Below, one piece after another: positions 1 through 64,000 of a stretch of 64,000 nucleotides of DNA (positions are counted from its first letter, which is position 1; the number at the start of each line of letters is the position of its first letter). A program made the translations under genes and the position numbers. Source of the DNA: Parapedobacter luteus (GTDB lineage: Bacteria > Bacteroidota > Bacteroidia > Sphingobacteriales > Sphingobacteriaceae); NCBI RefSeq assembly GCF_900168055.1, contig NZ_FUYS01000001.1, positions 186,001-250,000 on the forward strand, read 5' to 3'. The notes under the pieces are model-generated. The model did not search any database and was not told where the DNA came from. It was given only the letters and a program-made list of their open reading frames with translations.

Positions 1-1
1 T

Positions 2-1924
2 ACCAATCAGATTGAGTTTGATGCATTTGGGAAAATATGGAGTGCAAGCTTGGCGGACTACAAGGTTTTGGACACGGGGAGGAAGCCCGAGCCGCCGCGG
101 TGGGGCCGAGGCAGCGGCCGTTATTGGGGCGATTCCGATGATGGCAGTGTCCGGGAAACCCCTTCGCCTGACAGCAACTGGGTGGCATATATCAAAAATT
201 ACAACGTATATATCCGCCGCAGAAACGACAAAGGAGAAGAGATACAGTTGAGCTATGACGGGGCGCTCGGCCATCACTATTCGCCAATGATTGCCTGGTC
301 GCCGGATTCAAAAAAACTGGCCGTAAATAAAGTAAGGCCCAATACGCAACGGAAAATTTATTTTGTTGAATCTTCGCCAAGCACGCAATTGCAACCTATC
401 CTGCAAGAGCGTAATTACCTAAAACCTGGCGATGCGTTGCCGCAAAACCAACCTGTACTTTTCCTGATAGAAAGTAAACAGTCTTTTGCGGTAGATCCGT
501 CATTGATTCCCAACCAGTACAGTATCTCCCGGTTGGAGTGGCGCAAGGACAGCAGGGCATTCACGTTTGAATACAATCAGCGGGGACATCAACGGTATGA
601 AGTGTTTGCCATGGATGCCGGCAACGGTTCGGTGAAGCCATTGATCACAGAGACCAGCAAGACGTTTGTTGAATATAGTGGCAAGCGATACCGGATGGAT
701 ATCAATGACGGCAAGGAAATCATATGGGCTTCGGAGCGAGATGGTTGGAATCACCTGTACCTGTACGATGGGGAGAGCGGCGCCGTAAAGAATCAAATCA
801 CCAAAGGAGAATGGGTGGTTAGAGAGGTCGTGCATGTAGATGAAGACAAGCGGCAGCTCATTTTTGCTGGAAGTGGGCGCGAAGCTGGACAGGATCCCTA
901 TTTTACCCAATATTACCGCATAAATTTCGACGGCAGCGGCTTGATGCCGTTGACTAAAGAAGACGGGAATCACCGAGCAACTTTTTCTGCTGATTATTTG
1001 ACCTTTGTAGACACCTATTCACGGGTGGATGCCCCGCCTGTATCGGTGCTTCGCAGCGCGACGGACGGCAAGGTATTGTTGGAACTGGAAAAGGCAGACG
1101 ATAGCGCCTTGCTGGCCACGGGCTGGCGGTACCCGGAAGTATTCCACGCAAAAGGTCGCGACGGCGTGACGGACATCTGGGGCGTCATCATCCGGCCTTC
1201 GAATTTCGATCCGAATAAGTCATATCCTGTTATTGAAAATATTTACGCTGGGCCGCAAGGCTCATTTGTGCCTAAGAATTTCAGCACACAACAAGGCATG
1301 GCCGCATTGGCCGAGCTGGGTTTTATTGTCGTCCAGATCGACGGTATGGGTACATCAAACCGCTCGAAGGCTTTCCATGACGTATGTTGGAAAAATTTGA
1401 AGGATGCGGGATTCCCCGATCGTATCCTGTGGATGAAGGCAGCAGCAGCCAAGTATTCGTATATGAATCTTAGCCGGGTAGGGATTTATGGCACATCGGC
1501 AGGTGGGCAAAATGCTGCGGGCGCAGTGCTGTTCCACCCTGAATTTTATAAAGTAGCGGTCTCTTCCTGTGGCTGCCATGACAACCGGATGGACAAAATG
1601 TGGTGGAATGAACAATGGATGGGATACCCCATCGGTCCGCAATACGCTGAATGCTCCAATGTCGAAAACGCCCACAAATTAGAAGGTAAATTGATGCTTA
1701 TCGTGGGCGAGGTGGATGACAATGTAGACCCTGCATCTACCATGCAGGTTGTGGACGCTTTGATTAAAGCCAACAAGGAACACGAACTGGTGGTGCTACC
1801 TGGTGCAGCACACACATCCGGGGGACCATATGGCGAACGTAAGCGACGTGATTTCTTTGTAAAACACCTTTTAGGCGTAGATCCGCCGATTTGGGAAGGA
1901 CAGCAGGCGATTGCCACCCGTTAA
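2..1924 (+). CDS. S9 family (DPP IV / prolyl oligopeptidase type) serine peptidase, N-terminus outside window
   Basis: The reading frame is open to the left edge, so the true start lies upstream; a TTG at 50 is only the first start-like codon. The visible part has a DPP IV-type beta-propeller (about residues 40-370 counting from position 50) and a C-terminal alpha/beta hydrolase domain (about 400-615). The catalytic triad is visible: Ser483 in GTSAGG, Asp556 in VDDNVDP and His588 in AAHTSG. Family S9 enzymes cut after proline in peptides and are usually periplasmic or surface-exposed in Bacteroidota. The double-Glu motif of classical DPP IV is not seen in this part, so the exact exo/endo specificity is open. 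It lies upstream of the GH97 gene on the same strand. A post-proline peptidase fits the glycoprotein-degradation reading of the locus, which is inference. Confidence 0.9.
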
Positions 1925-1976
1925 ATTTCGGGTTACATTCGTCAATATCCGGGTAATCTTATTTAAGTGTCACTAT

Positions 1977-1984
1977 TACATTTG
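1977..1984 (+). promoter_or_regulatory. Candidate -7 element upstream of the GH97 gene
   Basis: TACATTTG matches the Bacteroidota -7 consensus TAnnTTTG and lies 50 bases before the chosen GH97 start. No TTG is found at the expected 17-23 nt upstream, so only half of a promoter is visible. Confidence 0.4.
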
Positions 1985-2033
1985 TAAAGACGGGGTCATT
2001 AGCTAGGTGGACGCCAGCTTATCATACAGAACT

Positions 2034-4031
2034 ATGTCTACAAAAAGGAAATATATAGGAAACGTTTTCAACTATTTGGTGTTCGTGTTGCTTATGCATT
2101 GGGGTATGGTGTCCGCTCGCATCAGCGATTATCGCGTGGTGTCGCCGGATGGCCAAGTGGCTGTTACGGTGCTCATTGATGGCCGGGTCACTTGGCAGGT
2201 GACCAAAGGAGGGCGGACGCTCCTGGATAAGAGTCCAATTGATGTGGTTATTGAGGACAATCGTCACCTCGGATGGGTAGGCAAGGCAAAAGGCAATACA
2301 ACACGGTCTGTCGATGAGCAGGTGACCGCTATCGTGCCGCTGAAGAACAGCGTAGTCCATAATCAGTATAATGAACTCGAACTCCGTTTCGGTGATTATA
2401 TGTTGCAGTTCAGGGCTTATGATGAGGGGGTTGCCTATCGATTTGTGACCGCATTCGGCGGCCGTATCGAAGTGACCGATGAACCGTTGACACTGAATTT
2501 CCCGACCAACTATCGCGTCTTTTGGTCGGATGAAGAGAACTTGGAGTTTCTCTCGCACTTCGAGAGCCTGTATACGGACAGTGCTGTAAGTGCTTTTGGA
2601 CCAGACAAGCACGCGGCATTGCCGTTGCTCGTTCAGTCGCCAGCAGGTACCAGCTTACTAATTAGCGAGACAGATTTGTACGACTATCCAAATATGTTTC
2701 TATTTGGTACCGGCAATAATGCCTTGACAGCCGGATATCCGCCGGTAATCCTGGATTCGGAAACTATCGGCGACCGACGATTCCGTATTAAGAAAACGGC
2801 AAGTTACATCGCCGAAACCGACGGCAACCGGACGTTCCCCTGGCGTACAATCGCTATCGCTTCGAACGACAAGGATCTGCTCATCAATGAACTCAATTAC
2901 AAGCTCGCTGGTCCACCGGAAATTGAAGATACGTCATGGATTAAGCCGGGAAAGGTCGCATGGGATTGGTGGAATGCGAACAATATCTACGGCGTGGACT
3001 TTAAAGCCGGCATTAATACGGAGACGTACAAGTACTACATCGACTTCGCTTCAAAATTTGGACTGGAATACATTATGCTGGATGAAGGTTGGACCCGTAG
3101 CACGACCGACCTTTTGCACGCTTCTCCAGATATCAATATCCAAGAACTGGTCGCATATGGCGCATCAAAAGGCGTTGGCGTGTGGCTTTGGTGCCTATGG
3201 GGGCCATTGGACGAGAATATGGATGCCATACTGGACCAATATGCAGCATGGGGGGCGAAAGGCATCAAGGTCGATTTCATGGCCCGGGCGGATCAATATA
3301 TGGTCAACTATTACGAACGTGTGGCGCGCGAGGCTGCCAAGCGAAAATTAATGGTCGATTTACATGGCGCTTATAAGCCTACGGGCTTGCACCATCGGTA
3401 TCCGAATGTGTTGTCGTATGAGGGCGTGCGTGGCTTAGAAAACCATAAATGGGAAAATACGATTACACCCACACACAACCTGACACTGCCATTTACACGG
3501 ATGGTTGCCGGACCGATGGATTATACGCCTGGCGCGATGAAAAATGTCGTCGAAGCGAATTTTCATCCTGCATTTACGGAACCGATGAGTATGGGTACAC
3601 GTGCTCACCAGGTGGCTATGTATGTGATGTACGAGAGCCCGTTGCAGATGCTTGCCGATAACCCATCCAATTATTTGGCAGATTCCCTTTGCACCGCATT
3701 TATCGCACAGATCCCCACGGTATGGGACGAAACGATCGCATTGGAGGGAAAGGTAGGCGCTTATGCTGCTATTGCAAGAAGGTATGGTGATACATGGTAT
3801 GTGGCCGCGATGACGGATTGGGATGCGCGGGGGCTGTCGCTAAACCTGCCTTTCGGCAATGACCAACGGTATCAGGTGACGGTGTTGCAGGATGGGATAA
3901 ATGCCGACCGTCATGCAGCCGACTATCGCATCGTCAGTATAGAGTGGAGTGGCGGGCAGCCACTGGAGGCTCCCTTGGCGCGCGGTGGTGGCTGGGTGGG
4001 GGTTTTTTCGCCTACATCGTCGAACCACTGA
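2034..4031 (+). CDS. Glycoside hydrolase family 97 (retaining, alpha-galactosidase-like subgroup)
   Basis: Secreted glycosidase of 665 aa. I chose the ATG at 2034 because it gives a normal signal peptide (basic start, hydrophobic run to about residue 28); a GTG at 2007 in the same frame would add nine residues. The order is the GH97 N-terminal beta-sandwich (about 30-280), a (beta/alpha)8 catalytic domain (about 290-560) and a C-terminal sandwich. GIKVDFM carries Asp414 and SYEGVRGLEN carries Glu463 and Glu469. From memory, the retaining alpha-galactosidase BtGH97b uses Asp415 and Glu470, so D414/E469 fit with an offset of one. The DLHGAYKPTG stretch lacks the HE acid I associate with inverting SusB-type alpha-glucosidases. 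Alpha-galactosidase is therefore favoured over alpha-glucosidase, by inference. It heads a tight three-gene run with DUF6055 and GH43. Confidence 0.9.
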   Translation: MSTKRKYIGNVFNYLVFVLLMHWGMVSARISDYRVVSPDGQVAVTVLIDGRVTWQVTKGGRTLLDKSPIDVVIEDNRHLGWVGKAKGNTTRSVDEQVTAIVPLKNSVVHNQYNELELRFGDYMLQFRAYDEGVAYRFVTAFGGRIEVTDEPLTLNFPTNYRVFWSDEENLEFLSHFESLYTDSAVSAFGPDKHAALPLLVQSPAGTSLLISETDLYDYPNMFLFGTGNNALTAGYPPVILDSETIGDRRFRIKKTASYIAETDGNRTFPWRTIAIASNDKDLLINELNYKLAGPPEIEDTSWIKPGKVAWDWWNANNIYGVDFKAGINTETYKYYIDFASKFGLEYIMLDEGWTRSTTDLLHASPDINIQELVAYGASKGVGVWLWCLWGPLDENMDAILDQYAAWGAKGIKVDFMARADQYMVNYYERVAREAAKRKLMVDLHGAYKPTGLHHRYPNVLSYEGVRGLENHKWENTITPTHNLTLPFTRMVAGPMDYTPGAMKNVVEANFHPAFTEPMSMGTRAHQVAMYVMYESPLQMLADNPSNYLADSLCTAFIAQIPTVWDETIALEGKVGAYAAIARRYGDTWYVAAMTDWDARGLSLNLPFGNDQRYQVTVLQDGINADRHAADYRIVSIEWSGGQPLEAPLARGGGWVGVFSPTSSNH

Positions 4032-4055
4032 AAGAATTCATAATTAAAAAAGATC

Positions 4056-5405
4056 ATGAAGCAAGATAATACATTCTTAAAAACCTTGGGCTTTATTTCA
4101 GTTGCGTCCTTATTGAACTTTTGCGCTTATGGGCAGTTGGCTGAAACCAAAGAACGGTATATTCCCCAAAAGGTTTACCGCGTACCCGAAGGCAATGACT
4201 ATAACGATGACAATAGCGAGTTTAGCTATAAGCGGATGATAGAGACCCCCAATTTTGCCGCCTTTTGGGCAAAAGAATACGGTGACGACCCCATGGCCAA
4301 CCCTGATTCGGCCAAACGATTCGATTTGGCGGCTGCGTTGGCGGAAGGTGAGCGGTTTTACAACTATTTTATCGACACCCTCAAGTTTGCCGACCGTGGA
4401 AAGTCATGGTCGGATAAATATAAAATACTGATATATGTGATTAGCAGCGAAGATGGTGGGGGGACTGCTTTTGGCGGCGGATCTGAACATGTCGGGATAT
4501 TCTGGGCGCCCCCGGCGCGGATCAATACATATCCCTATGGCACCTTTGCACACGAATTGGGACACTCTTTCCAGTTTCTGGTGAGGGCGGACGGCGCAAA
4601 CGGTGCGCATGGTTCGATGGCCGAGATGACGTCTCAATATATGCTATGGCAGGTGTACCCGGAGTGGATGACCTTTGAAAATTACCACTTGGTGAGTTTT
4701 ATGGAAAAAACACACTACGCGTTTTTGCATCCAACCAACATGTATCATTCGCCTTATGTGCTGGAATACTGGGCTGGAATACACGGGAAGGATATCGTAG
4801 CGAGGCTATGGCGTGAGTCAAATGAAGGCGAAGATGCCGTGATGACCTACAAACGGCTGACGGGAATTGGACAGCAAGCGTTTAATGATGAGTTATTCGA
4901 TGCTTACCGCCGGTTTATCACCTGGGATATGGACCGTATCCGGGAGGTTGCTTCTCCGTATGCTAATCAGCATCATACGTCATTGGTTGACGCGGGCGAT
5001 GGTTGGTACCGTATCGATAGCGTGAAATGTCCGCAGAACTATGGTTACAACGGTATCCAATTGGCGGTGCCTGAATCCGGGACAACCGTCAAACTTCGTT
5101 TCAAGGGATTGGCTGGAGCCAGCGGGTACAGCATGCACAATATCGATAAGGCGGGCTGGCGCTATGGATTCGTTGCCCACAAAGCGAATGGGGAGCGCGT
5201 ATATGGCAAGATCCGGACTGCTGCCGATGGTAAAGCGAAATTCAAGGTCCCGGATGAAACCAAGCACTTATGGCTCGTGGTCATGGGCGCACCTGAAGAG
5301 CATTGGTCAATACCGATGCGTCGAAGAGGACAACAGGGAGACGAACCCCCCAAGGAAGAACAGTGGCCTTACCAGATTAAATTAACAGGCACGACAGTAC
5401 GTTAA
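4056..5405 (+). CDS. DUF6055-type secreted putative zinc metallopeptidase
   Basis: 449 aa with an N-terminal signal peptide ending near AYGQ; Cys23 sits in a poor lipobox, so secretion is more likely than lipidation. The core contains HELGH at residues 166-170, followed by a conserved AEMTSQY segment whose Glu190 could be the third zinc ligand of a gluzincin-like site. The C-terminal part (about 320-445) looks like a beta-sandwich and ends in a QWPYQIKLT stretch shared with the protein at 16556. The family is known to me only as a domain of unknown function; peptidase activity is inferred from the motif. The gene lies 24 bases after GH97 and 11 bases before GH43, so it is probably cotranscribed. 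Together with its longer relative at 16556 it suggests the locus attacks a protein as well as its glycans. Confidence 0.78.
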   Translation: MKQDNTFLKTLGFISVASLLNFCAYGQLAETKERYIPQKVYRVPEGNDYNDDNSEFSYKRMIETPNFAAFWAKEYGDDPMANPDSAKRFDLAAALAEGERFYNYFIDTLKFADRGKSWSDKYKILIYVISSEDGGGTAFGGGSEHVGIFWAPPARINTYPYGTFAHELGHSFQFLVRADGANGAHGSMAEMTSQYMLWQVYPEWMTFENYHLVSFMEKTHYAFLHPTNMYHSPYVLEYWAGIHGKDIVARLWRESNEGEDAVMTYKRLTGIGQQAFNDELFDAYRRFITWDMDRIREVASPYANQHHTSLVDAGDGWYRIDSVKCPQNYGYNGIQLAVPESGTTVKLRFKGLAGASGYSMHNIDKAGWRYGFVAHKANGERVYGKIRTAADGKAKFKVPDETKHLWLVVMGAPEEHWSIPMRRRGQQGDEPPKEEQWPYQIKLTGTTVR

Positions 5406-5416
5406 CATTTAAAGAA

Positions 5417-8400
5417 ATGTACAGAGATTGCTCCCTTCTTTTAAGTGTCTTTTTGAGGTTTTTTTGCTTTAATGTGTTCTTGTCAAGTGCAAATGGCCAG
5501 GCACTGGCTCCGCACGAGCGGCCAAGCATGGGCAATCCCATCATACCGGGTTACTTTGCCGACCCAACGGTACGGAAGATCGGAGATACCTATTATATCT
5601 ATGCCACGACGGACGGTAATGGCTGGGGCGCGGGGCCTTCGCAAGTGTGGACCTCCAAGGACTTCGTCAACTGGACCATCCAGCCCATGAACTGGCCCAA
5701 TACGCATTGGTATTGGGCACCCGAGATGACCCCAGGTTACGATGGCCGGTATTACCTGTATTACAGCCAGCCTGTGCAGCTTTATGGGGCGGTTTCCGAC
5801 AGTCCGGTGGGTCCTTGGTCTCCTTTGCAGCCGGAAGGGGAAGCCCTCGTTCCGAACTACAAAATTCCCGGCGTGATTACGCTTGATGGGCAGGCATTCC
5901 GTGACGACGACGGCAAGATATACCTATATTGGGGGACGTGGGGCATCTATCCCGACCATGGGTGCGCTGTCGGATTGCTGAACCCCGATATGAAGACCTT
6001 TGCGGATATCAAGCTGATCCCCAACACCGATGCAACGGACTTTTTTGAGGCTCCTTTTGTTTTTAAGCGCAAAGGCATTTATTATTTCATGTATTCTTCC
6101 GGACGGTGCGAGGACGATACCTATCGGGTACAGTATGCGATGAGCAAGCATGGGCCTATGGGCCCGTTTGTGTATCCGGAAGCGCATAATCCGGTACTCT
6201 CCACCAATAGCGATGGCACCGTGCACGGCCCTGGACATCACAGCATCCTTCAGGAAGGCGACCAATACTACATCATTTACCATCGGCATAATAATCCCCA
6301 TTCGGGTGGGGGATTCCACCGGCAGGTAGCCGCTGACCGGATGGAATTTGACCATGAGGGCAACATCGTTAAGGTCGTGCCTACGCACGGTGGCGTTGGA
6401 TACCTCGGTGAAAATACCATTCCTTATAAAAACCTTGCGTTTGGCGCTAAGGTGACGGCTTCTTCGGCCTATAGCGAAGCTTTTAGCCCCCAGTTTGCGG
6501 TCGATGACAACAACGGCACGCTTTGGAAAGCGGCGGATAATCAGGCTTCTGCCTGGCTGCAGCTGGACCTCGGGGAGGTAAAGGCTGTGAGGACCATACA
6601 TACCCAGTTTGAATACGCTACCTGGTATTACGGGTATGTCATCGAGTACTCTGCCGATGGTGCCACTTGGCAGACCTTCTCCAACCGGCGGGACAACCGC
6701 CGCTGGGGTAGCCCCATGATTGACGAAGGCGATGTACGTGCCAGGTATCTCCGCATGACGATCGATCAGACACAAGTGCCCGGGATGTTTAAAGCCATTT
6801 GGAATATCAAGGTTTTTGCGGAAGCCGGTGTGGGCAGGCCCGTGCTGTCGGATGAACAGCCGCTTACTCCGCGGGATACCCCCGGGGGGCTGTTAATTGA
6901 TGTTGATGCGGCCAAGCTACCCTTGGGAAGTATGTTGACGAAGCTGCCCAACAACGGTAGCCTGGCTGGAGAATGGAATGCTGAGGGTGCACCGTATGTG
7001 GCCATGCTTGCTGGGAGACAGGCCGTCATCTTCGATGGTAAGACCGCTTTTCGTTCTTCATTTGCCGTACCAACGACTTTGTCTGGCAATAGCAGCCATA
7101 CGGTTTCCGCGTGGGTATTTAACCCTACTGTCGAGCGGCATGAGCCGCTGCTGGCTTGGACGCAAGGCGCGCAGGATCTCTCGCGCGGCATCGTGGGTTA
7201 TGGCCATGACCGCGGCAATGGGGCTGTCGTCCGCGGAGCATGGCCGGATGTTGCTTACCAAACGGTGCCCGAAGCTGGCCAATGGCACCATATCGCCGTC
7301 ACCTTCGATGGTTATATGGAGCGCTTGTATGTCGACGGTACGGAGGTCAATACGTCAAACAAAATGCTATTGATGAACGCTGCACGTGCATTTATGATGG
7401 GAAAGGCTTTCGGCGAATCTGATTATTTTTCGGGCGCGCTGTCCTCACTTAAGGTTTATGACCGGGCATTGTCGGCAGCCGAAGTGATCGCGGATTATCA
7501 ACACGAAAACACATCGAAGGCACTGGTGTGGTTGCGTGCCGACGAACTGGCGTTTGGTGCGGTGAGCCGTTGGGAAAACGAAGGTGTGCTCGGCGGCGAT
7601 TTACAAGTGGCCAGTGGAACGTTGAAAGCCAGCATAATCTGTGGACGAATAGCCGCGGCTGCCGAAAGACCAGTAACAATCCAAGCTGCGCCGGTTGCCG
7701 AAGCGTTCGGCCAAAAGCAAGATCAGGATGCGACGCTTATGGTGGATTTTTGTATCACGGGAAAAAAATCTGCGCTTTATGGAATTAGCGGGATTGGGCA
7801 CCAATTGAATATTGGACAGTGGGGACAGTTGGTTGTGATGCGCAAGGATGGCCTGGCGCATGTTTATGTGAATGACCAACCGGTAAAGGTGCAACAAGAC
7901 CAACTCAATCGGTATTTCGTCGACATAGAAACCGGTTTGTTTTCGCTGAACGATATGGCCGTAGCCTCGATCCGTGTATTCGAAGGGGCTTGGACGAATG
8001 AGCAACTGGCAGCAAACGGCTATCAGGAAATGCAGGTGGGCACATGCGCTTGGGGAGCGGCTGTATTTGAAGTGCCGCCGATGTTTATCAACGAAAATAC
8101 GGTATTCATGCGTGCCGAGGCGATAGATGGGGTGGGTATGCAATACCAGTTTGTGGATTCAATCGGGAATGTGTGTAGCGGATGGCTAGATCGGACGGAT
8201 TTTCTGGTGGTCTGCGATAACGCAGATAGGATACCCGCTTTCCAGGTTGTTGCCAAGGATCGGTATGGCTACGTGACGAAGCCAACTAACCCCATCCAGG
8301 CGGGTACCCGTGCCGTGGCAAGCCCCGCGGACTTTGCCGTGTCACACGATTTTCTTGATGACGGCGTAGTGGGCACCCATTGGGATGGCATTTCCGGAGA

Positions 8401-8956
8401 CCGGGATGCTTTTCAGACCGTAAGCAGCGGTGGGGGTGAGCTGCAGCTTTCGTCTGTTAATACCCAATGGAACGGAAGCCGCAGCACCGGGCCGTTTTTG
8501 TACCGCGAGGTGAGCGGTGATTTCGTAGCGCAGACCGAGTTGGACGACGTCAGTGGGCGGGACGAACGGCGTGGCAGTCCGAACGAAACCGGAATCATGC
8601 TTTCTTTTGAAGGTACCGATGGTCGCCAACACCTACTGCAGAGCAGTGTGATGACCGGTTGGAATGTCGGTAATCTCGTGACGGTCATTGATGGCCGGGG
8701 CCGTCGCCAGCAGAACAATGGCCGGGGCTGGAGTTTCCATCGCCACTTACAGCTACAGCGATTGGGCTCCACGATCTATCTGCGCAGCAGCGAAGATGGC
8801 CGGAATTGGCAGGAGTTGCCCGGTAGTCCATATCACATGGATAGCCTTGTAGGCAATAAGCCCGTGCATGTCGGCCTTTACCAAGTGACGAACGAAAATA
8901 AGCAGGGATACGGCACGTTTAAGTCGTTTACTGTATTCAAATCCCAAACCGATTAA
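5417..8956 (+). CDS. Multimodular GH43 family glycosidase (arabinofuranosidase/galactosidase type) with CBM32, LamG and DUF1349-like modules
   Basis: 1179 aa, secreted (signal peptide to about residue 28, ending in SSANGQ). The five-bladed GH43 propeller covers about residues 38-330 and has the expected three acidic residues: Asp49 (YFADPT, general base), Asp157 (TLDGQ, pKa modulator) and Glu211 (FFEAPF, general acid). An F5/8 type C (CBM32-like) module follows at about 335-470, a LamG/concanavalin-like module at about 490-690, a less clear beta-rich stretch at 700-960, and a DUF1349-like sandwich at about 965-1179. Such length is unusual for GH43; the extra modules probably bind the glycan. 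GH43 members hydrolyse arabinan, arabinoxylan, side-chain Araf or galactan, and the exact substrate cannot be read here. It is the last gene of the GH97-DUF6055-GH43 run. Confidence 0.9.
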   Translation: MYRDCSLLLSVFLRFFCFNVFLSSANGQALAPHERPSMGNPIIPGYFADPTVRKIGDTYYIYATTDGNGWGAGPSQVWTSKDFVNWTIQPMNWPNTHWYWAPEMTPGYDGRYYLYYSQPVQLYGAVSDSPVGPWSPLQPEGEALVPNYKIPGVITLDGQAFRDDDGKIYLYWGTWGIYPDHGCAVGLLNPDMKTFADIKLIPNTDATDFFEAPFVFKRKGIYYFMYSSGRCEDDTYRVQYAMSKHGPMGPFVYPEAHNPVLSTNSDGTVHGPGHHSILQEGDQYYIIYHRHNNPHSGGGFHRQVAADRMEFDHEGNIVKVVPTHGGVGYLGENTIPYKNLAFGAKVTASSAYSEAFSPQFAVDDNNGTLWKAADNQASAWLQLDLGEVKAVRTIHTQFEYATWYYGYVIEYSADGATWQTFSNRRDNRRWGSPMIDEGDVRARYLRMTIDQTQVPGMFKAIWNIKVFAEAGVGRPVLSDEQPLTPRDTPGGLLIDVDAAKLPLGSMLTKLPNNGSLAGEWNAEGAPYVAMLAGRQAVIFDGKTAFRSSFAVPTTLSGNSSHTVSAWVFNPTVERHEPLLAWTQGAQDLSRGIVGYGHDRGNGAVVRGAWPDVAYQTVPEAGQWHHIAVTFDGYMERLYVDGTEVNTSNKMLLMNAARAFMMGKAFGESDYFSGALSSLKVYDRALSAAEVIADYQHENTSKALVWLRADELAFGAVSRWENEGVLGGDLQVASGTLKASIICGRIAAAAERPVTIQAAPVAEAFGQKQDQDATLMVDFCITGKKSALYGISGIGHQLNIGQWGQLVVMRKDGLAHVYVNDQPVKVQQDQLNRYFVDIETGLFSLNDMAVASIRVFEGAWTNEQLAANGYQEMQVGTCAWGAAVFEVPPMFINENTVFMRAEAIDGVGMQYQFVDSIGNVCSGWLDRTDFLVVCDNADRIPAFQVVAKDRYGYVTKPTNPIQAGTRAVASPADFAVSHDFLDDGVVGTHWDGISGDRDAFQTVSSGGGELQLSSVNTQWNGSRSTGPFLYREVSGDFVAQTELDDVSGRDERRGSPNETGIMLSFEGTDGRQHLLQSSVMTGWNVGNLVTVIDGRGRRQQNNGRGWSFHRHLQLQRLGSTIYLRSSEDGRNWQELPGSPYHMDSLVGNKPVHVGLYQVTNENKQGYGTFKSFTVFKSQTD

Positions 8957-8990
8957 ATTTAAAGGTTTATTGGTTAATATCCGGCTGTTT

Positions 8991-9016
8991 TTGAATCCGG
9001 ATGCCACTTATATTTG
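8991..9016 (+). promoter_or_regulatory. Weak candidate promoter of the susC operon
   Basis: TATATTTG at 9009-9016 matches TAnnTTTG. The nearest TTG (8991-8993) is only 15 nt upstream, shorter than the usual 17-23, so this is tentative. It would give a leader of about 155 nt before susC. Confidence 0.3.
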
Positions 9017-9026
9017 AGAAGTAAAT

Positions 9027-9056
9027 AAACGTCAAAAAGACGTTTTTAATAACCAA
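9027..9056 (+). promoter_or_regulatory. Small hairpin and shared leader motif upstream of susC
   Basis: AAACGTC (9027-9033) pairs with GACGTTT (9039-9045), followed by T residues: a weak terminator- or attenuator-like hairpin. It overlaps TTTTAATAACCAA (9044-9056), a 13-base string also present at 27720-27732, just before the second susC gene. The rest of the 8957-9175 gap holds no gene. Confidence 0.35.
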
Positions 9057-9175
9057 TTTATAATCAATTCAATTGAAGGTGGTGCGAACCGTCATTAGTA
9101 ACGGTTGACGAACAATTTGCTTATCAACATTAAGTAATAGGTCTATGTTTTATTTATTTACTAAATCTGAAAGTT

Positions 9176-12100
9176 ATGAAAAGGCTGCATTTAACTAGGA
9201 TTCCATGCATGCTATTCATGTTGTGCTGTTACCTGTGCGGGGCGCGGGTTTATGCGCAGAATGTGACTGTCTCGGGCGTGGTGAAAGATCAACGGGGTAC
9301 GCTGTTGGCTGGGGTCACCGTCAAGGAAAAAGGAAGCCCGAATACGGTCGTGACGGCTGATAACGGGCGGTATACCATTACCGTCCGCGGGCCGGGAAGT
9401 ACCCTGGTCTTTTCGTACGTTGGATTCCATCCGTTGGAGCGCAGCGTATCCTCGGGTTCTTCAAGCGTCGATATCATCCTGGAAGAGGACGCGTCCAGTT
9501 TGGATGAGGTCGTCGTGGTCGGCTACCAGAATATGCAGCGGCGCAAGATGACAGGAGCCGTTTCAAGCGTCAGCGGGCGCGATTTCGAAAACACGCCATA
9601 CGCAACCTTTGACCAGATGCTTCAGGGCCGTGTGGCCGGTCTTACGGTATTGACCACGTCGGGCGAGCCGGGCACCAACAACGTGGTCAATATTCGGGGA
9701 TCGAGTAACCTTGGCCTTGCGGATAACCAGTTGCAGGCGCCGCTCTACGTCATCGATAATATTATTTATGATGTGGGCGATATCCAGGCCGCTTACGGGA
9801 ACGCCAGTCCACTGCAGGCGATTAACCCGAACGACATTGAATCTGTGGACATTCTCAAGGATGCGTCCGCCGCGTCAATCTACGGTGCCCGGGCGGCTAA
9901 CGGTGTGATTATTATAAAAACCAAACGGCCGCCCTTGGGGGTTCCGGAAGTACGGGTGTCTGCATACGGTGGCGTGTCCAGCAGGCCGGCGATGAAGCCG
10001 ATTATGGTGGGCGCGGCCGACAGGCGGATGAAAATGTCGTTGCTGTATGGCGGCGGCCAGTACGATTGGTTTTATACCGGTCAGATCCACCAGATGCTTA
10101 CGGACAGCTTAAATCCTTCATTTAATAATGCCACGGACTGGCAGGGACTGTTTTTGCAGTCGGCCCCCATTACCAACGTCAACGTGAGCATCGGGGCATC
10201 GATGGAGAAATTCCTGTACCGTATATCCGCCCAGCATTATTATGAGGAGGGGGTGATGATGGGATTCGCAAACCAAAGCCTTACCCCCCGGCTTTTGCTG
10301 CAGGTGAATCCCTTGGAAAACCTGCAGTTTGAAACGAATATCTTTGCGGGTTTTACAAAAGCCAAACACGGGTCGGGTGACGATCAGAAGTATCCGTTTA
10401 CCACCTGGGGTTTCCCGTCGTCTTTTTGGGAAATAGGGGAGCTGGACAGGCAGATTTATACGGGGCGCTATGACGGGCTGCTGGATGACGACCGTTCGAC
10501 CAGTATAAATGGTAATGTGGCCGGTACCGTCAAAAAATTGTTTGTGCCCGAACTTTCGCTGCGGAGCCAGTTTTCTTTTAATATTAACAACAATACCCGC
10601 GATTTATACCGTCCGGTTTTGCTGACAGGCAATTACAATACGGCGCAGAACTGGGTAAACCAAAACCGGCGGTGGGAGTGGGAGAGTTACCTGAATTATG
10701 CCAAGACCTTTGACAGCGGGCACACGGTGAGCGGGGTACTCGGTTACGGGATGGAGAAGAATGTGTCCAACAATAGCCAGTTGCTGGGCAGGAGTTTAAA
10801 TAACGAAGCCATCAAAACGATTTCGGGCATCGGATCCGGATCAAATCTCTACGGGCGGTCATTGATTGCCGAGCGCGCAAGGATGTCCGTTTTCGGCAGG
10901 TTCGGCTATGACTATAAAAACCGTTACCTGATATCAGCCAGTTACCGTATGGACGCATCATCCCGGTACAGTGCCGACAACCGTTGGGGGATATTCCCGT
11001 CGATCTCAGCGGGTTGGGCAGTCAGCGAGGAAGATTTCTTCAAAGACCTCGGCGACTTTATTACCTTCCTGAAAATCAGGGGCAGTTACGGTATTACCGG
11101 GCGTGACCCGGGGTCGGAATACGCGCATTACACCATGCTTACTTATGATGGTACCTATACCGGTTCTGTGTTGGACAACGGTGTAGACGGATGGCAGCAG
11201 GGACAGCTGGGGCTCCCGGCAGTCCCAAACCAAACGACGTATAACGGTACCCGGGTGGCGTACGCAAACTACGGCGCCGCGGCCACATCGTCTACCATCA
11301 AATGGGAAAGCTCTCCGCAAATGAATATCGGAGTCGACCTCAATATGTTAAATGACCGTATTGAAGTAAATGCCGATTTTTATGTGCGGAATTCAACCAA
11401 TCTCGTATATGGACTGCAGATGCCCCTGACTTCCGGATACGCCACCATCGAGAACAATTACATCGATATCCGTAACTCGGGTGTGGAGCTGACCGTCAAC
11501 TCACGGAACATGTCGCCCCATTCCGCATTCCAATGGAGTACCAATTTTAATATCTCCTATAACCGGAATTTTGTCACCAAACTGCCTGATGGGGGCCGGG
11601 AAATCAAAGTGGGCCCAGCTTGGATGGAACGGGCGCTGAACGTGGGGCAACCTTTATTTCCGTTCAAAGTTTGGAAAGTGGATGGCGTTTACTCCACGGA
11701 TGGGGATGTGCCTGTGAACCCACTGACGGGAGATCGCATCAGGCATGGGTCCACTACGGGCACCCAGTATCAGGCCGGTGATCCGAGGCGGCTCGACATG
11801 AACGGCGATTACGTTATTGACGATAATGATAAAGTAGACATGGGCGACCCCAACCCTGACATCGTCGGCGGTATGACGCATACGTTTTCCTATAAAAATT
11901 GGTCACTTTCGGCATTGACGACGTTCGTTTTCGGACGCACGCTATGGAATGGTTATCTTTCTGACCGATTGCAAGACGCCGGCTCCGCCACGCTGTACAG
12001 TACCTGGGGTACCAATTCTGCCATATCGGGCGATTTTCAGTTGACGGATTTTTGGATGCAGCCCGGAGATAATGCCCGATTCCCCTCCCTGTTTCGCAAC

Positions 12101-12376
12101 ACGGTGGATAACTGGCATATTGCCAACAGCACGTTTGTTGAAAATGCGAGTTTTATCCGGATAAAAAACGTGCGGCTGGGTTATAACGTGCCAACGAACG
12201 TTGCAAAGCGGCTGGGAATGCGATCGCTGCGGCTGTACGCCGTGTTAGACAATATCGCCATATTTTCCTGGTCTACCGTGCCCGATCCGGAAGCGGTGGA
12301 GCCCAACGGGTATTCAACGGGTAACGGCTACCCGATTCCGAAAAAGTGGACATTCGGTATAGATTTTAATCTTTAA
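9176..12376 (+). CDS. SusC/RagA family TonB-linked outer membrane protein
   Basis: 1066 aa outer membrane transporter. It starts with a signal peptide (to YAQ at about residue 28), then a CarboxypepD_reg-like beta-sandwich (about 30-110), the SusC linker (DEVVVVGYQ), a plug domain with the NIRG, PLYVID and YGARAANGVIIIKT motifs, and a C-terminal TonB-dependent barrel ending in a Phe-rich strand (KKWTFGIDFNL). With its SusD partner it would import oligosaccharides, or glycopeptides, released at the cell surface. The stop codon overlaps the SusD start by one base. No SusR, HTCS or anti-sigma gene is seen next to it, so the regulator may lie outside the window. Confidence 0.96.
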   Translation: MKRLHLTRIPCMLFMLCCYLCGARVYAQNVTVSGVVKDQRGTLLAGVTVKEKGSPNTVVTADNGRYTITVRGPGSTLVFSYVGFHPLERSVSSGSSSVDIILEEDASSLDEVVVVGYQNMQRRKMTGAVSSVSGRDFENTPYATFDQMLQGRVAGLTVLTTSGEPGTNNVVNIRGSSNLGLADNQLQAPLYVIDNIIYDVGDIQAAYGNASPLQAINPNDIESVDILKDASAASIYGARAANGVIIIKTKRPPLGVPEVRVSAYGGVSSRPAMKPIMVGAADRRMKMSLLYGGGQYDWFYTGQIHQMLTDSLNPSFNNATDWQGLFLQSAPITNVNVSIGASMEKFLYRISAQHYYEEGVMMGFANQSLTPRLLLQVNPLENLQFETNIFAGFTKAKHGSGDDQKYPFTTWGFPSSFWEIGELDRQIYTGRYDGLLDDDRSTSINGNVAGTVKKLFVPELSLRSQFSFNINNNTRDLYRPVLLTGNYNTAQNWVNQNRRWEWESYLNYAKTFDSGHTVSGVLGYGMEKNVSNNSQLLGRSLNNEAIKTISGIGSGSNLYGRSLIAERARMSVFGRFGYDYKNRYLISASYRMDASSRYSADNRWGIFPSISAGWAVSEEDFFKDLGDFITFLKIRGSYGITGRDPGSEYAHYTMLTYDGTYTGSVLDNGVDGWQQGQLGLPAVPNQTTYNGTRVAYANYGAAATSSTIKWESSPQMNIGVDLNMLNDRIEVNADFYVRNSTNLVYGLQMPLTSGYATIENNYIDIRNSGVELTVNSRNMSPHSAFQWSTNFNISYNRNFVTKLPDGGREIKVGPAWMERALNVGQPLFPFKVWKVDGVYSTDGDVPVNPLTGDRIRHGSTTGTQYQAGDPRRLDMNGDYVIDDNDKVDMGDPNPDIVGGMTHTFSYKNWSLSALTTFVFGRTLWNGYLSDRLQDAGSATLYSTWGTNSAISGDFQLTDFWMQPGDNARFPSLFRNTVDNWHIANSTFVENASFIRIKNVRLGYNVPTNVAKRLGMRSLRLYAVLDNIAIFSWSTVPDPEAVEPNGYSTGNGYPIPKKWTFGIDFNL

Positions 12377-13866
12377 TGGAAAACGTAATGAAAGCATTTA
12401 AATTGTGCAGTATGGCACTGCTGAATATGATGGTATTGTTGGTTTCTTCCTGTTCGGACTTTCTAGATCTGGAACCCAAAAGTGCCTTGACGGATGAAAA
12501 TTTTTGGACAACACAAGGCGACGTGGATGCAGCGGTGGCGGGGGGGTACGCATTGATCCGGGCGGCCTTCAACCGGGCGGATGGGCTGTCTTTTTATGCA
12601 TATGGAGACCTGCCTTCCGATGAAATCAGCGCGGCCAACGTCACTCCGTTCGGGCAGATCCTGAATGGCCAGTGGAACCTGTATGTCGCGCCGTCTGATG
12701 TGAACCACGCGATGTACCAGCTGCGTCGGTACGATAGGTTTTACCGTGTGGTAGACCATGCCAATCGCATTATTGAAAACCTCCAGAAAATGGACGTTGC
12801 CGTCTTTGACAGCCAGGCCCGCCGTGATTTCCTACTTGGCGAAGCTTACTTTATACGAGCCTTCACGTATTTCTACATGGGCCGTATATGGGGTGGGGTG
12901 CCGCTTGTTACCGAAGCGGTTGCGCCGCTGCATGCCGAAAACCATGCCGCCGCAAGACCGGAAGAAGTGCTGGCTCAAAGCCTAAGCGATCTGGAAAAGG
13001 CCAAAGCATTGCTCGCCTGGGAAAATGCGACGTCGGCTGATTTTGCGGTGAGGGCCAACAAAGGTGCCGCGTTTGCGTTGGAGGCCCACCTGCACGCATG
13101 GATGGGTGAATACGAAGGGGCGGCAGCAGCTGCCGATTCGGTGATCCAAAGCCAGCTCTATTACTATGTGTCGCGGGACAGCCTGGTATACCGAAATATC
13201 TTTAGGGGAAATTCTTCGGAAGGGATTTTTGAAATCTCCCAGAATACAGCTAACGAAGGAACGCGATCAGGTATCGGCGAGGCCACATTGGTGTCTCCGT
13301 ACAACCGTCGGACGGTACCGGTGCTGGTCGTCCCGCCTGCGCGGATAAGCAACCTTTTTGACAACCCTGATGACAAGCGGCTGAAGTTTATGTTTGATAC
13401 AACGATAAATAGCAGTTACGTGATTTGCAGCAAATACGCGAACCTGACATTCAGCGATGAAAGCAACAATGCGGTACCTGTTTACAAAAACAACACCGTG
13501 GTGTTCCGTTATTCCGATATCAAACTCCTTCGGGCGGAGGCGCTGGCCGCAACGGGCGATGGGGCCGCGGCCCGCGAGCTGCTCAATGAAGTACGTATGC
13601 AGGCCGGCTTGCCCGCATGGGACGGTTCGGGCTCGCTTGTTGAAGCCATTTTCGATGAACGTGCCCGCGAACTGTTTTTGGAGGGGCACAGGTACTATGA
13701 CATGGTGAGGCTTTACAAGTACTTCGGCATATTCCAATTTCCATCAGCTAAAATGACATCGGATCAATTTAACAGGGGAAAGTATTACTGGCCGTTTGAC
13801 CCAAGCTTGCTGAACCAAAATCCATTGCTGCGGCAGACACCTTACTGGGGTACAGTCAATTTATAA
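12376..13866 (+). CDS. SusD/RagB family nutrient-binding lipoprotein
   Basis: 496 aa; the ATG at 12376 overlaps the SusC stop, and an in-frame ATG at 12388 is an equally plausible start. The lipobox LVSSC puts the lipidated cysteine at residue 26. The sequence has the SusD-like N-terminal region with the FLDLEPKS opening typical of the family, TPR-like helices, and the C-terminal RagB/SusD region (ERARELFLEGHRYYDMVRL). It would sit as the lid of the SusC transporter and bind the glycan at the surface. A pair this tightly coupled usually recognises one substrate class, here presumably the one attacked by the flanking GH43, GH97 and GH127/146 enzymes. Confidence 0.95.
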   Translation: MENVMKAFKLCSMALLNMMVLLVSSCSDFLDLEPKSALTDENFWTTQGDVDAAVAGGYALIRAAFNRADGLSFYAYGDLPSDEISAANVTPFGQILNGQWNLYVAPSDVNHAMYQLRRYDRFYRVVDHANRIIENLQKMDVAVFDSQARRDFLLGEAYFIRAFTYFYMGRIWGGVPLVTEAVAPLHAENHAAARPEEVLAQSLSDLEKAKALLAWENATSADFAVRANKGAAFALEAHLHAWMGEYEGAAAAADSVIQSQLYYYVSRDSLVYRNIFRGNSSEGIFEISQNTANEGTRSGIGEATLVSPYNRRTVPVLVVPPARISNLFDNPDDKRLKFMFDTTINSSYVICSKYANLTFSDESNNAVPVYKNNTVVFRYSDIKLLRAEALAATGDGAAARELLNEVRMQAGLPAWDGSGSLVEAIFDERARELFLEGHRYYDMVRLYKYFGIFQFPSAKMTSDQFNRGKYYWPFDPSLLNQNPLLRQTPYWGTVNL

Positions 13867-13886
13867 ACAGATTAGAACGGATTGTT

Positions 13887-15038
13887 ATGAAAGTTATTTA
13901 TTTCCGCATAAAATCGGCAATCGTTGGTGCTGCCGTATTGCTCGGGTTTCTCGCGTGCGAAAAGGATGCCTACCTTACCGATGAGGGGCTGCACCAAGCT
14001 GATGTCAGCCTGAATACATACGATTACCTCGCAGCGCATCCGCATCATATGTTTGACAGCCTGCTGATGGTGATCGATCATTTTGGCCTCAAGGACGAAA
14101 TTAATAATGCACGGACCTTTTGGGCGCCATCCGACTATTCGGTGTCCCGTTATTACCAAGTGAAGCGCGATTCGGTGCTGAATGAAAATGAAAATGCCTC
14201 GTATTCGTTTGAAGAGTTTCTCCAGGAACTGCATGTCGACTCGGTGCGGGCTTATATCAATAGCGACGGCTCCCACTGGCTGGGCACAGCGGAAACATCG
14301 TATACGTATGTAGCGAATCCCGCGGGATCTACAGGCTTCGCCTATCACAAAATACTCCAACCCAAAGGGCAATGGACGTATCAGGATATCTATCTGCTGT
14401 ATTTTGTCAGAGTAAGAGGGGAGGCCGACCAAGTCGGTCCCGACGGTAATGTCAGGGTAGACCGCAATGACGTGCCGGATTTACACATTCTATGCCAGAC
14501 TTCCGGCATTAAAACCGCTTCGGGGACAACGCTGAACGTCCTGGCCAACACGCATACTTTCCTCCTTGATTTTGCATCGCTAACCGACACGGGTCCATTT
14601 ATCGAGGATTTGCCTGACGGTATACGGTTTACATACGATGTCTCATTCCGCCCGGCAAGCGGTTACGTCGGCACATCTGTTGTCGCCCCGGCTACTTATA
14701 TCGCTGAGGTCTTCAGGCTGCAAACGGAAGATCTGTCTACCTTGCTGGGGAATTCCATTGTCTTTTATGCGATTGAGCCGGATGGAAGTCTCAATAGCAA
14801 CAGCACGGCGAATGCTCCCGGCCATTGGTTCAACCGGGACGGTAAAGTGGTGGCTTGGGGTGATGAGGCGCGTATATTCTCCGAGTACAATGGCGACACC
14901 TTTACATTCAGCATTGGCCAGTATCCAGACAGGCTGGCTTCGGGCGACACGTACACCGTTAAGCAGGCTATGGTATATACCAACCGGAACAACCAGCAAA
15001 TCAGGGCGGAGTTCGTGTTCAATATAACAATTAACTAA
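13887..15038 (+). CDS. Lipoprotein with fasciclin-like domain and C-terminal DUF4859 module
   Basis: 383 aa. LLGFLAC gives a lipidated Cys24. The middle resembles a FAS1 (fasciclin) domain: TFWAPSDYSV near residue 73 corresponds to the FAS1 FAPTD box, and the stretch from CQTSGIKT to LANTHTFLL matches the H2 region. The last 135 residues form a DUF4859-type module with GHWF and FSEYNGDTFTFSIGQYPD; nearly the same module closes the next two proteins. FAS1 domains act in adhesion, and the position after SusD is where SusE/F-like surface glycan-binding proteins occur. A surface binding role is therefore likely, but no substrate can be named. The gene starts 20 bases after susD and is cotranscribed. 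Confidence 0.82.
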   Translation: MKVIYFRIKSAIVGAAVLLGFLACEKDAYLTDEGLHQADVSLNTYDYLAAHPHHMFDSLLMVIDHFGLKDEINNARTFWAPSDYSVSRYYQVKRDSVLNENENASYSFEEFLQELHVDSVRAYINSDGSHWLGTAETSYTYVANPAGSTGFAYHKILQPKGQWTYQDIYLLYFVRVRGEADQVGPDGNVRVDRNDVPDLHILCQTSGIKTASGTTLNVLANTHTFLLDFASLTDTGPFIEDLPDGIRFTYDVSFRPASGYVGTSVVAPATYIAEVFRLQTEDLSTLLGNSIVFYAIEPDGSLNSNSTANAPGHWFNRDGKVVAWGDEARIFSEYNGDTFTFSIGQYPDRLASGDTYTVKQAMVYTNRNNQQIRAEFVFNITIN

Positions 15039-15057
15039 CGGTTTTAATCTGATAAAG

Positions 15058-16446
15058 ATGAATTTGAAACATATATGGCGCTACGGGCTGGCCACGCTGG
15101 CCGTGGTGCAGGGCTGTAAGCCTGATCAAATTGGATTCCTGAATGAGCATCTCCGGTACAATATTGCTGAATTGCTGGTGACACAGGGAACATCGGTAAG
15201 TACACCCCCGCTGATTGCTAACGGGAGCTCCACACCGATGACCGTGGAACTGCTGGAAATCCGCAATAAGGAGACGGGAGCGGCGGAAACGGCCTTTCTG
15301 CAACCCCACGAGTATCACGTTTTCCTGGAACAGGTGGGTGCCGATGACACCACGCTGGAACAGTTGGAAGCGAAGATTGGGACAGTCACCGAGCCGGCCT
15401 TGACCGTGAATGAAATCGGCGGAAAGGTGGCCTTGACCCCGGCTACCGAATACGTACCCCCGGGATCCTATACGCTGGATTTAAAAGTAACCAACATTTC
15501 GGGAACAAAAATTTATCCGGAAGTAATGGATATTACGTTATTGCCGATAAAGCCGGATTCGGTATTCGCCTCGTCGGCCTCAACCAGTACGATGTCTGAC
15601 GAATCGGCGACTGCCGAATGGAGGGATTACTCGGTAACAACCGAATACCGGCAAACTGCTGAGAACCGGATTATTTACGTCTGGGAAGACCGTGATGGTG
15701 TCCGGTTCAACCCTAAGCAAGGAGAGGTGGTCCGTAGGGCCTCCCTCCCCAGTTTTGCCGATTGGTCGCCTTTTTTCCCGGAGGAGCTGACCGATACGGC
15801 CATCGTGTACGAGTATCCCTTCTTTAAGGGGATGGCTTATCCGCTCAAGAGCGTGGCGCGTGTGGGGTCAACCAATTACTCGTCCGGACCGGAATCCCAT
15901 TACCGGATTCCGGCATTGGACAACAGCATCGCCATGAACATAAACACGATGACAAACACCAGGTTTTACCTGCCAGGTACCCATATTGTCCGGTACAGGT
16001 TGAACACCGTACGGCGGGGGCTTCCTGCCACGACGATCACGCGGGACGTTACACTGCCCGAAGGTGCCGGATATGCGGCCACCGCTGTCCCTATGGATCC
16101 GGACGAGCTGGCAGGCCTATTCGGTATTTCAGCAACAGAAATAGCCAGCCTGATGAATACCCGGATCACTTTTTACGGATTATTGCCCGATGGGACGCTT
16201 AACCCGAACAGCACGGCGGCGGCACCCGGCCATTGGTTTGACGCGAGCGGAAATACCGTTGGCTGGGGTGACGATGCGCGGTTATTCAGCGAATTCAATA
16301 CATCGGCTTTAGTGTTTAATATAGGTCAGTTTCCGGACAGGAATTTCGCGGGAGATACGTTTACGGTTCGGCAGGCGATGATTTACAGGCCCGCTGGAGA
16401 AGACGCCGTCCGCGTGAATTTTGTGTTTAACATCACGATCCAATAA
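15058..16446 (+). CDS. Lipoprotein with DUF5007-like N-terminus and C-terminal DUF4859 module
   Basis: 462 aa. The start MNLKHIW leads to the lipobox VVQGC with Cys20. The N-terminal part (about 25-190) is beta-rich and resembles DUF5007/DUF1735-type domains of proteins encoded next to SusD, a moderate match made by eye. Residues about 195-325 show no family I recognise. The C-terminal 125 residues repeat the DUF4859-type module of its neighbours (NPNSTAAAPGHWF, then FSEFNTSALVFNIGQFPD). It lies 19 bases after the preceding gene. A surface glycan-binding or adhesion role is inferred from lipidation, modular build and position. Confidence 0.75.
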   Translation: MNLKHIWRYGLATLAVVQGCKPDQIGFLNEHLRYNIAELLVTQGTSVSTPPLIANGSSTPMTVELLEIRNKETGAAETAFLQPHEYHVFLEQVGADDTTLEQLEAKIGTVTEPALTVNEIGGKVALTPATEYVPPGSYTLDLKVTNISGTKIYPEVMDITLLPIKPDSVFASSASTSTMSDESATAEWRDYSVTTEYRQTAENRIIYVWEDRDGVRFNPKQGEVVRRASLPSFADWSPFFPEELTDTAIVYEYPFFKGMAYPLKSVARVGSTNYSSGPESHYRIPALDNSIAMNINTMTNTRFYLPGTHIVRYRLNTVRRGLPATTITRDVTLPEGAGYAATAVPMDPDELAGLFGISATEIASLMNTRITFYGLLPDGTLNPNSTAAAPGHWFDASGNTVGWGDDARLFSEFNTSALVFNIGQFPDRNFAGDTFTVRQAMIYRPAGEDAVRVNFVFNITIQ

Positions 16447-16483
16447 CGAAGGATAAGATGAACGTGCCGAGGTAAGTCCACCC

Positions 16484-16525
16484 ATGATGCGTTAGCGCGT
16501 AGTATGCGGCGTGCCAACGCATCAT
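16484..16525. other. Long inverted repeat between lipoprotein genes
   Basis: ATGATGCGTT (16484-16493) is the exact inverse of AACGCATCAT (16516-16525), and pairing continues inward through GCGCG/CGTGC with mismatches. There is no T run after it, so it may be an mRNA stabiliser or processing hairpin rather than a terminator. It sits in the only gap over 100 bases between susC and the downstream DUF6055 gene. Confidence 0.6.
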
Positions 16526-16555
16526 TTGTTAACTAACGACTAACTAACCACCTAC

Positions 16556-18406
16556 ATGATGAAAGCACCTGCATTAAAACTACGGCTTACAGTTTTAGTT
16601 GTCTTTATGACGCTTATTTTTGCTTCCTGTAAAAAAGGCGACTTAATCGGGGAAAGTCCCACAGCAGAAGAGACAACCGATACGCTGACCATATACAAAC
16701 CCAATGAATTTGCCAATATGGATTTCGAAGACAGCACCAGTACCTGGAGCTATCACCGCAGCAGGCAGTCGGCCCACTTCATTGTATTCTGGGGGGCTGG
16801 CTATGGTGCCAATGACCCGAATGACGCCGCCGTTCCGGCAACGCACCGTGTCGATATTGACGACCTCTTGGAGAAGGCTGAAGAGTACTACGCCTTAAAT
16901 GTTGATACGCTGAAATTCGCGGAACGCGGCATCGGCCAGTCTAACCTGGACCAATATAAAATGATGATTTTCCTGCACTACACCACCGAGTGGATGGCGT
17001 ATGGTGGCGGGTATGACGACGTCATCGGTGCCCTATGGATCAGTCCAGGCACAGCACAACCCGTAGGGGCGACCATCGCGCATGAAATCGGGCACAGTTT
17101 CCAATATCAGGTACGTTGTGATTTGGGTGCTGCCCACGGCTTCCGGTACGGATTTGGCGGCAATGGCGGCAACGGCTTCTGGGAGCAGACGGCTCAGTGG
17201 CAGGCACACCAGAGCTATCCCGACCAGAATTTTGGATCACATCATTTTTCGGTATACGCCGAAAACTATCACCGGCATCAGATCCACGAGTGGTACCGTT
17301 ATGCAAACTATTTCATTCACCACTATTGGGCTGATAAGCACGGATTGGACATCGTCGGCCGGATTTGGCGGGAGGCTATCCAACCGGAAGACCCAATACA
17401 AGCTTATAAACGCATTACCGGTATCACCGATGCGCAGCTGAATGACGAGATCTATGACATGGCCACGAAGTTTGCTACGTGGGATATTGGGGCATTACGC
17501 GATTTGGGTACAAATCATATTGGTGCGTTGACCTATAAATTTACGATGCTGAGCGACGGGACGCTGCGTGTCACCTATGATCGGACGCCCGGCACCACGG
17601 GCTACAATGTCATCCCGCTGGAGGTGCCCGCTGCCGGTACCGAGGTGTCCATTGCCTTTACCGGATTGATCAATGAGACGGGGTACAACCCCGTCGCCGA
17701 TCCTTCCCGTGCCGGCTGGCGGTATGGCTACGTTGCATTGCTGGAAAATGGTAGCCGCGTATATGGGGATATGCACAGCGCGGCCAGTGGGACGGCAGCG
17801 TTTACCGTCCCGTCCGGAACTGGGCGGCTGTTTTTCGTTGTAACCGGGGCTCCTGCCTCGTATGCGCCACATGCTTGGGACGAAGATGAGTCCAATGATG
17901 AACAGTGGCCGTACGAGATAAAAGTTACAAATACAGATGTCGTCGGATACTTGACGTTCGATGATGACGATGAGCCGGAAGATATCACCTTTACCTATAA
18001 TATCAGTTTTCCATATGACGCCCAAAATTATTCGGGGACAACCGTGAGTGTAGATCAAGGGCAGCTTGGTTTGGCATTTGTCCTCCAGCCAAGTGATATC
18101 GCTGCCCGGCTGTCCAGTGGAACGGTCACCTTCCATGCGGTAGAACCGACAGGCGTTTTAAATGCGACCACTACGGCAAACGGTTATGGGCATTGGTTTG
18201 GTGCGAGCGGCGATGTCGTCCCATGGGGTGTTGATGCCCGTGTGTTTTCAGAGTTTAATGAGTCGACCTTCGTGTTTACGATAGGACAGTATCCCGCACA
18301 GACGACGGCAGGTGCCACGTATACCATCAGACAGGCCCTGGTATATGAGTACGAGCCGGGGCGAACCGTTCAGGCGACTTTTGTCTTTAACGTGAACATC
18401 CAATAG
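16556..18406 (+). CDS. Lipoprotein: DUF6055-type putative zinc metallopeptidase fused to DUF4859 module
   Basis: 616 aa with lipobox IFASC (Cys25), so probably anchored at the surface. The DUF6055 core (about 55-470) is a clear relative of the protein at 4056: it has HEIGH at residues 176-180, a downstream FWEQTAQW motif whose Glu210 is a candidate third metal ligand, and the same LDIVGRIWRE and EQWPYEIKVT blocks. The last 135 residues are a DUF4859-type module, third in a row, which the 4056 protein lacks. I infer a tethered metallopeptidase carrying its own binding module, while the 4056 protein is the secreted form. Activity is unproven. A terminator follows directly. Confidence 0.8.
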   Translation: MMKAPALKLRLTVLVVFMTLIFASCKKGDLIGESPTAEETTDTLTIYKPNEFANMDFEDSTSTWSYHRSRQSAHFIVFWGAGYGANDPNDAAVPATHRVDIDDLLEKAEEYYALNVDTLKFAERGIGQSNLDQYKMMIFLHYTTEWMAYGGGYDDVIGALWISPGTAQPVGATIAHEIGHSFQYQVRCDLGAAHGFRYGFGGNGGNGFWEQTAQWQAHQSYPDQNFGSHHFSVYAENYHRHQIHEWYRYANYFIHHYWADKHGLDIVGRIWREAIQPEDPIQAYKRITGITDAQLNDEIYDMATKFATWDIGALRDLGTNHIGALTYKFTMLSDGTLRVTYDRTPGTTGYNVIPLEVPAAGTEVSIAFTGLINETGYNPVADPSRAGWRYGYVALLENGSRVYGDMHSAASGTAAFTVPSGTGRLFFVVTGAPASYAPHAWDEDESNDEQWPYEIKVTNTDVVGYLTFDDDDEPEDITFTYNISFPYDAQNYSGTTVSVDQGQLGLAFVLQPSDIAARLSSGTVTFHAVEPTGVLNATTTANGYGHWFGASGDVVPWGVDARVFSEFNESTFVFTIGQYPAQTTAGATYTIRQALVYEYEPGRTVQATFVFNVNIQ

Positions 18407-18414
18407 GCAGTCAG

Positions 18415-18445
18415 GGCCGCATCATTTGTGGTGCGGCCTTTTTTT
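18415..18445 (+). terminator. Intrinsic terminator after the susC operon
   Basis: GGCCGCA (18415-18421) pairs with TGCGGCC (18432-18438), extended by a few loop-side pairs and followed by seven T residues. It lies 9 bases after the stop of the DUF6055-DUF4859 gene and separates it from the GH127/GH146 gene. Confidence 0.9.
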
Positions 18446-18897
18446 GCTCCGGCCTGTTGCCGCATTTTTGCAATATCGGTCTAATTTTGTCTGCCCGACC
18501 TCCTTCTACCCATCCCTTTTCCCTATACGATCCCGATAGGTATCCGATGAAATACGGTCAAATGGCCTTTTTACCGAAGTATTATTGGATATCTATAGGA
18601 TATCACACGGGAGAAGCACGGGAGGAGCACAGGTGAGGGTGCTACCGGGCACCGACCGGCGCTGAACTTGATTACGGGTTACAGTTTTTGGATACTTGCT
18701 AATATCAGGTTATGATTAACTAAAATAGAATTATCGCTTAACACGGATTCTTTATAGTTTTAGACAGAATTATCCATCGTGTATCGCTTGTTTAATGTAT
18801 TAATTAACAGGGTTTATTGAGAATCCTGCATAGGCTGTCTTTAAAAAGAAATAGAATAGTAGCGTAACGCAAGCTGCAACCTTTAAACAATATTCGA
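18446..18897. other. 452-base gap upstream of the GH127/GH146 gene
   Basis: No convincing gene. A TAATTTTG (18482-18489) resembles a -7 element, but the nearest TTG at a usable distance is 23 nt upstream and the site is 400 bases from the gene. The middle contains degenerate 11-base tandem repeats, listed separately. The last 200 bases are AT-rich and probably contain the promoter, which I could not place. Confidence 0.6.
18583..18639. repeat. Degenerate 11-base tandem repeats
   Basis: TATTGGATATC and TATAGGATATC (18583-18604) differ at one base. After a two-base step, ACGGGAGAAGC and ACGGGAGGAGC (18607-18628) also differ at one base, and a weaker unit ACAGGTGAGGG follows. The 11-base period is close to one helical turn. 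Function unknown. Confidence 0.6.
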
Positions 18898-21800
18898 ATG
18901 AACATGTATAACGTATTCTTGTATGCCGTCTTTTTCGTTGCTGTTTTTGTTCAGGGTGTTAACACCGCTCACGCACAAAACGGGGACCAGATATTGGATG
19001 GGATTGGTGAAACCGGAATGATTGCCCGTTATGTGTTTGATGGCGACACCAAAGACTGGTCCCGGAATAATTTACACGCCCAAATTCAAGGCGCTGGCGT
19101 CAAATTTGTCAATGACAACCGGTTTGGGAAGGTCTTGTCGCTCACTGGCGATAGCAGCGCGTTTGTTGCGATACCCGAAGAGGCATTGGCCGACCTGGAG
19201 TCGCTTAGTATATCCGGATGGATATACCTGCGTTCGGCCCAGCCTGGCCAGCGTTTTTTTGATTTTGGAAAGGATACCGCCAAGCATTTCTTTGCAGCCC
19301 CTGTAGGGACAAAAGCCCAGGCGGGCTTCCAGGCGCTGGTCACGGCGGAAGGAAACAATGCCAAGGGGGCGGTTTCTCCGGCTATAGAAACGGATAAGTG
19401 GATTCATCTTGCCGTCGTAATTGATGTTCCCTCCAAATCTGTCATGACTTACGTTGATGGCATGCCGGTGGGCGAAGCCAAGGAGGTTCCACTGGAGTTG
19501 ACAGCAGTATTCGATCCGCAATCTGGCGGGAAGAATCAGCTTTATATCGGAAAATCGCTGCTGCCTGAGGATCCTTATCTTGATGCCATGATACATGATT
19601 TCCGTATTTACCGTATTCCCTTAAGTGGAAGTCAGGTTAATAGAATCTATAACAATTCACAGCGGGGAGCCAATCGGCGCGCGGTAAACGAGGGTAAGCC
19701 GGAGGAAGATCTGCCGACTTTCCTGTTGTCCCAGTCACAGCTTTATCATGCGTATCTGGTGGATGTCTCCGATGTAGAAGTGGAGACGGAAGTAGGGCAT
19801 TTGCCCCGATTGCCGAGTTATGTACAGGGAACTTACAAGGACGGGATGAACGGCCCGAAAGTACGCGTGCTGTGGCCTGCTCCGACAGACAACAGCGACG
19901 TGATGAGTGCCGGCCGCTATACCGTTACGGGGCGCGTACCCGGAACGGATTTTCAGCCCAGGGCTTTCGTTACCATCAGCGGGGATAAAAAATCAACTGC
20001 ACCGGATCTAAAGCTGGAAGCGTTTGATTTGGATCGGGTTTCGTTGGAAACCGATACGTATGAGCACGAAACTAAATTTATTGAAAATCGTGATAAGTTT
20101 ATCACCACGTTGGCCAAGACTGATCCGAACTCCTTTCTTTATATGTTCCGCCATGCGTTCGGCCAACCGCAGCCCGAAGGAGCAAAACCCCTGGGGGTTT
20201 GGGACAGCCAGGATACCAAATTAAGGGGGCATGCCACGGGACATTACCTCACGGCCATTGCGCAGGCCTACGCCAGTACGGGATATGACAAAGCACTTCA
20301 GGCCAATTTCGCCGAAAAAATGGCATATATGGTCAATACCCTATATGACTTATCCCAATTATCCGGAAGACCGAAAGAAGCAGGGGGTACCGCTGTGTCC
20401 GACCCCACGGCGGTACCGCCAGGCCCGGGAAAGTCAGACTATGATTCCGATCTTAGCGAGACGGGCATCCGTACGGATTATTGGAACTGGGGAGAAGGTT
20501 TCATCAGTGCTTATCCCCCGGATCAATTTATCATGCTGGAAAACGGAGCGACGTACGGAGGCCAGAAAAATCAGGTTTGGGCGCCTTATTACACGTTGCA
20601 TAAAATTTTGGCCGGCTTAATGGATGTGTATGAGGTGAGTGGCAATGAAAAAGCGCTGGAAATAGCGAAGGGCATGAGCGATTGGGTATATGCTCGTTTG
20701 AGCAAGCTGCCGACGGAGACACTTATAAAAATGTGGAATACATACATTGCCGGTGAATTTGGGGGCATGAATGAGGCAATGGCGCGCCTGTACCGGATCA
20801 CAGGGGAGGCGAATTACCTGAAGACCGCACAGTTGTTTGACAATATCGACATGTTTTTTGGCGATGCCAAACGCTCGCATGGGCTCGCTAAAAATGTCGA
20901 TACCTTCCGCGGATTGCATGCCAACCAGCATATTCCGCAAATCGTGGGAAGTATCGAAATGTACCGGGTTTCCAATAATCCGGAATATTACAAAGTGGCT
21001 GATAACTTCTGGTATAAGGCGGTTAACGATTATATGTATAGCATTGGTGGTGTTGCCGGTGCACGCAACCCCGCCAATGCGGAGTGTTTTATTGCCCAGC
21101 CGGCTACATTGTACGAAAACGGCTTTGCTACGGGAGGGCAAAATGAAACCTGCGCCACCTACAATATGCTGAAACTGACCGGTAACCTGTTTCTCTTCGA
21201 TCAGCGGGCGGAGTTGATGGACTATTATGAGCGCGGGCTGTACAACCATATTCTGGCTTCGGTAGCCGAGGACAGCCCGGCCAATACCTATCATGTGCCG
21301 CTCAGGCCGGGGTCTATCAAACGATTCGGCAACCCGAACATGACGGGTTTTACGTGCTGCAACGGCACCGCAATAGAGAGCAGTACCAAGCTGCAGAATT
21401 CCATCTACTTTAAAAGCAAGGATGATCAGGCGCTTTATGTCAACCTGTACATCCCCTCAACATTAAATTGGACGGAGCGTGGAATAACGGTGAAACAGGT
21501 CACAGATTTTCCCAGGGAAGACCATACGCGGCTGATGATTCAAGGCAGCGGAAAGTTTGCCATCCACGTGCGTGTGCCGAGCTGGGCAACCAAGGGATTT
21601 TTTGTGACGATCAATGGTAAAGCACAAAAGGTAGAGGCGAAGCCGGGCAGCTATCTGCCATTACGCCGCAACTGGAAAGATGGCGATGTCATCGAATTGA
21701 AAATGCCTTTTCAATTTCGCCTGGATCCGGTCATGGATCAGCAGAACATCGCCAGCCTGTTTTACGGACCGATATTGCTGGCTGCCCAGGAACCTGAAGC

Positions 21801-21963
21801 AAGAAATGAGTGGCGTAAGGTAACCCTGGATGCGAACGATATCAGCAGGTCAATCAAAGGTGACCCGCAGCAGTTGCAATTTGAGATTGACGGGGTGGTT
21901 TTTAAACCGTTCTATGAAACATACGGACGTCATTCTGTGTACTTGGACGTGACGTTGAAATAG
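18898..21963 (+). CDS. GH127/GH146-type (DUF1680) beta-L-arabinofuranosidase with LamG and Ig-like modules
   Basis: 1021 aa, secreted (signal peptide ending AHAQ near residue 27). A LamG/concanavalin-like module (about 35-255) and a bacterial Ig-like domain (about 290-365) precede the (alpha/alpha)6 catalytic domain from about 370 on. The zinc-thiolate site known from HypBA1 (Glu338, Cys340, Cys417, Cys418) is intact here as Glu750 and Cys752 (NETC) and Cys820/Cys821 (FTCCNGT). Glu729 (AECF) is a candidate acid. These enzymes release beta-L-arabinofuranose, either from hydroxyproline-linked chains (GH127) or from arabinan-type substrates (GH146); assignment between the two families is uncertain. 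It lies downstream of the terminator of the susC operon and is probably a separate transcript of the same locus. Confidence 0.9.
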   Translation: MNMYNVFLYAVFFVAVFVQGVNTAHAQNGDQILDGIGETGMIARYVFDGDTKDWSRNNLHAQIQGAGVKFVNDNRFGKVLSLTGDSSAFVAIPEEALADLESLSISGWIYLRSAQPGQRFFDFGKDTAKHFFAAPVGTKAQAGFQALVTAEGNNAKGAVSPAIETDKWIHLAVVIDVPSKSVMTYVDGMPVGEAKEVPLELTAVFDPQSGGKNQLYIGKSLLPEDPYLDAMIHDFRIYRIPLSGSQVNRIYNNSQRGANRRAVNEGKPEEDLPTFLLSQSQLYHAYLVDVSDVEVETEVGHLPRLPSYVQGTYKDGMNGPKVRVLWPAPTDNSDVMSAGRYTVTGRVPGTDFQPRAFVTISGDKKSTAPDLKLEAFDLDRVSLETDTYEHETKFIENRDKFITTLAKTDPNSFLYMFRHAFGQPQPEGAKPLGVWDSQDTKLRGHATGHYLTAIAQAYASTGYDKALQANFAEKMAYMVNTLYDLSQLSGRPKEAGGTAVSDPTAVPPGPGKSDYDSDLSETGIRTDYWNWGEGFISAYPPDQFIMLENGATYGGQKNQVWAPYYTLHKILAGLMDVYEVSGNEKALEIAKGMSDWVYARLSKLPTETLIKMWNTYIAGEFGGMNEAMARLYRITGEANYLKTAQLFDNIDMFFGDAKRSHGLAKNVDTFRGLHANQHIPQIVGSIEMYRVSNNPEYYKVADNFWYKAVNDYMYSIGGVAGARNPANAECFIAQPATLYENGFATGGQNETCATYNMLKLTGNLFLFDQRAELMDYYERGLYNHILASVAEDSPANTYHVPLRPGSIKRFGNPNMTGFTCCNGTAIESSTKLQNSIYFKSKDDQALYVNLYIPSTLNWTERGITVKQVTDFPREDHTRLMIQGSGKFAIHVRVPSWATKGFFVTINGKAQKVEAKPGSYLPLRRNWKDGDVIELKMPFQFRLDPVMDQQNIASLFYGPILLAAQEPEARNEWRKVTLDANDISRSIKGDPQQLQFEIDGVVFKPFYETYGRHSVYLDVTLK

Positions 21964-22014
21964 GTCTTGAGATCAACATTTAGGTAAGAATATAAGATTT
22001 AATAGCCGTGAAAA

Positions 22015-22045
22015 TTGAAATGAAAAAAGAAATACGCTATATTTG
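22015..22045 (+). promoter_or_regulatory. Promoter of the toxin-antitoxin operon
   Basis: TTG at 22015-22017, a 20-nt spacer and TATATTTG at 22038-22045 match the Bacteroidota promoter well. The antitoxin ATG begins only five bases after the -7 element, so the mRNA should be leaderless or nearly so. Confidence 0.7.
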
Positions 22046-22050
22046 TTTTC

Positions 22051-22263
22051 ATGGAAGCGTACGTAGTATATCCTGAAAATAAAGAACAACTCTCCGCATT
22101 GAAGGCTGTGTTGAAGGCGCTTAAGATCAACTTTGAGCCGCAGGTGTCCGCTCCCCTGCCCCACCATGCCATCAAAGGAATGAAACGCGGAATCGAAGAC
22201 TTGGACAATGGGCGGAAAATCCCATTTAGCGAGTTTGAAGAAATACTGACCCGCAACCCCTAA
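22051..22263 (+). CDS. Antitoxin, DUF2683 / RelB-like
   Basis: 70 aa. The opening MEAYVVYPENKEQLSALKAVLKALKI is typical of short DUF2683-type antitoxins in Bacteroidota, with an N-terminal strand-helix and a C-terminal helical tail (ISFSEFEEI-like here: IPFSEFEEI) that would wrap around the toxin. The toxin gene follows after seven bases, the usual order. The protein probably also represses its own promoter, as such antitoxins commonly do. Confidence 0.85.
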   Translation: MEAYVVYPENKEQLSALKAVLKALKINFEPQVSAPLPHHAIKGMKRGIEDLDNGRKIPFSEFEEILTRNP

Positions 22264-22270
22264 TTCCGTA

Positions 22271-22561
22271 ATGGCGGACTATAACCTGTACTTCTCCCAA
22301 GAAGCGAAAGACAGTTTTGAAGCCTTGTTGGAGCAAGTGAAGAAACGTTGGGGCGTTAAAACTGCCAAACAGTTTCAGAAAGATACCCGACGGGTACTGG
22401 GTGTCGTTGCCAAATACCCATTTGCTTTTCAGACTATTCAAGAGGATATGCATGTAAGGCGTGCTATCGTGCATCGCAACATTTCGTTTTTGTACTGTGT
22501 CGTGGGTGATGAGGTTCAGATTATCGTTTTCTTTGATAATCGGCAGGAACCGATTCTATAG
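22271..22561 (+). CDS. ParE/RelE superfamily toxin
   Basis: 96 aa. It has the ParE-like fold pattern: an N-terminal strand (YNLYFSQEAKDSFEALLEQV), two helices, then the basic core VRRAIVHRNISFLYCVVGDEVQIIVFFDNRQEP, which carries the Arg, His and Tyr/Phe positions common in this superfamily. Whether it poisons gyrase (ParE) or cleaves mRNA (RelE) cannot be told; the sequence looks closer to ParE. It is paired with the antitoxin seven bases upstream. Confidence 0.87.
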   Translation: MADYNLYFSQEAKDSFEALLEQVKKRWGVKTAKQFQKDTRRVLGVVAKYPFAFQTIQEDMHVRRAIVHRNISFLYCVVGDEVQIIVFFDNRQEPIL

Positions 22562-22578
22562 GTGGCAGCTTAATTGGA

Positions 22579-22612
22579 TTGTGGAAGCATGTCAATTTAT
22601 GGTTTACATTTG
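22579..22612 (+). promoter_or_regulatory. Promoter of the M1 peptidase gene
   Basis: TTG at 22579-22581, a 23-nt spacer and TACATTTG at 22605-22612. The spacing is at the long end of the normal range. It would give a leader of about 60 nt. Confidence 0.55.
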
Positions 22613-22680
22613 CAAAAATATAAGGGGTCTTGTGGAAACGCATCCACTACTTTCGTGATAGTAATTAACCGGAAATCGCG

Positions 22681-24366
22681 ATGAAATTATTTAATGGATG
22701 TGCATTAGCTGTAGGTATCATCATGTTGTCGCTGGCGGTGACCGCTCAGGAGCTGGTGAGCCGACAGGAACGGTTTTCGCGGGCGGATACGCTACGTGGG
22801 AGCAACACGCCTGAACGGGCTTGGTGGGATGTGCGGCGGTACGATCTGACCATCGTGCCGGATTTTGAGGATAAGTATACCGCGGGCACGAACAGAATGA
22901 CTTATCAGGTAGTGGATAGTGGGACCGGAAGGATGCAACTTGATCTGAAGCCGCCGCTTAAAATCGATAGCGTTGTACTGGCCAGTGACGGCAGTAAGCG
23001 GCCTGTTGAATATGCAGGGGGCGACATTTGGTACGTTGATCTGCCCCTGCAGCAAGCAGGAACGACAGACCGGGTCAATGTCTATTTTTCGGGCAATCCG
23101 CACATTGCGATCAGACCACCTTGGGATGGGGGATGGACGTTTTCAAGAGACTCCCTGGACAACCCCTGGATGACCGTATGCTGTCAGGGGTTAGGTGCTT
23201 CGGTTTGGTTTCCCTGCAAGGATCACCAAAGCGATGAGCCGGATGACGGCGCTTCATTGACCATGGTTGTGCCGGATACGCTGCAGGCGGTTGGCAATGG
23301 CAGGTTGGTCGAACGGATCGATAACCATGATGGGACGATGGCTTATACCTGGGAAGTTACCAATCCGATTAATAATTACTGCATGATACCCTATATCGGC
23401 AAATACGCTTCCATTAACGATACGTATATTGGCGAAAAGGGAAAACTGGATCTGCAATTTTGGCCGTTGCAACTTCACAAGGCGCAGGCCGAAAGGTATT
23501 TTCCTGAGCAAGCAAAAAAAGTGTTGCGTGCTTTTGAGTATTGGTTTGGGCCTTATCCATTTTACGAAGATAGCTATAAACTGGTGGAAGCCGATAATAC
23601 CGGAATGGAACATCAAAGTAACATCGGGTACGGTAATTTTTATGCGTTTGGTTACCGGGGCCGGGATGCCTCCGGTACGGGCTACGGTTTGCTGTCGGAT
23701 TTCATCATCGTTCATGAGAGTGCACATGAATGGTGGGGTAATAGCATCACCACCAATGACTTGGCGGATATGTGGGTGCATGAAAGTTTTGCGAATTATG
23801 CTGAAGCATTGTATGTAGAATATCATTGGGGCATTGGCGCGGGGAATGATTATGTGTATGGCGTGCGTAGGGGGATCCGGAATGACAAGCCCATCGTACC
23901 ACCATTTGGCGTGAATGCGCAGGGTAGCGGTGATATGTACCCCAAAGGCGGGAATATGTTGCACACCATTCGCCACAGTATGGCTGATGATACGTTGTTC
24001 CGGGAAATATTGCGGGGATTGCAACGGGAGCACGCGCACCAAACGATCGACGGGGAGCAGCTAATCGCGTATTTTTGCGACAAGACTGGCTACGACTATC
24101 GGAATGTTTTTGCCCAGTACCTCACTACAGTACAGATTCCCGAATTTCGATTTTATTTTGAAGATAATCGGCTATTTTATAAATGGCAGCATTGCATTGA
24201 CGGCTTCAACCTGCCTATTGCTTTGACTGACTATGGATCGGCATCATTTAAATTGTTTCCGACGGCAACATGGCAGTCGGTTGTGCTGACCGATGCGCAA
24301 AAGGAATTGGTGACAGTTAAGCAACTGGAATACTTGTATTATATCTCCGCCGTGGAGGGAAGATAA
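22681..24366 (+). CDS. M1 family metallopeptidase (aminopeptidase N-like), short form
   Basis: 561 aa with a signal peptide ending near VTAQE. The gluzincin signature is complete: HESAH at 345-349, then exactly 18 residues to Glu368 in VHESF, so zinc binding by His345, His349 and Glu368 and catalysis by Glu346 are expected. The substrate motif usually read GAMEN is GMEHQ here. The N-terminal beta domain is present, but the long C-terminal helical domain of full-length aminopeptidase N is absent. It removes N-terminal residues from peptides in the periplasm or at the surface. It has its own promoter; a link to the upstream glycoprotein-type locus is possible but not shown. Confidence 0.93.
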   Translation: MKLFNGCALAVGIIMLSLAVTAQELVSRQERFSRADTLRGSNTPERAWWDVRRYDLTIVPDFEDKYTAGTNRMTYQVVDSGTGRMQLDLKPPLKIDSVVLASDGSKRPVEYAGGDIWYVDLPLQQAGTTDRVNVYFSGNPHIAIRPPWDGGWTFSRDSLDNPWMTVCCQGLGASVWFPCKDHQSDEPDDGASLTMVVPDTLQAVGNGRLVERIDNHDGTMAYTWEVTNPINNYCMIPYIGKYASINDTYIGEKGKLDLQFWPLQLHKAQAERYFPEQAKKVLRAFEYWFGPYPFYEDSYKLVEADNTGMEHQSNIGYGNFYAFGYRGRDASGTGYGLLSDFIIVHESAHEWWGNSITTNDLADMWVHESFANYAEALYVEYHWGIGAGNDYVYGVRRGIRNDKPIVPPFGVNAQGSGDMYPKGGNMLHTIRHSMADDTLFREILRGLQREHAHQTIDGEQLIAYFCDKTGYDYRNVFAQYLTTVQIPEFRFYFEDNRLFYKWQHCIDGFNLPIALTDYGSASFKLFPTATWQSVVLTDAQKELVTVKQLEYLYYISAVEGR

Positions 24367-24383
24367 TTTGCGGCTTGTATGCT

Positions 24384-24558
24384 AGCCTGCTGCGAAGCAA
24401 GGTTAGGATTCGCGAGTGCGAGGCACTTGGGATGCGCATCGCCGCTGTAACGCTCCCTTCGGTGCACGCCACAAGGCTGCTTATGTGCATCCCAAGTGCC
24501 TTGCAGTAGTAATGAACTATGCCCATTGTATTTTAGTCTGCTGCAAAGCAAGCCTAGC
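24384..24558 (+). repeat. Direct repeat pair of about 24 bases
   Basis: 24384-24407 and 24535-24558 share about 80% identity around AGYCTGCTGCRAAGCAAG, 151 bases apart. They flank the first of two large inverted repeats in this gap, which suggests a small repeated intergenic element. Confidence 0.55.
24417..24505. repeat. Large inverted repeat (stem about 23 bp)
   Basis: AGGCACTTGGGATGC (24421-24435) is the exact inverse of 24487-24501. Pairing extends both ways, with two G-T pairs, to 24417-24439 and 24483-24505, leaving a 43-nt loop. It lies between convergent genes. Confidence 0.8.
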
Positions 24559-24605
24559 AGACGTAAATGCAGCGGATCCAGATTTCGTGCAGCAGGCTAA
24601 AATAC
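24528..24605. repeat. Second large inverted repeat, overlapping the DUF5695 stop
   Basis: GTATTTTAGTCTGCTGCA (24528-24545) pairs with 24588-24605 with a single G-T pair, again with a loop of about 42 nt. The right arm contains the stop codon and last codons of the - strand gene, and could act as a two-way transcription stop for the convergent genes. Confidence 0.75.
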
Positions 24606-27347
24606 TACACGGATGTTACGGGCTTGGGGTCCGTTTTGCACCACGTATTGCCCCTGCCCGTTCTTTTCAAACCCGGCAAGCTCAAAGTCGCCACCGGTCT
24701 CCGTGCCTTGCTTGGTTATCCGAAGTAACGTATTCGGTGTATGCTCGTCTGCTCCCGCCAGCGTGAGTGTGACCTCGCCGGTCTTGGTGTTATAGGACAC
24801 TTCGTCAATTTTGCCCGCATCGGCATTTATCCAAAGGCCAATGGGAGCCAGATAGACCCGCGACCGTGCAGCCGAGGTGATTTTTGTGCTGACCAAATCG
24901 CCTTTTTCGGAGAGGCTTCCACTGAATGCCAGCCAGCCGAATTCGGGATGATTTACGATGTAGGTGCCTGAGTTGACGGCATAGCCATAAAACCCACAGC
25001 CATAGTCACCGGCGTAGCCATCGATGGCCAGCGTGGAGGGATAGGAGTGAAAGGCTGCCGGCCCAAAACCGTCTTCGGTAATATTGGCTAACGCCCCCAT
25101 GGCACCGGCGTGACCTACGCGAAGCAGGTAAAAGTCGTCCGGATGGTCGCGGTAATGGGTAAGCACGGGGATGGCGTTTAGTCCAGAACCATAGTGGTGC
25201 AGCTGACGCTCAATGCGGGAAAGCTTCCCGCCATATACGAAATCCCAATACCGCCGCGCGCTGCCGTTGTACCCCCAATGGGGAACGGTGGGCATATAGG
25301 CCAGGATGGCATTAAGCGTGACCATCGCTTTTTCATCCATGCCGAAGTAGCGCGACCATAGGTATACTTCTTCCTGGCCGGTGGAGTCCCATGGCATCTC
25401 GCTGCCGAAAGGGTACGCCTGCTGCTCCCAACGGTCGGCCCGCTTGCGCATGGCTGCTTCCATTTCATTGGCCATTTCGGTAAGCCCTTCGGCCTTCAGG
25501 TCGTTGAGTACCAGTAAAAAGACCGATCCTTCCATGAGACCAAACCGCGTATAATAGGGCGCATGCTTCATCATCGCCATAGTGGTGTGGAACGCGTTTT
25601 CAAGCGATTGCTTCCAGGGGATATCATCGGCGTAGCCCACATGGTATCTGCCCAGGCGATACATCGTCCAGTAAGCCGCAACCACGTGCGGATAGTTATA
25701 CGATCGGCCCGGATCGTCGGCCTCCTTTTTCTTCCAGGCCGACCACCCACGGAAGGGGATGCTGTCTACGTAGGTGCCTTTCGGCATGGAGTCGGGCTCA
25801 TAATAGAACATGCTTTTCTTTACCGCATATTTTAGTGGCCCATCCTTGTATTGGATGCCGCCCCAAAGCGTCTCATTAACAAAGCGCTTCAGTTTTTCGA
25901 CTTCCACCTTGTTCGGCCGCAACACTTGCTTCATCATCGCAGCCAGCCAGCTGCCTGCACCGGCCTCGTCGCTCAGTCCGACAAACCAGGCGCGATTTTC
26001 CTGCGTAAGCTTCCGTTTGACGTCATAGTCGTAGTTGATGATCGAAGGGGCACGTCCAAAGGGGTCGCGTTGGTCGTCAAACCATTGCTCAGTGGTAAGG
26101 AAATGTCCGAGCTTATCTACCGTTTCCTTTTCGGGGCTAATGACCTTGTAGTTGATGGTTTGCGTCAACCCATCGGCATACGTGACCGTGAGCCGGGAAC
26201 GGCCCCAGGTATTGCCCGCAATCTCATAGGTTTCCCATCCATGTTTGGTTTTCTTGCCGCGTTTGATGGTTAGGGAGCCGGCAGGATAGGCTGCAATCGA
26301 TTTCACCTTGCTGCCGTAATTCAGGAATAGCTTGGCGGTTATGTCTTTCGGGACGACATAGCCAGGCACGCCGACAGCGACAGGGCGTTTTTGGCTAATC
26401 AGCTCGTCTTCGATTTGGCGAACACTTGGCGCCAGGGCGAATTTCAGTGCGAATGACTTGCTTTGTCCCGCCTTAAGCAACGTAGAAGTCGGCTCGTTCC
26501 ACTGTTCTACGCCTTTCCATTCGTCGGCTGCATACGCCTTACTATGGATCATCCATTCGTGGAAGCCCTCGAAAACGATGCCGCGCGGCGTTGGATCGTC
26601 ATTCAGCGGGTGGTACGCTTCAAACGGCGCATTTTCATGGGGGAGAACAAGCAATACAGGCCCTTTGCCATGAAGCCTGTTTACTTGTAGATAGCCCGCA
26701 TCCATACCGATGTAAGGATCAAAAAACACATTGTCTGCATGCGCTTCATCGAGGTGCTTTCCTTCCAGGATATTATTAAAAATCAAGGGTATACCCAATG
26801 CACCGATTTCAATGTCATGTGTCGTCTTGTTGGTCAGTTCGAAACGCAATATCAAATGGCCGTCGTCGTTTTGCCAAAAACGCTTTACGGCTAAGGGTAC
26901 ATCGTTTGGGAGTGTAGGAGCCAGATCTGCCGCAGCAAGTATACTGCCACTTGCAGACAGGGGAATGACGGGCGCCCGTTTAGCAGCACTCGAAAACGAT
27001 TGCCAGTCGCCACTGGCACCGGTGCGGACTCGGAAATTGATGTCGCCTAATTGGTATAATCCATCTTTTGCGCGGACTTCCAATCGCTCGTCCGGCGTGT
27101 AATCAAACGCTGTATCGGCCAATGGTGTAAGTCCTGCCACGGTCTGGGAAGCTTTGACGAGCTTCAATTTCAATGGCGCTATGTCAAATTCGGAAACGCC
27201 TTGTTCAAGGCCCAAGGTTGATGGAAGATTGGCAATGCGCTCCCATGGCGACTGTGCCAAGCTTTGAGATCCAATAAGTAAAGAGGCAAGTAACAGGAAG
27301 CTTCCACTACCCAGGTGTTTCAATAAATCTTTTTGTCTTTTCATCAT
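24597..27347 (-). CDS. DUF5695 family secreted protein (putative glycan-active, alpha/alpha-barrel type)
   Basis: 916 aa. The second Met of MMKRQKDLL may be the real start; a signal peptide runs to SLAQ near residue 32. The N-terminal half is beta-rich and the middle and end carry the aromatic, helix-rich pattern of a toroid glycan enzyme (YNYPHVVAAYWTMYRLGRYH, then EEVYLWSRYFGM and HWGYNGSARRYWDF). I recognise it as DUF5695, a family without assigned activity to my knowledge; glycoside hydrolase or lyase function is inference. It lies alone on the - strand. A TACATTTG on that strand (27371-27364), just upstream of the start, is a candidate -7 element without a clear -33 partner. Confidence 0.75.
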   Translation of the reverse strand: MMKRQKDLLKHLGSGSFLLLASLLIGSQSLAQSPWERIANLPSTLGLEQGVSEFDIAPLKLKLVKASQTVAGLTPLADTAFDYTPDERLEVRAKDGLYQLGDINFRVRTGASGDWQSFSSAAKRAPVIPLSASGSILAAADLAPTLPNDVPLAVKRFWQNDDGHLILRFELTNKTTHDIEIGALGIPLIFNNILEGKHLDEAHADNVFFDPYIGMDAGYLQVNRLHGKGPVLLVLPHENAPFEAYHPLNDDPTPRGIVFEGFHEWMIHSKAYAADEWKGVEQWNEPTSTLLKAGQSKSFALKFALAPSVRQIEDELISQKRPVAVGVPGYVVPKDITAKLFLNYGSKVKSIAAYPAGSLTIKRGKKTKHGWETYEIAGNTWGRSRLTVTYADGLTQTINYKVISPEKETVDKLGHFLTTEQWFDDQRDPFGRAPSIINYDYDVKRKLTQENRAWFVGLSDEAGAGSWLAAMMKQVLRPNKVEVEKLKRFVNETLWGGIQYKDGPLKYAVKKSMFYYEPDSMPKGTYVDSIPFRGWSAWKKKEADDPGRSYNYPHVVAAYWTMYRLGRYHVGYADDIPWKQSLENAFHTTMAMMKHAPYYTRFGLMEGSVFLLVLNDLKAEGLTEMANEMEAAMRKRADRWEQQAYPFGSEMPWDSTGQEEVYLWSRYFGMDEKAMVTLNAILAYMPTVPHWGYNGSARRYWDFVYGGKLSRIERQLHHYGSGLNAIPVLTHYRDHPDDFYLLRVGHAGAMGALANITEDGFGPAAFHSYPSTLAIDGYAGDYGCGFYGYAVNSGTYIVNHPEFGWLAFSGSLSEKGDLVSTKITSAARSRVYLAPIGLWINADAGKIDEVSYNTKTGEVTLTLAGADEHTPNTLLRITKQGTETGGDFELAGFEKNGQGQYVVQNGPQARNIRVVF

Positions 27348-27574
27348 GGTGTATACTTCATAACAAATGTAAGTATGACATTTTTAAAATTCTTGGCGAT
27401 ATTTGCTTGATTGTACTTATATCTTAGCCAGAAACAAAAATAGTCCTAATTTAGGAGCTGTAATGCCTTTTTCGGGATAACGGAAGTCCGTGGACAAATT
27501 TTTACCTATTTCCCCTAGTTAATTTTCGGTTTGCATCTGCGAATATGTTGTTAGTCTGGCGATAGGCGACGGCT

Positions 27575-27582
27575 TATCTTTG
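27575..27582 (+). promoter_or_regulatory. Candidate -7 element of the second susC
   Basis: TATCTTTG matches TAnnTTTG. The best TTG is 24 nt upstream (27548-27550), slightly beyond the usual range. The leader would be about 160 nt. Confidence 0.4.
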
Positions 27583-27617
27583 TCATATAAGATGTCATAT
27601 TGACGTTTCTTTCATAA

Positions 27618-27642
27618 CCAATTGTACCCAATTGTAATTGGG
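27618..27642 (+). promoter_or_regulatory. Operator-like repeat in the second susC leader
   Basis: CCAATTGTA occurs twice in direct orientation (27618-27626 and 27628-27636) with a 10-base period. The second copy is part of a perfect inverted repeat, CCCAATT-GT-AATTGGG (27627-27642). It lies downstream of the expected transcription start, so repression or RNA-level control are both possible. Confidence 0.45.
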
Positions 27643-27747
27643 ACCATCATTAGCTGCTAACATATCAAAAATAGGCCTAATGATTACCATATTAAGTGTT
27701 AAAATAACGTGAATTATGATTTTAATAACCAAGCAATTAACTAATGT

Positions 27748-30695
27748 ATGAAAAAGCTATCCATTTTCTTTGCTTTCCTATGTGTATTCGTCACCCAATT
27801 AGGATTAGCGCAACAGCAAACCACCTTAAGGGGGAAAGTCCTGGATGAATCGGGCGTGCCGGTTGTGGGGGCTTCGGTCAGCTTACGAGGTACGGGAACC
27901 GCCACTTCAACCAATGAATCCGGAGATTTCGTTGTCCAATACACTTCGCCGGCTATCTTGCAGGTGACCGCTTTGGGGTTTGTGAGTCAAGAGTTTAGTC
28001 TCACCGAACAAACCACACTCACCGTTCAACTGATTGCAACCGAAGAGGCGTTGGAGGAAGTCGTGGTCGTGGGGTATGGCACGCAGCGGCGTGGCGAGGT
28101 GACGAGTGCCATTGCCAGCGTTAAATCGGAAGATTTCGTGAAAGGTACCGTTCGCGATGCCGCTCAACTGGTGCAGGGCAAAGTCGCCGGACTGCGCATC
28201 ACCACGCCCAGTGGCGACCCTAATGCGACCGCCCAGATTAATCTGCGCGGGTTGAATTCGATTAACGGCTCGCAAAACCCGTTGGTGCTAATTGATGGTA
28301 TTCCAGGAAATATTGCAACAGTGGCGCCGGAGGATATTGAGTCTGTGGACGTGCTGAAGGACGGTTCGGCAGCGGCTATCTATGGTACTCGGGCTACCGG
28401 TGGCGTTATTTTGATTACAACCCGACAAAATCGTAGCGCTGAAGCTCGGACTTCTATTGAATATAATAGCTACGCCAATATCCAATCCTTGTTTGGAACT
28501 CCAGAAATGATGAATGCCGACGACTATCGGCGTTTGATTGCAGAAGGATACGCTTACGAGGATTTTGGAGGCAATACCAACTGGCTTGATGAGGTGCTGC
28601 AAAATCCGGTAAGCCACAACCACAATCTTACCTTTTTTGGTGGAAGTTCAAGAACAAATTTCACCGGATCGTTGAATTATCGGAACTGGGAAGGGATTTT
28701 TCTCAAGTCAGGGCAGGAACGGTTGAATTTGAGAGCCAATCTCAATCATGAGATGTTTGACGGCAAGTTGCGTACTAATATTCAAGTAATCAATCAATCA
28801 TTGAGCGCAAAACAAGGGGGGGCTGGTGGATGGGCCTGGAGACAGGCGATGATTCGTAATCCCACAGACCAGATTTACAACGCAAATGGAGGTTGGCTAG
28901 AGCGTGACGCGTATATGTATGACAACCCACTTGGCATTATTCATGAAACAATCAATGACCGAATTTTCCGTGAAACTCGCTTCAATGGGTCGATTGATTA
29001 TCGCCCCATAGCTGACCTCAGCCTAAAAATGTTGCTATCAAGGGTCCAGAACAACAACCTTACCGGTGACCATACGACGTTTGACCATGTAAATACGACA
29101 AAGAATAACCTGAACGGAACGGCGAATCGTTCCACAAGTTCAAGTTTAGAGAATTTAATGGAGTTGACAGCAAACTACAACAAAACAGTTGGCGATCATC
29201 GCTTCACCGCGTTGGTGGGGTACAGCTGGCAAGACAATACCGGCGAATCGTTTAATGTATATAATTTTGATTTTCCAACAGACGATTACACCTACAATCG
29301 TCTTCAGGCGGGAACGGCGCTCCAACGTGGACTTGCAACGATGAATAGCAGCAAATCAAAATGGCAACTGGCGGGGCTTTTGGCCGTATTAATTATTCAT
29401 GGAAAGAGCGATATATGCTAACAGCCAGTGTGCGGAGAGAAGGGTCTTCAACATTTGGCGAAAACTACCGTTGGGGAACTTTTCCAGGGGCGTCCGTAGC
29501 TTGGAATTTGGCTAATGAAGAGTTTATGCAGCCGGTAACTTTTGTGTCGGACTTCAAATTGCGCGCCGGCTTTGGGGTAACGGGCACGATTGCCAACAAC
29601 CCCTACCAATCTCAAACCAGCTATAATTTTACTACTGGCCAAGGTGCCTTTATCAATGGTGAATGGGTGCCTGGATTTGTGCCGGCGCGGAATTTCAATC
29701 CAGATTTGCGCTGGGAGAAAAAAGAAGAGTGGAATGTGGGATTGGATTTCGGGTTCTTGAATAACCGCATTAGCGGCTCGCTCGACTATTATACCCGAAA
29801 TGTGAAAGATCTGTTGTATAGCTTTGCGGTACCGACGCCTCCCTACTTATATGGCAGCATGATGTTAAATGCTGGAGAAATGCAGAACTCGGGGTTCGAA
29901 GCGTTGATAAATGTAAGGGCGGTAGACACCAGAACAGTACGGTGGAACACCAATGTGACGTTTTCAACAAATAAGAATACACTGGTAAATTTATCGAACG
30001 AACAATTCAATGTCACGACCGAATTCTTTGATGCAGGGCATACTGGCGAGCCGATTCAGGTATCTACACACCGAGTAGCAGTTGGTAGACCGATCGGTCA
30101 ATTTTTCGTGTTCAAAAGTGTAGGCCTTGACGATGACGGCAAGTGGTTAGTTGAAAATAGAGAGGGTGAGGTTATTCCGATTGCGAGCGCCACCCCTGAA
30201 GATCGACAATTTTATGGAAACGGTATTCCTAAATATAATGTAGGCTGGAATAACTCAATTAATATCCAGCGTTTTGACGTGGCCGTAAACTTTCGGGGAT
30301 CTTTTGGCCATCAAATACTCAATATGCAACGGCTTTATTACGAAAATCCAGTGAACAAAGCCTATAACGTATTGAAGACTGCCTATGATCCCGTATACGG
30401 AAAGCAATTGAACAATGATTTGGTGTATGTCTCGCATTACATCGAAGATGGTGATTATCTCAAGATAGACAACGTGACGTTAGGTTATACACTGCCATCC
30501 AATCTTATAAAAGGAATTAGTAACTTGCGAATTTATGTGTCCGGCCTTAATCTGGTAACGTTCACTGGGTATAAGGGGATTGATCCCGAGGGAGTAAGCT
30601 ATACTGGTGATTTTACATTTGCTCCAGGGATGGATCACCGTGATAAATACCCTACAACGCGGACGTATACTTTAGGGTTAAACGTCACCTTTTAG
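27748..30695 (+). pseudogene. SusC/RagA family TonB-linked outer membrane protein, broken by a -1 frameshift
   Basis: The N-terminal part (27748-29421, 557 aa) has a signal peptide, CarboxypepD_reg domain, DEVVVVGYGTQ box and plug. The rest of the barrel continues in another frame (open from 29361 to 30695) and ends in YTLGLNVTF. Adding one G to the GGGG run at 29373-29376 joins the frames as LAGAFGRINYSW, which restores the usual SusC sequence and a length of about 982 aa. All other motifs are intact, so the lesion is recent, is a sequencing error, or is a slippage-prone switch. If real, the product stops in the barrel and cannot function. An intact susD follows 29 bases later. Confidence 0.85.
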
Positions 30696-30724
30696 TAACT
30701 AGTTATATTCAAAACTAAATCATT

Positions 30725-32329
30725 ATGAAAACGAAAACACTAGCATACATGATAGCGCTGACGGTTGGTTTAACTACGAGCATCAGCTCCTGTACTAACC
30801 TCGAAGAGGAAGTTTATTCTGAAGTCCTGGCTAGTTCCTTCCAGCCGACGGAACGAGATCTGCCTTATATCTTGGCACCAGTATATGCACCATTTCGGTC
30901 ATTGATGTTTGGCTGGCAGGGGTATTTTGACTTGCAAGAAGAGGCCGCGGATATCATTATTACTCCGGTTCGGCCAAATGGATGGGATGACGGCGGCACT
31001 TATCGTCGGATGCACCAGCATACATGGACTTCAGAACAATGGCAACCAACCAACACTTGGAATCAGGCATTTTCTGCCATTACAAGAACCAATATGGTCA
31101 TCATGCAGATTGAAGACGGAACGCTTCCGTTGCCCGCGGAAGTTGGTAATGCTGCGATAGCCGAACTACGTGCCGTACGGGCGCTGGCTTATTACTTATT
31201 GTTGGACAATCATGGGAATGTTCCGATAGTAACAGATTATACGGATGTGTCGTTGCCCCAACAACGTACGCGGGAGGAAGTATATAATTTTATTATTGAT
31301 GAATTGACAACCGTTCTGCCGGACCTTTCTGAAGAGGTATCCCAGATGTATGGTCGAATGAATCGATGGGCAGCTAAAGCTTTATTAGCAAAGATTTATT
31401 TAAACGCGGAAATCTATACCGGCACCCCACGGTGGGATTTGGTCATTCAAGAGACCAATGATGTCATCAATAGCGATGCCTATCGATTAGATGCGAACTA
31501 CTCCGATGTATTTACATATACTAATCAGAACTCTTCTGAGATCATCTTCGCTGTACCATATGATGAAATTTACGGGCAAGGCAGTCAAATTCATATGAAA
31601 ACATTAGATCCGCTAAGTAGACTGGTGTACGGCATGTCTGCAGGTCCATGGGGTGGTAACTGTGCGGTACCGCAGTTCATCGATACCTATGATTCGGAAG
31701 ATACACGCTTATACGATACATGGATACAGGGACCACAGTACCACGCATCAACGGGTGAAGAAGTAATTAACTATGTCAAGCATGTACCCGGCATTGGCGG
31801 CGATGGAACAGTTGCGCCAAGCAATTCTGGCTACCGGATAGGCAAGTACCAAATCAAACAAGGGGCCACAAATAATCTTGACAATGATTATCCAATGTTT
31901 CGTTATGCGGATATTTTAATGATGAAAGCTGAGGCGCTCCTGCGCACCGGCGATGCGAATGGCGCCGCGAGATTAGTCACCGAAGTGCGCCAGCGAGCAT
32001 TCAAAAACAATCCGGGAAAGGCCACGGTAACTGGCGCCCAACTGCTACAGGGTAGTAGTTATAATTATGGTTGGCAGGAAAAAGACGGCTCTGTGGATGC
32101 TGTAAACGGTGGCACTGATATCGAGTACGGCCGATTCCTCGACGAGCTCGGCTGGGAGTTTGCCGCCGAAGCACATCGCCGGCAGGATTTAATCCGTTTC
32201 GGCGTTTTCCAAACGAAAACATGGTTTAATCACCGGCCCCATCCACAGGCTCAAACCCGTACGCTTTTCCCTATTCCGTTTGCTGAGCTGACAAAAAATC
32301 CGAATCTTACACAGAATCCGGGATATTAA
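30725..32329 (+). CDS. SusD/RagB family nutrient-binding lipoprotein (second pair)
   Basis: 534 aa with lipobox SISSC (Cys23). TPR-like helices fill the N-terminal half (AELRAVRALAYYLLLDNHGNVPIV) and the C-terminal SusD signature is present (EFAAEAHRRQDLIRFGVF, then LFPIPFAELTKNPNLTQNPGY). It is intact although its SusC partner is frameshifted. No glycosidase gene adjoins this pair, so its substrate is unknown. A terminator follows. Confidence 0.95.
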   Translation: MKTKTLAYMIALTVGLTTSISSCTNLEEEVYSEVLASSFQPTERDLPYILAPVYAPFRSLMFGWQGYFDLQEEAADIIITPVRPNGWDDGGTYRRMHQHTWTSEQWQPTNTWNQAFSAITRTNMVIMQIEDGTLPLPAEVGNAAIAELRAVRALAYYLLLDNHGNVPIVTDYTDVSLPQQRTREEVYNFIIDELTTVLPDLSEEVSQMYGRMNRWAAKALLAKIYLNAEIYTGTPRWDLVIQETNDVINSDAYRLDANYSDVFTYTNQNSSEIIFAVPYDEIYGQGSQIHMKTLDPLSRLVYGMSAGPWGGNCAVPQFIDTYDSEDTRLYDTWIQGPQYHASTGEEVINYVKHVPGIGGDGTVAPSNSGYRIGKYQIKQGATNNLDNDYPMFRYADILMMKAEALLRTGDANGAARLVTEVRQRAFKNNPGKATVTGAQLLQGSSYNYGWQEKDGSVDAVNGGTDIEYGRFLDELGWEFAAEAHRRQDLIRFGVFQTKTWFNHRPHPQAQTRTLFPIPFAELTKNPNLTQNPGY

Positions 32330-32355
32330 TAAAGTATAGGATGATTCATAAAAGA

Positions 32356-32388
32356 GCCATGCAGCACATCCGCCGCATGGCCCTTTTT
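32356..32388 (+). terminator. Intrinsic terminator after the second susD
   Basis: GCCATGC (32356-32362) pairs with GCATGGC (32375-32381); CC and five T residues (32384-32388) follow. It lies 26 bases after the susD stop. The remaining gap to 32538 holds no recognisable gene. Confidence 0.85.
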
Positions 32389-32538
32389 ATGGCGTCGGTG
32401 GCCAGTGTCCGCCTTTGCTTCGACGATCGTGCGTGGGGCAGATGCTTGTCGATCAGACTTGTTATCCGGAGGAATATTAGTAATTTCGGCATCTCGAATT
32501 AACACCAGAAGATACTTACTATAAACATCAAAAGCACT

Positions 32539-34902
32539 ATGCTTCGCTATTACCTGTTTTTTGTATGCTTGTCGCTTTCTTATGCTGCCACCGCTCAATA
32601 TGCGATTAAAGGCAGAATAACCGCAGATAGCGGCGGAATCCCCCGAGCCAGTGTACAGTTGCTAAATTCAAATTTGGCTGCTTCGACGGATGAAAACGGG
32701 GACTTTGCCCTTGAAGGTGTTCCGTCAGGCAGGCACCTATTGCGGGTAAGCGCCTTGGGCTATGCCGCAGAAAACCGCACTGTAACGGTCAATGGAGACG
32801 TCATTGTCGATATTCAATTGACCAGCGTCGAAAACCGGCTGGATGAAGCGATCGTGACGGCACACAAAATGGAACATGACCCCCATGATATTCCTGCGAG
32901 TTTATCGGTGGTTGGTGCGAAGGAAGTTGAGCAGCAGTATATTTGGAACATCATGGATGTGGCGGCGGTGGTACCAAACCTGAATATCGCCAATCCTGGC
33001 GACAACCGGAATGTTGCATCCATCCGCGGCATCACCACGACGTCCTACAATTCTGCCGTGGCTACTTATGTGGATGGCGTAAATCAATTCGGGCTCGATA
33101 CTTATATACCGTACCTGCAAGATGTGGAGCGCATAGAAGTGCTGCGTGGTCCGCAGGGCACGCTGTATGGTCGTAATGCAATGGCTGGGGTCATTAATAT
33201 CGTTACGAAGCAGCCAACGAATAACGTGAGTGGATTAGCGGAGGTAAATCTGGGGAATTATGGACAGCAGCGATACCTTCTGGGGGTACGCATGCCGGTC
33301 TTGAAGGACAAATTGTTCTTTGGGGCTTCGGGTATGTTTAACGGGTTGGACGGTTTCTACACCAATGATTTCGACGGTTCGCACTATGACAAACAACATA
33401 CCGTCTTTGGTAATTATTACCTAAAATATTTGCCCAACACACAATGGGCGATGACATTAAATGTAAAACACGTTTCGAACCGAAACAATGGGGCTTTCTC
33501 ACTGATCATGGGGCTTGACGATGCTTTTGAACATCCATTTCGCCTGAATCAAAACGCCAAGACCACGATGGTTGACGAGTCGCGCAATGTGTCGCTGGCT
33601 ATCAACCATTTCGGCCAGGCGCTCAACGTTAGTGCACAAACGGCCTTCCAGTCTAACTACCGGTATTATCGAGATCCTATCGATGGCGATTTTTCGCCTC
33701 TGGATGCCGTTTCGATAATCAATGATTACGGCAAAGATTGGAATAATGTACGTGTATTTACGCAGGAAGTCAAAGTCTCTTCGTCGCCGTCAAAACATGC
33801 CTTGATGAGCTGGACGGCGGGTGCATTTTTGTTTCATCAGGATGCTCCCACGAAGCAAGGAACGTATTTTGGTGAGGATGCCGGAATGATGGGAGAAGGT
33901 ACGCCGACCCACGCTACAAGCGTATTGACGAACTCGGCGATCAATCGGGGAGCTGCAGTTTTCGGCCAGATTGGCTTCCGGTTTGAAAGTGGGGTGGAGC
34001 TCCAAGCGGGGCTTCGCTATGATTACGAGCACGCACAATTGGATGCCCGAGGAGAATTCCAGCCCGATGGCGGAGAGTTGGTGGTCGTGCAACCGGATAC
34101 GGCGGCATCGGCTAATTTCAATGCTTTTACGCCGAGCGTGAGTATTAAATATGCATTTGACGAAGCACATCACCTCTATGGTAGTTATGCCCGTGGCTTT
34201 CGGGCTGGAGGGATTTCGCAATTATCGTCCGACCCAGGCGAGGCTTCTTTGCGATCGTTTGCTCCGGAGTATAGCAATAATGTCGAAATCGGCACCAAGA
34301 ATTTATTATGGGACCGGCGTTTGGAGCTGAATCTGGCGGTGTTTTATTCACGGGTCAATGACGCTCAAGTCCCTACATTAGTTTTGCCGGATGCGGTTAC
34401 GGTAACGCAAAATACGGGCCGCATGGAAAGTATGGGCGGCGAGCTGGAGGCGACTGCCCGCGTGGTGCGTCACCTAAGTTTATGGGGCAACGTCGCATTT
34501 ACCCGTGCGCGCTACCTCGACTTGAACACGGCGGGCAATGGAGGCAATGTGCAGCTAAAGGGTAACCGGCCGGTATTTACGCCAGATTGGACTGCCTTTT
34601 TGGGAGCGCAGTATGTGGTTCCCGTCGATAGGGCCAAACGGCAACAGCTGCAACTGGGCGCCTATGCAAAATTTTTCGGTCAACAGTATTTTACCGTGGA
34701 AAATACCCTGGGACAGGGGGCTTACAGTCTGCTCAATGTCAATATCGGTTATTCCCTGATGGGTTATGAACTGATATGCTGGGGTCAGAACCTCGCGAAT
34801 AAACGCTACATCGACTACGCTTACGACTTCGGTTTTGCTGCCGTGCACATGGGCAGGCCGGCTACTTATGGCCTGACGCTCCGGAAACGGTTCGGGCTTT
34901 AG
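32539..34902 (+). CDS. TonB-dependent receptor, iron-complex/siderophore type, with CarboxypepD_reg domain
   Basis: 787 aa: signal peptide (to AATAQ), a CarboxypepD_reg-like domain (about 22-105), a plug with VERIEVLRGPQGTLYGRNAMAGVINIVTK features, and a barrel with YARGFRAGGISQL, ending in LTLRKRFGL. The size and the LRGPQGTLYGRNA motif are those of FecA/FyuA-like receptors and not of SusC, and there is no SusD partner. Such receptors import ferric siderophores, and in some cases cobalamin or small oligosaccharides; which one cannot be decided. It is convergent with the AraC gene, with only one base between the two stops. Confidence 0.92.
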   Translation: MLRYYLFFVCLSLSYAATAQYAIKGRITADSGGIPRASVQLLNSNLAASTDENGDFALEGVPSGRHLLRVSALGYAAENRTVTVNGDVIVDIQLTSVENRLDEAIVTAHKMEHDPHDIPASLSVVGAKEVEQQYIWNIMDVAAVVPNLNIANPGDNRNVASIRGITTTSYNSAVATYVDGVNQFGLDTYIPYLQDVERIEVLRGPQGTLYGRNAMAGVINIVTKQPTNNVSGLAEVNLGNYGQQRYLLGVRMPVLKDKLFFGASGMFNGLDGFYTNDFDGSHYDKQHTVFGNYYLKYLPNTQWAMTLNVKHVSNRNNGAFSLIMGLDDAFEHPFRLNQNAKTTMVDESRNVSLAINHFGQALNVSAQTAFQSNYRYYRDPIDGDFSPLDAVSIINDYGKDWNNVRVFTQEVKVSSSPSKHALMSWTAGAFLFHQDAPTKQGTYFGEDAGMMGEGTPTHATSVLTNSAINRGAAVFGQIGFRFESGVELQAGLRYDYEHAQLDARGEFQPDGGELVVVQPDTAASANFNAFTPSVSIKYAFDEAHHLYGSYARGFRAGGISQLSSDPGEASLRSFAPEYSNNVEIGTKNLLWDRRLELNLAVFYSRVNDAQVPTLVLPDAVTVTQNTGRMESMGGELEATARVVRHLSLWGNVAFTRARYLDLNTAGNGGNVQLKGNRPVFTPDWTAFLGAQYVVPVDRAKRQQLQLGAYAKFFGQQYFTVENTLGQGAYSLLNVNIGYSLMGYELICWGQNLANKRYIDYAYDFGFAAVHMGRPATYGLTLRKRFGL

Positions 34903-34903
34903 T

Positions 34904-35788
34904 TCAGAGCGTCATAAACTTCTGCCGATATTCGGTGGGGGTCATGCCGACAAATGTTTTAAACTGTTTATTGAAATTTGAGAGTGTGTTGAAGCCTGAT
35001 TCATAACAAATTTGTGCGATGCTCCTGGCCTCCTCGGTGGCGAGCAGTTTGCACGCATGCCGGATGCGGAGCTCTGTGAGAAAGTACGAAAATGATTTAC
35101 TCGTTTTCATGGTAAAATACCTGCTGAATGAGGTGGGGGTCATATTCAACAGCGAAGATACTTCTTCCAACGTGATTTTGTGCTTGAAACGTCTGGCGGC
35201 ATAGTTGTATACCGTATTGATGCGGTTTGTCTCTACGTCCTTTAACTGGTAATAAACGGGATCATCATGGAGCAGTCGATATTCTTTGCTTTTGGAAAGC
35301 AGGTCGAGTATCCTGAATAACTGGATGATACTTTCCAAACCGTGCAGGTGGACAAGCTCGACCATCAATTGGATGGTCGTTTGCGCGGTTTTTCCATAAA
35401 GCTCCATTCCACGCCTTACCTTTTCAAGCAATAGTTTCAATTGCGCAAATTCTTCTTTATCAATCAGCGGGCTAAGTGCTGTTGCATTGAAGTAAATCAC
35501 CAAGCCTCGGCTGTTCTTTTCGCTGCAGGGGTCAAAGTAACACTCATCGCTTCGCCAAAGATGCGGAATATTGGGGCCAAGAAATGTGAGGTCGCCACTA
35601 TCAAACGGTTTGACCGTGTTGCCGACGAATTTGGTGCCCGTGCCTTCGAGCACTAAAAAGAGCTGGTACTCCATATGGGCATGCCAGGTCGCATCAAAAT
35701 GCCTGTCGTGGAGTTCGCGCACAAAAAACACATTGGACTCGGGTATCCGCGTCTTTTGTATGGCGGTTTTTTTTAAGGTGACGTTCAT
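34904..35788 (-). CDS. AraC family transcriptional regulator
   Basis: 294 aa. The N-terminal third is a cupin-like sensing domain (HDRHFDATWHAHMEYQLFLVLEGTGTKFVG pattern), and the C-terminal 100 residues are a double helix-turn-helix (ITLEEVSSLLNMTPTSFSRYF, then IAQICYESGFNTLSNFNKQFK and GMTPTEYRQKF). AraC proteins of this build sense sugars and activate neighbouring catabolic genes. It faces away from the epimerase-oxidoreductase-ThuA operon across a 347-base gap, so that operon is the likely target. TAGATTTG on the - strand (35892-35885) is a possible -7 element for this gene. Confidence 0.93.
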   Translation of the reverse strand: MNVTLKKTAIQKTRIPESNVFFVRELHDRHFDATWHAHMEYQLFLVLEGTGTKFVGNTVKPFDSGDLTFLGPNIPHLWRSDECYFDPCSEKNSRGLVIYFNATALSPLIDKEEFAQLKLLLEKVRRGMELYGKTAQTTIQLMVELVHLHGLESIIQLFRILDLLSKSKEYRLLHDDPVYYQLKDVETNRINTVYNYAARRFKHKITLEEVSSLLNMTPTSFSRYFTMKTSKSFSYFLTELRIRHACKLLATEEARSIAQICYESGFNTLSNFNKQFKTFVGMTPTEYRQKFMTL

Positions 35789-36135
35789 GATGGTTTATCT
35801 TTGGTTGCTGCATACAGCAGCGATTGTTCGATACGTTTACGCCACACTATTCTTCACATCGTCATGGTGTAGAGCGTATATATCCAAATCTAATAAACGG
35901 AAGCTTATCCCGATTATTGTAATGAAAATGTTAGCTAATTATCCAATAACGCTACGTAAGCATGGTAGAATGGACAAAATACAGTCAGTATTTGTTAATT
36001 AATAGGTGTGTCAATGCGTTGTAAGCCCCTATCTTAGCACATACATAATAACCAATAACGTAAACAATTATTCGATTATGACATGCGTAATTATACATTC
36101 ACCTATGGTGGCAAAATAAAATAAATTATTTTTTT
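35789..36135. other. 347-base divergent regulatory region
   Basis: AT-rich, no gene. CCAATAACG occurs twice in direct orientation (35943-35951 and 36052-36060), and ATTRTTCGAT occurs near 35823 and near 36067. These are candidate AraC-type half-sites between the regulator and the operon. No full TTG/TAnnTTTG promoter could be placed for the + strand operon. Confidence 0.45.
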
Positions 36136-37008
36136 ATGGCTTTACATGTTAAACGAGGTGTAAGTACTTGGTTATGGGTATCCCCATTTACCACAAAAGA
36201 GGCCGGGTCGTTATTTGAAAAGATAGCGGCGCTCGGCTATGATGCTGTGGAAATCGCTGTGGAAGATCCACAATTGGTTGATACCCAAGCTGTGAAGGAA
36301 ATGCTGTTTAGGAATAACCTGGAGGCGGTTATCTGCGGGGCATTTGGCCCAACGCGCGACTTGACCAATGATGATGAGCGTTTGCAGCAAACCGGACTCG
36401 CTTATATCGAAGAATGTTTGAATATCGCGGATGACTTGGGAGCCCGGTTTGTTGCCGGTCCGATGTACGCTGCCGTAGGAAAGGCCCGGATGGTGCCCGC
36501 TGAACAGCGGGCTATCGAGTGGGAACGGGCGGTAACGAACCTGCGGACGGTATGCGAGCGTGCTGCGGCAAAAGGGCTGCAGATAGCCTTGGAACCGTTG
36601 AACCGCTTTGAGTCGGACTTGATCAACAATGTGGACGATGTGCTGCGCCTTATTGACGATATTGGCCACCCTGCCGCAAAGGTGTGCTTGGATATGTTCC
36701 ACATGAACATCGAAGAGCCTGATCCGGAGGCCGCTATCCGCAAAGCCGGTGACAAGCTGATTCACATGCAGGTATCCGAAAATTACCGGGGTACACCTGG
36801 TACAGGAAATGCCAATTGGGATGCTTATTACCGTGGGCTGGCAGCAATTGATTATCGGGGGACCGTATCCATTGAGAGCTTTACGCCGGAGAATAAAGAG
36901 CTGGCAGCAGCCGTGTGTATTTGGCGTAGTTTGGCGGATAGCCAGGATGCTTTTGCCCGTGATGGATATGCGCATTTAAGTAAATGGATAACAGGTTTTT
37001 ACAATTAA
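36136..37008 (+). CDS. Sugar isomerase/epimerase, D-tagatose/D-psicose 3-epimerase-like
   Basis: 290 aa TIM barrel of the xylose isomerase-like/AP endonuclease 2 superfamily, cytosolic (no signal peptide). The metal and catalytic set known from ketose 3-epimerases (Glu152, Asp185, His211, Glu246) is matched closely by Glu153 (EPLNRFE), Asp186 (LDMFHMNIEE), His210 (IHMQVSE) and Glu247 (IESF). The following ENYRGTPGTGNANW is also characteristic. The enzyme would epimerise C3 of a keto sugar or a related keto acid. In the same operon are a Gfo/Idh/MocA oxidoreductase (16 bases on) and a ThuA-dehydrogenase lipoprotein, all consistent with keto-sugar metabolism. Confidence 0.88.
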   Translation: MALHVKRGVSTWLWVSPFTTKEAGSLFEKIAALGYDAVEIAVEDPQLVDTQAVKEMLFRNNLEAVICGAFGPTRDLTNDDERLQQTGLAYIEECLNIADDLGARFVAGPMYAAVGKARMVPAEQRAIEWERAVTNLRTVCERAAAKGLQIALEPLNRFESDLINNVDDVLRLIDDIGHPAAKVCLDMFHMNIEEPDPEAAIRKAGDKLIHMQVSENYRGTPGTGNANWDAYYRGLAAIDYRGTVSIESFTPENKELAAAVCIWRSLADSQDAFARDGYAHLSKWITGFYN

Positions 37009-37024
37009 ATAAAAGAAATAGATT

Positions 37025-38158
37025 ATGATCAGCAAAAAGCCAATTAATGTAGCGATTGTCGGCTTAGGTTTCGGGGCAGAGTTCATCCCCATTTACCAGC
37101 AACATCCGGATGCGAATATGTATGCCATCTGCCAACGGAATGAGGAAAGTCTGAATAAGGTGGGCGATGCCTTTGGTATAGCAAAACGATATCGCGATTA
37201 CGACGAATTGCTAAAGGATGACCAGATTGACGCGGTACACATCAATACCCCCATTCCCAACCATGCCGAGCAGTCATTAAAGGCACTCCGGGCAGGCAAA
37301 CATGTGGCTTGTACCGTGCCAATGGCCACCACGGTGGATGAATGCCGGCAATTGGTGGAGGCCGTTGAAGAAACCGGCTTGACCTACATGATGATGGAAA
37401 CGGTTGTTTATGCCAGGGAATTTCTTTTTATGAAGGAGCTATATGAAAAAGGTGAGCTGGGCAAGCTCCAGTTTCTAAAGGCCAGCCATCAGCAGGATAT
37501 GGACGGGTGGCCGGACTATTGGCCGGGGCTGCCCCCGATGCATTATGCCACCCATTGCGTAGGGCCTGTACTGGGGCTTACACGTAGTGAGGCTGAGTAT
37601 GTATCATGCTTCGGTTCGGGGACCATCAGGGAAGCGTTGCATCACTACTACAATTCGCCTTTTGCTGTAGAAACGGCTCACATTAAGTTCAGAAATTCGG
37701 ATTTGAGCGCGCATGTATACCGTTCGCTGTTTGATACTGCCCGTCAGTACCGCGAGAGCTTTGAGGTGTACGGCTCGAAGAAAGCGGTGGAATGGCCGCT
37801 TATAGAGGGGGAGCCTTTGGTCGTGCATACGGCTAAGAAGCCCGAACCCGAAATCCCTGAAGAAGTGATATGCCCTGATTTTGCACATTTGCTGCCTGAG
37901 CCGATCCAGCACTTTACCACCGGAGGTGTGTATGATGAAGGTGACAACCAACATTTGTCTTTTATTCAGGGCGCAGGTCATGGTGGATCTCACCCGCATT
38001 TGGTACACGAGTTTGTCAGTGCGTTGGTGGAAGGCCGACAGCCGTTCCCAAATGTGCGGCAATCCGCTAATATCACTTGTGTGGGGATTTTGGCACATGA
38101 GTCTGCTTTGAAGGGCGGCGAAATCATCCGGTTACCGGAGTTTACCTTATCAAAGTAA
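37025..38158 (+). CDS. Gfo/Idh/MocA family NAD(P)-dependent oxidoreductase
   Basis: 377 aa, no signal peptide. The Rossmann fold starts with VAIVGLGFGAEF (GxGxxA-type, residues 10-20), and the C-terminal Gfo/Idh/MocA domain contains the PPMHYATHCVGPVLGL segment with the usual catalytic-region His residues. The widely conserved EKP motif is replaced by CTVPM at 96-100, as in some subfamilies, so the catalytic lysine is missing at that place. These enzymes oxidise or reduce sugars, often at C3. The substrate is unknown; context suggests a keto-sugar pathway. It is second in a three-gene operon. Confidence 0.92.
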   Translation: MISKKPINVAIVGLGFGAEFIPIYQQHPDANMYAICQRNEESLNKVGDAFGIAKRYRDYDELLKDDQIDAVHINTPIPNHAEQSLKALRAGKHVACTVPMATTVDECRQLVEAVEETGLTYMMMETVVYAREFLFMKELYEKGELGKLQFLKASHQQDMDGWPDYWPGLPPMHYATHCVGPVLGLTRSEAEYVSCFGSGTIREALHHYYNSPFAVETAHIKFRNSDLSAHVYRSLFDTARQYRESFEVYGSKKAVEWPLIEGEPLVVHTAKKPEPEIPEEVICPDFAHLLPEPIQHFTTGGVYDEGDNQHLSFIQGAGHGGSHPHLVHEFVSALVEGRQPFPNVRQSANITCVGILAHESALKGGEIIRLPEFTLSK

Positions 38159-38215
38159 TGGCGTATCCGCATGAGGTCGTCTTTTAATGTCAATAAATGT
38201 CAATCAAACAATAAA

Positions 38216-41200
38216 ATGAATAAGTTAATTAGAATCGGGCTATTGTTACTGACCCCCTTGTTCTTTTTGAACTGCGGTGGCCAAAAAAACAAGGACGATG
38301 GTCCCCGGCGGCTTGAGTTGTTCTTTCTGGGCCACGCCAGTAAACATCATGATTCGGAATTATTGGCCGACATCTTAGCCCAAGCGTATTTCCCCGAAGG
38401 GATCAATATCACGTATTCTGTAGACCCCGATGATCTTACACGTGAGGATTTGTACCGGTACGATGGATTAATTGTGTACGCTAACCACGATTCCATCAGC
38501 CCCGCGCAGGAAAAGGCCTTACTGGATTATGTGGCTTCCGGTAAAGGGTTCATTCCTTTACACTCGGCTTCATTCTGTTTTCGCAATTCGCCAGAGGTGG
38601 TGGCGCTCATCGGTGGGCAGTTCAAAAGCCATGGCGGCGGCGCATTTTCTGCTGAAATCGTGATGCCAGACCACCCGGCGGTGGAAGGTGTGGAGCCTTT
38701 TGAAACCGAATGGGACGAAACTTATGTGCATGATAAAATTGCCGATGACATCGTGGTATTGATGGAGCGTGTGGATAGTACGCATCGTGAGCCGTATACC
38801 TGGGTGAAGGAATATGGAAACGGCAGGGTATTCTATACGGCATTTGGCCATGATGAGCGGACATTCCGTAATCCGGGATTCCTTCAGTTGGTAAGAAGCG
38901 GTATCCGATGGGCCGTTGGGGAAGAAGCGGTTAAAAAAATGGAAGAATATACCATTGCGCAACCTACCTATGAAGCGGGGAGGATGCCGAACTATGAGCG
39001 CCGCGACCCGCCACCGAGATACCAGCACCCATTGAGCCCCGAAGAGTCGCAGACCCTGATACAAGTGCCAGTGGGCTTCAGACTGGAATTGTTTGCCAGT
39101 GAACCGGATATCAAAAAGCCCATCGCGATGGATTGGGACGAAAAGGGAAGATTATGGGTGATTGAAACTGTTGACTACCCCAATACCGTACGGAATGACA
39201 AGGGACAGGGCGATGACCGCATCACCATTTGTGAAGATACCGACGGTGATGGCAAAGCAGATAAGTTTACGGTGTTTGCAGAGGGATTGAACATCCCGAC
39301 GGCATTTACGTTTGTCAACGGCGGGATCGTAGTGGCGCAGGCACCTCATTTCCTTTTCTTGAAAGATACCGATGGAGACGGCAAGGCCGATGTGCGCGAA
39401 GTGCTGATAGACGGCTGGGGTACGTACGACACCCATGCCGGACCGTCCAATTTGCGGTATGGCATGGATAACAAAATCTGGGGTACGGTGGGTTACTCAG
39501 GTTTCGAAGGTACGATAGGAGGCCAGCCATTCAAGTTCGGCGCAGGCGTGTACCAATTTGACGGTGAAGCCAAACAATTTGAGTATTTGGGCAACACCTC
39601 CAACAATACGTGGGGGCTCGGGTTTTCCGAGGAGTTCGACGTTTTTATCTCTACGGCCAACAACGAGCACAGCGATTTTTTTGCTATTCCGGCACGCTAT
39701 TATGAAAAGGCCAACCTGCATGAACGGGGTATCGAGAAAATTGATGCGCATTACAACATGCATGTACTTACCAAAGACCTCCGGCAAGTGGATGTGCATG
39801 GCGGCTTTACTGCAGCGGCCGGCCACAGCTTGTATACCGCCCGTGCCTTTCCGCAGGAATACTGGAATAGGGTAGCATTCATTTCAGAACCCACGGGGCG
39901 GCTGGTGCATCGCCACATCTTGGAGCAGGTCGGTGCCGGTTTCAAGGAGAAAGGCGATGGCTGGAACATGATTGCCAGCGCTGATAACTGGTTTGGACCG
40001 GTAGAGGCTAAAGTAGGCCCGGATGGTGCGTTGTGGGTACTGGATTGGTATAACTTCATCATCCAGCACAATCCGACACCTGAGGGTTTTGAAACCGGGG
40101 AAGGTAACGCCTATATCGATCCGCTCCGCGATAATACAAAAGGGCGCATCTATCGGCTGGTTCATGAAGACGCCAAACGCTATAAGCCGCTTAAGCTGAA
40201 TCCTGAGCGTACAAGCACCTTGGTGAATGGGCTGAAAAGCGATAATATGTTTTGGCGGCTTACCGCACAGCGGCTGCTGGTAGAGTCTGGCGATAAGGAA
40301 GCCGCTGGCGACCTGCATAAGCTTATTCGGGATAGGTCTGTGGATGAGGTGGCCGTCAATGGTGCGGCAACTCATGCTATTTGGGCGTTGCATGGGTTGG
40401 GATTATTGGATGGGTCTGATGAAAGCAGCATTTCGGTGGTCATTGAAGCGTTGAAACATCCCGCACCTGGCGTGCGCCGGGCCGCTATTCAAACGCTCCC
40501 GGCAACTGAGCCCGATGTGGTGCAGCAACTTCTTGCGTCCGGTGTAACGCAGGACCCCGATTTGCGCGTGCGCCTGGCGGCTTTCTTAGCCTTGTCAGAT
40601 GCGGCACCAACAGCGGAGATCGGCAGCGCCGTGTTTGAGGCTGCGCAGCAACCGGAAAATATTGGAGACAAATGGGTATCCCATGCACTGCTTATCGCAG
40701 GAACAGTACATCGGCAGGCCTTTATGGATGAATACCACCAGAAATTGGGACACCCGGATCTTTCCAACACCGACGGATCGCTGGGCGAACGTATTGTCGC
40801 AGGCAAGCGCATGACGGTACTTCCTTTGACCACCGAACGGGGGGGGACAATCGGCGGGCGGCAAATCCCTGACTTTGTTAATCAGGAGATAAGCTTTGTG
40901 GCCGATGTCCTGCCGGGTGAAATGCGCCGTGTTTTACTGGAGGGAGTGCTCATATCCCATGGCGACAACCGCGACGGGTATGCTGTGTTCCTTAAAGATG
41001 GCAAAATCTATTTCCAGGTCAATCAAAAGGGAAGAAAAGCCATCATCCATTCCGCGGATTCGTTACCCGGGCAGTTTAAGGTAAAAGCTTCGCTGCTTGC
41101 AGGCGGAAAGATGACCCTGGCCGTGGATGACAAACAAGTAGCCGAAGGAAAGGCAACCGGTTTATTTGCCGAAATGCCGGGCGGGTTTATCCGCATAGGG

Positions 41201-41731
41201 CATAACCGTCAACGCCGTTGGGGTGATGATTCCCCCCGCATTGCGAATGTTGGCGACTACCCCGATGACTTTCACTTCACCGGTCGCCTGGAGAATACGC
41301 GCCTTGTCATTGTAAACACGCACGACGTTGGAGAGGGGGAGGCTGTTGCAGCCGATGAATCCATCACCATTAAAGCTGTCATCGGCGAAATGAAATACGA
41401 TGTAACGAATTTTACCGCCAAGGCCGGACAGACGTTGAAAATCATCTTCGAAAATCCGGACCATATGCAACATAATTTGTTGGTACTGAAACCGGGAACA
41501 CTCGACCGGGTGGGGCAAGCAGCGGATGATTTGGCCAAGCAGCCTAATGGCGTGGAATTGCAGTATATTCCCAATACGCCGGATGTATTATTCAGTACAC
41601 CGCTGGTTAATCCGGAGGAACGTTATGAACTAACGTTTACGGTGCCTACCACACCCGGGGATTATCCCTATGTGTGTACGTTCCCCGGCCATTGGCGTAT
41701 CATGCAGGGCGTCATGCGGGTGACAAGATAA
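38216..41731 (+). CDS. Lipoprotein fusing ThuA, PVC-type dehydrogenase propeller, HEAT-like, LamG-like and cupredoxin domains
   Basis: 1171 aa from the ATG at 38216, chosen because it gives a compact lipoprotein signal (LNC, Cys20); an in-frame ATG at 38171 adds 15 hydrophilic residues. A ThuA-like domain (about 30-240) is followed by a PVC-type membrane-bound dehydrogenase propeller (about 280-640, with DTDGDGKADK repeats), HEAT-like repeats (about 660-830), a concanavalin-like domain (about 850-1030) and a C-terminal cupredoxin. The blue-copper ligands are complete: His1086, Cys1154, His1159, Met1163. No CxxCH heme site is present, although many PVC-type dehydrogenases carry one. I infer a periplasmic or surface sugar dehydrogenase whose electrons leave through copper. 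A terminator follows the gene. Confidence 0.88.
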   Translation: MNKLIRIGLLLLTPLFFLNCGGQKNKDDGPRRLELFFLGHASKHHDSELLADILAQAYFPEGINITYSVDPDDLTREDLYRYDGLIVYANHDSISPAQEKALLDYVASGKGFIPLHSASFCFRNSPEVVALIGGQFKSHGGGAFSAEIVMPDHPAVEGVEPFETEWDETYVHDKIADDIVVLMERVDSTHREPYTWVKEYGNGRVFYTAFGHDERTFRNPGFLQLVRSGIRWAVGEEAVKKMEEYTIAQPTYEAGRMPNYERRDPPPRYQHPLSPEESQTLIQVPVGFRLELFASEPDIKKPIAMDWDEKGRLWVIETVDYPNTVRNDKGQGDDRITICEDTDGDGKADKFTVFAEGLNIPTAFTFVNGGIVVAQAPHFLFLKDTDGDGKADVREVLIDGWGTYDTHAGPSNLRYGMDNKIWGTVGYSGFEGTIGGQPFKFGAGVYQFDGEAKQFEYLGNTSNNTWGLGFSEEFDVFISTANNEHSDFFAIPARYYEKANLHERGIEKIDAHYNMHVLTKDLRQVDVHGGFTAAAGHSLYTARAFPQEYWNRVAFISEPTGRLVHRHILEQVGAGFKEKGDGWNMIASADNWFGPVEAKVGPDGALWVLDWYNFIIQHNPTPEGFETGEGNAYIDPLRDNTKGRIYRLVHEDAKRYKPLKLNPERTSTLVNGLKSDNMFWRLTAQRLLVESGDKEAAGDLHKLIRDRSVDEVAVNGAATHAIWALHGLGLLDGSDESSISVVIEALKHPAPGVRRAAIQTLPATEPDVVQQLLASGVTQDPDLRVRLAAFLALSDAAPTAEIGSAVFEAAQQPENIGDKWVSHALLIAGTVHRQAFMDEYHQKLGHPDLSNTDGSLGERIVAGKRMTVLPLTTERGGTIGGRQIPDFVNQEISFVADVLPGEMRRVLLEGVLISHGDNRDGYAVFLKDGKIYFQVNQKGRKAIIHSADSLPGQFKVKASLLAGGKMTLAVDDKQVAEGKATGLFAEMPGGFIRIGHNRQRRWGDDSPRIANVGDYPDDFHFTGRLENTRLVIVNTHDVGEGEAVAADESITIKAVIGEMKYDVTNFTAKAGQTLKIIFENPDHMQHNLLVLKPGTLDRVGQAADDLAKQPNGVELQYIPNTPDVLFSTPLVNPEERYELTFTVPTTPGDYPYVCTFPGHWRIMQGVMRVTR

Positions 41732-41740
41732 CAAGGTACA

Positions 41741-41780
41741 AGCCCCCTCTTGATTCACGTCCATCCAAGAGGGGGCTTTT
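41741..41780. terminator. Strong bidirectional terminator
   Basis: AGCCCCCTCTTG (41741-41752) is a perfect 12-bp inverse of CAAGAGGGGGCT (41766-41777) and is followed by T residues on the + strand. It sits between convergent genes (ThuA fusion on +, DUF6644 on -). Confidence 0.93.
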
Positions 41781-41791
41781 TAACCCAAGCT

Positions 41792-42280
41792 TTAATAAGC
41801 CAATAAGCGCCCGCAAGCGATAATGGCCAGCCAAACGATGACGGAAAAGAAGGCGGAGATTTTGGCCGCAGAAGGCAGGTTTGGCTGAATTGTCGATTCG
41901 ATTCGGCGGGAGATCAGCTTATGGAATACCCAGGCATTGAGACCCGCGATGCCCAATAGGGCCAATTTGAGGCGGAATGTCGGATCGGAAGCCAATGATG
42001 CAGCGTTGGTCATAAATAACAGTATTCCCGACGGAATAATAAGCAACAACCCTTTTGCCGACCAAGCCAGTAGGTAACGTGATAGCGCCGGAAACGGTAA
42101 ATTCCTGGAGAACCCCAGCAGATGCAGGTCAATCAAAAACGCACCCCCTACAAGCATAACGATACCCACAATATGTGTGATTTCCAGAACCGGGTAAGCC
42201 CACAGGGACTGCCGGATACCGGATGCCAACGGCGTGCTTTCCAGCCACTCAAAGAAATGCGGCGATGTGTCAGCGCGCAT
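41792..42280 (-). CDS. DUF6644-like four-helix membrane protein
   Basis: 162 aa. Four hydrophobic segments lie near residues 30-52, 67-90, 103-122 and 140-160; His36 and His53 in the first part could be metal or heme ligands. I associate it with DUF6644, whose function I do not know. It follows the DUF6152 gene after three bases, and the two form an operon. DUF6152 and DUF6644 proteins are, as far as I recall, often neighbours, which suggests a shared role at the inner membrane. Confidence 0.75.
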   Translation of the reverse strand: MRADTSPHFFEWLESTPLASGIRQSLWAYPVLEITHIVGIVMLVGGAFLIDLHLLGFSRNLPFPALSRYLLAWSAKGLLLIIPSGILLFMTNAASLASDPTFRLKLALLGIAGLNAWVFHKLISRRIESTIQPNLPSAAKISAFFSVIVWLAIIACGRLLAY

Positions 42281-42283
42281 TGG

Positions 42284-42637
42284 TTAACGTAGCTCGTATT
42301 TCTCGCCACCGATGAATATCCGTTCGGCACGCATTTCCGTCTTTTTGGTTTTATGGGGATAGGCGACTATCCGCAATGATGTGCCTTTTTTAATCATATC
42401 CGCAGAGACACCACGGGTTTTCATCCGGCTTGCGGGCGCCAGGTAAACTGTCCAGCGTGCTCCGTTGTATTTTACTTCAGCCAGTGCATGGGGGTTTTCG
42501 TAGATAGAATGCTCGATCGCTGACTGGAAATCCAATACTTTCGTTTGGTCATAATTGGCCCATCCATGGTGGAAGGCAGTGAACGATACGCTGAGCAAAA
42601 AGACCATTGCCAACGTAATCCCCTTTAGGTAAGTCAT
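42284..42637 (-). CDS. DUF6152 family secreted protein
   Basis: 117 aa with a signal peptide (to SVSFTA near residue 21). It shows the family pattern clearly: FHHGWANYDQT after the signal, ENPHALAEVKYNGARWTVYLAP, SRMKTRG, and the C-terminal EMRAERIFIGGEKYELR. The small beta-barrel is probably periplasmic. Function unknown; the paired His residues at the mature N-terminus are suited to metal binding, which is speculation. It is the first gene of a two-gene operon with the membrane protein at 41792. Confidence 0.82.
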   Translation of the reverse strand: MTYLKGITLAMVFLLSVSFTAFHHGWANYDQTKVLDFQSAIEHSIYENPHALAEVKYNGARWTVYLAPASRMKTRGVSADMIKKGTSLRIVAYPHKTKKTEMRAERIFIGGEKYELR

Positions 42638-42945
42638 GGTTCGCGGGTTTTAATGTGAATAAACCAACTTGATCCGAATACATAACAACCGGACAGTGAA
42701 TTATGTTTCGCTCATCATTTATTAGTTGTTAATTTTTATTCCTTTTTGTCAGCGCTAAGAAGCTGTCAATATCCTAATCGTTACTCAATTTTATGACTTT
42801 GTAAAGATTGGCTTACATTGCAGGGGCTGACTGGTAGTTTTTTGCCAAATCGCTTATTTTTGGTTTGACACGTAAACGCATGTCCGGCCTCTACCTAATC
42901 GGAGCATAAGCTGAGATTATTGTTTCACCTTATCATATCTTACTT
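42638..42945. other. 308-base divergent intergenic region
   Basis: No gene. TATTTTTG (42855-42862) could be a -7 element for the + strand lipoprotein gene, but no TTG lies at the right distance. Nothing else was recognised. Confidence 0.5.
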
Positions 42946-44460
42946 ATGAAATCGCTACAACACTTCTTGCACCGTTTTGTCTGCTGTATGTTCGTTGCCG
43001 GTACTTTACTGAGCTGTAAACGGAATATTCCCGTTCCTTTGCCCTCTCCAGAAACGTTACATACCGTCACCTTTAGATTAACCGGTTTTGAAGCTGATGT
43101 CGTGCCCATGCGGGGGGCGGCGGCACGTCTGGCTTTTGGCGATCTACGCGCGCGTGGGTTGGCGCTGCGGAATATCGAACCCGGTATAGAGCCGCAGTAT
43201 TTATACTATTGGTCTTTTAACAATGAAACGTTGGAACCGGATATCGCGATAGACGGGGCGGGAGCAGGGATTGCATTTGATGGGGCCGGGGCGTTGGATT
43301 TTGGGAGCGGCTTTGCGCTGGCCCCCTTTGAGGCAGGGCAGGCCTGGAGCATCCGCGGTCCGCAAATGGCTGAAATAAGCTTGCCGCTATATGGTGTTGA
43401 ATCGCTGACTGTCTTTGCCTTTGACATCAGTAGTTCTAATACAGGGCCAAAGGATTTTATACTTACCTATTCCATAGACGGAGGAACCAGCTATGAAACG
43501 CTTAGTCCGACCAACCAATTCGAAAATATGGGAGCCCAGGTTCGCAATTCCTATTCGTTTGATTTGGGCACCTTGTCGGATTTTACCGGCGTACTGAAAA
43601 TTAGGATGGAGTTTCTGCCGGGCGACCGTGAAGGTGCAGGCAATTACAATGAAAATACCGGGGTGGTGAAACTCGACAACATCCGTATTGCTGGCGTGTA
43701 CAACGGTGAGCCTGTTGGCAATCCTTCGTTACCGGATATCCTGCATTATTTCATATTCGATGCTGACAATGGCGGTATAGCCAAACAGCAGCGGCTATCA
43801 TTGGGCGAATTGCAAGGCGATGGTATGGTGGAGGTGATGTTGGCCGGAGGTACTTATGATATCGTGTTCCTGGCCTATCGGTCTAATGATGGAATACTGT
43901 TGCCCGACGAACTTGCGGATGCCAATGCGTTTTATTTTGGCCAGCACTTTACAGACGATCAAGCCATTACTTATGCTTCGCTTGTCAATAGGGTTGAGGT
44001 AACCGATGCCGATGAAGAGGCAACGGTGACACTGGGTAGGTGCTATAGCCTGGTGGAATTCGACTTTACGGATAGGGTACGTGACCTGCTTACGGTAAAA
44101 AAAATAGCCGTAACACGGCTGCATGATAATTACCTGTATACGCCGTTCGGTGCGCCGATAGCCTTGCCGATTACCGACGCGCACACCATGGTGTTCGATG
44201 GGTTTACGGATGCGGAAGATTATCGGATTGCTTTTCATCAATTTTTGGGAATGCCCACCGACACTCGCCATGTGCGTTATGAAGTGACGGCATACGATGA
44301 GGATGACGAATTGTTGAACAAGTTCAGCGTGGATGAGCATATTCTGAACAGTGTCCAATTGAAATTCAGTGGTCGATTGCTGGGGACGTTGGGCAGTATC
44401 AACGGATTTAACGTGGAACTTGATACGGAATGGCACGATAGGGTGGAAAGCAAGTTTTGA
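42946..44460 (+). CDS. Lipoprotein of unknown function, two-part beta-rich
   Basis: 504 aa with lipobox LLSC (Cys24). Not assigned to a family. A first beta-rich domain (about 75-260) contains LDFGSGFALAPFEAGQAW and DFILTYSIDGGTSYETL, similar in style to Bacteroidota surface domains that precede lamin-tail or choice-of-anchor modules. The second part (about 265-500) contains AGGTYDIVFLAY and YSLVEFDFTDR, reminiscent of fimbrillin/Mfa2-type lipoproteins, though the match is weak. It meets the - strand Omp85-like gene stop to stop with no spacer. A surface-structure role is possible. Confidence 0.6.
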   Translation: MKSLQHFLHRFVCCMFVAGTLLSCKRNIPVPLPSPETLHTVTFRLTGFEADVVPMRGAAARLAFGDLRARGLALRNIEPGIEPQYLYYWSFNNETLEPDIAIDGAGAGIAFDGAGALDFGSGFALAPFEAGQAWSIRGPQMAEISLPLYGVESLTVFAFDISSSNTGPKDFILTYSIDGGTSYETLSPTNQFENMGAQVRNSYSFDLGTLSDFTGVLKIRMEFLPGDREGAGNYNENTGVVKLDNIRIAGVYNGEPVGNPSLPDILHYFIFDADNGGIAKQQRLSLGELQGDGMVEVMLAGGTYDIVFLAYRSNDGILLPDELADANAFYFGQHFTDDQAITYASLVNRVEVTDADEEATVTLGRCYSLVEFDFTDRVRDLLTVKKIAVTRLHDNYLYTPFGAPIALPITDAHTMVFDGFTDAEDYRIAFHQFLGMPTDTRHVRYEVTAYDEDDELLNKFSVDEHILNSVQLKFSGRLLGTLGSINGFNVELDTEWHDRVESKF

Positions 44461-45621
44461 TTAAAACGCTTCACTCAAGGATAGGTAGAATCCGCCCTGG
44501 CGTTTTTCTCCCGGGCGCTGTTCGCCCACGCCGTATTCTAATCGGACGCTGCTGTTGTGTTCCAAATCAAAAAAGTAGCGCAGCCCTCCACCATAGGACG
44601 GGATAAACCGGGCATTTTTAAGGCCGTCATGGTATGTGGAACCCGTGCCTGCGAAGGCAGCAACACCGACACGCGGATGGAAGCGGTAACGTAGCTCGCC
44701 TTGTGCGGCAAGTAAACTGCGGTCCCGGTAACGGCCCAGGTAATAGCCACGCATCATCATATCGCCACCTAATTCCCGGTATACGTAAAAGGGTACTCGT
44801 GGGCCCAAGGTAGTCTCAAAGTGGCTGTTTAGCCCCAGTGTAAGCTGGTTAGTCAATGGAAAGAAAGCTCGTAGATCGATATCCACCGTGCTTCCTTTGA
44901 AATGGTGGCCACCGCCGATACCGGGCGAATAGGCATACTTCGCGCGTGCATAATAGCCTTTAGTGGTGTATGTGTTCCTATTGCGTGTGTCAAACAGCTG
45001 GGAGACGCCGATGAGGAGATGCTGCCCGCCCGTTTGGCCATAGGGCGGCGTCCGATCAAATATTCCATCTTCCTCTTTGTCAAAAAAAGTCAGATGCTCG
45101 TAAGCCAAGTTGAGTCCTGCGTAATAGTTGGGGGCCAACTTGCGCTCGCCCTCCAGCCGTATCCTTACCATACGTTGGGTTAAAACGTCTTGATTTTGTT
45201 CTAACGTCTGGTTGCCCAGCCCGTAAAAGTTGAAAGGGAAGTTGCGGAAACGTAATTCACTGGTGTAATGGTACAGATTGTCTGTCGTCCAGATATCTGA
45301 CTCCAACTTAAGGTTGGTTTGCCGCTCGGTAGTGAATGTGCCAATAAATGTGAGATTGGAAGTACGGATTGCGTGGTCTGCCTTGTTTACATAAAAATTA
45401 TAAACCCCCGCCAGACCAAATTCCAAGCCGGTTTCCTGGGCATATCCCAACGCGGGGACGACGATAAAGCCGGCTGACCGCGTGCTGTCTTTTTCGGGGG
45501 AAATAAACCGTTTCACCAGGGGATGCTCCCCAAGTCCCCTTCTTTCCTGTGCAAGGGCAGGCACGATGGCACACCCCAAACATAGGCCGATCAAATAGCG
45601 TAGAACAAATCTTATAATCAT
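44461..45621 (-). CDS. Omp85/BamA-type outer membrane barrel protein without POTRA domains
   Basis: 386 aa with a signal peptide (to ALAQ, residue 25). The whole mature part is a beta-barrel of the surface antigen D15 type. The Omp85 signature appears as MRGYY at 290-294, followed by RYRDRSLLAAQGELRYRF, and the protein ends in a Phe strand (FYLSLSEAF). Full BamA/TamA proteins have N-terminal POTRA repeats; none fit in the 40 residues before the barrel. It may be a lipid- or effector-linked barrel. Function is unknown. Confidence 0.85.
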   Translation of the reverse strand: MIIRFVLRYLIGLCLGCAIVPALAQERRGLGEHPLVKRFISPEKDSTRSAGFIVVPALGYAQETGLEFGLAGVYNFYVNKADHAIRTSNLTFIGTFTTERQTNLKLESDIWTTDNLYHYTSELRFRNFPFNFYGLGNQTLEQNQDVLTQRMVRIRLEGERKLAPNYYAGLNLAYEHLTFFDKEEDGIFDRTPPYGQTGGQHLLIGVSQLFDTRNRNTYTTKGYYARAKYAYSPGIGGGHHFKGSTVDIDLRAFFPLTNQLTLGLNSHFETTLGPRVPFYVYRELGGDMMMRGYYLGRYRDRSLLAAQGELRYRFHPRVGVAAFAGTGSTYHDGLKNARFIPSYGGGLRYFFDLEHNSSVRLEYGVGEQRPGEKRQGGFYLSLSEAF

Positions 45622-45710
45622 TTTGCGGAGCGAAGATAAGGATAAGAAGCGGAAATTGATGCGATATCACGCACGCCGGCAGGGGGATATCAGATTTTTG
45701 TAAATAATTT

Positions 45711-45739
45711 TTGTATTAAAACAAGTTTGTATATCTTTG
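45711..45739 (+). promoter_or_regulatory. Promoter of the tRNA-tuf operon
   Basis: TTG at 45711-45713, an 18-nt spacer and TATCTTTG at 45732-45739: a near-ideal Bacteroidota housekeeping promoter. The first tRNA begins about 110 nt downstream of the expected start. Confidence 0.82.
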
Positions 45740-45856
45740 CAGTCCCTAAGGAAAAGGGGTGTTTTTCAACGTTTATATTTAGTAACTAAACTAAGCGAGG
45801 CACGCCGAGTAGGGTAAAGAGGGAAAGTGGATTTCCTACGTTTTTTGAAGGTTTTT

Positions 45857-45929
<73 letters not shown>

Positions 45930-45936
45930 CAAAGTT

Positions 45937-46020
45937 GGGGGGATTCCAGAGCGGTCAAATGGGACGGACTGTAAATCCGTTGCTTCGGCTTCGAAGGTTC
46001 GAATCCTTCTCCCCCCACCA
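45937..46020 (+). tRNA. tRNA-Tyr (anticodon GTA)
   Basis: Class II tRNA with a long variable arm. Acceptor GGGGGGA pairs with TCCCCCC, the anticodon loop is CTGTAAA in stem ACGGA/TCCGT, and CCA is encoded (46018-46020), unlike its three neighbours upstream of tuf. Confidence 0.97.
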
Positions 46021-46026
46021 TAATAA

Positions 46027-46099
46027 GCGGAAGTAGCTCAATTGGTAGAGCGATAGCCTTCCAAGCTATAGGTTGCGGGTTCGAGACCCGTCTTCCGCT
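46027..46099 (+). tRNA. tRNA-Gly (anticodon TCC)
   Basis: Acceptor GCGGAAG pairs with CTTCCGC; anticodon loop CTTCCAA in stem ATAGC/GCTAT; 73 nt; no encoded CCA. Confidence 0.97.
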
Positions 46100-46175
46100 C
46101 GTAATGTGTTAACGAATGCTCTGTCAAACCATTAAAACGGTGAATTGGCGGGGATTTGGATTGTAAACACAAAAA

Positions 46176-46247
<72 letters not shown>

Positions 46248-46301
46248 CGTAAGAGTAACTATATTCATACATAAAATTTTAAATTACTAATTCGCATAAC
46301 A

Positions 46302-47489
46302 ATGGCAAAAGAGAAATTTGACCGCAGTAAGCCGCACTTAAACATTGGTACGATCGGTCACGTTGACCACGGTAAGACGACTACTACCGCCGCGATCACA
46401 AAAGTACTAGCAGATAAAGGACTTTCTGAAGCCCGTTCTTTTGATTCGATCGACTCTGCTCCTGAAGAAAAAGAGCGCGGTATTACCATTAATACAGCAC
46501 ACGTTGAATATCAAACAGCCAACCGTCACTATGCACACGTTGACTGTCCGGGTCACGCTGACTATGTGAAAAACATGGTTACTGGTGCTGCGCAAATGGA
46601 CGGTGCGATTATCGTAGTTGCTGCAACTGACGGTCCGATGCCACAAACTCGCGAGCACATCCTGTTGGCTCGTCAGGTAGGTGTACCTGCGTTGGTTGTA
46701 TTCATGAACAAGGTGGACTTGGTGGATGACCCGGAATTGTTGGATTTGGTGGAAATGGAAATCCGTGAGTTGTTATCGTTCTACGAATATCCAGGTGACG
46801 ATATTCCGGTAATCCGTGGTTCTGCTTTGGGAGGTTTGAATGGCGAGCCTCAGTGGGTAGACAAGATCATGGAATTGATGGACGCTGTAGACAACTACAT
46901 CCCGATTCCTCCGCGGTTGACCGATCTGCCGTTCTTGATGCCAATCGAAGACGTATTCTCTATCACAGGCCGTGGTACAGTAGCAACCGGCCGTATTGAG
47001 CGTGGTGTGATCAATACCGGTGACCCTGTGGAAATCCTGGGTATGGGTGCTGAGAACCTGAAATCAACGGTTACAGGTGTGGAAATGTTCCGCAAGATTT
47101 TGGATTACGGCGAAGCTGGCGATAACGTAGGCTTGTTGCTGCGTGGTATCGAAAAAACCGATATCCGTCGGGGTATGGTTATCTGCAAACCCGGTTCTGT
47201 TACGCCTCACACGGAGTTCAAGGCTGAGGTTTACGTACTGTCAAAAGCAGAGGGTGGCCGTCATACGCCGTTCTTTAACAAATATCGTCCGCAGTTCTAT
47301 TTCCGTACCACTGACGTGACCGGAGAGATTGCGCTTCCTGACGGCGTTGAAATGGTTATGCCTGGTGATAACGTGACCATCACCGTGAAATTGATCAACG
47401 CCATCGCGATGGAAAAAGGTCTCCGTTTCGCTATCCGTGAGGGTGGTCGGACCGTAGGCGCCGGACAGGTGACTGAAATTATTAAGTAA
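46302..47489 (+). CDS. tuf: Elongation factor Tu
   Basis: 395 aa, full length. GTPase that carries aminoacyl-tRNA to the ribosome. The G motifs are present: GHVDHGKT (P-loop), the RGITIN switch, DCPGHADY and NKVD, followed by the two beta-barrel domains ending in [14 protein letters not shown]. It is cotranscribed behind four tRNA genes. Codon use is more restricted than in the PUL genes, as expected for a very highly expressed protein. Confidence 0.99.
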
Positions 47490-47519
47490 TTAAGTCCCTT
47501 TGGAATTTAATGTTCCACC

Positions 47520-47555
47520 GATTAGCTAATCAGTATATGTGCTGATTAGCTAATC
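47520..47555. repeat. Twin 12-base palindromes forming a 14-bp inverted repeat
   Basis: GATTAGCTAATC is itself a perfect palindrome and occurs at 47520-47531 and 47544-47555. Including the inner CAG-like ends, 47520-47533 and 47542-47555 are exact inverses with an 8-nt loop. No T run follows. It lies between tuf and tRNA-Trp and may be an RNA processing hairpin or a double protein-binding site. Confidence 0.85.
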
Positions 47556-47572
47556 GTGTCTAAAAAATATAA

Positions 47573-47643
47573 ACGGGCATAGTTCAATGGTAGAATAGAG
47601 GTCTCCAAAACCTTTGATCTGGGTTCGAATCCTGGTGCCCGTG
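47573..47643 (+). tRNA. tRNA-Trp (anticodon CCA)
   Basis: Acceptor ACGGGCA pairs with TGCCCGT; anticodon loop CTCCAAA; T-loop TTCGAAT; 71 nt; no encoded CCA. It sits between tuf and secE, a common bacterial arrangement. Confidence 0.96.
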
Positions 47644-47660
47644 CTAACTCTTAACAGGAC

Positions 47661-47855
47661 ATGGCAAACGTACTTGAATTTATAAAAGACTCTTATACAG
47701 AGATGAGCCAAAAGGTCACTTGGCCCACTTGGTCACAGCTGCAAAGTTCTGCCGTGGTGGTGTTGGTAGCCTCGATTATCATTGCATTGGTCATCTTTGC
47801 GATGGATAAAGCGTCGAGCAACGTGTTGGAGTTGTTCTATAATATTGGGTCTTAA
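47661..47855 (+). CDS. secE: Protein translocase subunit SecE
   Basis: 64 aa. It has an amphipathic N-terminal helix with the conserved KVTWPTWSQL motif and a single transmembrane helix (about 29-50). It is the essential small subunit of the SecYEG channel. The usual nusG gene follows 17 bases later. Confidence 0.97.
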   Translation: MANVLEFIKDSYTEMSQKVTWPTWSQLQSSAVVVLVASIIIALVIFAMDKASSNVLELFYNIGS

Positions 47856-47872
47856 TTGTTGGGGAAGAAGAA

Positions 47873-48418
47873 ATGGCAGATCAAGGACTGAAATGGTATG
47901 TTGTACGGGCCGTAAGTGGTAAGGAAAAGAAAGTAAAACAATATATCGAAGCCGAAATAAATCGTCTCGGTATCAATCACCTTGTACCTCAGGTGTTGAT
48001 CCCAATGGAGAAATATTATCAAATGCGCGACGGAAAGAAGGTCGCTAAAGAGCGTAATTTCTATCCCGGCTATGTGTTGTTAGAAGCAGCGTTGGATGGC
48101 GAGCTGGAACATGTGATTAAGAATATCAACAGCGTTGTCGGCTTTTTGGGCGATAAAGACGGTACCCCTATCCCGTTGCGTCCAGCGGAGATCAATCGTA
48201 TTTTGGGAAAAGTAGACGAGATGTCAGAGCAGGGCGAACTGATGAGCGTACCGTTCTACGTTGGCGAATTGGTCAAAGTGAATGATGGTCCATTCAACGG
48301 ATTTACTGGCGAAATTGAAGAGGTAAACGAAGAAAAGAAAAAGCTGAAGGTAATGGTAAAAGTCTTTGGCCGGAAGACACCGTTGGAATTAAATTATATA
48401 CAAGTAGAAAAAGAATAA
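47873..48418 (+). CDS. nusG: Transcription termination/antitermination factor NusG
   Basis: 181 aa. The NGN domain begins KWYVVRAVSGKEKKVKQYIE and includes the RNAP-binding FYPGYVLLEA region. The C-terminal KOW domain contains VKVNDGPFNGFTGEIEEVNEEKKKLKV. NusG binds RNA polymerase and couples transcription to translation or Rho. Standard position between secE and rplK. Confidence 0.98.
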   Translation: MADQGLKWYVVRAVSGKEKKVKQYIEAEINRLGINHLVPQVLIPMEKYYQMRDGKKVAKERNFYPGYVLLEAALDGELEHVIKNINSVVGFLGDKDGTPIPLRPAEINRILGKVDEMSEQGELMSVPFYVGELVKVNDGPFNGFTGEIEEVNEEKKKLKVMVKVFGRKTPLELNYIQVEKE

Positions 48419-48452
48419 CAGAGCCGATAGGTTTATTTTTTTTCATTAAATA

Positions 48453-48481
48453 TTGTAATAAAGATTTTTTTCGTACCTTTG
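48453..48481 (+). promoter_or_regulatory. Promoter of the rplK operon
   Basis: TTG at 48453-48455, an 18-nt spacer and TACCTTTG at 48474-48481. A good match to the housekeeping consensus, about 110 nt before rplK, showing that the ribosomal protein genes can be transcribed separately from nusG. Confidence 0.8.
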
Positions 48482-48503
48482 CACTCCATTTTGGGGTGCA
48501 AAG
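48477..48503. promoter_or_regulatory. 12-bp inverted repeat over the rplK -7 element and start site
   Basis: CTTTGCACTCCA (48477-48488) pairs with TGGGGTGCAAAG (48492-48503) with one G-T pair and a 3-nt loop. The left arm includes part of the -7 box, so it could work as a DNA operator, or as a hairpin in nusG read-through RNA. Confidence 0.7.
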
Positions 48504-48597
48504 GCAATTTAGCGCTTGGCGCTTCAAAATCTAAATGTTACGTTAAATGCTTCCAACTTACTAACAAACATTTATTAATTAAATCAACATCGTTAAA

Positions 48598-49041
48598 ATG
48601 GCAAAAGAAGTCAGTGCGTTAGTAAAATTACAAGTGAAGGGTGGCGCTGCGAATCCATCACCTCCGGTAGGTCCCGCATTGGGTGCCAAAGGGGTGAATA
48701 TCATGGAGTTCTGCAAGCAATTCAATGCACGTACGCAGGATAAGCCCGGTAAAGTACTGCCCGTTGTCATTACGGTGTACAGCGACAAATCGTTCGATTT
48801 TATCATTAAAACCCCTCCTGTTGCTATTCAGCTTATTGAAGCTTCCGGCTTGAAAGGCGGGTCTGGCGAACCGAACCGTAAAAAGGTCGGATCGGTTACC
48901 TGGGAACAGGTGGAAGCCATTGCCAAAGATAAGATGCCTGATTTGAATGCGTTTACACTGGAGTCTGCCATGAAAATGGTAGCAGGGACGGCACGCAGTA
49001 TGGGAATTACCGTGAATGGTAATGCGCCCTGGAACAATTAA
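48598..49041 (+). CDS. rplK: 50S ribosomal protein L11
   Basis: 147 aa, full length. The N-terminal [26 protein letters not shown] region and the C-terminal RNA-binding domain ending in [13 protein letters not shown] are typical. L11 forms the GTPase-associated stalk base on 23S rRNA. First gene of rplKAJL. Confidence 0.98.
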
Positions 49042-49064
49042 TTAACGAAATCAGTTTTAAGAAA

Positions 49065-49763
49065 GTGGCAAGATTAACAAAAAATCAAAAAGCGGCACTA
49101 TCCAAAATTGAAGTTGGTAAAGCGTATTCTTTGCAAGAGGCGGCTGCCTTGGTCAAGGATGTCACTACGACCAAATTTGATGCTTCGGTGGATATTGATG
49201 TACGCCTCGGCGTGGATCCCCGTAAAGCAAATCAAATGGTACGTGGTATCGCCACATTGCCACATGGTACGGGTAAGACCGTCCGTGTATTGGTGCTTTG
49301 TACGCCTGATAAGGAAGAAGAAGCAAAAGCTGCCGGAGCAGACTATGTGGGATTGGACGACTATATCAGCAAAATCGAAGGCGGATGGACCGACATTGAT
49401 ATCATCATTACTATGCCCAGCGTCATGGCGAAGGTAGGTAAGCTTGGCCGTATCCTCGGTCCTCGCAACCTGATGCCTAACCCTAAGACGGGTACCGTAA
49501 CAACCGACATCGGTAAGGCGGTTGCTGACGTGAAGGCGGGTAAAATTGATTTCAAGGTAGATAAAACAGGAATTATTCACACATCTATTGGCAAGGTTTC
49601 TTTTCCACCGGAAAAGATTTATGAAAATGCCCTGGAAGTGTTGCAAACAATTTCCAAGTTGAAGCCTTCGGCGGCAAAAGGGACGTATTTCAAGAGTATT
49701 TACCTCTCCTCTACGATGAGCCCCGGTATTCAAGTAGAAACTAAATCAGTAGCAGGAATTTAA
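49065..49763 (+). CDS. rplA: 50S ribosomal protein L1
   Basis: 232 aa. The start is GTG, supported by the normal L1 opening [15 protein letters not shown] and a 23-base distance from rplK. The conserved [19 protein letters not shown] stretch, which contacts RNA, is intact. In E. coli L1 represses its own operon by binding the leader; I cannot confirm a matching site here. Confidence 0.98.
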
Positions 49764-49765
49764 TC

Positions 49766-50287
49766 ATGAAAAGAGAAGAAAAACAAGAGATTGTTAAGGC
49801 TTTAGCTGAGCAGATTAAATCTTACGGCAATTTTTATATTACCGATACTGCTGATTTGACCGTGGCCACCGTAAATGGTATCCGCCGGAAATGCTATGAT
49901 AAAGGCATTACCATGCAAGTGGTAAAAAACACGTTGATTAAGAAAGCCCTCATCGAGGCGGGAGTGGATGCCGAAGAGTTATTCGGTGTGCTGAAAGGGT
50001 CATCAACAATGTTGTTTTCTGAGACGGGTAACGCACCGGCTAAGCTGATCAAAGAGCTCCGGAAGGAGGGCGATAAGCCCGTATTAAAGGGTGCTTACAT
50101 CGATGCCGCGGTATTTATCGGCGATGACCAAATTGATGCGTTGACCAAGCTTAAATCGAAAAACGAGCTTATTGGCGATATCATTGGATTGCTGCAGTCC
50201 CCTGCCAAGAACGTGGTTTCTGCTCTTCAATCTGGAGGCAACACGTTGGCCGGGTTGGTTAAAACTTTACAGGAACGAGGAGAATAG
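49766..50287 (+). CDS. rplJ: 50S ribosomal protein L10
   Basis: 173 aa, starting two bases after rplA. It shows the L10 pattern (MKREEKQEIVKAL, KNTLIKKAL, NVVSALQSGGNTLAGLVKTLQERGE), the C-terminal helix being the binding site for L7/L12 dimers. Translational coupling to rplA is likely given the spacing. Confidence 0.98.
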   Translation: MKREEKQEIVKALAEQIKSYGNFYITDTADLTVATVNGIRRKCYDKGITMQVVKNTLIKKALIEAGVDAEELFGVLKGSSTMLFSETGNAPAKLIKELRKEGDKPVLKGAYIDAAVFIGDDQIDALTKLKSKNELIGDIIGLLQSPAKNVVSALQSGGNTLAGLVKTLQERGE

Positions 50288-50365
50288 GGCAATACTCCCA
50301 ATCAAAAAGCCCAATGGATTGTTAATAAAAGGTATTAAACAGTAAATTCAAAAATTAAAAATAAA

Positions 50366-50746
50366 ATGGCAGATTTAAAAGCGTTTGCTGAGCAGTTGGT
50401 AAACTTAACAGTAAAAGAAGTTAACGAGTTAGCTCAAATCTTGAAGGATGAGTATGGCATCGAGCCAGCTGCTGCGGCAGTTGCTGTTGCTGGTCCTGCT
50501 GCAGGTGGTGATGCGCCTGCTGCTGTTGAGGAAAAGACTTCCTTTGACGTCATCTTGAAAGAAGCTGGCGGTCAGAAACTGGCTGTTGTTAAGCTTGTTA
50601 AAGATTTGACCGGTCTTGGCTTGAAAGAGGCAAAAGACCTGGTTGATGGCGCACCAAAAGAACTCAAAGCAGGAGTTGCTAAGGACGAAGCTGAAGCTTT
50701 GAAAAAGCAACTTGAAGAAGCAGGAGCTGTTGTTGAGATTAAGTAA
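50366..50746 (+). CDS. rplL: 50S ribosomal protein L7/L12
   Basis: 126 aa. An N-terminal dimerisation helix pair, an Ala/Gly-rich hinge ([20 protein letters not shown]), and the C-terminal factor-binding domain ([35 protein letters not shown] pattern) are present. It recruits translation GTPases to the stalk. Confidence 0.98.
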
Positions 50747-50776
50747 CGCTGATCATACAACGTACCTGAATGGGTT

Positions 50777-50805
50777 AGACTCTGACGTGTATTTCGTCAG
50801 AGTCT
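50777..50805 (+). terminator. Hairpin between rplL and rpoB, probable attenuator
   Basis: AGACTCTGACG (50777-50787) pairs perfectly with CGTCAGAGTCT (50795-50805) around a 7-nt loop. Only a loose T-rich stretch (ATTCCTGTTT) follows, so termination should be partial. That would lower rpoBC expression relative to rplJL, as a known attenuator does in E. coli. Confidence 0.75.
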
Positions 50806-50921
50806 ATTCCTGTTTATGACTTTTCCTTTATAGTCATATCCACGCTGTACACGGATGCCGCACACGCGGCAAAGAACAGCAAAAAACGCAGTTTAAATAG
50901 TTAAACTAAATTCTTATTCCC

Positions 50922-53900
50922 TTGGCAAACAAAAGTATTCACAGCGAAAGAGTAAATTTTGCAAGCAGTAAAAAGGTAATTGATTACCCTGATTTTCTGG
51001 ATGTGCAATTGGAATCTTTCAAGGAGTTTTTTCAGCTTGAAACAACTTCAGACAACCGCCACCAGGAAGGGCTATTCAAGGTGTTTTCCGAGAATTTCCC
51101 GATCTCTGATTCAAGGAACATTTTTGTACTTGAGTTCTTGGATTATTTTATTGATCCACCACGTTATGGTATTCAGGAATGTATCGAACGTGGATTGACT
51201 TATAGTGTCCCGCTCAAGGCAAAGCTACGTCTGTCGTGCAATGACGAGGAACATGAAGATTTCGAGACCATTGTACAGGACGTTTATTTGGGAACCATTC
51301 CCTACATGACTCCTAAAGGAACCTTTGTCATCAACGGTGCCGAGCGTGTCATTGTATCGCAGCTGCACCGTTCGCCGGGGGTGTTTTTCGGCCAAAGCCG
51401 CCACACCAACGGTACGAAACTGTATTCGGCCCGCGTCATTCCATTTAAGGGGTCGTGGATCGAATTCGCTACAGACGTCAATAACGTGATGTATGCATAC
51501 ATCGATCGTAAAAAGAAATTTCCGGTAACTACACTACTGCGCGCCATTGGCTACGATTCTGACAAGGACATTTTGGAACTGTTCGAGCTGGCTGACGAAG
51601 TTAAAGTAAGCAAATCCGGGCTGAAGAAATACGTAGGCCGTAAATTGGCAGCGCGGGTATTGAAGAAGTGGATAGAAGACTTCGTAGACGAAGATACGGG
51701 TGAGGTCGTATCCATTGACCGCAACGAAGTAGTGCTGGAGCGCGAAACTATACTGGAAGACGAGCATATTGATTTGATTATCGACGCAGGCGTGAAGTCT
51801 ATCATCTTGACCAAAGAAGACACCGCAAACGCCGCCGATTATTCCATCATATATAATACCTTACAAAAAGATACGTCAAACTCGGAGAAGGAGGCTGTAG
51901 AGCACATTTATCGCCAACTGCGTAATGCCGAACCACCCGATGAAGAAACGGCCCGCGGGATTATTGAACGGCTCTTCTTTTCGGATAAACGGTATGACCT
52001 TGGCGACGTAGGCCGCTACCGCATCAACCGTAAGTTGCAATTGGATACTCCCGATGAGATTAAAGTGCTTACTCGTGAGGATATCATTGCTATTGTAAAA
52101 TATCTCATTAACCTGATCAACTCTAAAGCTGAGGTTGATGATATTGACCACCTGTCTAACCGCCGGGTGCGTACGGTCGGCGAACAATTGTATTCGCAGT
52201 TCGGTGTAGGCCTCTCGCGTATGGCACGCACAATCCGTGAGCGGATGAATATCCGGGATAATGAGGTGTTTACTCCGACGGATTTGATCAATGCACGTAC
52301 GCTGTCGTCGGTCATTAATTCATTCTTTGGTACGAACCAGCTGTCGCAGTTCATGGACCAAACCAATCCGTTGGCTGAGATTACGCATAAGCGTAGGCTG
52401 TCTGCGCTCGGCCCTGGTGGACTGTCTCGCGAACGCGCGGGCTTCGAAGTGCGTGACGTGCATTATACGCACTATGGAAGGTTATGTACGATTGAAACGC
52501 CAGAAGGACCGAATATTGGTCTGATTTCGTCGCTTTGCGTACACGCCAAAATTAATAACTTAGGTTTCATCGAAACGCCATATCGGCGGGTAGAAGAGGG
52601 GCGGGTTGTCGTTGAAGAGCCGGTCATTTACCTTTCGGCTGAAGACGAAGATGGCAAAACCATCGCACAGGCTAATGCCGAATACGATGACAAGGGCAAC
52701 TTTATTACCCCGAAAGTAAAGGCCAGGTTTGAAGGGGATTTTCCGGTCATTGAACCCGAAAAATTGGACTTGATGGACGTGGCCCCGAACCAGATTACAT
52801 CTATCGCGGCATCCTTAATCCCATTCCTTGAGCACGATGACGCAAACCGTGCGCTCATGGGCTCTAACATGCAGCGCCAGGCTGTGCCGTTGCTGCGCCC
52901 CGAAGCACCCGTCGTGGGTACGGGATTGGAGGGGCGCGTAGCGCGCGACTCGCGTACCTTGATCAATGCGGAGGCTGATGGTGTAGTGGAATATGTCGAT
53001 GCGAATGAAATCAAGATCCGGTATGAACGGAATGAGGACGAAAGGCTTGTGTCGTTTGACGACGACGTGAAGACCTATAAGTTGATTAAGTTCAAGAAGA
53101 CAAACCAAAGTACTTGCATTAACTTAAAGCCTATTGTAAAAAAAGGGCAAAAGGTAGAGAAAGGACAAGTGCTTTGTGAAGGCTATGCTACCCAAAATGG
53201 CGAGTTGGCATTAGGTCGTAACCTGAAGGTGGCCTTCATGCCATGGCAGGGCTTCAACTTCGAAGATGCTATCGTGATTTCAGAACGCGTGGTCAGCCAG
53301 GATATTTTTACCTCCCTTCATATCGAGGAGTTTGAACTGGAAGTACGCGATACAAAGCGCGGTGAAGAGGAGCTGACAGCCGATATTCCAAACGTATCTG
53401 AGGAAGCAACGAAAGACCTTGATGAAAACGGTATCATCCGTGTGGGGGCCGAAGTACGTGAAGGTGATATCCTGATTGGTAAGATTACGCCTAAGGGCGA
53501 GTCTGACCCCTCTCCGGAAGAAAAACTGCTTCGTGCGATTTTCGGCGATAAGGCCGGAGATGTGAAAGATGCCTCTTTGAAAACCCCTCCGTCTATCAAC
53601 GGTGTGGTTATTGATACCAAATTGTTCTCCCGTGCCAAGAAAATGGCTAAGGAAGAAGAAAAGAAGGCGCTCGACCAACTGGATGCCCAGCATGCTAAGG
53701 CATTGAAGGCGTTAAAAGATAAATTGGTAGACAAGCTGTTTGCCATCGTCAATGGTAAAACCTCGCAGGGTGTCTACAACGTCTATAAAGAACTGTTGGT
53801 GCCTAAAGGAGCTAAGTTTACCCAGAAGATTCTGGCGGATTTGGATTACAACAATATCAATCCGGCAGGATGGACTACCGACGACGACAAAAACGAACTG

Positions 53901-54731
53901 ATTAAGCAGGCGCTCCATTTCTATAACATTAAGCTGAATGAAGAGCTCGGTGCCTATAAGCGCGACAAATTTGCTATCAGCGTCGGTGACGAATTGCCTT
54001 CGGGCATCGTGCAAATGGCTAAGGTATTCATTGCCAAGAAGCGTAAGCTTAAGGTAGGGGATAAGATGGCCGGCCGCCACGGCAACAAAGGTATCGTTGC
54101 GCGCATCGTGCGCGATGAGGATATGCCTTTCTTGGAAGATGGCACACCGGTTGACATCGTGCTGAACCCATTGGGGGTACCTTCACGGATGAACCTTGGC
54201 CAAATCTACGAGACCGTGTTGGGGTGGGCCGGACAAAAGTTGGGTGTCAAGTTTGCGACGCCAATTTTCGACGGTGCGTCTACCGAAGAGGTAGAAGAGT
54301 GGGTAGCGAAAGCAGGGTTGCCTGCATCCGGCCGTACCTACCTTTACAACGGCTTGACCGGCGAGCGTTTCGACCAGCCGACAACCGTAGGTGTGATTTA
54401 TATGCTGAAGCTGGGCCATATGGTGGATGACAAGATGCACGCCCGTTCTATCGGACCGTACTCACTCATTACGCAACAGCCGCTTGGTGGTAAGGCGCAA
54501 TTCGGTGGGCAACGCTTCGGTGAAATGGAGGTGTGGGCATTGGAAGCATTCGGAGCTTCGAACATTCTGCAGGAAATCCTCACGGTCAAGTCTGATGATG
54601 TGGTTGGTAGGGCTAAAACATACGAATCCATCGTCAAAGGCAATAATCTACCGACACCGTCTGTGCCCGAGTCCTTTAACGTACTCGTACACGAGCTGCG
54701 TGGCTTAGGACTGGATATCACGTTGGATTAA
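50922..54731 (+). CDS. rpoB: DNA-directed RNA polymerase subunit beta
   Basis: 1269 aa. The start is TTG, giving [16 protein letters not shown]. The rifampicin region ([32 protein letters not shown]) is wild-type in appearance. The insert around [18 protein letters not shown] and the C-terminal [18 protein letters not shown] are as expected for Bacteroidota. Catalytic core subunit, cotranscribed with rpoC 35 bases downstream. Confidence 0.99.
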
Positions 54732-54766
54732 TTAAGCATGGCGCTTTAACTTTTAGAAACGAAAGT

Positions 54767-57700
54767 ATGTCTTACAAAAAGGATAATAAAATAAAAAGCA
54801 ACTTCACCTCGATTACCATTAGTTTGGCCTCTCCAGAGACGATTCTGGAGCGCTCAAGTGGTGAAGTCGTGAAACCGGAAACCATCAACTATCGGACGTA
54901 TAAGCCGGAGCGTGACGGTTTGTTTTGCGAACGCATTTTCGGCCCGGTAAAGGATTACGAATGCCATTGCGGTAAATACAAGCGCATTCGCTATAAGGGC
55001 ATCGTTTGTGACCGTTGCGGTGTGGAGGTGACCGAGAAGAAGGTACGTCGTGAGCGTATGGGCCATATCAGCTTGGTGGTGCCTGTAGCGCATATCTGGT
55101 ATTTCCGCTCATTGCCGAACAAAATTGGCTATTTGTTGGGCCTGCCCACCAAAAAGCTCGATATGATTATCTACTACGAGCGTTATGTGGTTATCCAAGC
55201 CGGGGTAAAGGAGGAGGATGGTATCCAGTACATGGATTTCCTTACAGAAGAGGAATACCTCGACATCTTGGATACCCTGCCGAAGGAAAACCAGTTCCTG
55301 GATGATACCGATCCGCAGAAGTTCATTGCCAAAATGGGTGCGGAAGCGTTGGAAGAGTTGTTGAAACGGCTGGATCTGGATCAGCTTTCGTATGATTTGC
55401 GCCACCAGGCAGCTAATGAAACTTCCCAGCAACGTAAAAATGAGGCGCTAAAACGCCTGCAGGTTGTGGAGGCATTCCGCGGGTCGAGGGATCGGATTGA
55501 AAACCGGCCGGAATGGATGATCGTCAAAATTGTACCGATTATTCCGCCTGAGCTGCGTCCGTTGGTGCCGTTGGAAGGTGGGCGTTTTGCTACTTCCGAC
55601 CTAAACGACTTGTACCGGAGGGTGATTATCCGTAACAATCGGTTGAAGCGTTTGATGGAAATCAAGGCGCCCGAGGTCATTTTGCGTAATGAAAAGCGGA
55701 TGTTACAGGAAGCTGTGGACTCGCTATTCGACAATTCACGTAAGGTGAACGCTGTCAAGACGGAAGGCAACCGTGCATTGAAATCACTCTCTGATATCCT
55801 AAAAGGTAAACAAGGCCGTTTCCGCCAGAACCTGTTGGGTAAGCGGGTAGATTACTCCGCACGTTCGGTCATCGTGGTTGGACCAAACCTGAAGTTGCAT
55901 GAGTGCGGATTGCCAAAAGACATGGCTGCCGAGCTGTATAAGCCGTTCATCATTCGCAAAATGATAGAGCGTGGTATCGTGAAGACGGTGAAGTCGGCCA
56001 AGAAAATCGTTGATCGCAAGGATCCGGTCGTATGGGATATCTTGGAGAACGTATTGAAAGGACACCCCGTATTACTCAACCGGGCACCTACGCTGCACCG
56101 CTTGGGTATTCAGGCATTTCAACCGACTTTGGTAGAAGGCAAGGCAATCCAGTTGCACCCGTTGGTGTGTACGGCATTTAACGCCGACTTTGACGGTGAC
56201 CAGATGGCTGTGCACTTGCCCTTAGGCAATGCTGCCATATTGGAAGCTCAAATCCTTATGCTGGCTTCGCATAATATCCTCAACCCGGCTAATGGCACAC
56301 CCATTACCGTTCCTTCGCAGGACATGGTACTGGGACTCTATTACATGACCAAAGGCCGTAAGACCGATGAAAGCCGGGTGATGAAAGGGGAAGGCATGAC
56401 CTTCTATTCTGCTGAGGAAGTCATTATAGCGCTGAATGAAAAGAAAATCGATTTGCATGCCTTTATTAAGGTGAAAACCAAAGTAAGGAGCAAGGATGGC
56501 AATATCGAAGAAAGGCTCATCGAGACTACCGTAGGGCGTGTGTTGTTCAATCAGGTCGTTCCCGAGGAAATCGGATACGTCAACGAGCTGTTGACCAAAA
56601 AGTCTTTGCGGGATATCATTGGCGAGGTCGTGAAAATTACGGGTATGGCCCGGGCAGCGAAGTTTTTGGATGATATCAAGGAATTAGGATTCCAGATGGC
56701 GTTCAAAGGTGGGCTTTCGTTCAACCTACAGGATTTGAACATTCCGGATGCCAAGGCCGATCTGATCGAACAGGCAACGAAAGAAGTGGAGGAGGTGATG
56801 AACAATTACAACATGGGCTTCATCACCAACAACGAACGCTATAACCAAATCATCGACATCTGGACACGCATCAACAACCGGTTGACCGCGAATGTGATGG
56901 AAATCCTTTCGACAGACAACCAAGGATTCAATTCCGTATACATGATGCTTGATTCGGGCGCCCGTGGTTCGAAAGAGCAAATTCGTCAGCTCTGTGGCAT
57001 GCGGGGTCTGATGGCCAAACCGCAGAAATCTGGTTCTTCAGGCGGTGAAATCATCGAAAACCCTATCCTCTCCAACTTTAAGGAAGGGTTGTCGGTATTG
57101 GAGTACTTTATTTCTACACACGGTGCCCGTAAAGGTCTTGCGGATACCGCGTTGAAGACGGCTGATGCCGGTTATTTGACCCGTCGTCTGCATGACGTAG
57201 CCCAAGATATGATTGTGGTGGATGAAGATTGCGGTGGTTTGAGGGGGGTATATACAACAGCGCTGAAAGATAACGAGGATATCATTGAGCCGCTATACGA
57301 CCGTATTCTTGGCCGGGTTTCCCTACACGATGTGTATGACCCTGTAACTGAAGAATTGCTGGTAGCGGCCGATCAGGATATCGATGAGGAAATCGCCGCT
57401 AAGATTGAGGCATCTGCGGTTGAAGGGCTCGAGATTCGTTCGGTATTGACCTGTGAAAGTAAACGGGGTGTGTGTGCACTTTGTTATGGACGCAACTTGG
57501 CTACGGGTAAACGGGTGCAGAAAGGTGAGGCAGTGGGCGTGATTGCAGCACAGTCTATCGGTGAGCCTGGAACGCAGCTTACACTCCGTACCTTCCACGT
57601 GGGTGGTACCGCGTCAAATATTGCGGCGGAATCTCAAATATTCGCTAAGTTCGATGGCATCATCGAGCTGGAAAATATCCGTTCGGTACCCCACGAAGGG

Positions 57701-59047
57701 GAAGAAGGACCAGATCAAGTCGTTATCGGGCGTTCCGGTGAGTTTCGGATTGTCGACCCGGAATCGAGAAAAGTGTTGATGACGAACAATATCCCTTACG
57801 GTTCTTATCTCTATGTGAATGCTGGCGATAAGGTGACAAAAGGGCAACGTATCTGTTCTTGGGATCCGTACAATGCGGTGATTATTTCCGAATTTGGTGG
57901 GAAAGCTGAGTTCGAGTCGATCATTGAAGGGGTAACATTCCGTGAGGAGTCCGACGAACAAACGGGACACCGGGAAAAGGTCATCATTGATACGCGCGAC
58001 AAGACCAAAAACCCGGCCATCAAAATATTGGATAGCAAAGGCGCGGTTATCCGCACTTACAACATCCCGGTGGGTGCGCACGTCTCTGTCAATGACGGCA
58101 CCGTGGTAAAAGAGGGTGTTGTATTAGCTAAGATTCCGCGCTCTACCGGTAAGACCCGTGACATTACAGGTGGTCTGCCACGTGTGACGGAACTGTTCGA
58201 AGCTCGTAATCCATCCAACCCTGCGGTCGTCACCGAAATAGATGGTGTGGTGACCCTGGGTGGCGTAAAACGGGGTAACCGTGAAATCTCAATTGAGTCA
58301 CGGGACGGACAGATCAAGAAGTACTTGGTGCCGCTGTCTAAACATATTCTTGTACAGGATAATGACTTCGTGAAAGCGGGTATGCCGTTGTCAGATGGTT
58401 CTATCTCGCCTGCCGATATTTTGGCTATTAAAGGCCCGTCGGCCGTGCAGGAGTATTTGGTAAATGGTATCCAGGAAGTTTACCGCCTCCAAGGGGTGAA
58501 GATCAATGACAAGCACTTTGAGACCATCGTACACCAAATGATGCAAAAGGTGGAAATTGAAGACCCGGGCGATACCCGTTTCTTGGAAAAAGAGGCGGTC
58601 AACAAGTGGGACTTCGTTGAGGAGAATGATGCTATCTATGACAAAAAAGTGGTGGTGGATGCGGGAGATTCCAACGAGTTGAAGCCGGGGCAGATTGTCT
58701 CGCTGCGTAAGCTACGGGACGTTAATTCAAGCCTCAAACGGCGTGACCTGAAGCTGGTGGAAGTACGCGACGCCATACCGGCGACTTCAAGCCCGTTACT
58801 GCAGGGTATTACCCGCGCGTCATTGGGTACCAAGTCATTCATTTCTGCGGCATCGTTCCAGGAAACTACGAAGGTACTCAACGAGGCTGCCATTGCCGGT
58901 AAGCGTGACGACCTCTTGGGTTTGAAAGAGAACGTCATCGTCGGCCACTTGATTCCTTCCGGAACTGGCCTGCGCGATTATGAACGCATTATCGTAGGCT
59001 CGCAAGAGGAATATGATCAGCTGCTGGCATCGAAGGAGGAAGATTAA
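54767..59047 (+). CDS. rpoC: DNA-directed RNA polymerase subunit beta'
   Basis: 1426 aa, complete. The active-site [12 protein letters not shown] motif that binds catalytic magnesium is present, as are the N-terminal zinc site (CHCGKY with CDRCG) and the second zinc site ([11 protein letters not shown]). The trigger-loop region ([16 protein letters not shown]) is intact. The operon ends here with a strong terminator. Confidence 0.99.
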
Positions 59048-59096
59048 TCCGCTGTCGGTGACCCGCGGGGTCAGTAAACGATAAAAAACAATTCAG

Positions 59097-59129
59097 ACCG
59101 TCAGGTGTACGCCTGACGGTTTTTTTTTT
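59097..59129 (+). terminator. Intrinsic terminator of the rpoBC operon
   Basis: ACCGTCAGGT (59097-59106) pairs with GCCTGACGGT (59111-59120) around GTAC, followed by nine or ten T residues. It lies 50 bases after the rpoC stop. Confidence 0.95.
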
Positions 59130-59206
59130 GGAATTCGGCGCTGCTCGCCAGCTAACACCGTGGTTGACGCTTAGCGCCTTATAGCGCATGTCTCAAACTT
59201 ATCTCG

Positions 59207-59214
59207 TATCTTTG
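59207..59214 (+). promoter_or_regulatory. Candidate -7 element just before the radical SAM gene
   Basis: TATCTTTG matches the consensus and ends seven bases before the ATG at 59222, implying a nearly leaderless mRNA. No TTG is found at the normal distance upstream. Confidence 0.45.
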
Positions 59215-59221
59215 CACGACT

Positions 59222-60169
59222 ATGGGTACCCTGTTGGACATTGGAAAGAAACCGTACAATCACTACGGGGCATATTTGCGGGCCAAATACGACGGCAAGC
59301 GTGTGTTTAAGATTATTGTGGATGGTAATTTTACTTGTCCGAACCGCGATGGAAGTAAGGGGTACGGTGGCTGTGCTTATTGCAACGTGGATTCGTTTAC
59401 GCCGGATTCGGCACGTAAACTGCCGACTATCCGTGAACAGGTGGAAGAGGGGATCCAGCGTGCAGTAAACGGTTATGGAGCTGAAAAATTCGTGATTTAT
59501 TTCCAGCCCAATACCAATACTTACGCACCGGCGCATTACCTTAAATCCTTGTATGATGAGGCCTTGAGCGTAGCACCCGAACATGTGGTAGGGCTTTCGG
59601 TGGGTACGCGGCCGGATTGCATAGATTTTGAAAAAGTGGCCCTGCTCGAAAGCTATACCGATCGATATGATGTGGATCTGGAGATGGGCATGGAATCCAT
59701 CTACGACAGTACGTTAAACCGGATAAACAGAGGGTGCACGCATGAAGAGCTTGAAAAGGCACTCGCCTTGGTACAAAACAGTTCCTTGGATATCTGCGTG
59801 CATACCATCTTTGGATTCCCTTGGGAAACCAGGGCGATGATGCTGCGCTATGCGGAAGAAATCAACCGGTTTCCGCAAATCAAGTTTGTGAAACTCCACC
59901 ACCTCCATATTGTGGAAGGCTCTATTATGGGCGTGCAGTACAAACGCCAGCCTTTTCATGTATTTAGCTTGGAGGAATATACGGATTTCCTCTGTGAGTT
60001 TATCCCTTTGCTGCGCCCTGACATTGTGATTCAGCGCCTATTTGGACTGGCCGATCAGGAATTGCTGATAGCGCCAAATTGGGGCTTGGGCAAGTCAGCC
60101 ATTCAAACCTATATCGATAAAGAGCTGGAGCGTAGGGCGGCTTACCAAGGGAATAAATACAGCATATAG
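59222..60169 (+). CDS. TIGR01212 family (YhcC-like) radical SAM protein
   Basis: 315 aa. The [4Fe-4S] cluster cysteines are Cys39, Cys51 and Cys54 (TCPNRDG, then GGCAYC), the spaced pattern of this family rather than the classic CxxxCxxC. The TIM-barrel part contains YFQPNTNTYAP and VDLEMGMES, and an extended C-terminus reads HLHIVEGSIMG. The family is related to Elp3-like radical SAM enzymes; its reaction is unknown to me. It is convergent with the MazG-like gene. Confidence 0.92.
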   Translation: MGTLLDIGKKPYNHYGAYLRAKYDGKRVFKIIVDGNFTCPNRDGSKGYGGCAYCNVDSFTPDSARKLPTIREQVEEGIQRAVNGYGAEKFVIYFQPNTNTYAPAHYLKSLYDEALSVAPEHVVGLSVGTRPDCIDFEKVALLESYTDRYDVDLEMGMESIYDSTLNRINRGCTHEELEKALALVQNSSLDICVHTIFGFPWETRAMMLRYAEEINRFPQIKFVKLHHLHIVEGSIMGVQYKRQPFHVFSLEEYTDFLCEFIPLLRPDIVIQRLFGLADQELLIAPNWGLGKSAIQTYIDKELERRAAYQGNKYSI

Positions 60170-60185
60170 GAGAACGAAAAGAATA

Positions 60186-60653
60186 CTATCCTTCCAGAAT
60201 TTTAGCGAGGTCAGCAGGCGAATAGTACACGGATTTCAGCGTTTTCCGGTCTGCCGTCCGGTATACCAGGTAATGGCCATCCGCCTCCTCATAAAAACAT
60301 TCCACACCTTTCTCCGTGTAATGTGCCACCGTATCCTCGGCCTCCTGGACGGTCTTACAAGCTTTACTCATGTTTGATCGCTGTACTTCATCAAAAAGTT
60401 GCGCGAACTTGCTGGCTAAGCCAAACTCGAGTACTGCTCCTGACAATACATATTGAAGATCGCATAACGCGTCGGCAATCTCCGTGATGTCGTTGTCCGC
60501 GATGGCTTCTTCAAGTTCTTTGAGTTCTTCTGCCAGTAACGCGACCCGCAACCGGCACCGCTGCTCGTCCGGAACAGTAGGCTTGGGTAATACGGGATGC
60601 TTAAATGTCTTGTGAAATTCGGCAACGGCCGTCAATGTTTTTGGATCGGTCAT
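60186..60653 (-). CDS. MazG-like nucleoside triphosphate pyrophosphohydrolase
   Basis: 155 aa. The all-alpha NTP pyrophosphatase motif is present: EELKELEEAI followed by EIADALCDLQYV (ExxE and ExxD, magnesium ligands). A C-terminal extension of about 50 residues (ECFYEEADGHYLVYRTADRKTLKSVYYSPADL) is additional to the minimal fold. These enzymes hydrolyse (d)NTPs or related compounds to the monophosphate; the natural substrate is uncertain. Confidence 0.87.
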   Translation of the reverse strand: MTDPKTLTAVAEFHKTFKHPVLPKPTVPDEQRCRLRVALLAEELKELEEAIADNDITEIADALCDLQYVLSGAVLEFGLASKFAQLFDEVQRSNMSKACKTVQEAEDTVAHYTEKGVECFYEEADGHYLVYRTADRKTLKSVYYSPADLAKILEG

Positions 60654-60717
60654 GTCTGTAGTCTTCTGTCAAAAGTTGTGGGTTGTCAATCAAATTCGTA
60701 AGCAGGCAAGCTGAAAG

Positions 60718-61860
60718 TCACTTAATAAAGTGCTTGAGTTGGATGATTTCCTTTTCTTCGAGGTAGCGCCAGCGTCCACGGGGTAGATCTTTTTTCGTTA
60801 AGTTAGCGTAAACGACCCTGTCCAGCTTAATCACTTCATAACCTAAATGCTCAAAAATACGCCTCACAATGCGGTTTTTTCCACTGTGAATCTGAATGCC
60901 TACTTCCCTTTTGCTTCCGCCCTGTACGTAACTTATCGTGTCAGGTTTGACAAAGCCGTCCTCTAATTCGAGGCCAAACGCAATTTTATTAAGGTCACCT
61001 TGAGCGAGACTCTTATTGAGTTCGACGTTATAAATCTTGACAACATTGTTGCGCGGGTGCGAAAGCTTTTCGGCAAGGTTACCATCATTCGTCAGCAAAA
61101 GCAGCCCGGTGGTGTTACGATCAAGACGGCCAACAGGGTATATCCGTTCTTTGGAAGCCTTGGACACCAGTTGCATCACCGTGCGGCGTTCCTGGGGATC
61201 ATCCGTTGTGGTGATGTAGTCTTTGGGTTTGTTAAGCAACACGTAAACCATTTTTTCGCGCTTTAGGCGTTCGCCATTATAGCGCACTTCATCTTTGGAT
61301 GGATCTACTTTGACACCGAGCTCGGTGACAACATGGCCATTTACAGAGACGACACCGGCTTGGATCAGCTCATCTGCTTTACGTCTCGAGCAGATGCCCG
61401 AATTGGCGATATACCGGTTTAGCCGGATCAGTCCGTCATCTTCCGGTGTACTTTTGAATGGCTTCGGCGTTGGGTCGGTTCGCTCACGCAATTTTCGCGA
61501 AGGATTGTACGGTCTGTTTTCCGTTGAGCGCCTATCTGTGTTATAGGGCGGCTTTTGTCCGTTCCCGTATTTTTTTTCCCGGTCCCGATAATCACTTGAC
61601 CGTTTGTCGCTGAATCTCTGCTCGTTGTTTGATGTATTTCGACCTGCTGTCGACCCGCCGCCTGCACGAGGCCGTGGCCGATCGCTTGGGTATTTTCTCT
61701 CCCGATTTTCTCCAGACCGCTCGTCTGTATATCGTTTGTCGTTGTCTGGTGTGCTTCGGTCGTCGTATTTCCGGCTACGCGTATGGGAAGGGTTCGGGGT
61801 TGATTTACCGAAGCGCTTGGATTTGTCGTCACGACTGTTCCTTTTGTTACTAAAGGGCAT
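60718..61860 (-). CDS. RluB/RsuA-type rRNA pseudouridine synthase with long basic N-terminal extension
   Basis: 380 aa. Residues 1-140 are low-complexity and rich in Arg, Lys, Asp, Ser, Asn and Pro, probably disordered and RNA-binding. An S4 domain follows (LIRLNRYIANSGICSRRKADELI, about 144-190), then the catalytic domain with Asp247 in GRLDRNTTGLLLLTNDG. The short-insert architecture fits the RluB/RluE/RluF/RsuA group, which modifies single uridines in rRNA; RluB (23S) is most likely. The extension has a repeated composition on the DNA level but no clear unit. On the - strand TATCTTTG (61893-61886) is a candidate -7 element. Confidence 0.9.
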   Translation of the reverse strand: MPFSNKRNSRDDKSKRFGKSTPNPSHTRSRKYDDRSTPDNDKRYTDERSGENRERKYPSDRPRPRAGGGSTAGRNTSNNEQRFSDKRSSDYRDREKKYGNGQKPPYNTDRRSTENRPYNPSRKLRERTDPTPKPFKSTPEDDGLIRLNRYIANSGICSRRKADELIQAGVVSVNGHVVTELGVKVDPSKDEVRYNGERLKREKMVYVLLNKPKDYITTTDDPQERRTVMQLVSKASKERIYPVGRLDRNTTGLLLLTNDGNLAEKLSHPRNNVVKIYNVELNKSLAQGDLNKIAFGLELEDGFVKPDTISYVQGGSKREVGIQIHSGKNRIVRRIFEHLGYEVIKLDRVVYANLTKKDLPRGRWRYLEEKEIIQLKHFIK

Positions 61861-62001
61861 GATTTTTATATAAAAATGTAGGCTACAAAGATAGGTAAAA
61901 TTATATGTTTAATCGCCTGTACGCTTGGCTTTTTTATAAGAGCAAGACCTGTCAAAATACGTTAAATTATGTTAAACACCAAGGGGGCTTATGGTAACTG
62001 T

Positions 62002-62032
62002 TTGTGAATTAACAATATAATTTTTACTTTTG
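62002..62032 (+). promoter_or_regulatory. Promoter of the lytic transglycosylase gene
   Basis: TTG at 62002-62004, a 20-nt spacer and TACTTTTG at 62025-62032. It would give a leader of about 70 nt. It lies in the 246-base gap between divergent genes. Confidence 0.7.
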
Positions 62033-62106
62033 TCGCCAGCTTTTTGGATCAAGTAATTCTGTGGTGCGATTATTTTATGCGTCGCTGGATTACAGAAAGG
62101 TTATAA

Positions 62107-62910
62107 ATGATAAAAAAACAACTGCTCTGTTGTAGCGCGGTTTTATTACTGGTATTACTTTCTAAGCTATACGCTTATCGCGTAGCGACAAATACCGAGA
62201 CATCCGCACTACCGCATGACTCCTTATCTCAAGGAGAAATATTGCAAGACGATATCGCTGATATCCGCAACACTCCGTACTTTGCATCATTGAATTTTGC
62301 TGATGAAAACCTTCCGTTGGGTGATAAGCAAATCGAGCGTAAAATGATGCGTTACCTTAAAGAGTATTCCTACACAAAACGCCGTTCGCATGTATTGCAT
62401 CACAAGGCATTGCATGCATTGCCGAAAGTCGCCGCTATCTTACGTCAACATGGGATTCCCGAGGATTTTAAATATATCCCTTTGGTCGAAAGCGGATTGG
62501 TGAGCGGTACTACTTCACATCGCGGGGCGTCAGGCTACTGGCAGTTCATGCCCGGTACAGCGCGGGCTTTTGGGCTGCGTGTAGATAGCGAGGTGGACGA
62601 GCGGCAGCATATTGAAAAGTCTACCGCGGCCGCAGCAAGGTATATTAAGGCGTTGTATAATGAGTTTAACAGCTGGACGCTGGTCGCTGCGGCTTTCAAT
62701 ATTGGCGAAGGGAACCTCCGAAGGATTATCGACAGGCAACGTGAGGATAATTACTTCAGGTTGAAGCTCAACAGGGAGACGGGCAGTTATGTGTATAAAC
62801 TGATCTCGGTCAAAGAGATCATCGAAAATCCCGCTGCACACGGCTACAGGAAAAACCACTTGCTAGCCGCTGCAACGAATGAAGAGTCCCAGCAACAGAA
62901 TAAGCTATAA
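62107..62910 (+). CDS. Lytic transglycosylase (SLT domain, MltD-like)
   Basis: 267 aa with an N-terminal signal or membrane anchor (to about residue 22). The SLT catalytic domain (about 110-245) carries Glu128 in YIPLVESGL, GASGYWQFMPGTARAFGL and AAAFNIGEGNLRRII. It cleaves peptidoglycan glycan strands between MurNAc and GlcNAc to form 1,6-anhydro ends. The LysM repeats common in MltD are absent, so this is a short form. It is convergent with lolA. Confidence 0.93.
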   Translation: MIKKQLLCCSAVLLLVLLSKLYAYRVATNTETSALPHDSLSQGEILQDDIADIRNTPYFASLNFADENLPLGDKQIERKMMRYLKEYSYTKRRSHVLHHKALHALPKVAAILRQHGIPEDFKYIPLVESGLVSGTTSHRGASGYWQFMPGTARAFGLRVDSEVDERQHIEKSTAAAARYIKALYNEFNSWTLVAAAFNIGEGNLRRIIDRQREDNYFRLKLNRETGSYVYKLISVKEIIENPAAHGYRKNHLLAAATNEESQQQNKL

Positions 62911-62928
62911 GGGTTACCCGCAGCCCGG

Positions 62929-63591
62929 CTATCTGAGATCGACGATTTCCATTCCCGGATAGTCGCTTTGTTTAAATGTAAATTTATTGGCAGGGATGGG
63001 GGCGTTGGCCTTGGTGTTTTTGATGGCGTAATGATATTTGATTCCACTCTTGTCAAAAATAGTGGCGTCATGTATCAGGTTGGTTGTCTTATTGATCCGT
63101 AGTTTGATTTTGAAATAAGGTGCACTGGTGTCCTCAGGCGAAAGTTCGACTACCTGCAATGGTATATTTCCCGATCGTTCGTCAGGTGCAGAAACATATT
63201 TATATCCGCTGTTATAGAACGAAAAGATATTGATTGGAGAGATGGAGCCTCCCGATTGATCGACATCCGTCACCTGGACTTCCTGCTCTTCTTTAAGTAC
63301 CATCCATTGCGTTTTGCCATCGCTGATAATGTCTTGGCCGGACGTCATAATGTGGTACTTACCTGCAGCGCCCTCCATATATATGGCGCCGGACTCGGTA
63401 TAGCTGTCCGTTTGTTGGGGTTGCTGTACGGTAAGGGTAAAATATGCCTGAATGGATTTATATCCTTCATATGTTTTGCTTACTTTATTGAGTAAGGTCT
63501 TAGCCGCGGCATCGGTCTGTGCGTGGCTTGGTGCGTTAATCATCACCAAGAAAACTAACCACAGACTGGCACGATAAATTGCGCTATTCAT
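62929..63591 (-). CDS. lolA: Outer membrane lipoprotein carrier LolA-like protein
   Basis: 220 aa with a signal peptide (to SHAQ). The half-barrel LolA fold is suggested by LNKVSKTYEGYKSIQAYFTLTV, QDIISDGKTQWMVL and IFSFYNSGYKY, with the C-terminal FTFKQSDYPGMEIVDLR. It would shuttle lipoproteins from the inner to the outer membrane, an important task given the many lipoproteins of this genome. It begins four bases after ftsK, an arrangement often seen in Bacteroidota. Confidence 0.87.
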   Translation of the reverse strand: MNSAIYRASLWLVFLVMINAPSHAQTDAAAKTLLNKVSKTYEGYKSIQAYFTLTVQQPQQTDSYTESGAIYMEGAAGKYHIMTSGQDIISDGKTQWMVLKEEQEVQVTDVDQSGGSISPINIFSFYNSGYKYVSAPDERSGNIPLQVVELSPEDTSAPYFKIKLRINKTTNLIHDATIFDKSGIKYHYAIKNTKANAPIPANKFTFKQSDYPGMEIVDLR

Positions 63592-63595
63592 TTTC

Positions 63596-64000
63596 CTAAT
63601 CTTTCTTTAACCCATCCAAAAACTGTTCCAATGAGTATTCGTCGGGAAAGAGCACTTCCCGGGCCTTGCTGCCTTCAAACGGGCCGACGATACCTGCGGC
63701 CTCCAACTGGTCAATAATCCTTCCTGCTCGGTTATAACCGAGTTTCAGCTTGCGCTGAATGAGTGAGGTAGAGCCCTGTTGATGCAACACGACTAAACGG
63801 GCCGCATCCTCAAACATTGAGTCGCGGTCTTGCATGTCAAAATCTTCAACGCCACCGTCACCGTCTTCGCCTACATATTCAGGTAGGAGCAAGGCTGACG
63901 GATAACCGCGTTGGTTGCCGATATAGTCGGATATTTCTTCCACCTCAGGGGTGTCTACGAAAGCACATTGTATCCGAATGAGGTCACTGCCGGTAGCCAG
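63596..64000 (-). CDS. ftsK: FtsK/SpoIIIE DNA translocase, C-terminal part
   Basis: The frame runs off the right edge; the GTG at 63943 is internal. The visible 134 residues cover the end of the motor domain (LATGSDLIRIQCAFVDTPEV) and the C-terminal gamma winged-helix domain (STSLIQRKLKLGYNRAGRIIDQLEAAGIVGPFEG) that reads KOPS-like sequences and activates XerCD recombination at dif. It ends in the normal REVLF-type tail plus a short extension. It pumps chromosomal DNA at the division septum. Confidence 0.95.
   Translation of the reverse strand: MATGSDLIRIQCAFVDTPEVEEISDYIGNQRGYPSALLLPEYVGEDGDGGVEDFDMQDRDSMFEDAARLVVLHQQGSTSLIQRKLKLGYNRAGRIIDQLEAAGIVGPFEGSKAREVLFPDEYSLEQFLDGLKKD

What the first reader, a model, noticed from the sequence alone, without database searches (positions are those of the whole stretch)
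4056..18406. Two DUF6055 HExxH proteins in one glycan locus: one secreted, one lipid-anchored with a binding module
HELGH (166-170) with Glu190, and HEIGH (176-180) with Glu210, look like gluzincin sites, and surrounding blocks are shared. Only the second has a lipobox and a C-terminal DUF4859 module. The family lacks an assigned activity to my knowledge. A free/anchored pair suggests division of labour on a glycoprotein.
Basis: partly seen in the sequence, partly recalled or inferred. Interest (0 to 1): 0.62.

Follow-up and report, generated by a model that had tools for sequence, protein, structure and literature searches.

The report
Extensin-digesting locus with twin peptidases
A bacterium of the phylum Bacteroidota carries a gene set that looks built to eat extensin, the sugar-coated hydroxyproline-rich protein of plant cell walls, using two long-separated versions of a zinc peptidase together with the sugar-cutting, proline-cutting and uptake proteins the job would need.

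Summary
Both genes are full-length DUF6055 (PF19527). The family is not without an activity: its distant relatives, the Svx/AvrXca proteins, include Svx, an experimentally shown gluzincin peptidase that was shown in 2026 to cleave extensin. The surroundings fit extensin linkage by linkage: GH97 of alpha-galactosidase type (Ser-alpha-Gal), GH127/146 and GH43 (Hyp-arabinosides), DPP-like S9 and M1 peptidases, two SusC/D pairs, two DUF4859 lipoproteins. In relatives the same genes join hydroxyproline catabolism: Galbibacter has DUF6055, a 4-hydroxyproline epimerase operon, S9, GH127 and DUF5695 in one locus; two Labilibaculum species have hydroxyproline dehydratase, activase, GH97 and DUF6055 in one run. 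The two window copies belong to two old clades; bare versus DUF4859-bearing separates them better than free versus anchored. Most likely this is an extensin-utilisation locus with Svx-like glycopeptidases. No enzyme activity was tested here.

The parts
50..1924 (+). S9 / dipeptidyl-peptidase IV-like peptidase (its open frame, 763 aa in the genome, reaches before the window)
   Evidence: PF00930 E 6.5e-51, PF00326 E 1.8e-45; frame length
2007..4031 (+). GH97, retaining alpha-galactosidase type; expected to remove alpha-Gal from serine
   Evidence: PF10566; NF053844 720.7 bits, cut-off 800; best solved relatives 3a24/5e1q alpha-galactosidase E ~1e-167
4056..5405 (+). DUF6055-1: bare gluzincin-like peptidase, signal peptide without good lipobox; HELGH 166-170, Glu190
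5417..8956 (+). GH43 with F5/8C and laminin-G modules; expected alpha-L-arabinofuranosidase (subfamily not assigned)
   Evidence: nearest solved 5msx
9176..12376 (+). SusC1 (TonB-dependent importer)
12376..13866 (+). SusD1
13887..15038 (+). Lipoprotein (by eye) with C-terminal DUF4859, likely surface glycan-binding protein
15058..16446 (+). Second lipoprotein (by eye) with C-terminal DUF4859, likely surface glycan-binding protein
16556..18406 (+). DUF6055-2: predicted lipid-anchored gluzincin-like peptidase with C-terminal DUF4859; HEIGH 176-180, Glu210
18898..21963 (+). LamG-Big4-GH127/GH146 beta-L-arabinofuranosidase
   Evidence: PF07944 E 3.4e-75; best solved 5opj, 8k7y, 8k7x
22681..24366 (+). 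M1-type peptidase
   Evidence: 53-54% identical relatives in the DUF6055 loci L063, L065, L066
24597..27347 (-). DUF5695 protein with polysaccharide-lyase-like fold; recurrent partner
27748..30695 (+). SusC2, split into two overlapping ORFs; unsplit relatives next to DUF6055 in L033 and L034
30725..32329 (+). SusD2
34904..35788 (-). AraC-family regulator, possibly of the locus

Best explanation
This is an extensin-utilisation locus, and both DUF6055 proteins are Svx-like gluzincin glycopeptidases that cut arabinosylated, hydroxyproline-rich plant (or green-algal) wall protein. Proposed order: DUF4859 lipoproteins and the DUF4859 module of DUF6055-2 hold the arabinosylated rod at the cell surface, and DUF6055-2 cuts it into glycopeptides; SusC1/D1 and SusC2/D2 import these; GH43 takes the alpha-1,3-Araf cap, GH127/146 the beta-Araf chain and GH97 the alpha-Gal on serine; DUF6055-1, beside GH97, trims the freed or galactosyl-serine peptides; the S9 and M1 peptidases release Hyp-containing di- and amino-peptides, and Hyp enters the epimerase pathway coded elsewhere on the same contig. 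Shown here: families, motif conservation, gluzincin-like fold, gene linkage, two clades. Shown by others for a distant relative: Zn-dependent peptidase activity and extensin cleavage of Svx. Inferred: the substrate of the window proteins, DUF4859 as arabinoside binder, cellular place and order of each step.
For: Fold: model of DUF6055-2 pLDDT 93.1, pTM 0.85; HExxH on helix 172-190, Glu210 on helix 207-220; best structural match lugdulysin (M30) Z 16.6, then mostly M1 aminopeptidases Z about 8-12. Motif 85 of 85 rows, HExxH in 105 of 105 proteins. Homology to Svx: NF040510 E 9.7e-19 and 2.9e-20; relatives that are full DUF6055 proteins match the Svx profile through its C-terminal part, 154-213 bits. 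Linkage in 37 genomes (window's own included) within 15 kb of DUF6055, listed matches: GH127/146 39 of 150 (1.35 expected), GH97 10 of 150 (1.38; 9 within 5 kb, 0.53 expected), DPPIV_N 15 of 150 (1.30), DUF5695 10 of 34 (0.30); controls GH28 0 of 150 (1.38), GH2 2 of 157 (1.43). Hydroxyproline: L114 and L115 carry HypD (1192 and 1182 bits, cut-off 1100), an activase, GH97 and DUF6055 in one run; L046/L132 and L065/L133 carry a 4-hydroxyproline epimerase operon (606 and 598 bits, cut-off 376) beside DUF6055, with S9 and GH127; the window's genome has the four enzymes on the same contig about 107 kb upstream (epimerase 587 bits).
Against: No activity was tested. Window proteins score far below the Svx equivalog cut-off (67 and 73 against 625 bits), and the best-scoring stretch is the part after the HExxH, not the catalytic motif. 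They lack the beta-helix domain that Svx needs for extensin. A residue named in the Svx paper's sugar site (N171, four after the Glu) is Gln in 81 of 85 rows. Many DUF6055 loci show no partner within 10 kb: GH127 in 33 of 80, GH43 in 19, S9 in 16, GH97 in 3 (single-query search). The epimerase is near DUF6055 itself in only 2 of 36 cases at 15 kb (7 at 25 kb), and in the window's genome it is not in the locus. beta-Araf also occurs in arabinan, AGP and RG-II (PMC10850190). The GH43 subfamily is unassigned. DUF5695 looks most like a lyase that acts, as I recall, on arabinogalactan protein. The GH2 control has 2 genes within 5 kb (0.54 expected).
Confidence: 0.8

Rival explanations
1. The locus is for arabinogalactan proteins (also hydroxyproline-rich): DUF6055 cuts AGP backbones, and DUF5695 removes caps like the lyase it resembles.
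For: DUF5695 model best match is polysaccharide lyase BACCELL_00875: Foldseek E 1.5e-23, Z 23.4 over 608 residues; it is linked to DUF6055 (10 of 34 within 15 kb). AGPs also carry hydroxyproline and beta-Araf. The window's GH43 has no assigned subfamily and could be a galactanase.
Against: Apart from that GH43 no galactanase-type family was seen in the window locus; several GH127/146 per locus with GH43 fit Hyp-arabinosides; GH97 of alpha-galactosidase type fits Ser-alpha-Gal; the one tested relative cuts extensin (PMC13164431; AGP was not among the substrates I saw tested).
Confidence: 0.1
2. An ordinary arabinan/pectin locus in which the DUF6055 proteins are glycan-binding or glycan-esterase-like partners and not peptidases.
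For: The nearest solved GH127-like enzyme is 5opj, which I recall as the arabinan-acting GH146 enzyme BT0349 (its activity: PMC10850190 passage); GH43 occurs in 19 of 80 loci and a GH51-type cluster in 6 of 80.
Against: GH28 pectinases 0 of 150 near DUF6055; S9, M1 and Xaa-Pro-type peptidases and hydroxyproline catabolism sit beside it in several genomes; catalytic motif invariant; gluzincin-like fold.
Confidence: 0.06
3. DUF6055 proteins are general secreted peptidases without glycan specificity that happen to lie in carbohydrate loci.
For: Svx without its second domain still digests azocasein but no longer extensin (PMC13164431); the bare clade has no binding module.
Against: Strong, specific gene company across genera; DUF4859 in 69 of 105 DUF6055 proteins and in SusCD-linked lipoproteins.
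Confidence: 0.04

Closest known systems
Svx/AvrXca peptidases of plant-pathogenic bacteria (NF040510; Svx of Pectobacterium atrosepticum)
   Same: Homologous peptidase region with HExxH and a downstream Glu; Svx is stopped by EDTA, about three-fold less active on mutation of either Glu, and degrades a carrot extensin-enriched fraction (PMC9266454 parts 1-2 of 7; PMC13164431 abstract, results and discussion).
   Different: Window proteins lack the C-terminal left-handed beta-helix domain; one has DUF4859 instead, the other nothing; Gln in place of the sugar-site Asn; they sit in a nutrient-uptake locus, not a virulence setting.
Hyp-arabinoside degradation of Bifidobacterium longum and Xanthomonas euvesicatoria (HypAA GH43, HypBA2 GH121, HypBA1 GH127/GH146)
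   Same: GH43 and GH127/146 enzymes for Ara-Hyp chains (PMC6085000 part 1 of 5; PMC10850190 passages).
   Different: Here with SusC/D import, peptidases, an alpha-galactosidase and, in relatives, hydroxyproline catabolism; no GH121 was recognised in the window locus by the Pfam scans.
In-silico HRGP degradation in Latescibacteria
   Same: GH127 proposed to act on extensin arabinose (PMC4454575 passages).
   Different: No DUF6055, no locus of this kind in the passages seen.
M60 glycopeptidases (ZmpB of Clostridium perfringens)
   Same: Gluzincin with binding modules acting on O-glycoprotein; top Foldseek hit 7js4, E 1.5e-6 but TM-score 0.23.
   Different: Different sequence family; mucin-type rather than arabinosylated substrate.
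Lugdulysin, MEROPS M30
   Same: Best structural match of the peptidase domain, Z 16.6, rmsd 4.5, 273 aligned.
   Different: 11% identity; its domains were not compared further.
MEROPS M106
   Same: A fungal M106 member is reported to carry DUF6055 (PMC11241649 passage).
   Different: MEROPS was not available here; that paper calls the family not properly described.

Membership tests
DUF6055 (PF19527) | score over the curated cut-off (27 bits), full length | tested here: met
   475 and 588 bits, profile 4-415 of 417
gluzincin metallopeptidase | HExxH and a downstream Glu on a following helix | tested here: met
   85 of 85 rows; helices 172-190 and 207-220 in the model
gluzincin metallopeptidase | gluzincin-like fold | tested here: met
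   lugdulysin Z 16.6, mostly M1 aminopeptidases Z about 8-12 below it; DUF6055-2 modelled, DUF6055-1 by homology only
gluzincin metallopeptidase | zinc binding and peptidase activity | not testable with these tools
   no assay; model coordinates not given
Svx/AvrXca (NF040510) | score over the equivalog cut-off of 625 bits | tested here: not met
   67.4 and 72.5 bits: a relative, not a member
Svx/AvrXca (NF040510) | C-terminal beta-helix (acyltransferase-like) domain | tested here: not met
   no such domain in the Pfam scans of the window proteins, which end at or soon after DUF6055 or in DUF4859; Svx profile matched through that region in relatives L009, L011, L013
polysaccharide utilisation locus | SusC/SusD pair with surface lipoproteins and glycoside hydrolases | tested here: met
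polysaccharide utilisation locus | induction by its substrate | not testable with these tools
   needs expression data
MEROPS M106 | match to the MEROPS family | not tested
   link rests on a passage of PMC11241649 only
extensin utilisation | an enzyme family for each extensin linkage (Ser-alpha-Gal, alpha-1,3-Araf, beta-Araf, peptide) | tested here: met
   GH97, GH43, GH127/146, DUF6055/S9/M1; family level only, activities not tested
extensin utilisation | genetic link to hydroxyproline catabolism | tested here: met
   in relatives L046/L132, L065/L133, L114, L115; in the window's genome on the same contig but about 107 kb away

The most novel reading that the evidence does not exclude
Bacteroidota own a dedicated extensin-eating pathway, from glycoprotein capture to hydroxyproline breakdown, spread over many genera and over herbivore-gut genomes. 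DUF6055 is its glycopeptidase family with two anciently separated partners, DUF4859 is a new arabinoside-binding module that replaces the beta-helix of Svx, and DUF5695 is a new lyase or hydrolase of the same pathway. Plant pathogens would then carry a relative of what is mainly a nutrient-gathering enzyme family.
Probability: 0.45. Interest if true: 0.8.

Novelty: new variant of a known kind. Interest (0 to 1): 0.7.

Why it matters
Extensin is a major structural protein of plant cell walls, and in the papers seen here its microbial breakdown is known only in pieces (arabinosidases in bifidobacteria and Xanthomonas, a few pathogen peptidases). The locus gives a complete, testable set of genes, proposes a substrate for three Pfam families of unknown function (DUF6055, DUF4859, DUF5695), and offers enzymes with which the Ser-Hyp4 glycan code could be cut step by step.

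Tried and rejected
PDB sequence search with the DUF6055 proteins gave nothing usable. Foldseek alone gave only weak matches, with long poor alignments and antibody-like hits to the beta-rich parts; the VIA second look made the gluzincin match clear. DUF4859 had no convincing solved relative: RNase T1 hits at E 0.04 and worse, taken as chance. PADLOC gave no hit for either protein. Strict free/anchored division was considered and dropped: a crude lipobox pattern is found in 46 of 69 DUF4859-bearing and 16 of 36 bare proteins. DUF6055-1 also matches the MXAN_6640 HExxH model weakly (29 bits, cut-off 140); not followed. Print searches bearing on DUF6055, Svx or a Bacteroidota extensin/HRGP locus. 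One search failed in practice, since 'susc' also matched 'susceptible'. Nothing describing such a locus was seen in these listings; only open-licence PMC papers are held, so this is no proof of absence. Absence of a family from the structure-match lists was not used as evidence.

Limits of the counts: the 36 genomes were picked by me from the 80 loci, mostly named isolates, and all hold DUF6055 by construction; with G000 they make 37, and the window's own locus is among the counted ones. Match lists end at 150 rows, so only listed matches were counted; genera are related and PUL genes cluster, so a uniform-placement expectation overstates the evidence. In one search only the GH2 matches on contigs that hold DUF6055 were typed in, with the per-genome totals. 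In one search a split epimerase match in G398 was counted once (36, not 37). In one search, 1 of 80 loci (L095) showed no DUF6055 by my ORF call, and several loci are cut short by contig ends. For the tree proteins of 380 aa or less, or of 150 bits or less, were left out.
Full report
What was reported and what is there. Both exist at exactly these borders as ORFs 4056-5405 (449 aa) and 16556-18406 (616 aa). Both match PF19527 over nearly its whole length (E 2.3e-142 and 1.7e-176) and are 37% identical over 423 columns. The second has a lipobox-like start and a C-terminal DUF4859 (E 1.1e-24); the first has neither. The window's genome holds one more, weak match below the cut-off in a 1057-aa frame. 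Strong DUF6055 is uncommon: in a phylum-wide draw 47 of 395 genomes pass the cut-off, but only 12 of these with more than 200 bits; the other 35 have matches under 43 bits.

Fold. AlphaFold2 on an alignment of 85 sequences gave pLDDT 93.1 and pTM 0.85 for the 616-aa protein. The HExxH lies on helix 172-190 and Glu210 on helix 207-220. Foldseek alone was weak: best row M60 ZmpB, E 1.5e-6, TM-score 0.23. The VIA second look gave lugdulysin (M30 gluzincin) Z 16.6, rmsd 4.5, 273 aligned, then mostly M1 aminopeptidases Z about 8-12. His176, Glu177, His180 and Glu210 are the same in 85 of 85 rows, and HExxH is present in 105 of 105 proteins examined. Coordinates were not given, so the metal site was not measured.

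The family has a known relative. NCBIfam's Svx/AvrXca model matches both proteins (E 9.7e-19 and 2.9e-20), far below its cut-off of 625 bits; there are two matched stretches in each and the best one lies after the HExxH. Proteins that are full DUF6055 matches and are also matched by the Svx profile from before the motif to near its C-terminal end bridge the gap (L009, L011, L013: 213, 156 and 154 bits). Svx of a potato pathogen is a gluzincin: EDTA abolishes its activity, zinc restores it, and mutation of either Glu lowers it about three-fold (PMC9266454, parts 1-2 of 7 read). In 2026 it was shown to degrade a carrot extensin-enriched fraction but not mucin or concanavalin A, and its beta-helix domain, which docking suggests reads the arabinose chains, is essential for this (PMC13164431; abstract, results and discussion read; the discussion also names two older pathogen proteases that attack extensin). 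A fungal DUF6055 protein is filed under MEROPS M106 (PMC11241649, passages). The window proteins are not Svx proteins: they miss the cut-off and the second domain, and they have Gln where the Svx paper places a sugar-site Asn (Gln in 81 of 85 rows, Asn in 4, three of which are the beta-helix type).

The neighbourhood. In order: S9/DPPIV-like peptidase, GH97, DUF6055-1, GH43, SusC1, SusD1, two DUF4859 lipoproteins, DUF6055-2-DUF4859, LamG-GH127/146, M1, DUF5695 (opposite strand), SusC2 (split), SusD2. GH97 is nearest to the solved retaining alpha-galactosidases 3a24/5e1q (E about 1e-167) and scores 720.7 bits against NF053844, cut-off 800. The aspartate that is Gly in the 5e1q construct is present in the window protein; that it is the nucleophile is recalled. 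GH127/146 is nearest to 5opj, then 8k7y/8k7x; the E-x-C and C-C zinc residues described for GH127/GH146 enzymes in PMC10850190 (passages) can be read in the two alignments shown. These are families used on Hyp-arabinosides by Bifidobacterium and Xanthomonas (PMC6085000, part 1 of 5; PMC10850190, passages). The GH43 subfamily was not assigned. The second SusC/D pair belongs with the first: its homologues stand in the DUF6055 loci L033, L034, L043, L045, L052 and L065. Sphingobacterium olei (L127) has nearly the same genes in a slightly different order and without the GH97: S9, GH127, GH43, DUF6055, SusC, SusD, two DUF4859 proteins, DUF6055-DUF4859.

Recurrence. Record titles name many genera and several herbivore-gut MAGs (yak, goat, sheep, buffalo, deer); other genera I recall as soil or marine. 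Within 10 kb, by single-query search: SusC in 53 of 80, DUF4859-type in 70, GH127 in 33, GH43 in 19, S9 in 16, GH97 in 3, M1 in 3. In 36 of these genomes plus the window's own, genes within 15 kb of a DUF6055 gene were counted among the listed matches: GH127/146 39 of 150 (1.35 expected if placed at random), GH97 10 of 150 (1.38; 9 within 5 kb, 0.53 expected), DPPIV_N 15 of 150 (1.30), DUF5695 10 of 34 (0.30). Controls: GH28 0 of 150 (1.38), GH2 2 of 157 (1.43; both within 5 kb, 0.54 expected). Of the nine non-window GH97 near DUF6055, eight are of the alpha-galactosidase type (695-891 bits, two over the cut-off) and one is not (288 bits); a further one from a contig without DUF6055 is also of that type (874 bits).

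Two old versions. The tree of 105 DUF6055 domains (quick method, SH-aLRT) has a fully bare clade of 18 rows (100) that holds window DUF6055-1, and a second part of 87 rows (69 with DUF4859, 18 without) that holds DUF6055-2. Most of these rows were found through a search seeded with DUF6055-2, so the balance of the two parts is not a census. Bare-clade members stand next to GH97 in L113, L114, L115, L117, L118 and L120 as in the window. 15 of 37 genomes hold two or more strong DUF6055 genes, one of which (in G410) is interrupted by a stop. Anchoring is not the dividing line: by a crude pattern 7 of the 18 bare-clade rows look like lipoproteins. DUF4859 is also fused to a GH127/146 enzyme (L118:1158-5174), so peptidase, arabinosidase and surface lipoproteins share one module, which suggests that it binds a common arabinosylated ligand.

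Hydroxyproline. The strongest independent support came from outside the window. In two Labilibaculum genomes (97% identical HypD, so one event) the run is trans-4-hydroxy-L-proline dehydratase (1192 and 1182 bits, cut-off 1100), an activase (330 bits in both, below cut-off 425), GH97, DUF6055. In Galbibacter (L046, L132) one locus holds SusC, a 534-aa ORF in the SusD position, DUF6055-DUF4859, AraC, a DHDPS-family protein, an aldehyde dehydrogenase, 4-hydroxyproline epimerase (606 bits, cut-off 376), a D-amino-acid-dehydrogenase-like protein, then S9 (62% identical to the window's), GH127 (82% in the catalytic part) and DUF5695; only the epimerase passes its curated cut-off, the other three enzymes are named by family. 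Salegentibacter (L065, L133) has the same operon (epimerase 598 bits) with DUF6055 beside it, plus S9, GH127 and a Xaa-Pro-type peptidase (196 bits, cut-off 465). Pustulibacterium (L134) has GH97, the operon, S9 and GH127 together, with DUF6055 on another contig. PF05544 genes (proline racemase / hydroxyproline epimerase) are in 34 of 37 genomes, against 1 of 14 control genomes; three of them were checked and all three are 4-hydroxyproline epimerases by NCBIfam. They lie within 15 kb of GH127 in 12 of 36 cases (0.69 expected), of DUF5695 in 8 of 36 (0.19), of DUF6055 in only 2 of 36 (0.31; 7 of 36 at 25 kb, 0.49), and of GH28 in 0 of 36. The window's genome has the same four enzymes in the same order with an AraC-type regulator (epimerase 587 bits, 74% identical to Galbibacter's) on the same contig about 107 kb upstream. 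HypD occurs in 9 of 37 genomes, not in the window's, and only the two Labilibaculum copies are in the DUF6055 run.

Mechanism. beta-L-Araf chains on hydroxyproline, alpha-Gal on serine and a Hyp-rich backbone together define extensins (PMC9266454, PMC6085000). Every linkage has a candidate enzyme here and the end product has a pathway. The likely order is capture and first cut at the surface by DUF6055-2, import, removal of arabinose and galactose, second cut by DUF6055-1, release of Hyp by S9/M1, and catabolism. Places and order are inferred. DUF5695 is unresolved: its model (pLDDT 76.3) matches the polysaccharide lyase BACCELL_00875 (Foldseek E 1.5e-23; Z 23.4 over 608 residues), an enzyme that I recall acts on arabinogalactan protein, so AGP as an additional or alternative target stays open.

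Verdict. It is a new variant of a known kind (a PUL). No description of such a locus was seen in the listings; one search was spoiled by a word match. HRGP breakdown by GH127 has been proposed in silico for Latescibacteria (PMC4454575, passages).

Noticed in passing
window 27748-30695: SusC2 is split into two overlapping ORFs (557 and 444 aa), while relatives in L033 and L034 are unsplit; either a real lesion or a sequencing error.
   Followed up: partly
window 24597-27347 (-): DUF5695: predicted N-terminal beta-sandwich plus helical barrel, closest to polysaccharide lyase BACCELL_00875; linked to DUF6055 and the PF05544 epimerase genes.
   Followed up: partly
L118:1158-5174: DUF4859 fused to a GH127/GH146 catalytic domain, the same module as in DUF6055-2 and the two window lipoproteins.
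   Followed up: partly
L085:11802-13115 and its cluster, present in 13 of 80 loci: A protein of about 438 aa follows DUF6055-DUF4859 in many of these loci; the one representative scanned matches CotH kinase. Its role in such a locus is unexplained.
   Followed up: no
L073:16891-17721 and its cluster, present in 11 of 80 loci: A protein of about 277 aa recurs in these loci; the one representative scanned has no Pfam match.
   Followed up: no
own genome C17:93577-93981; many places: Weak DUF6055-like matches around the HExxH region in frames of about 550 and 1050 aa are widespread in Bacteroidota and may be separate gluzincin families.
   Followed up: no
L121:8535-9485 (G410:C12): A DUF6055 gene with an in-frame TAG beside GH97 and S9, with M1 and a Xaa-Pro-type peptidase nearby; possibly decaying.
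   Followed up: no
window 36136-41728: Sugar isomerase-like, GFO/IDH oxidoreductase and a large ThuA-DUF7133-HEAT-plastocyanin protein, apparently a different gene set.
   Followed up: no
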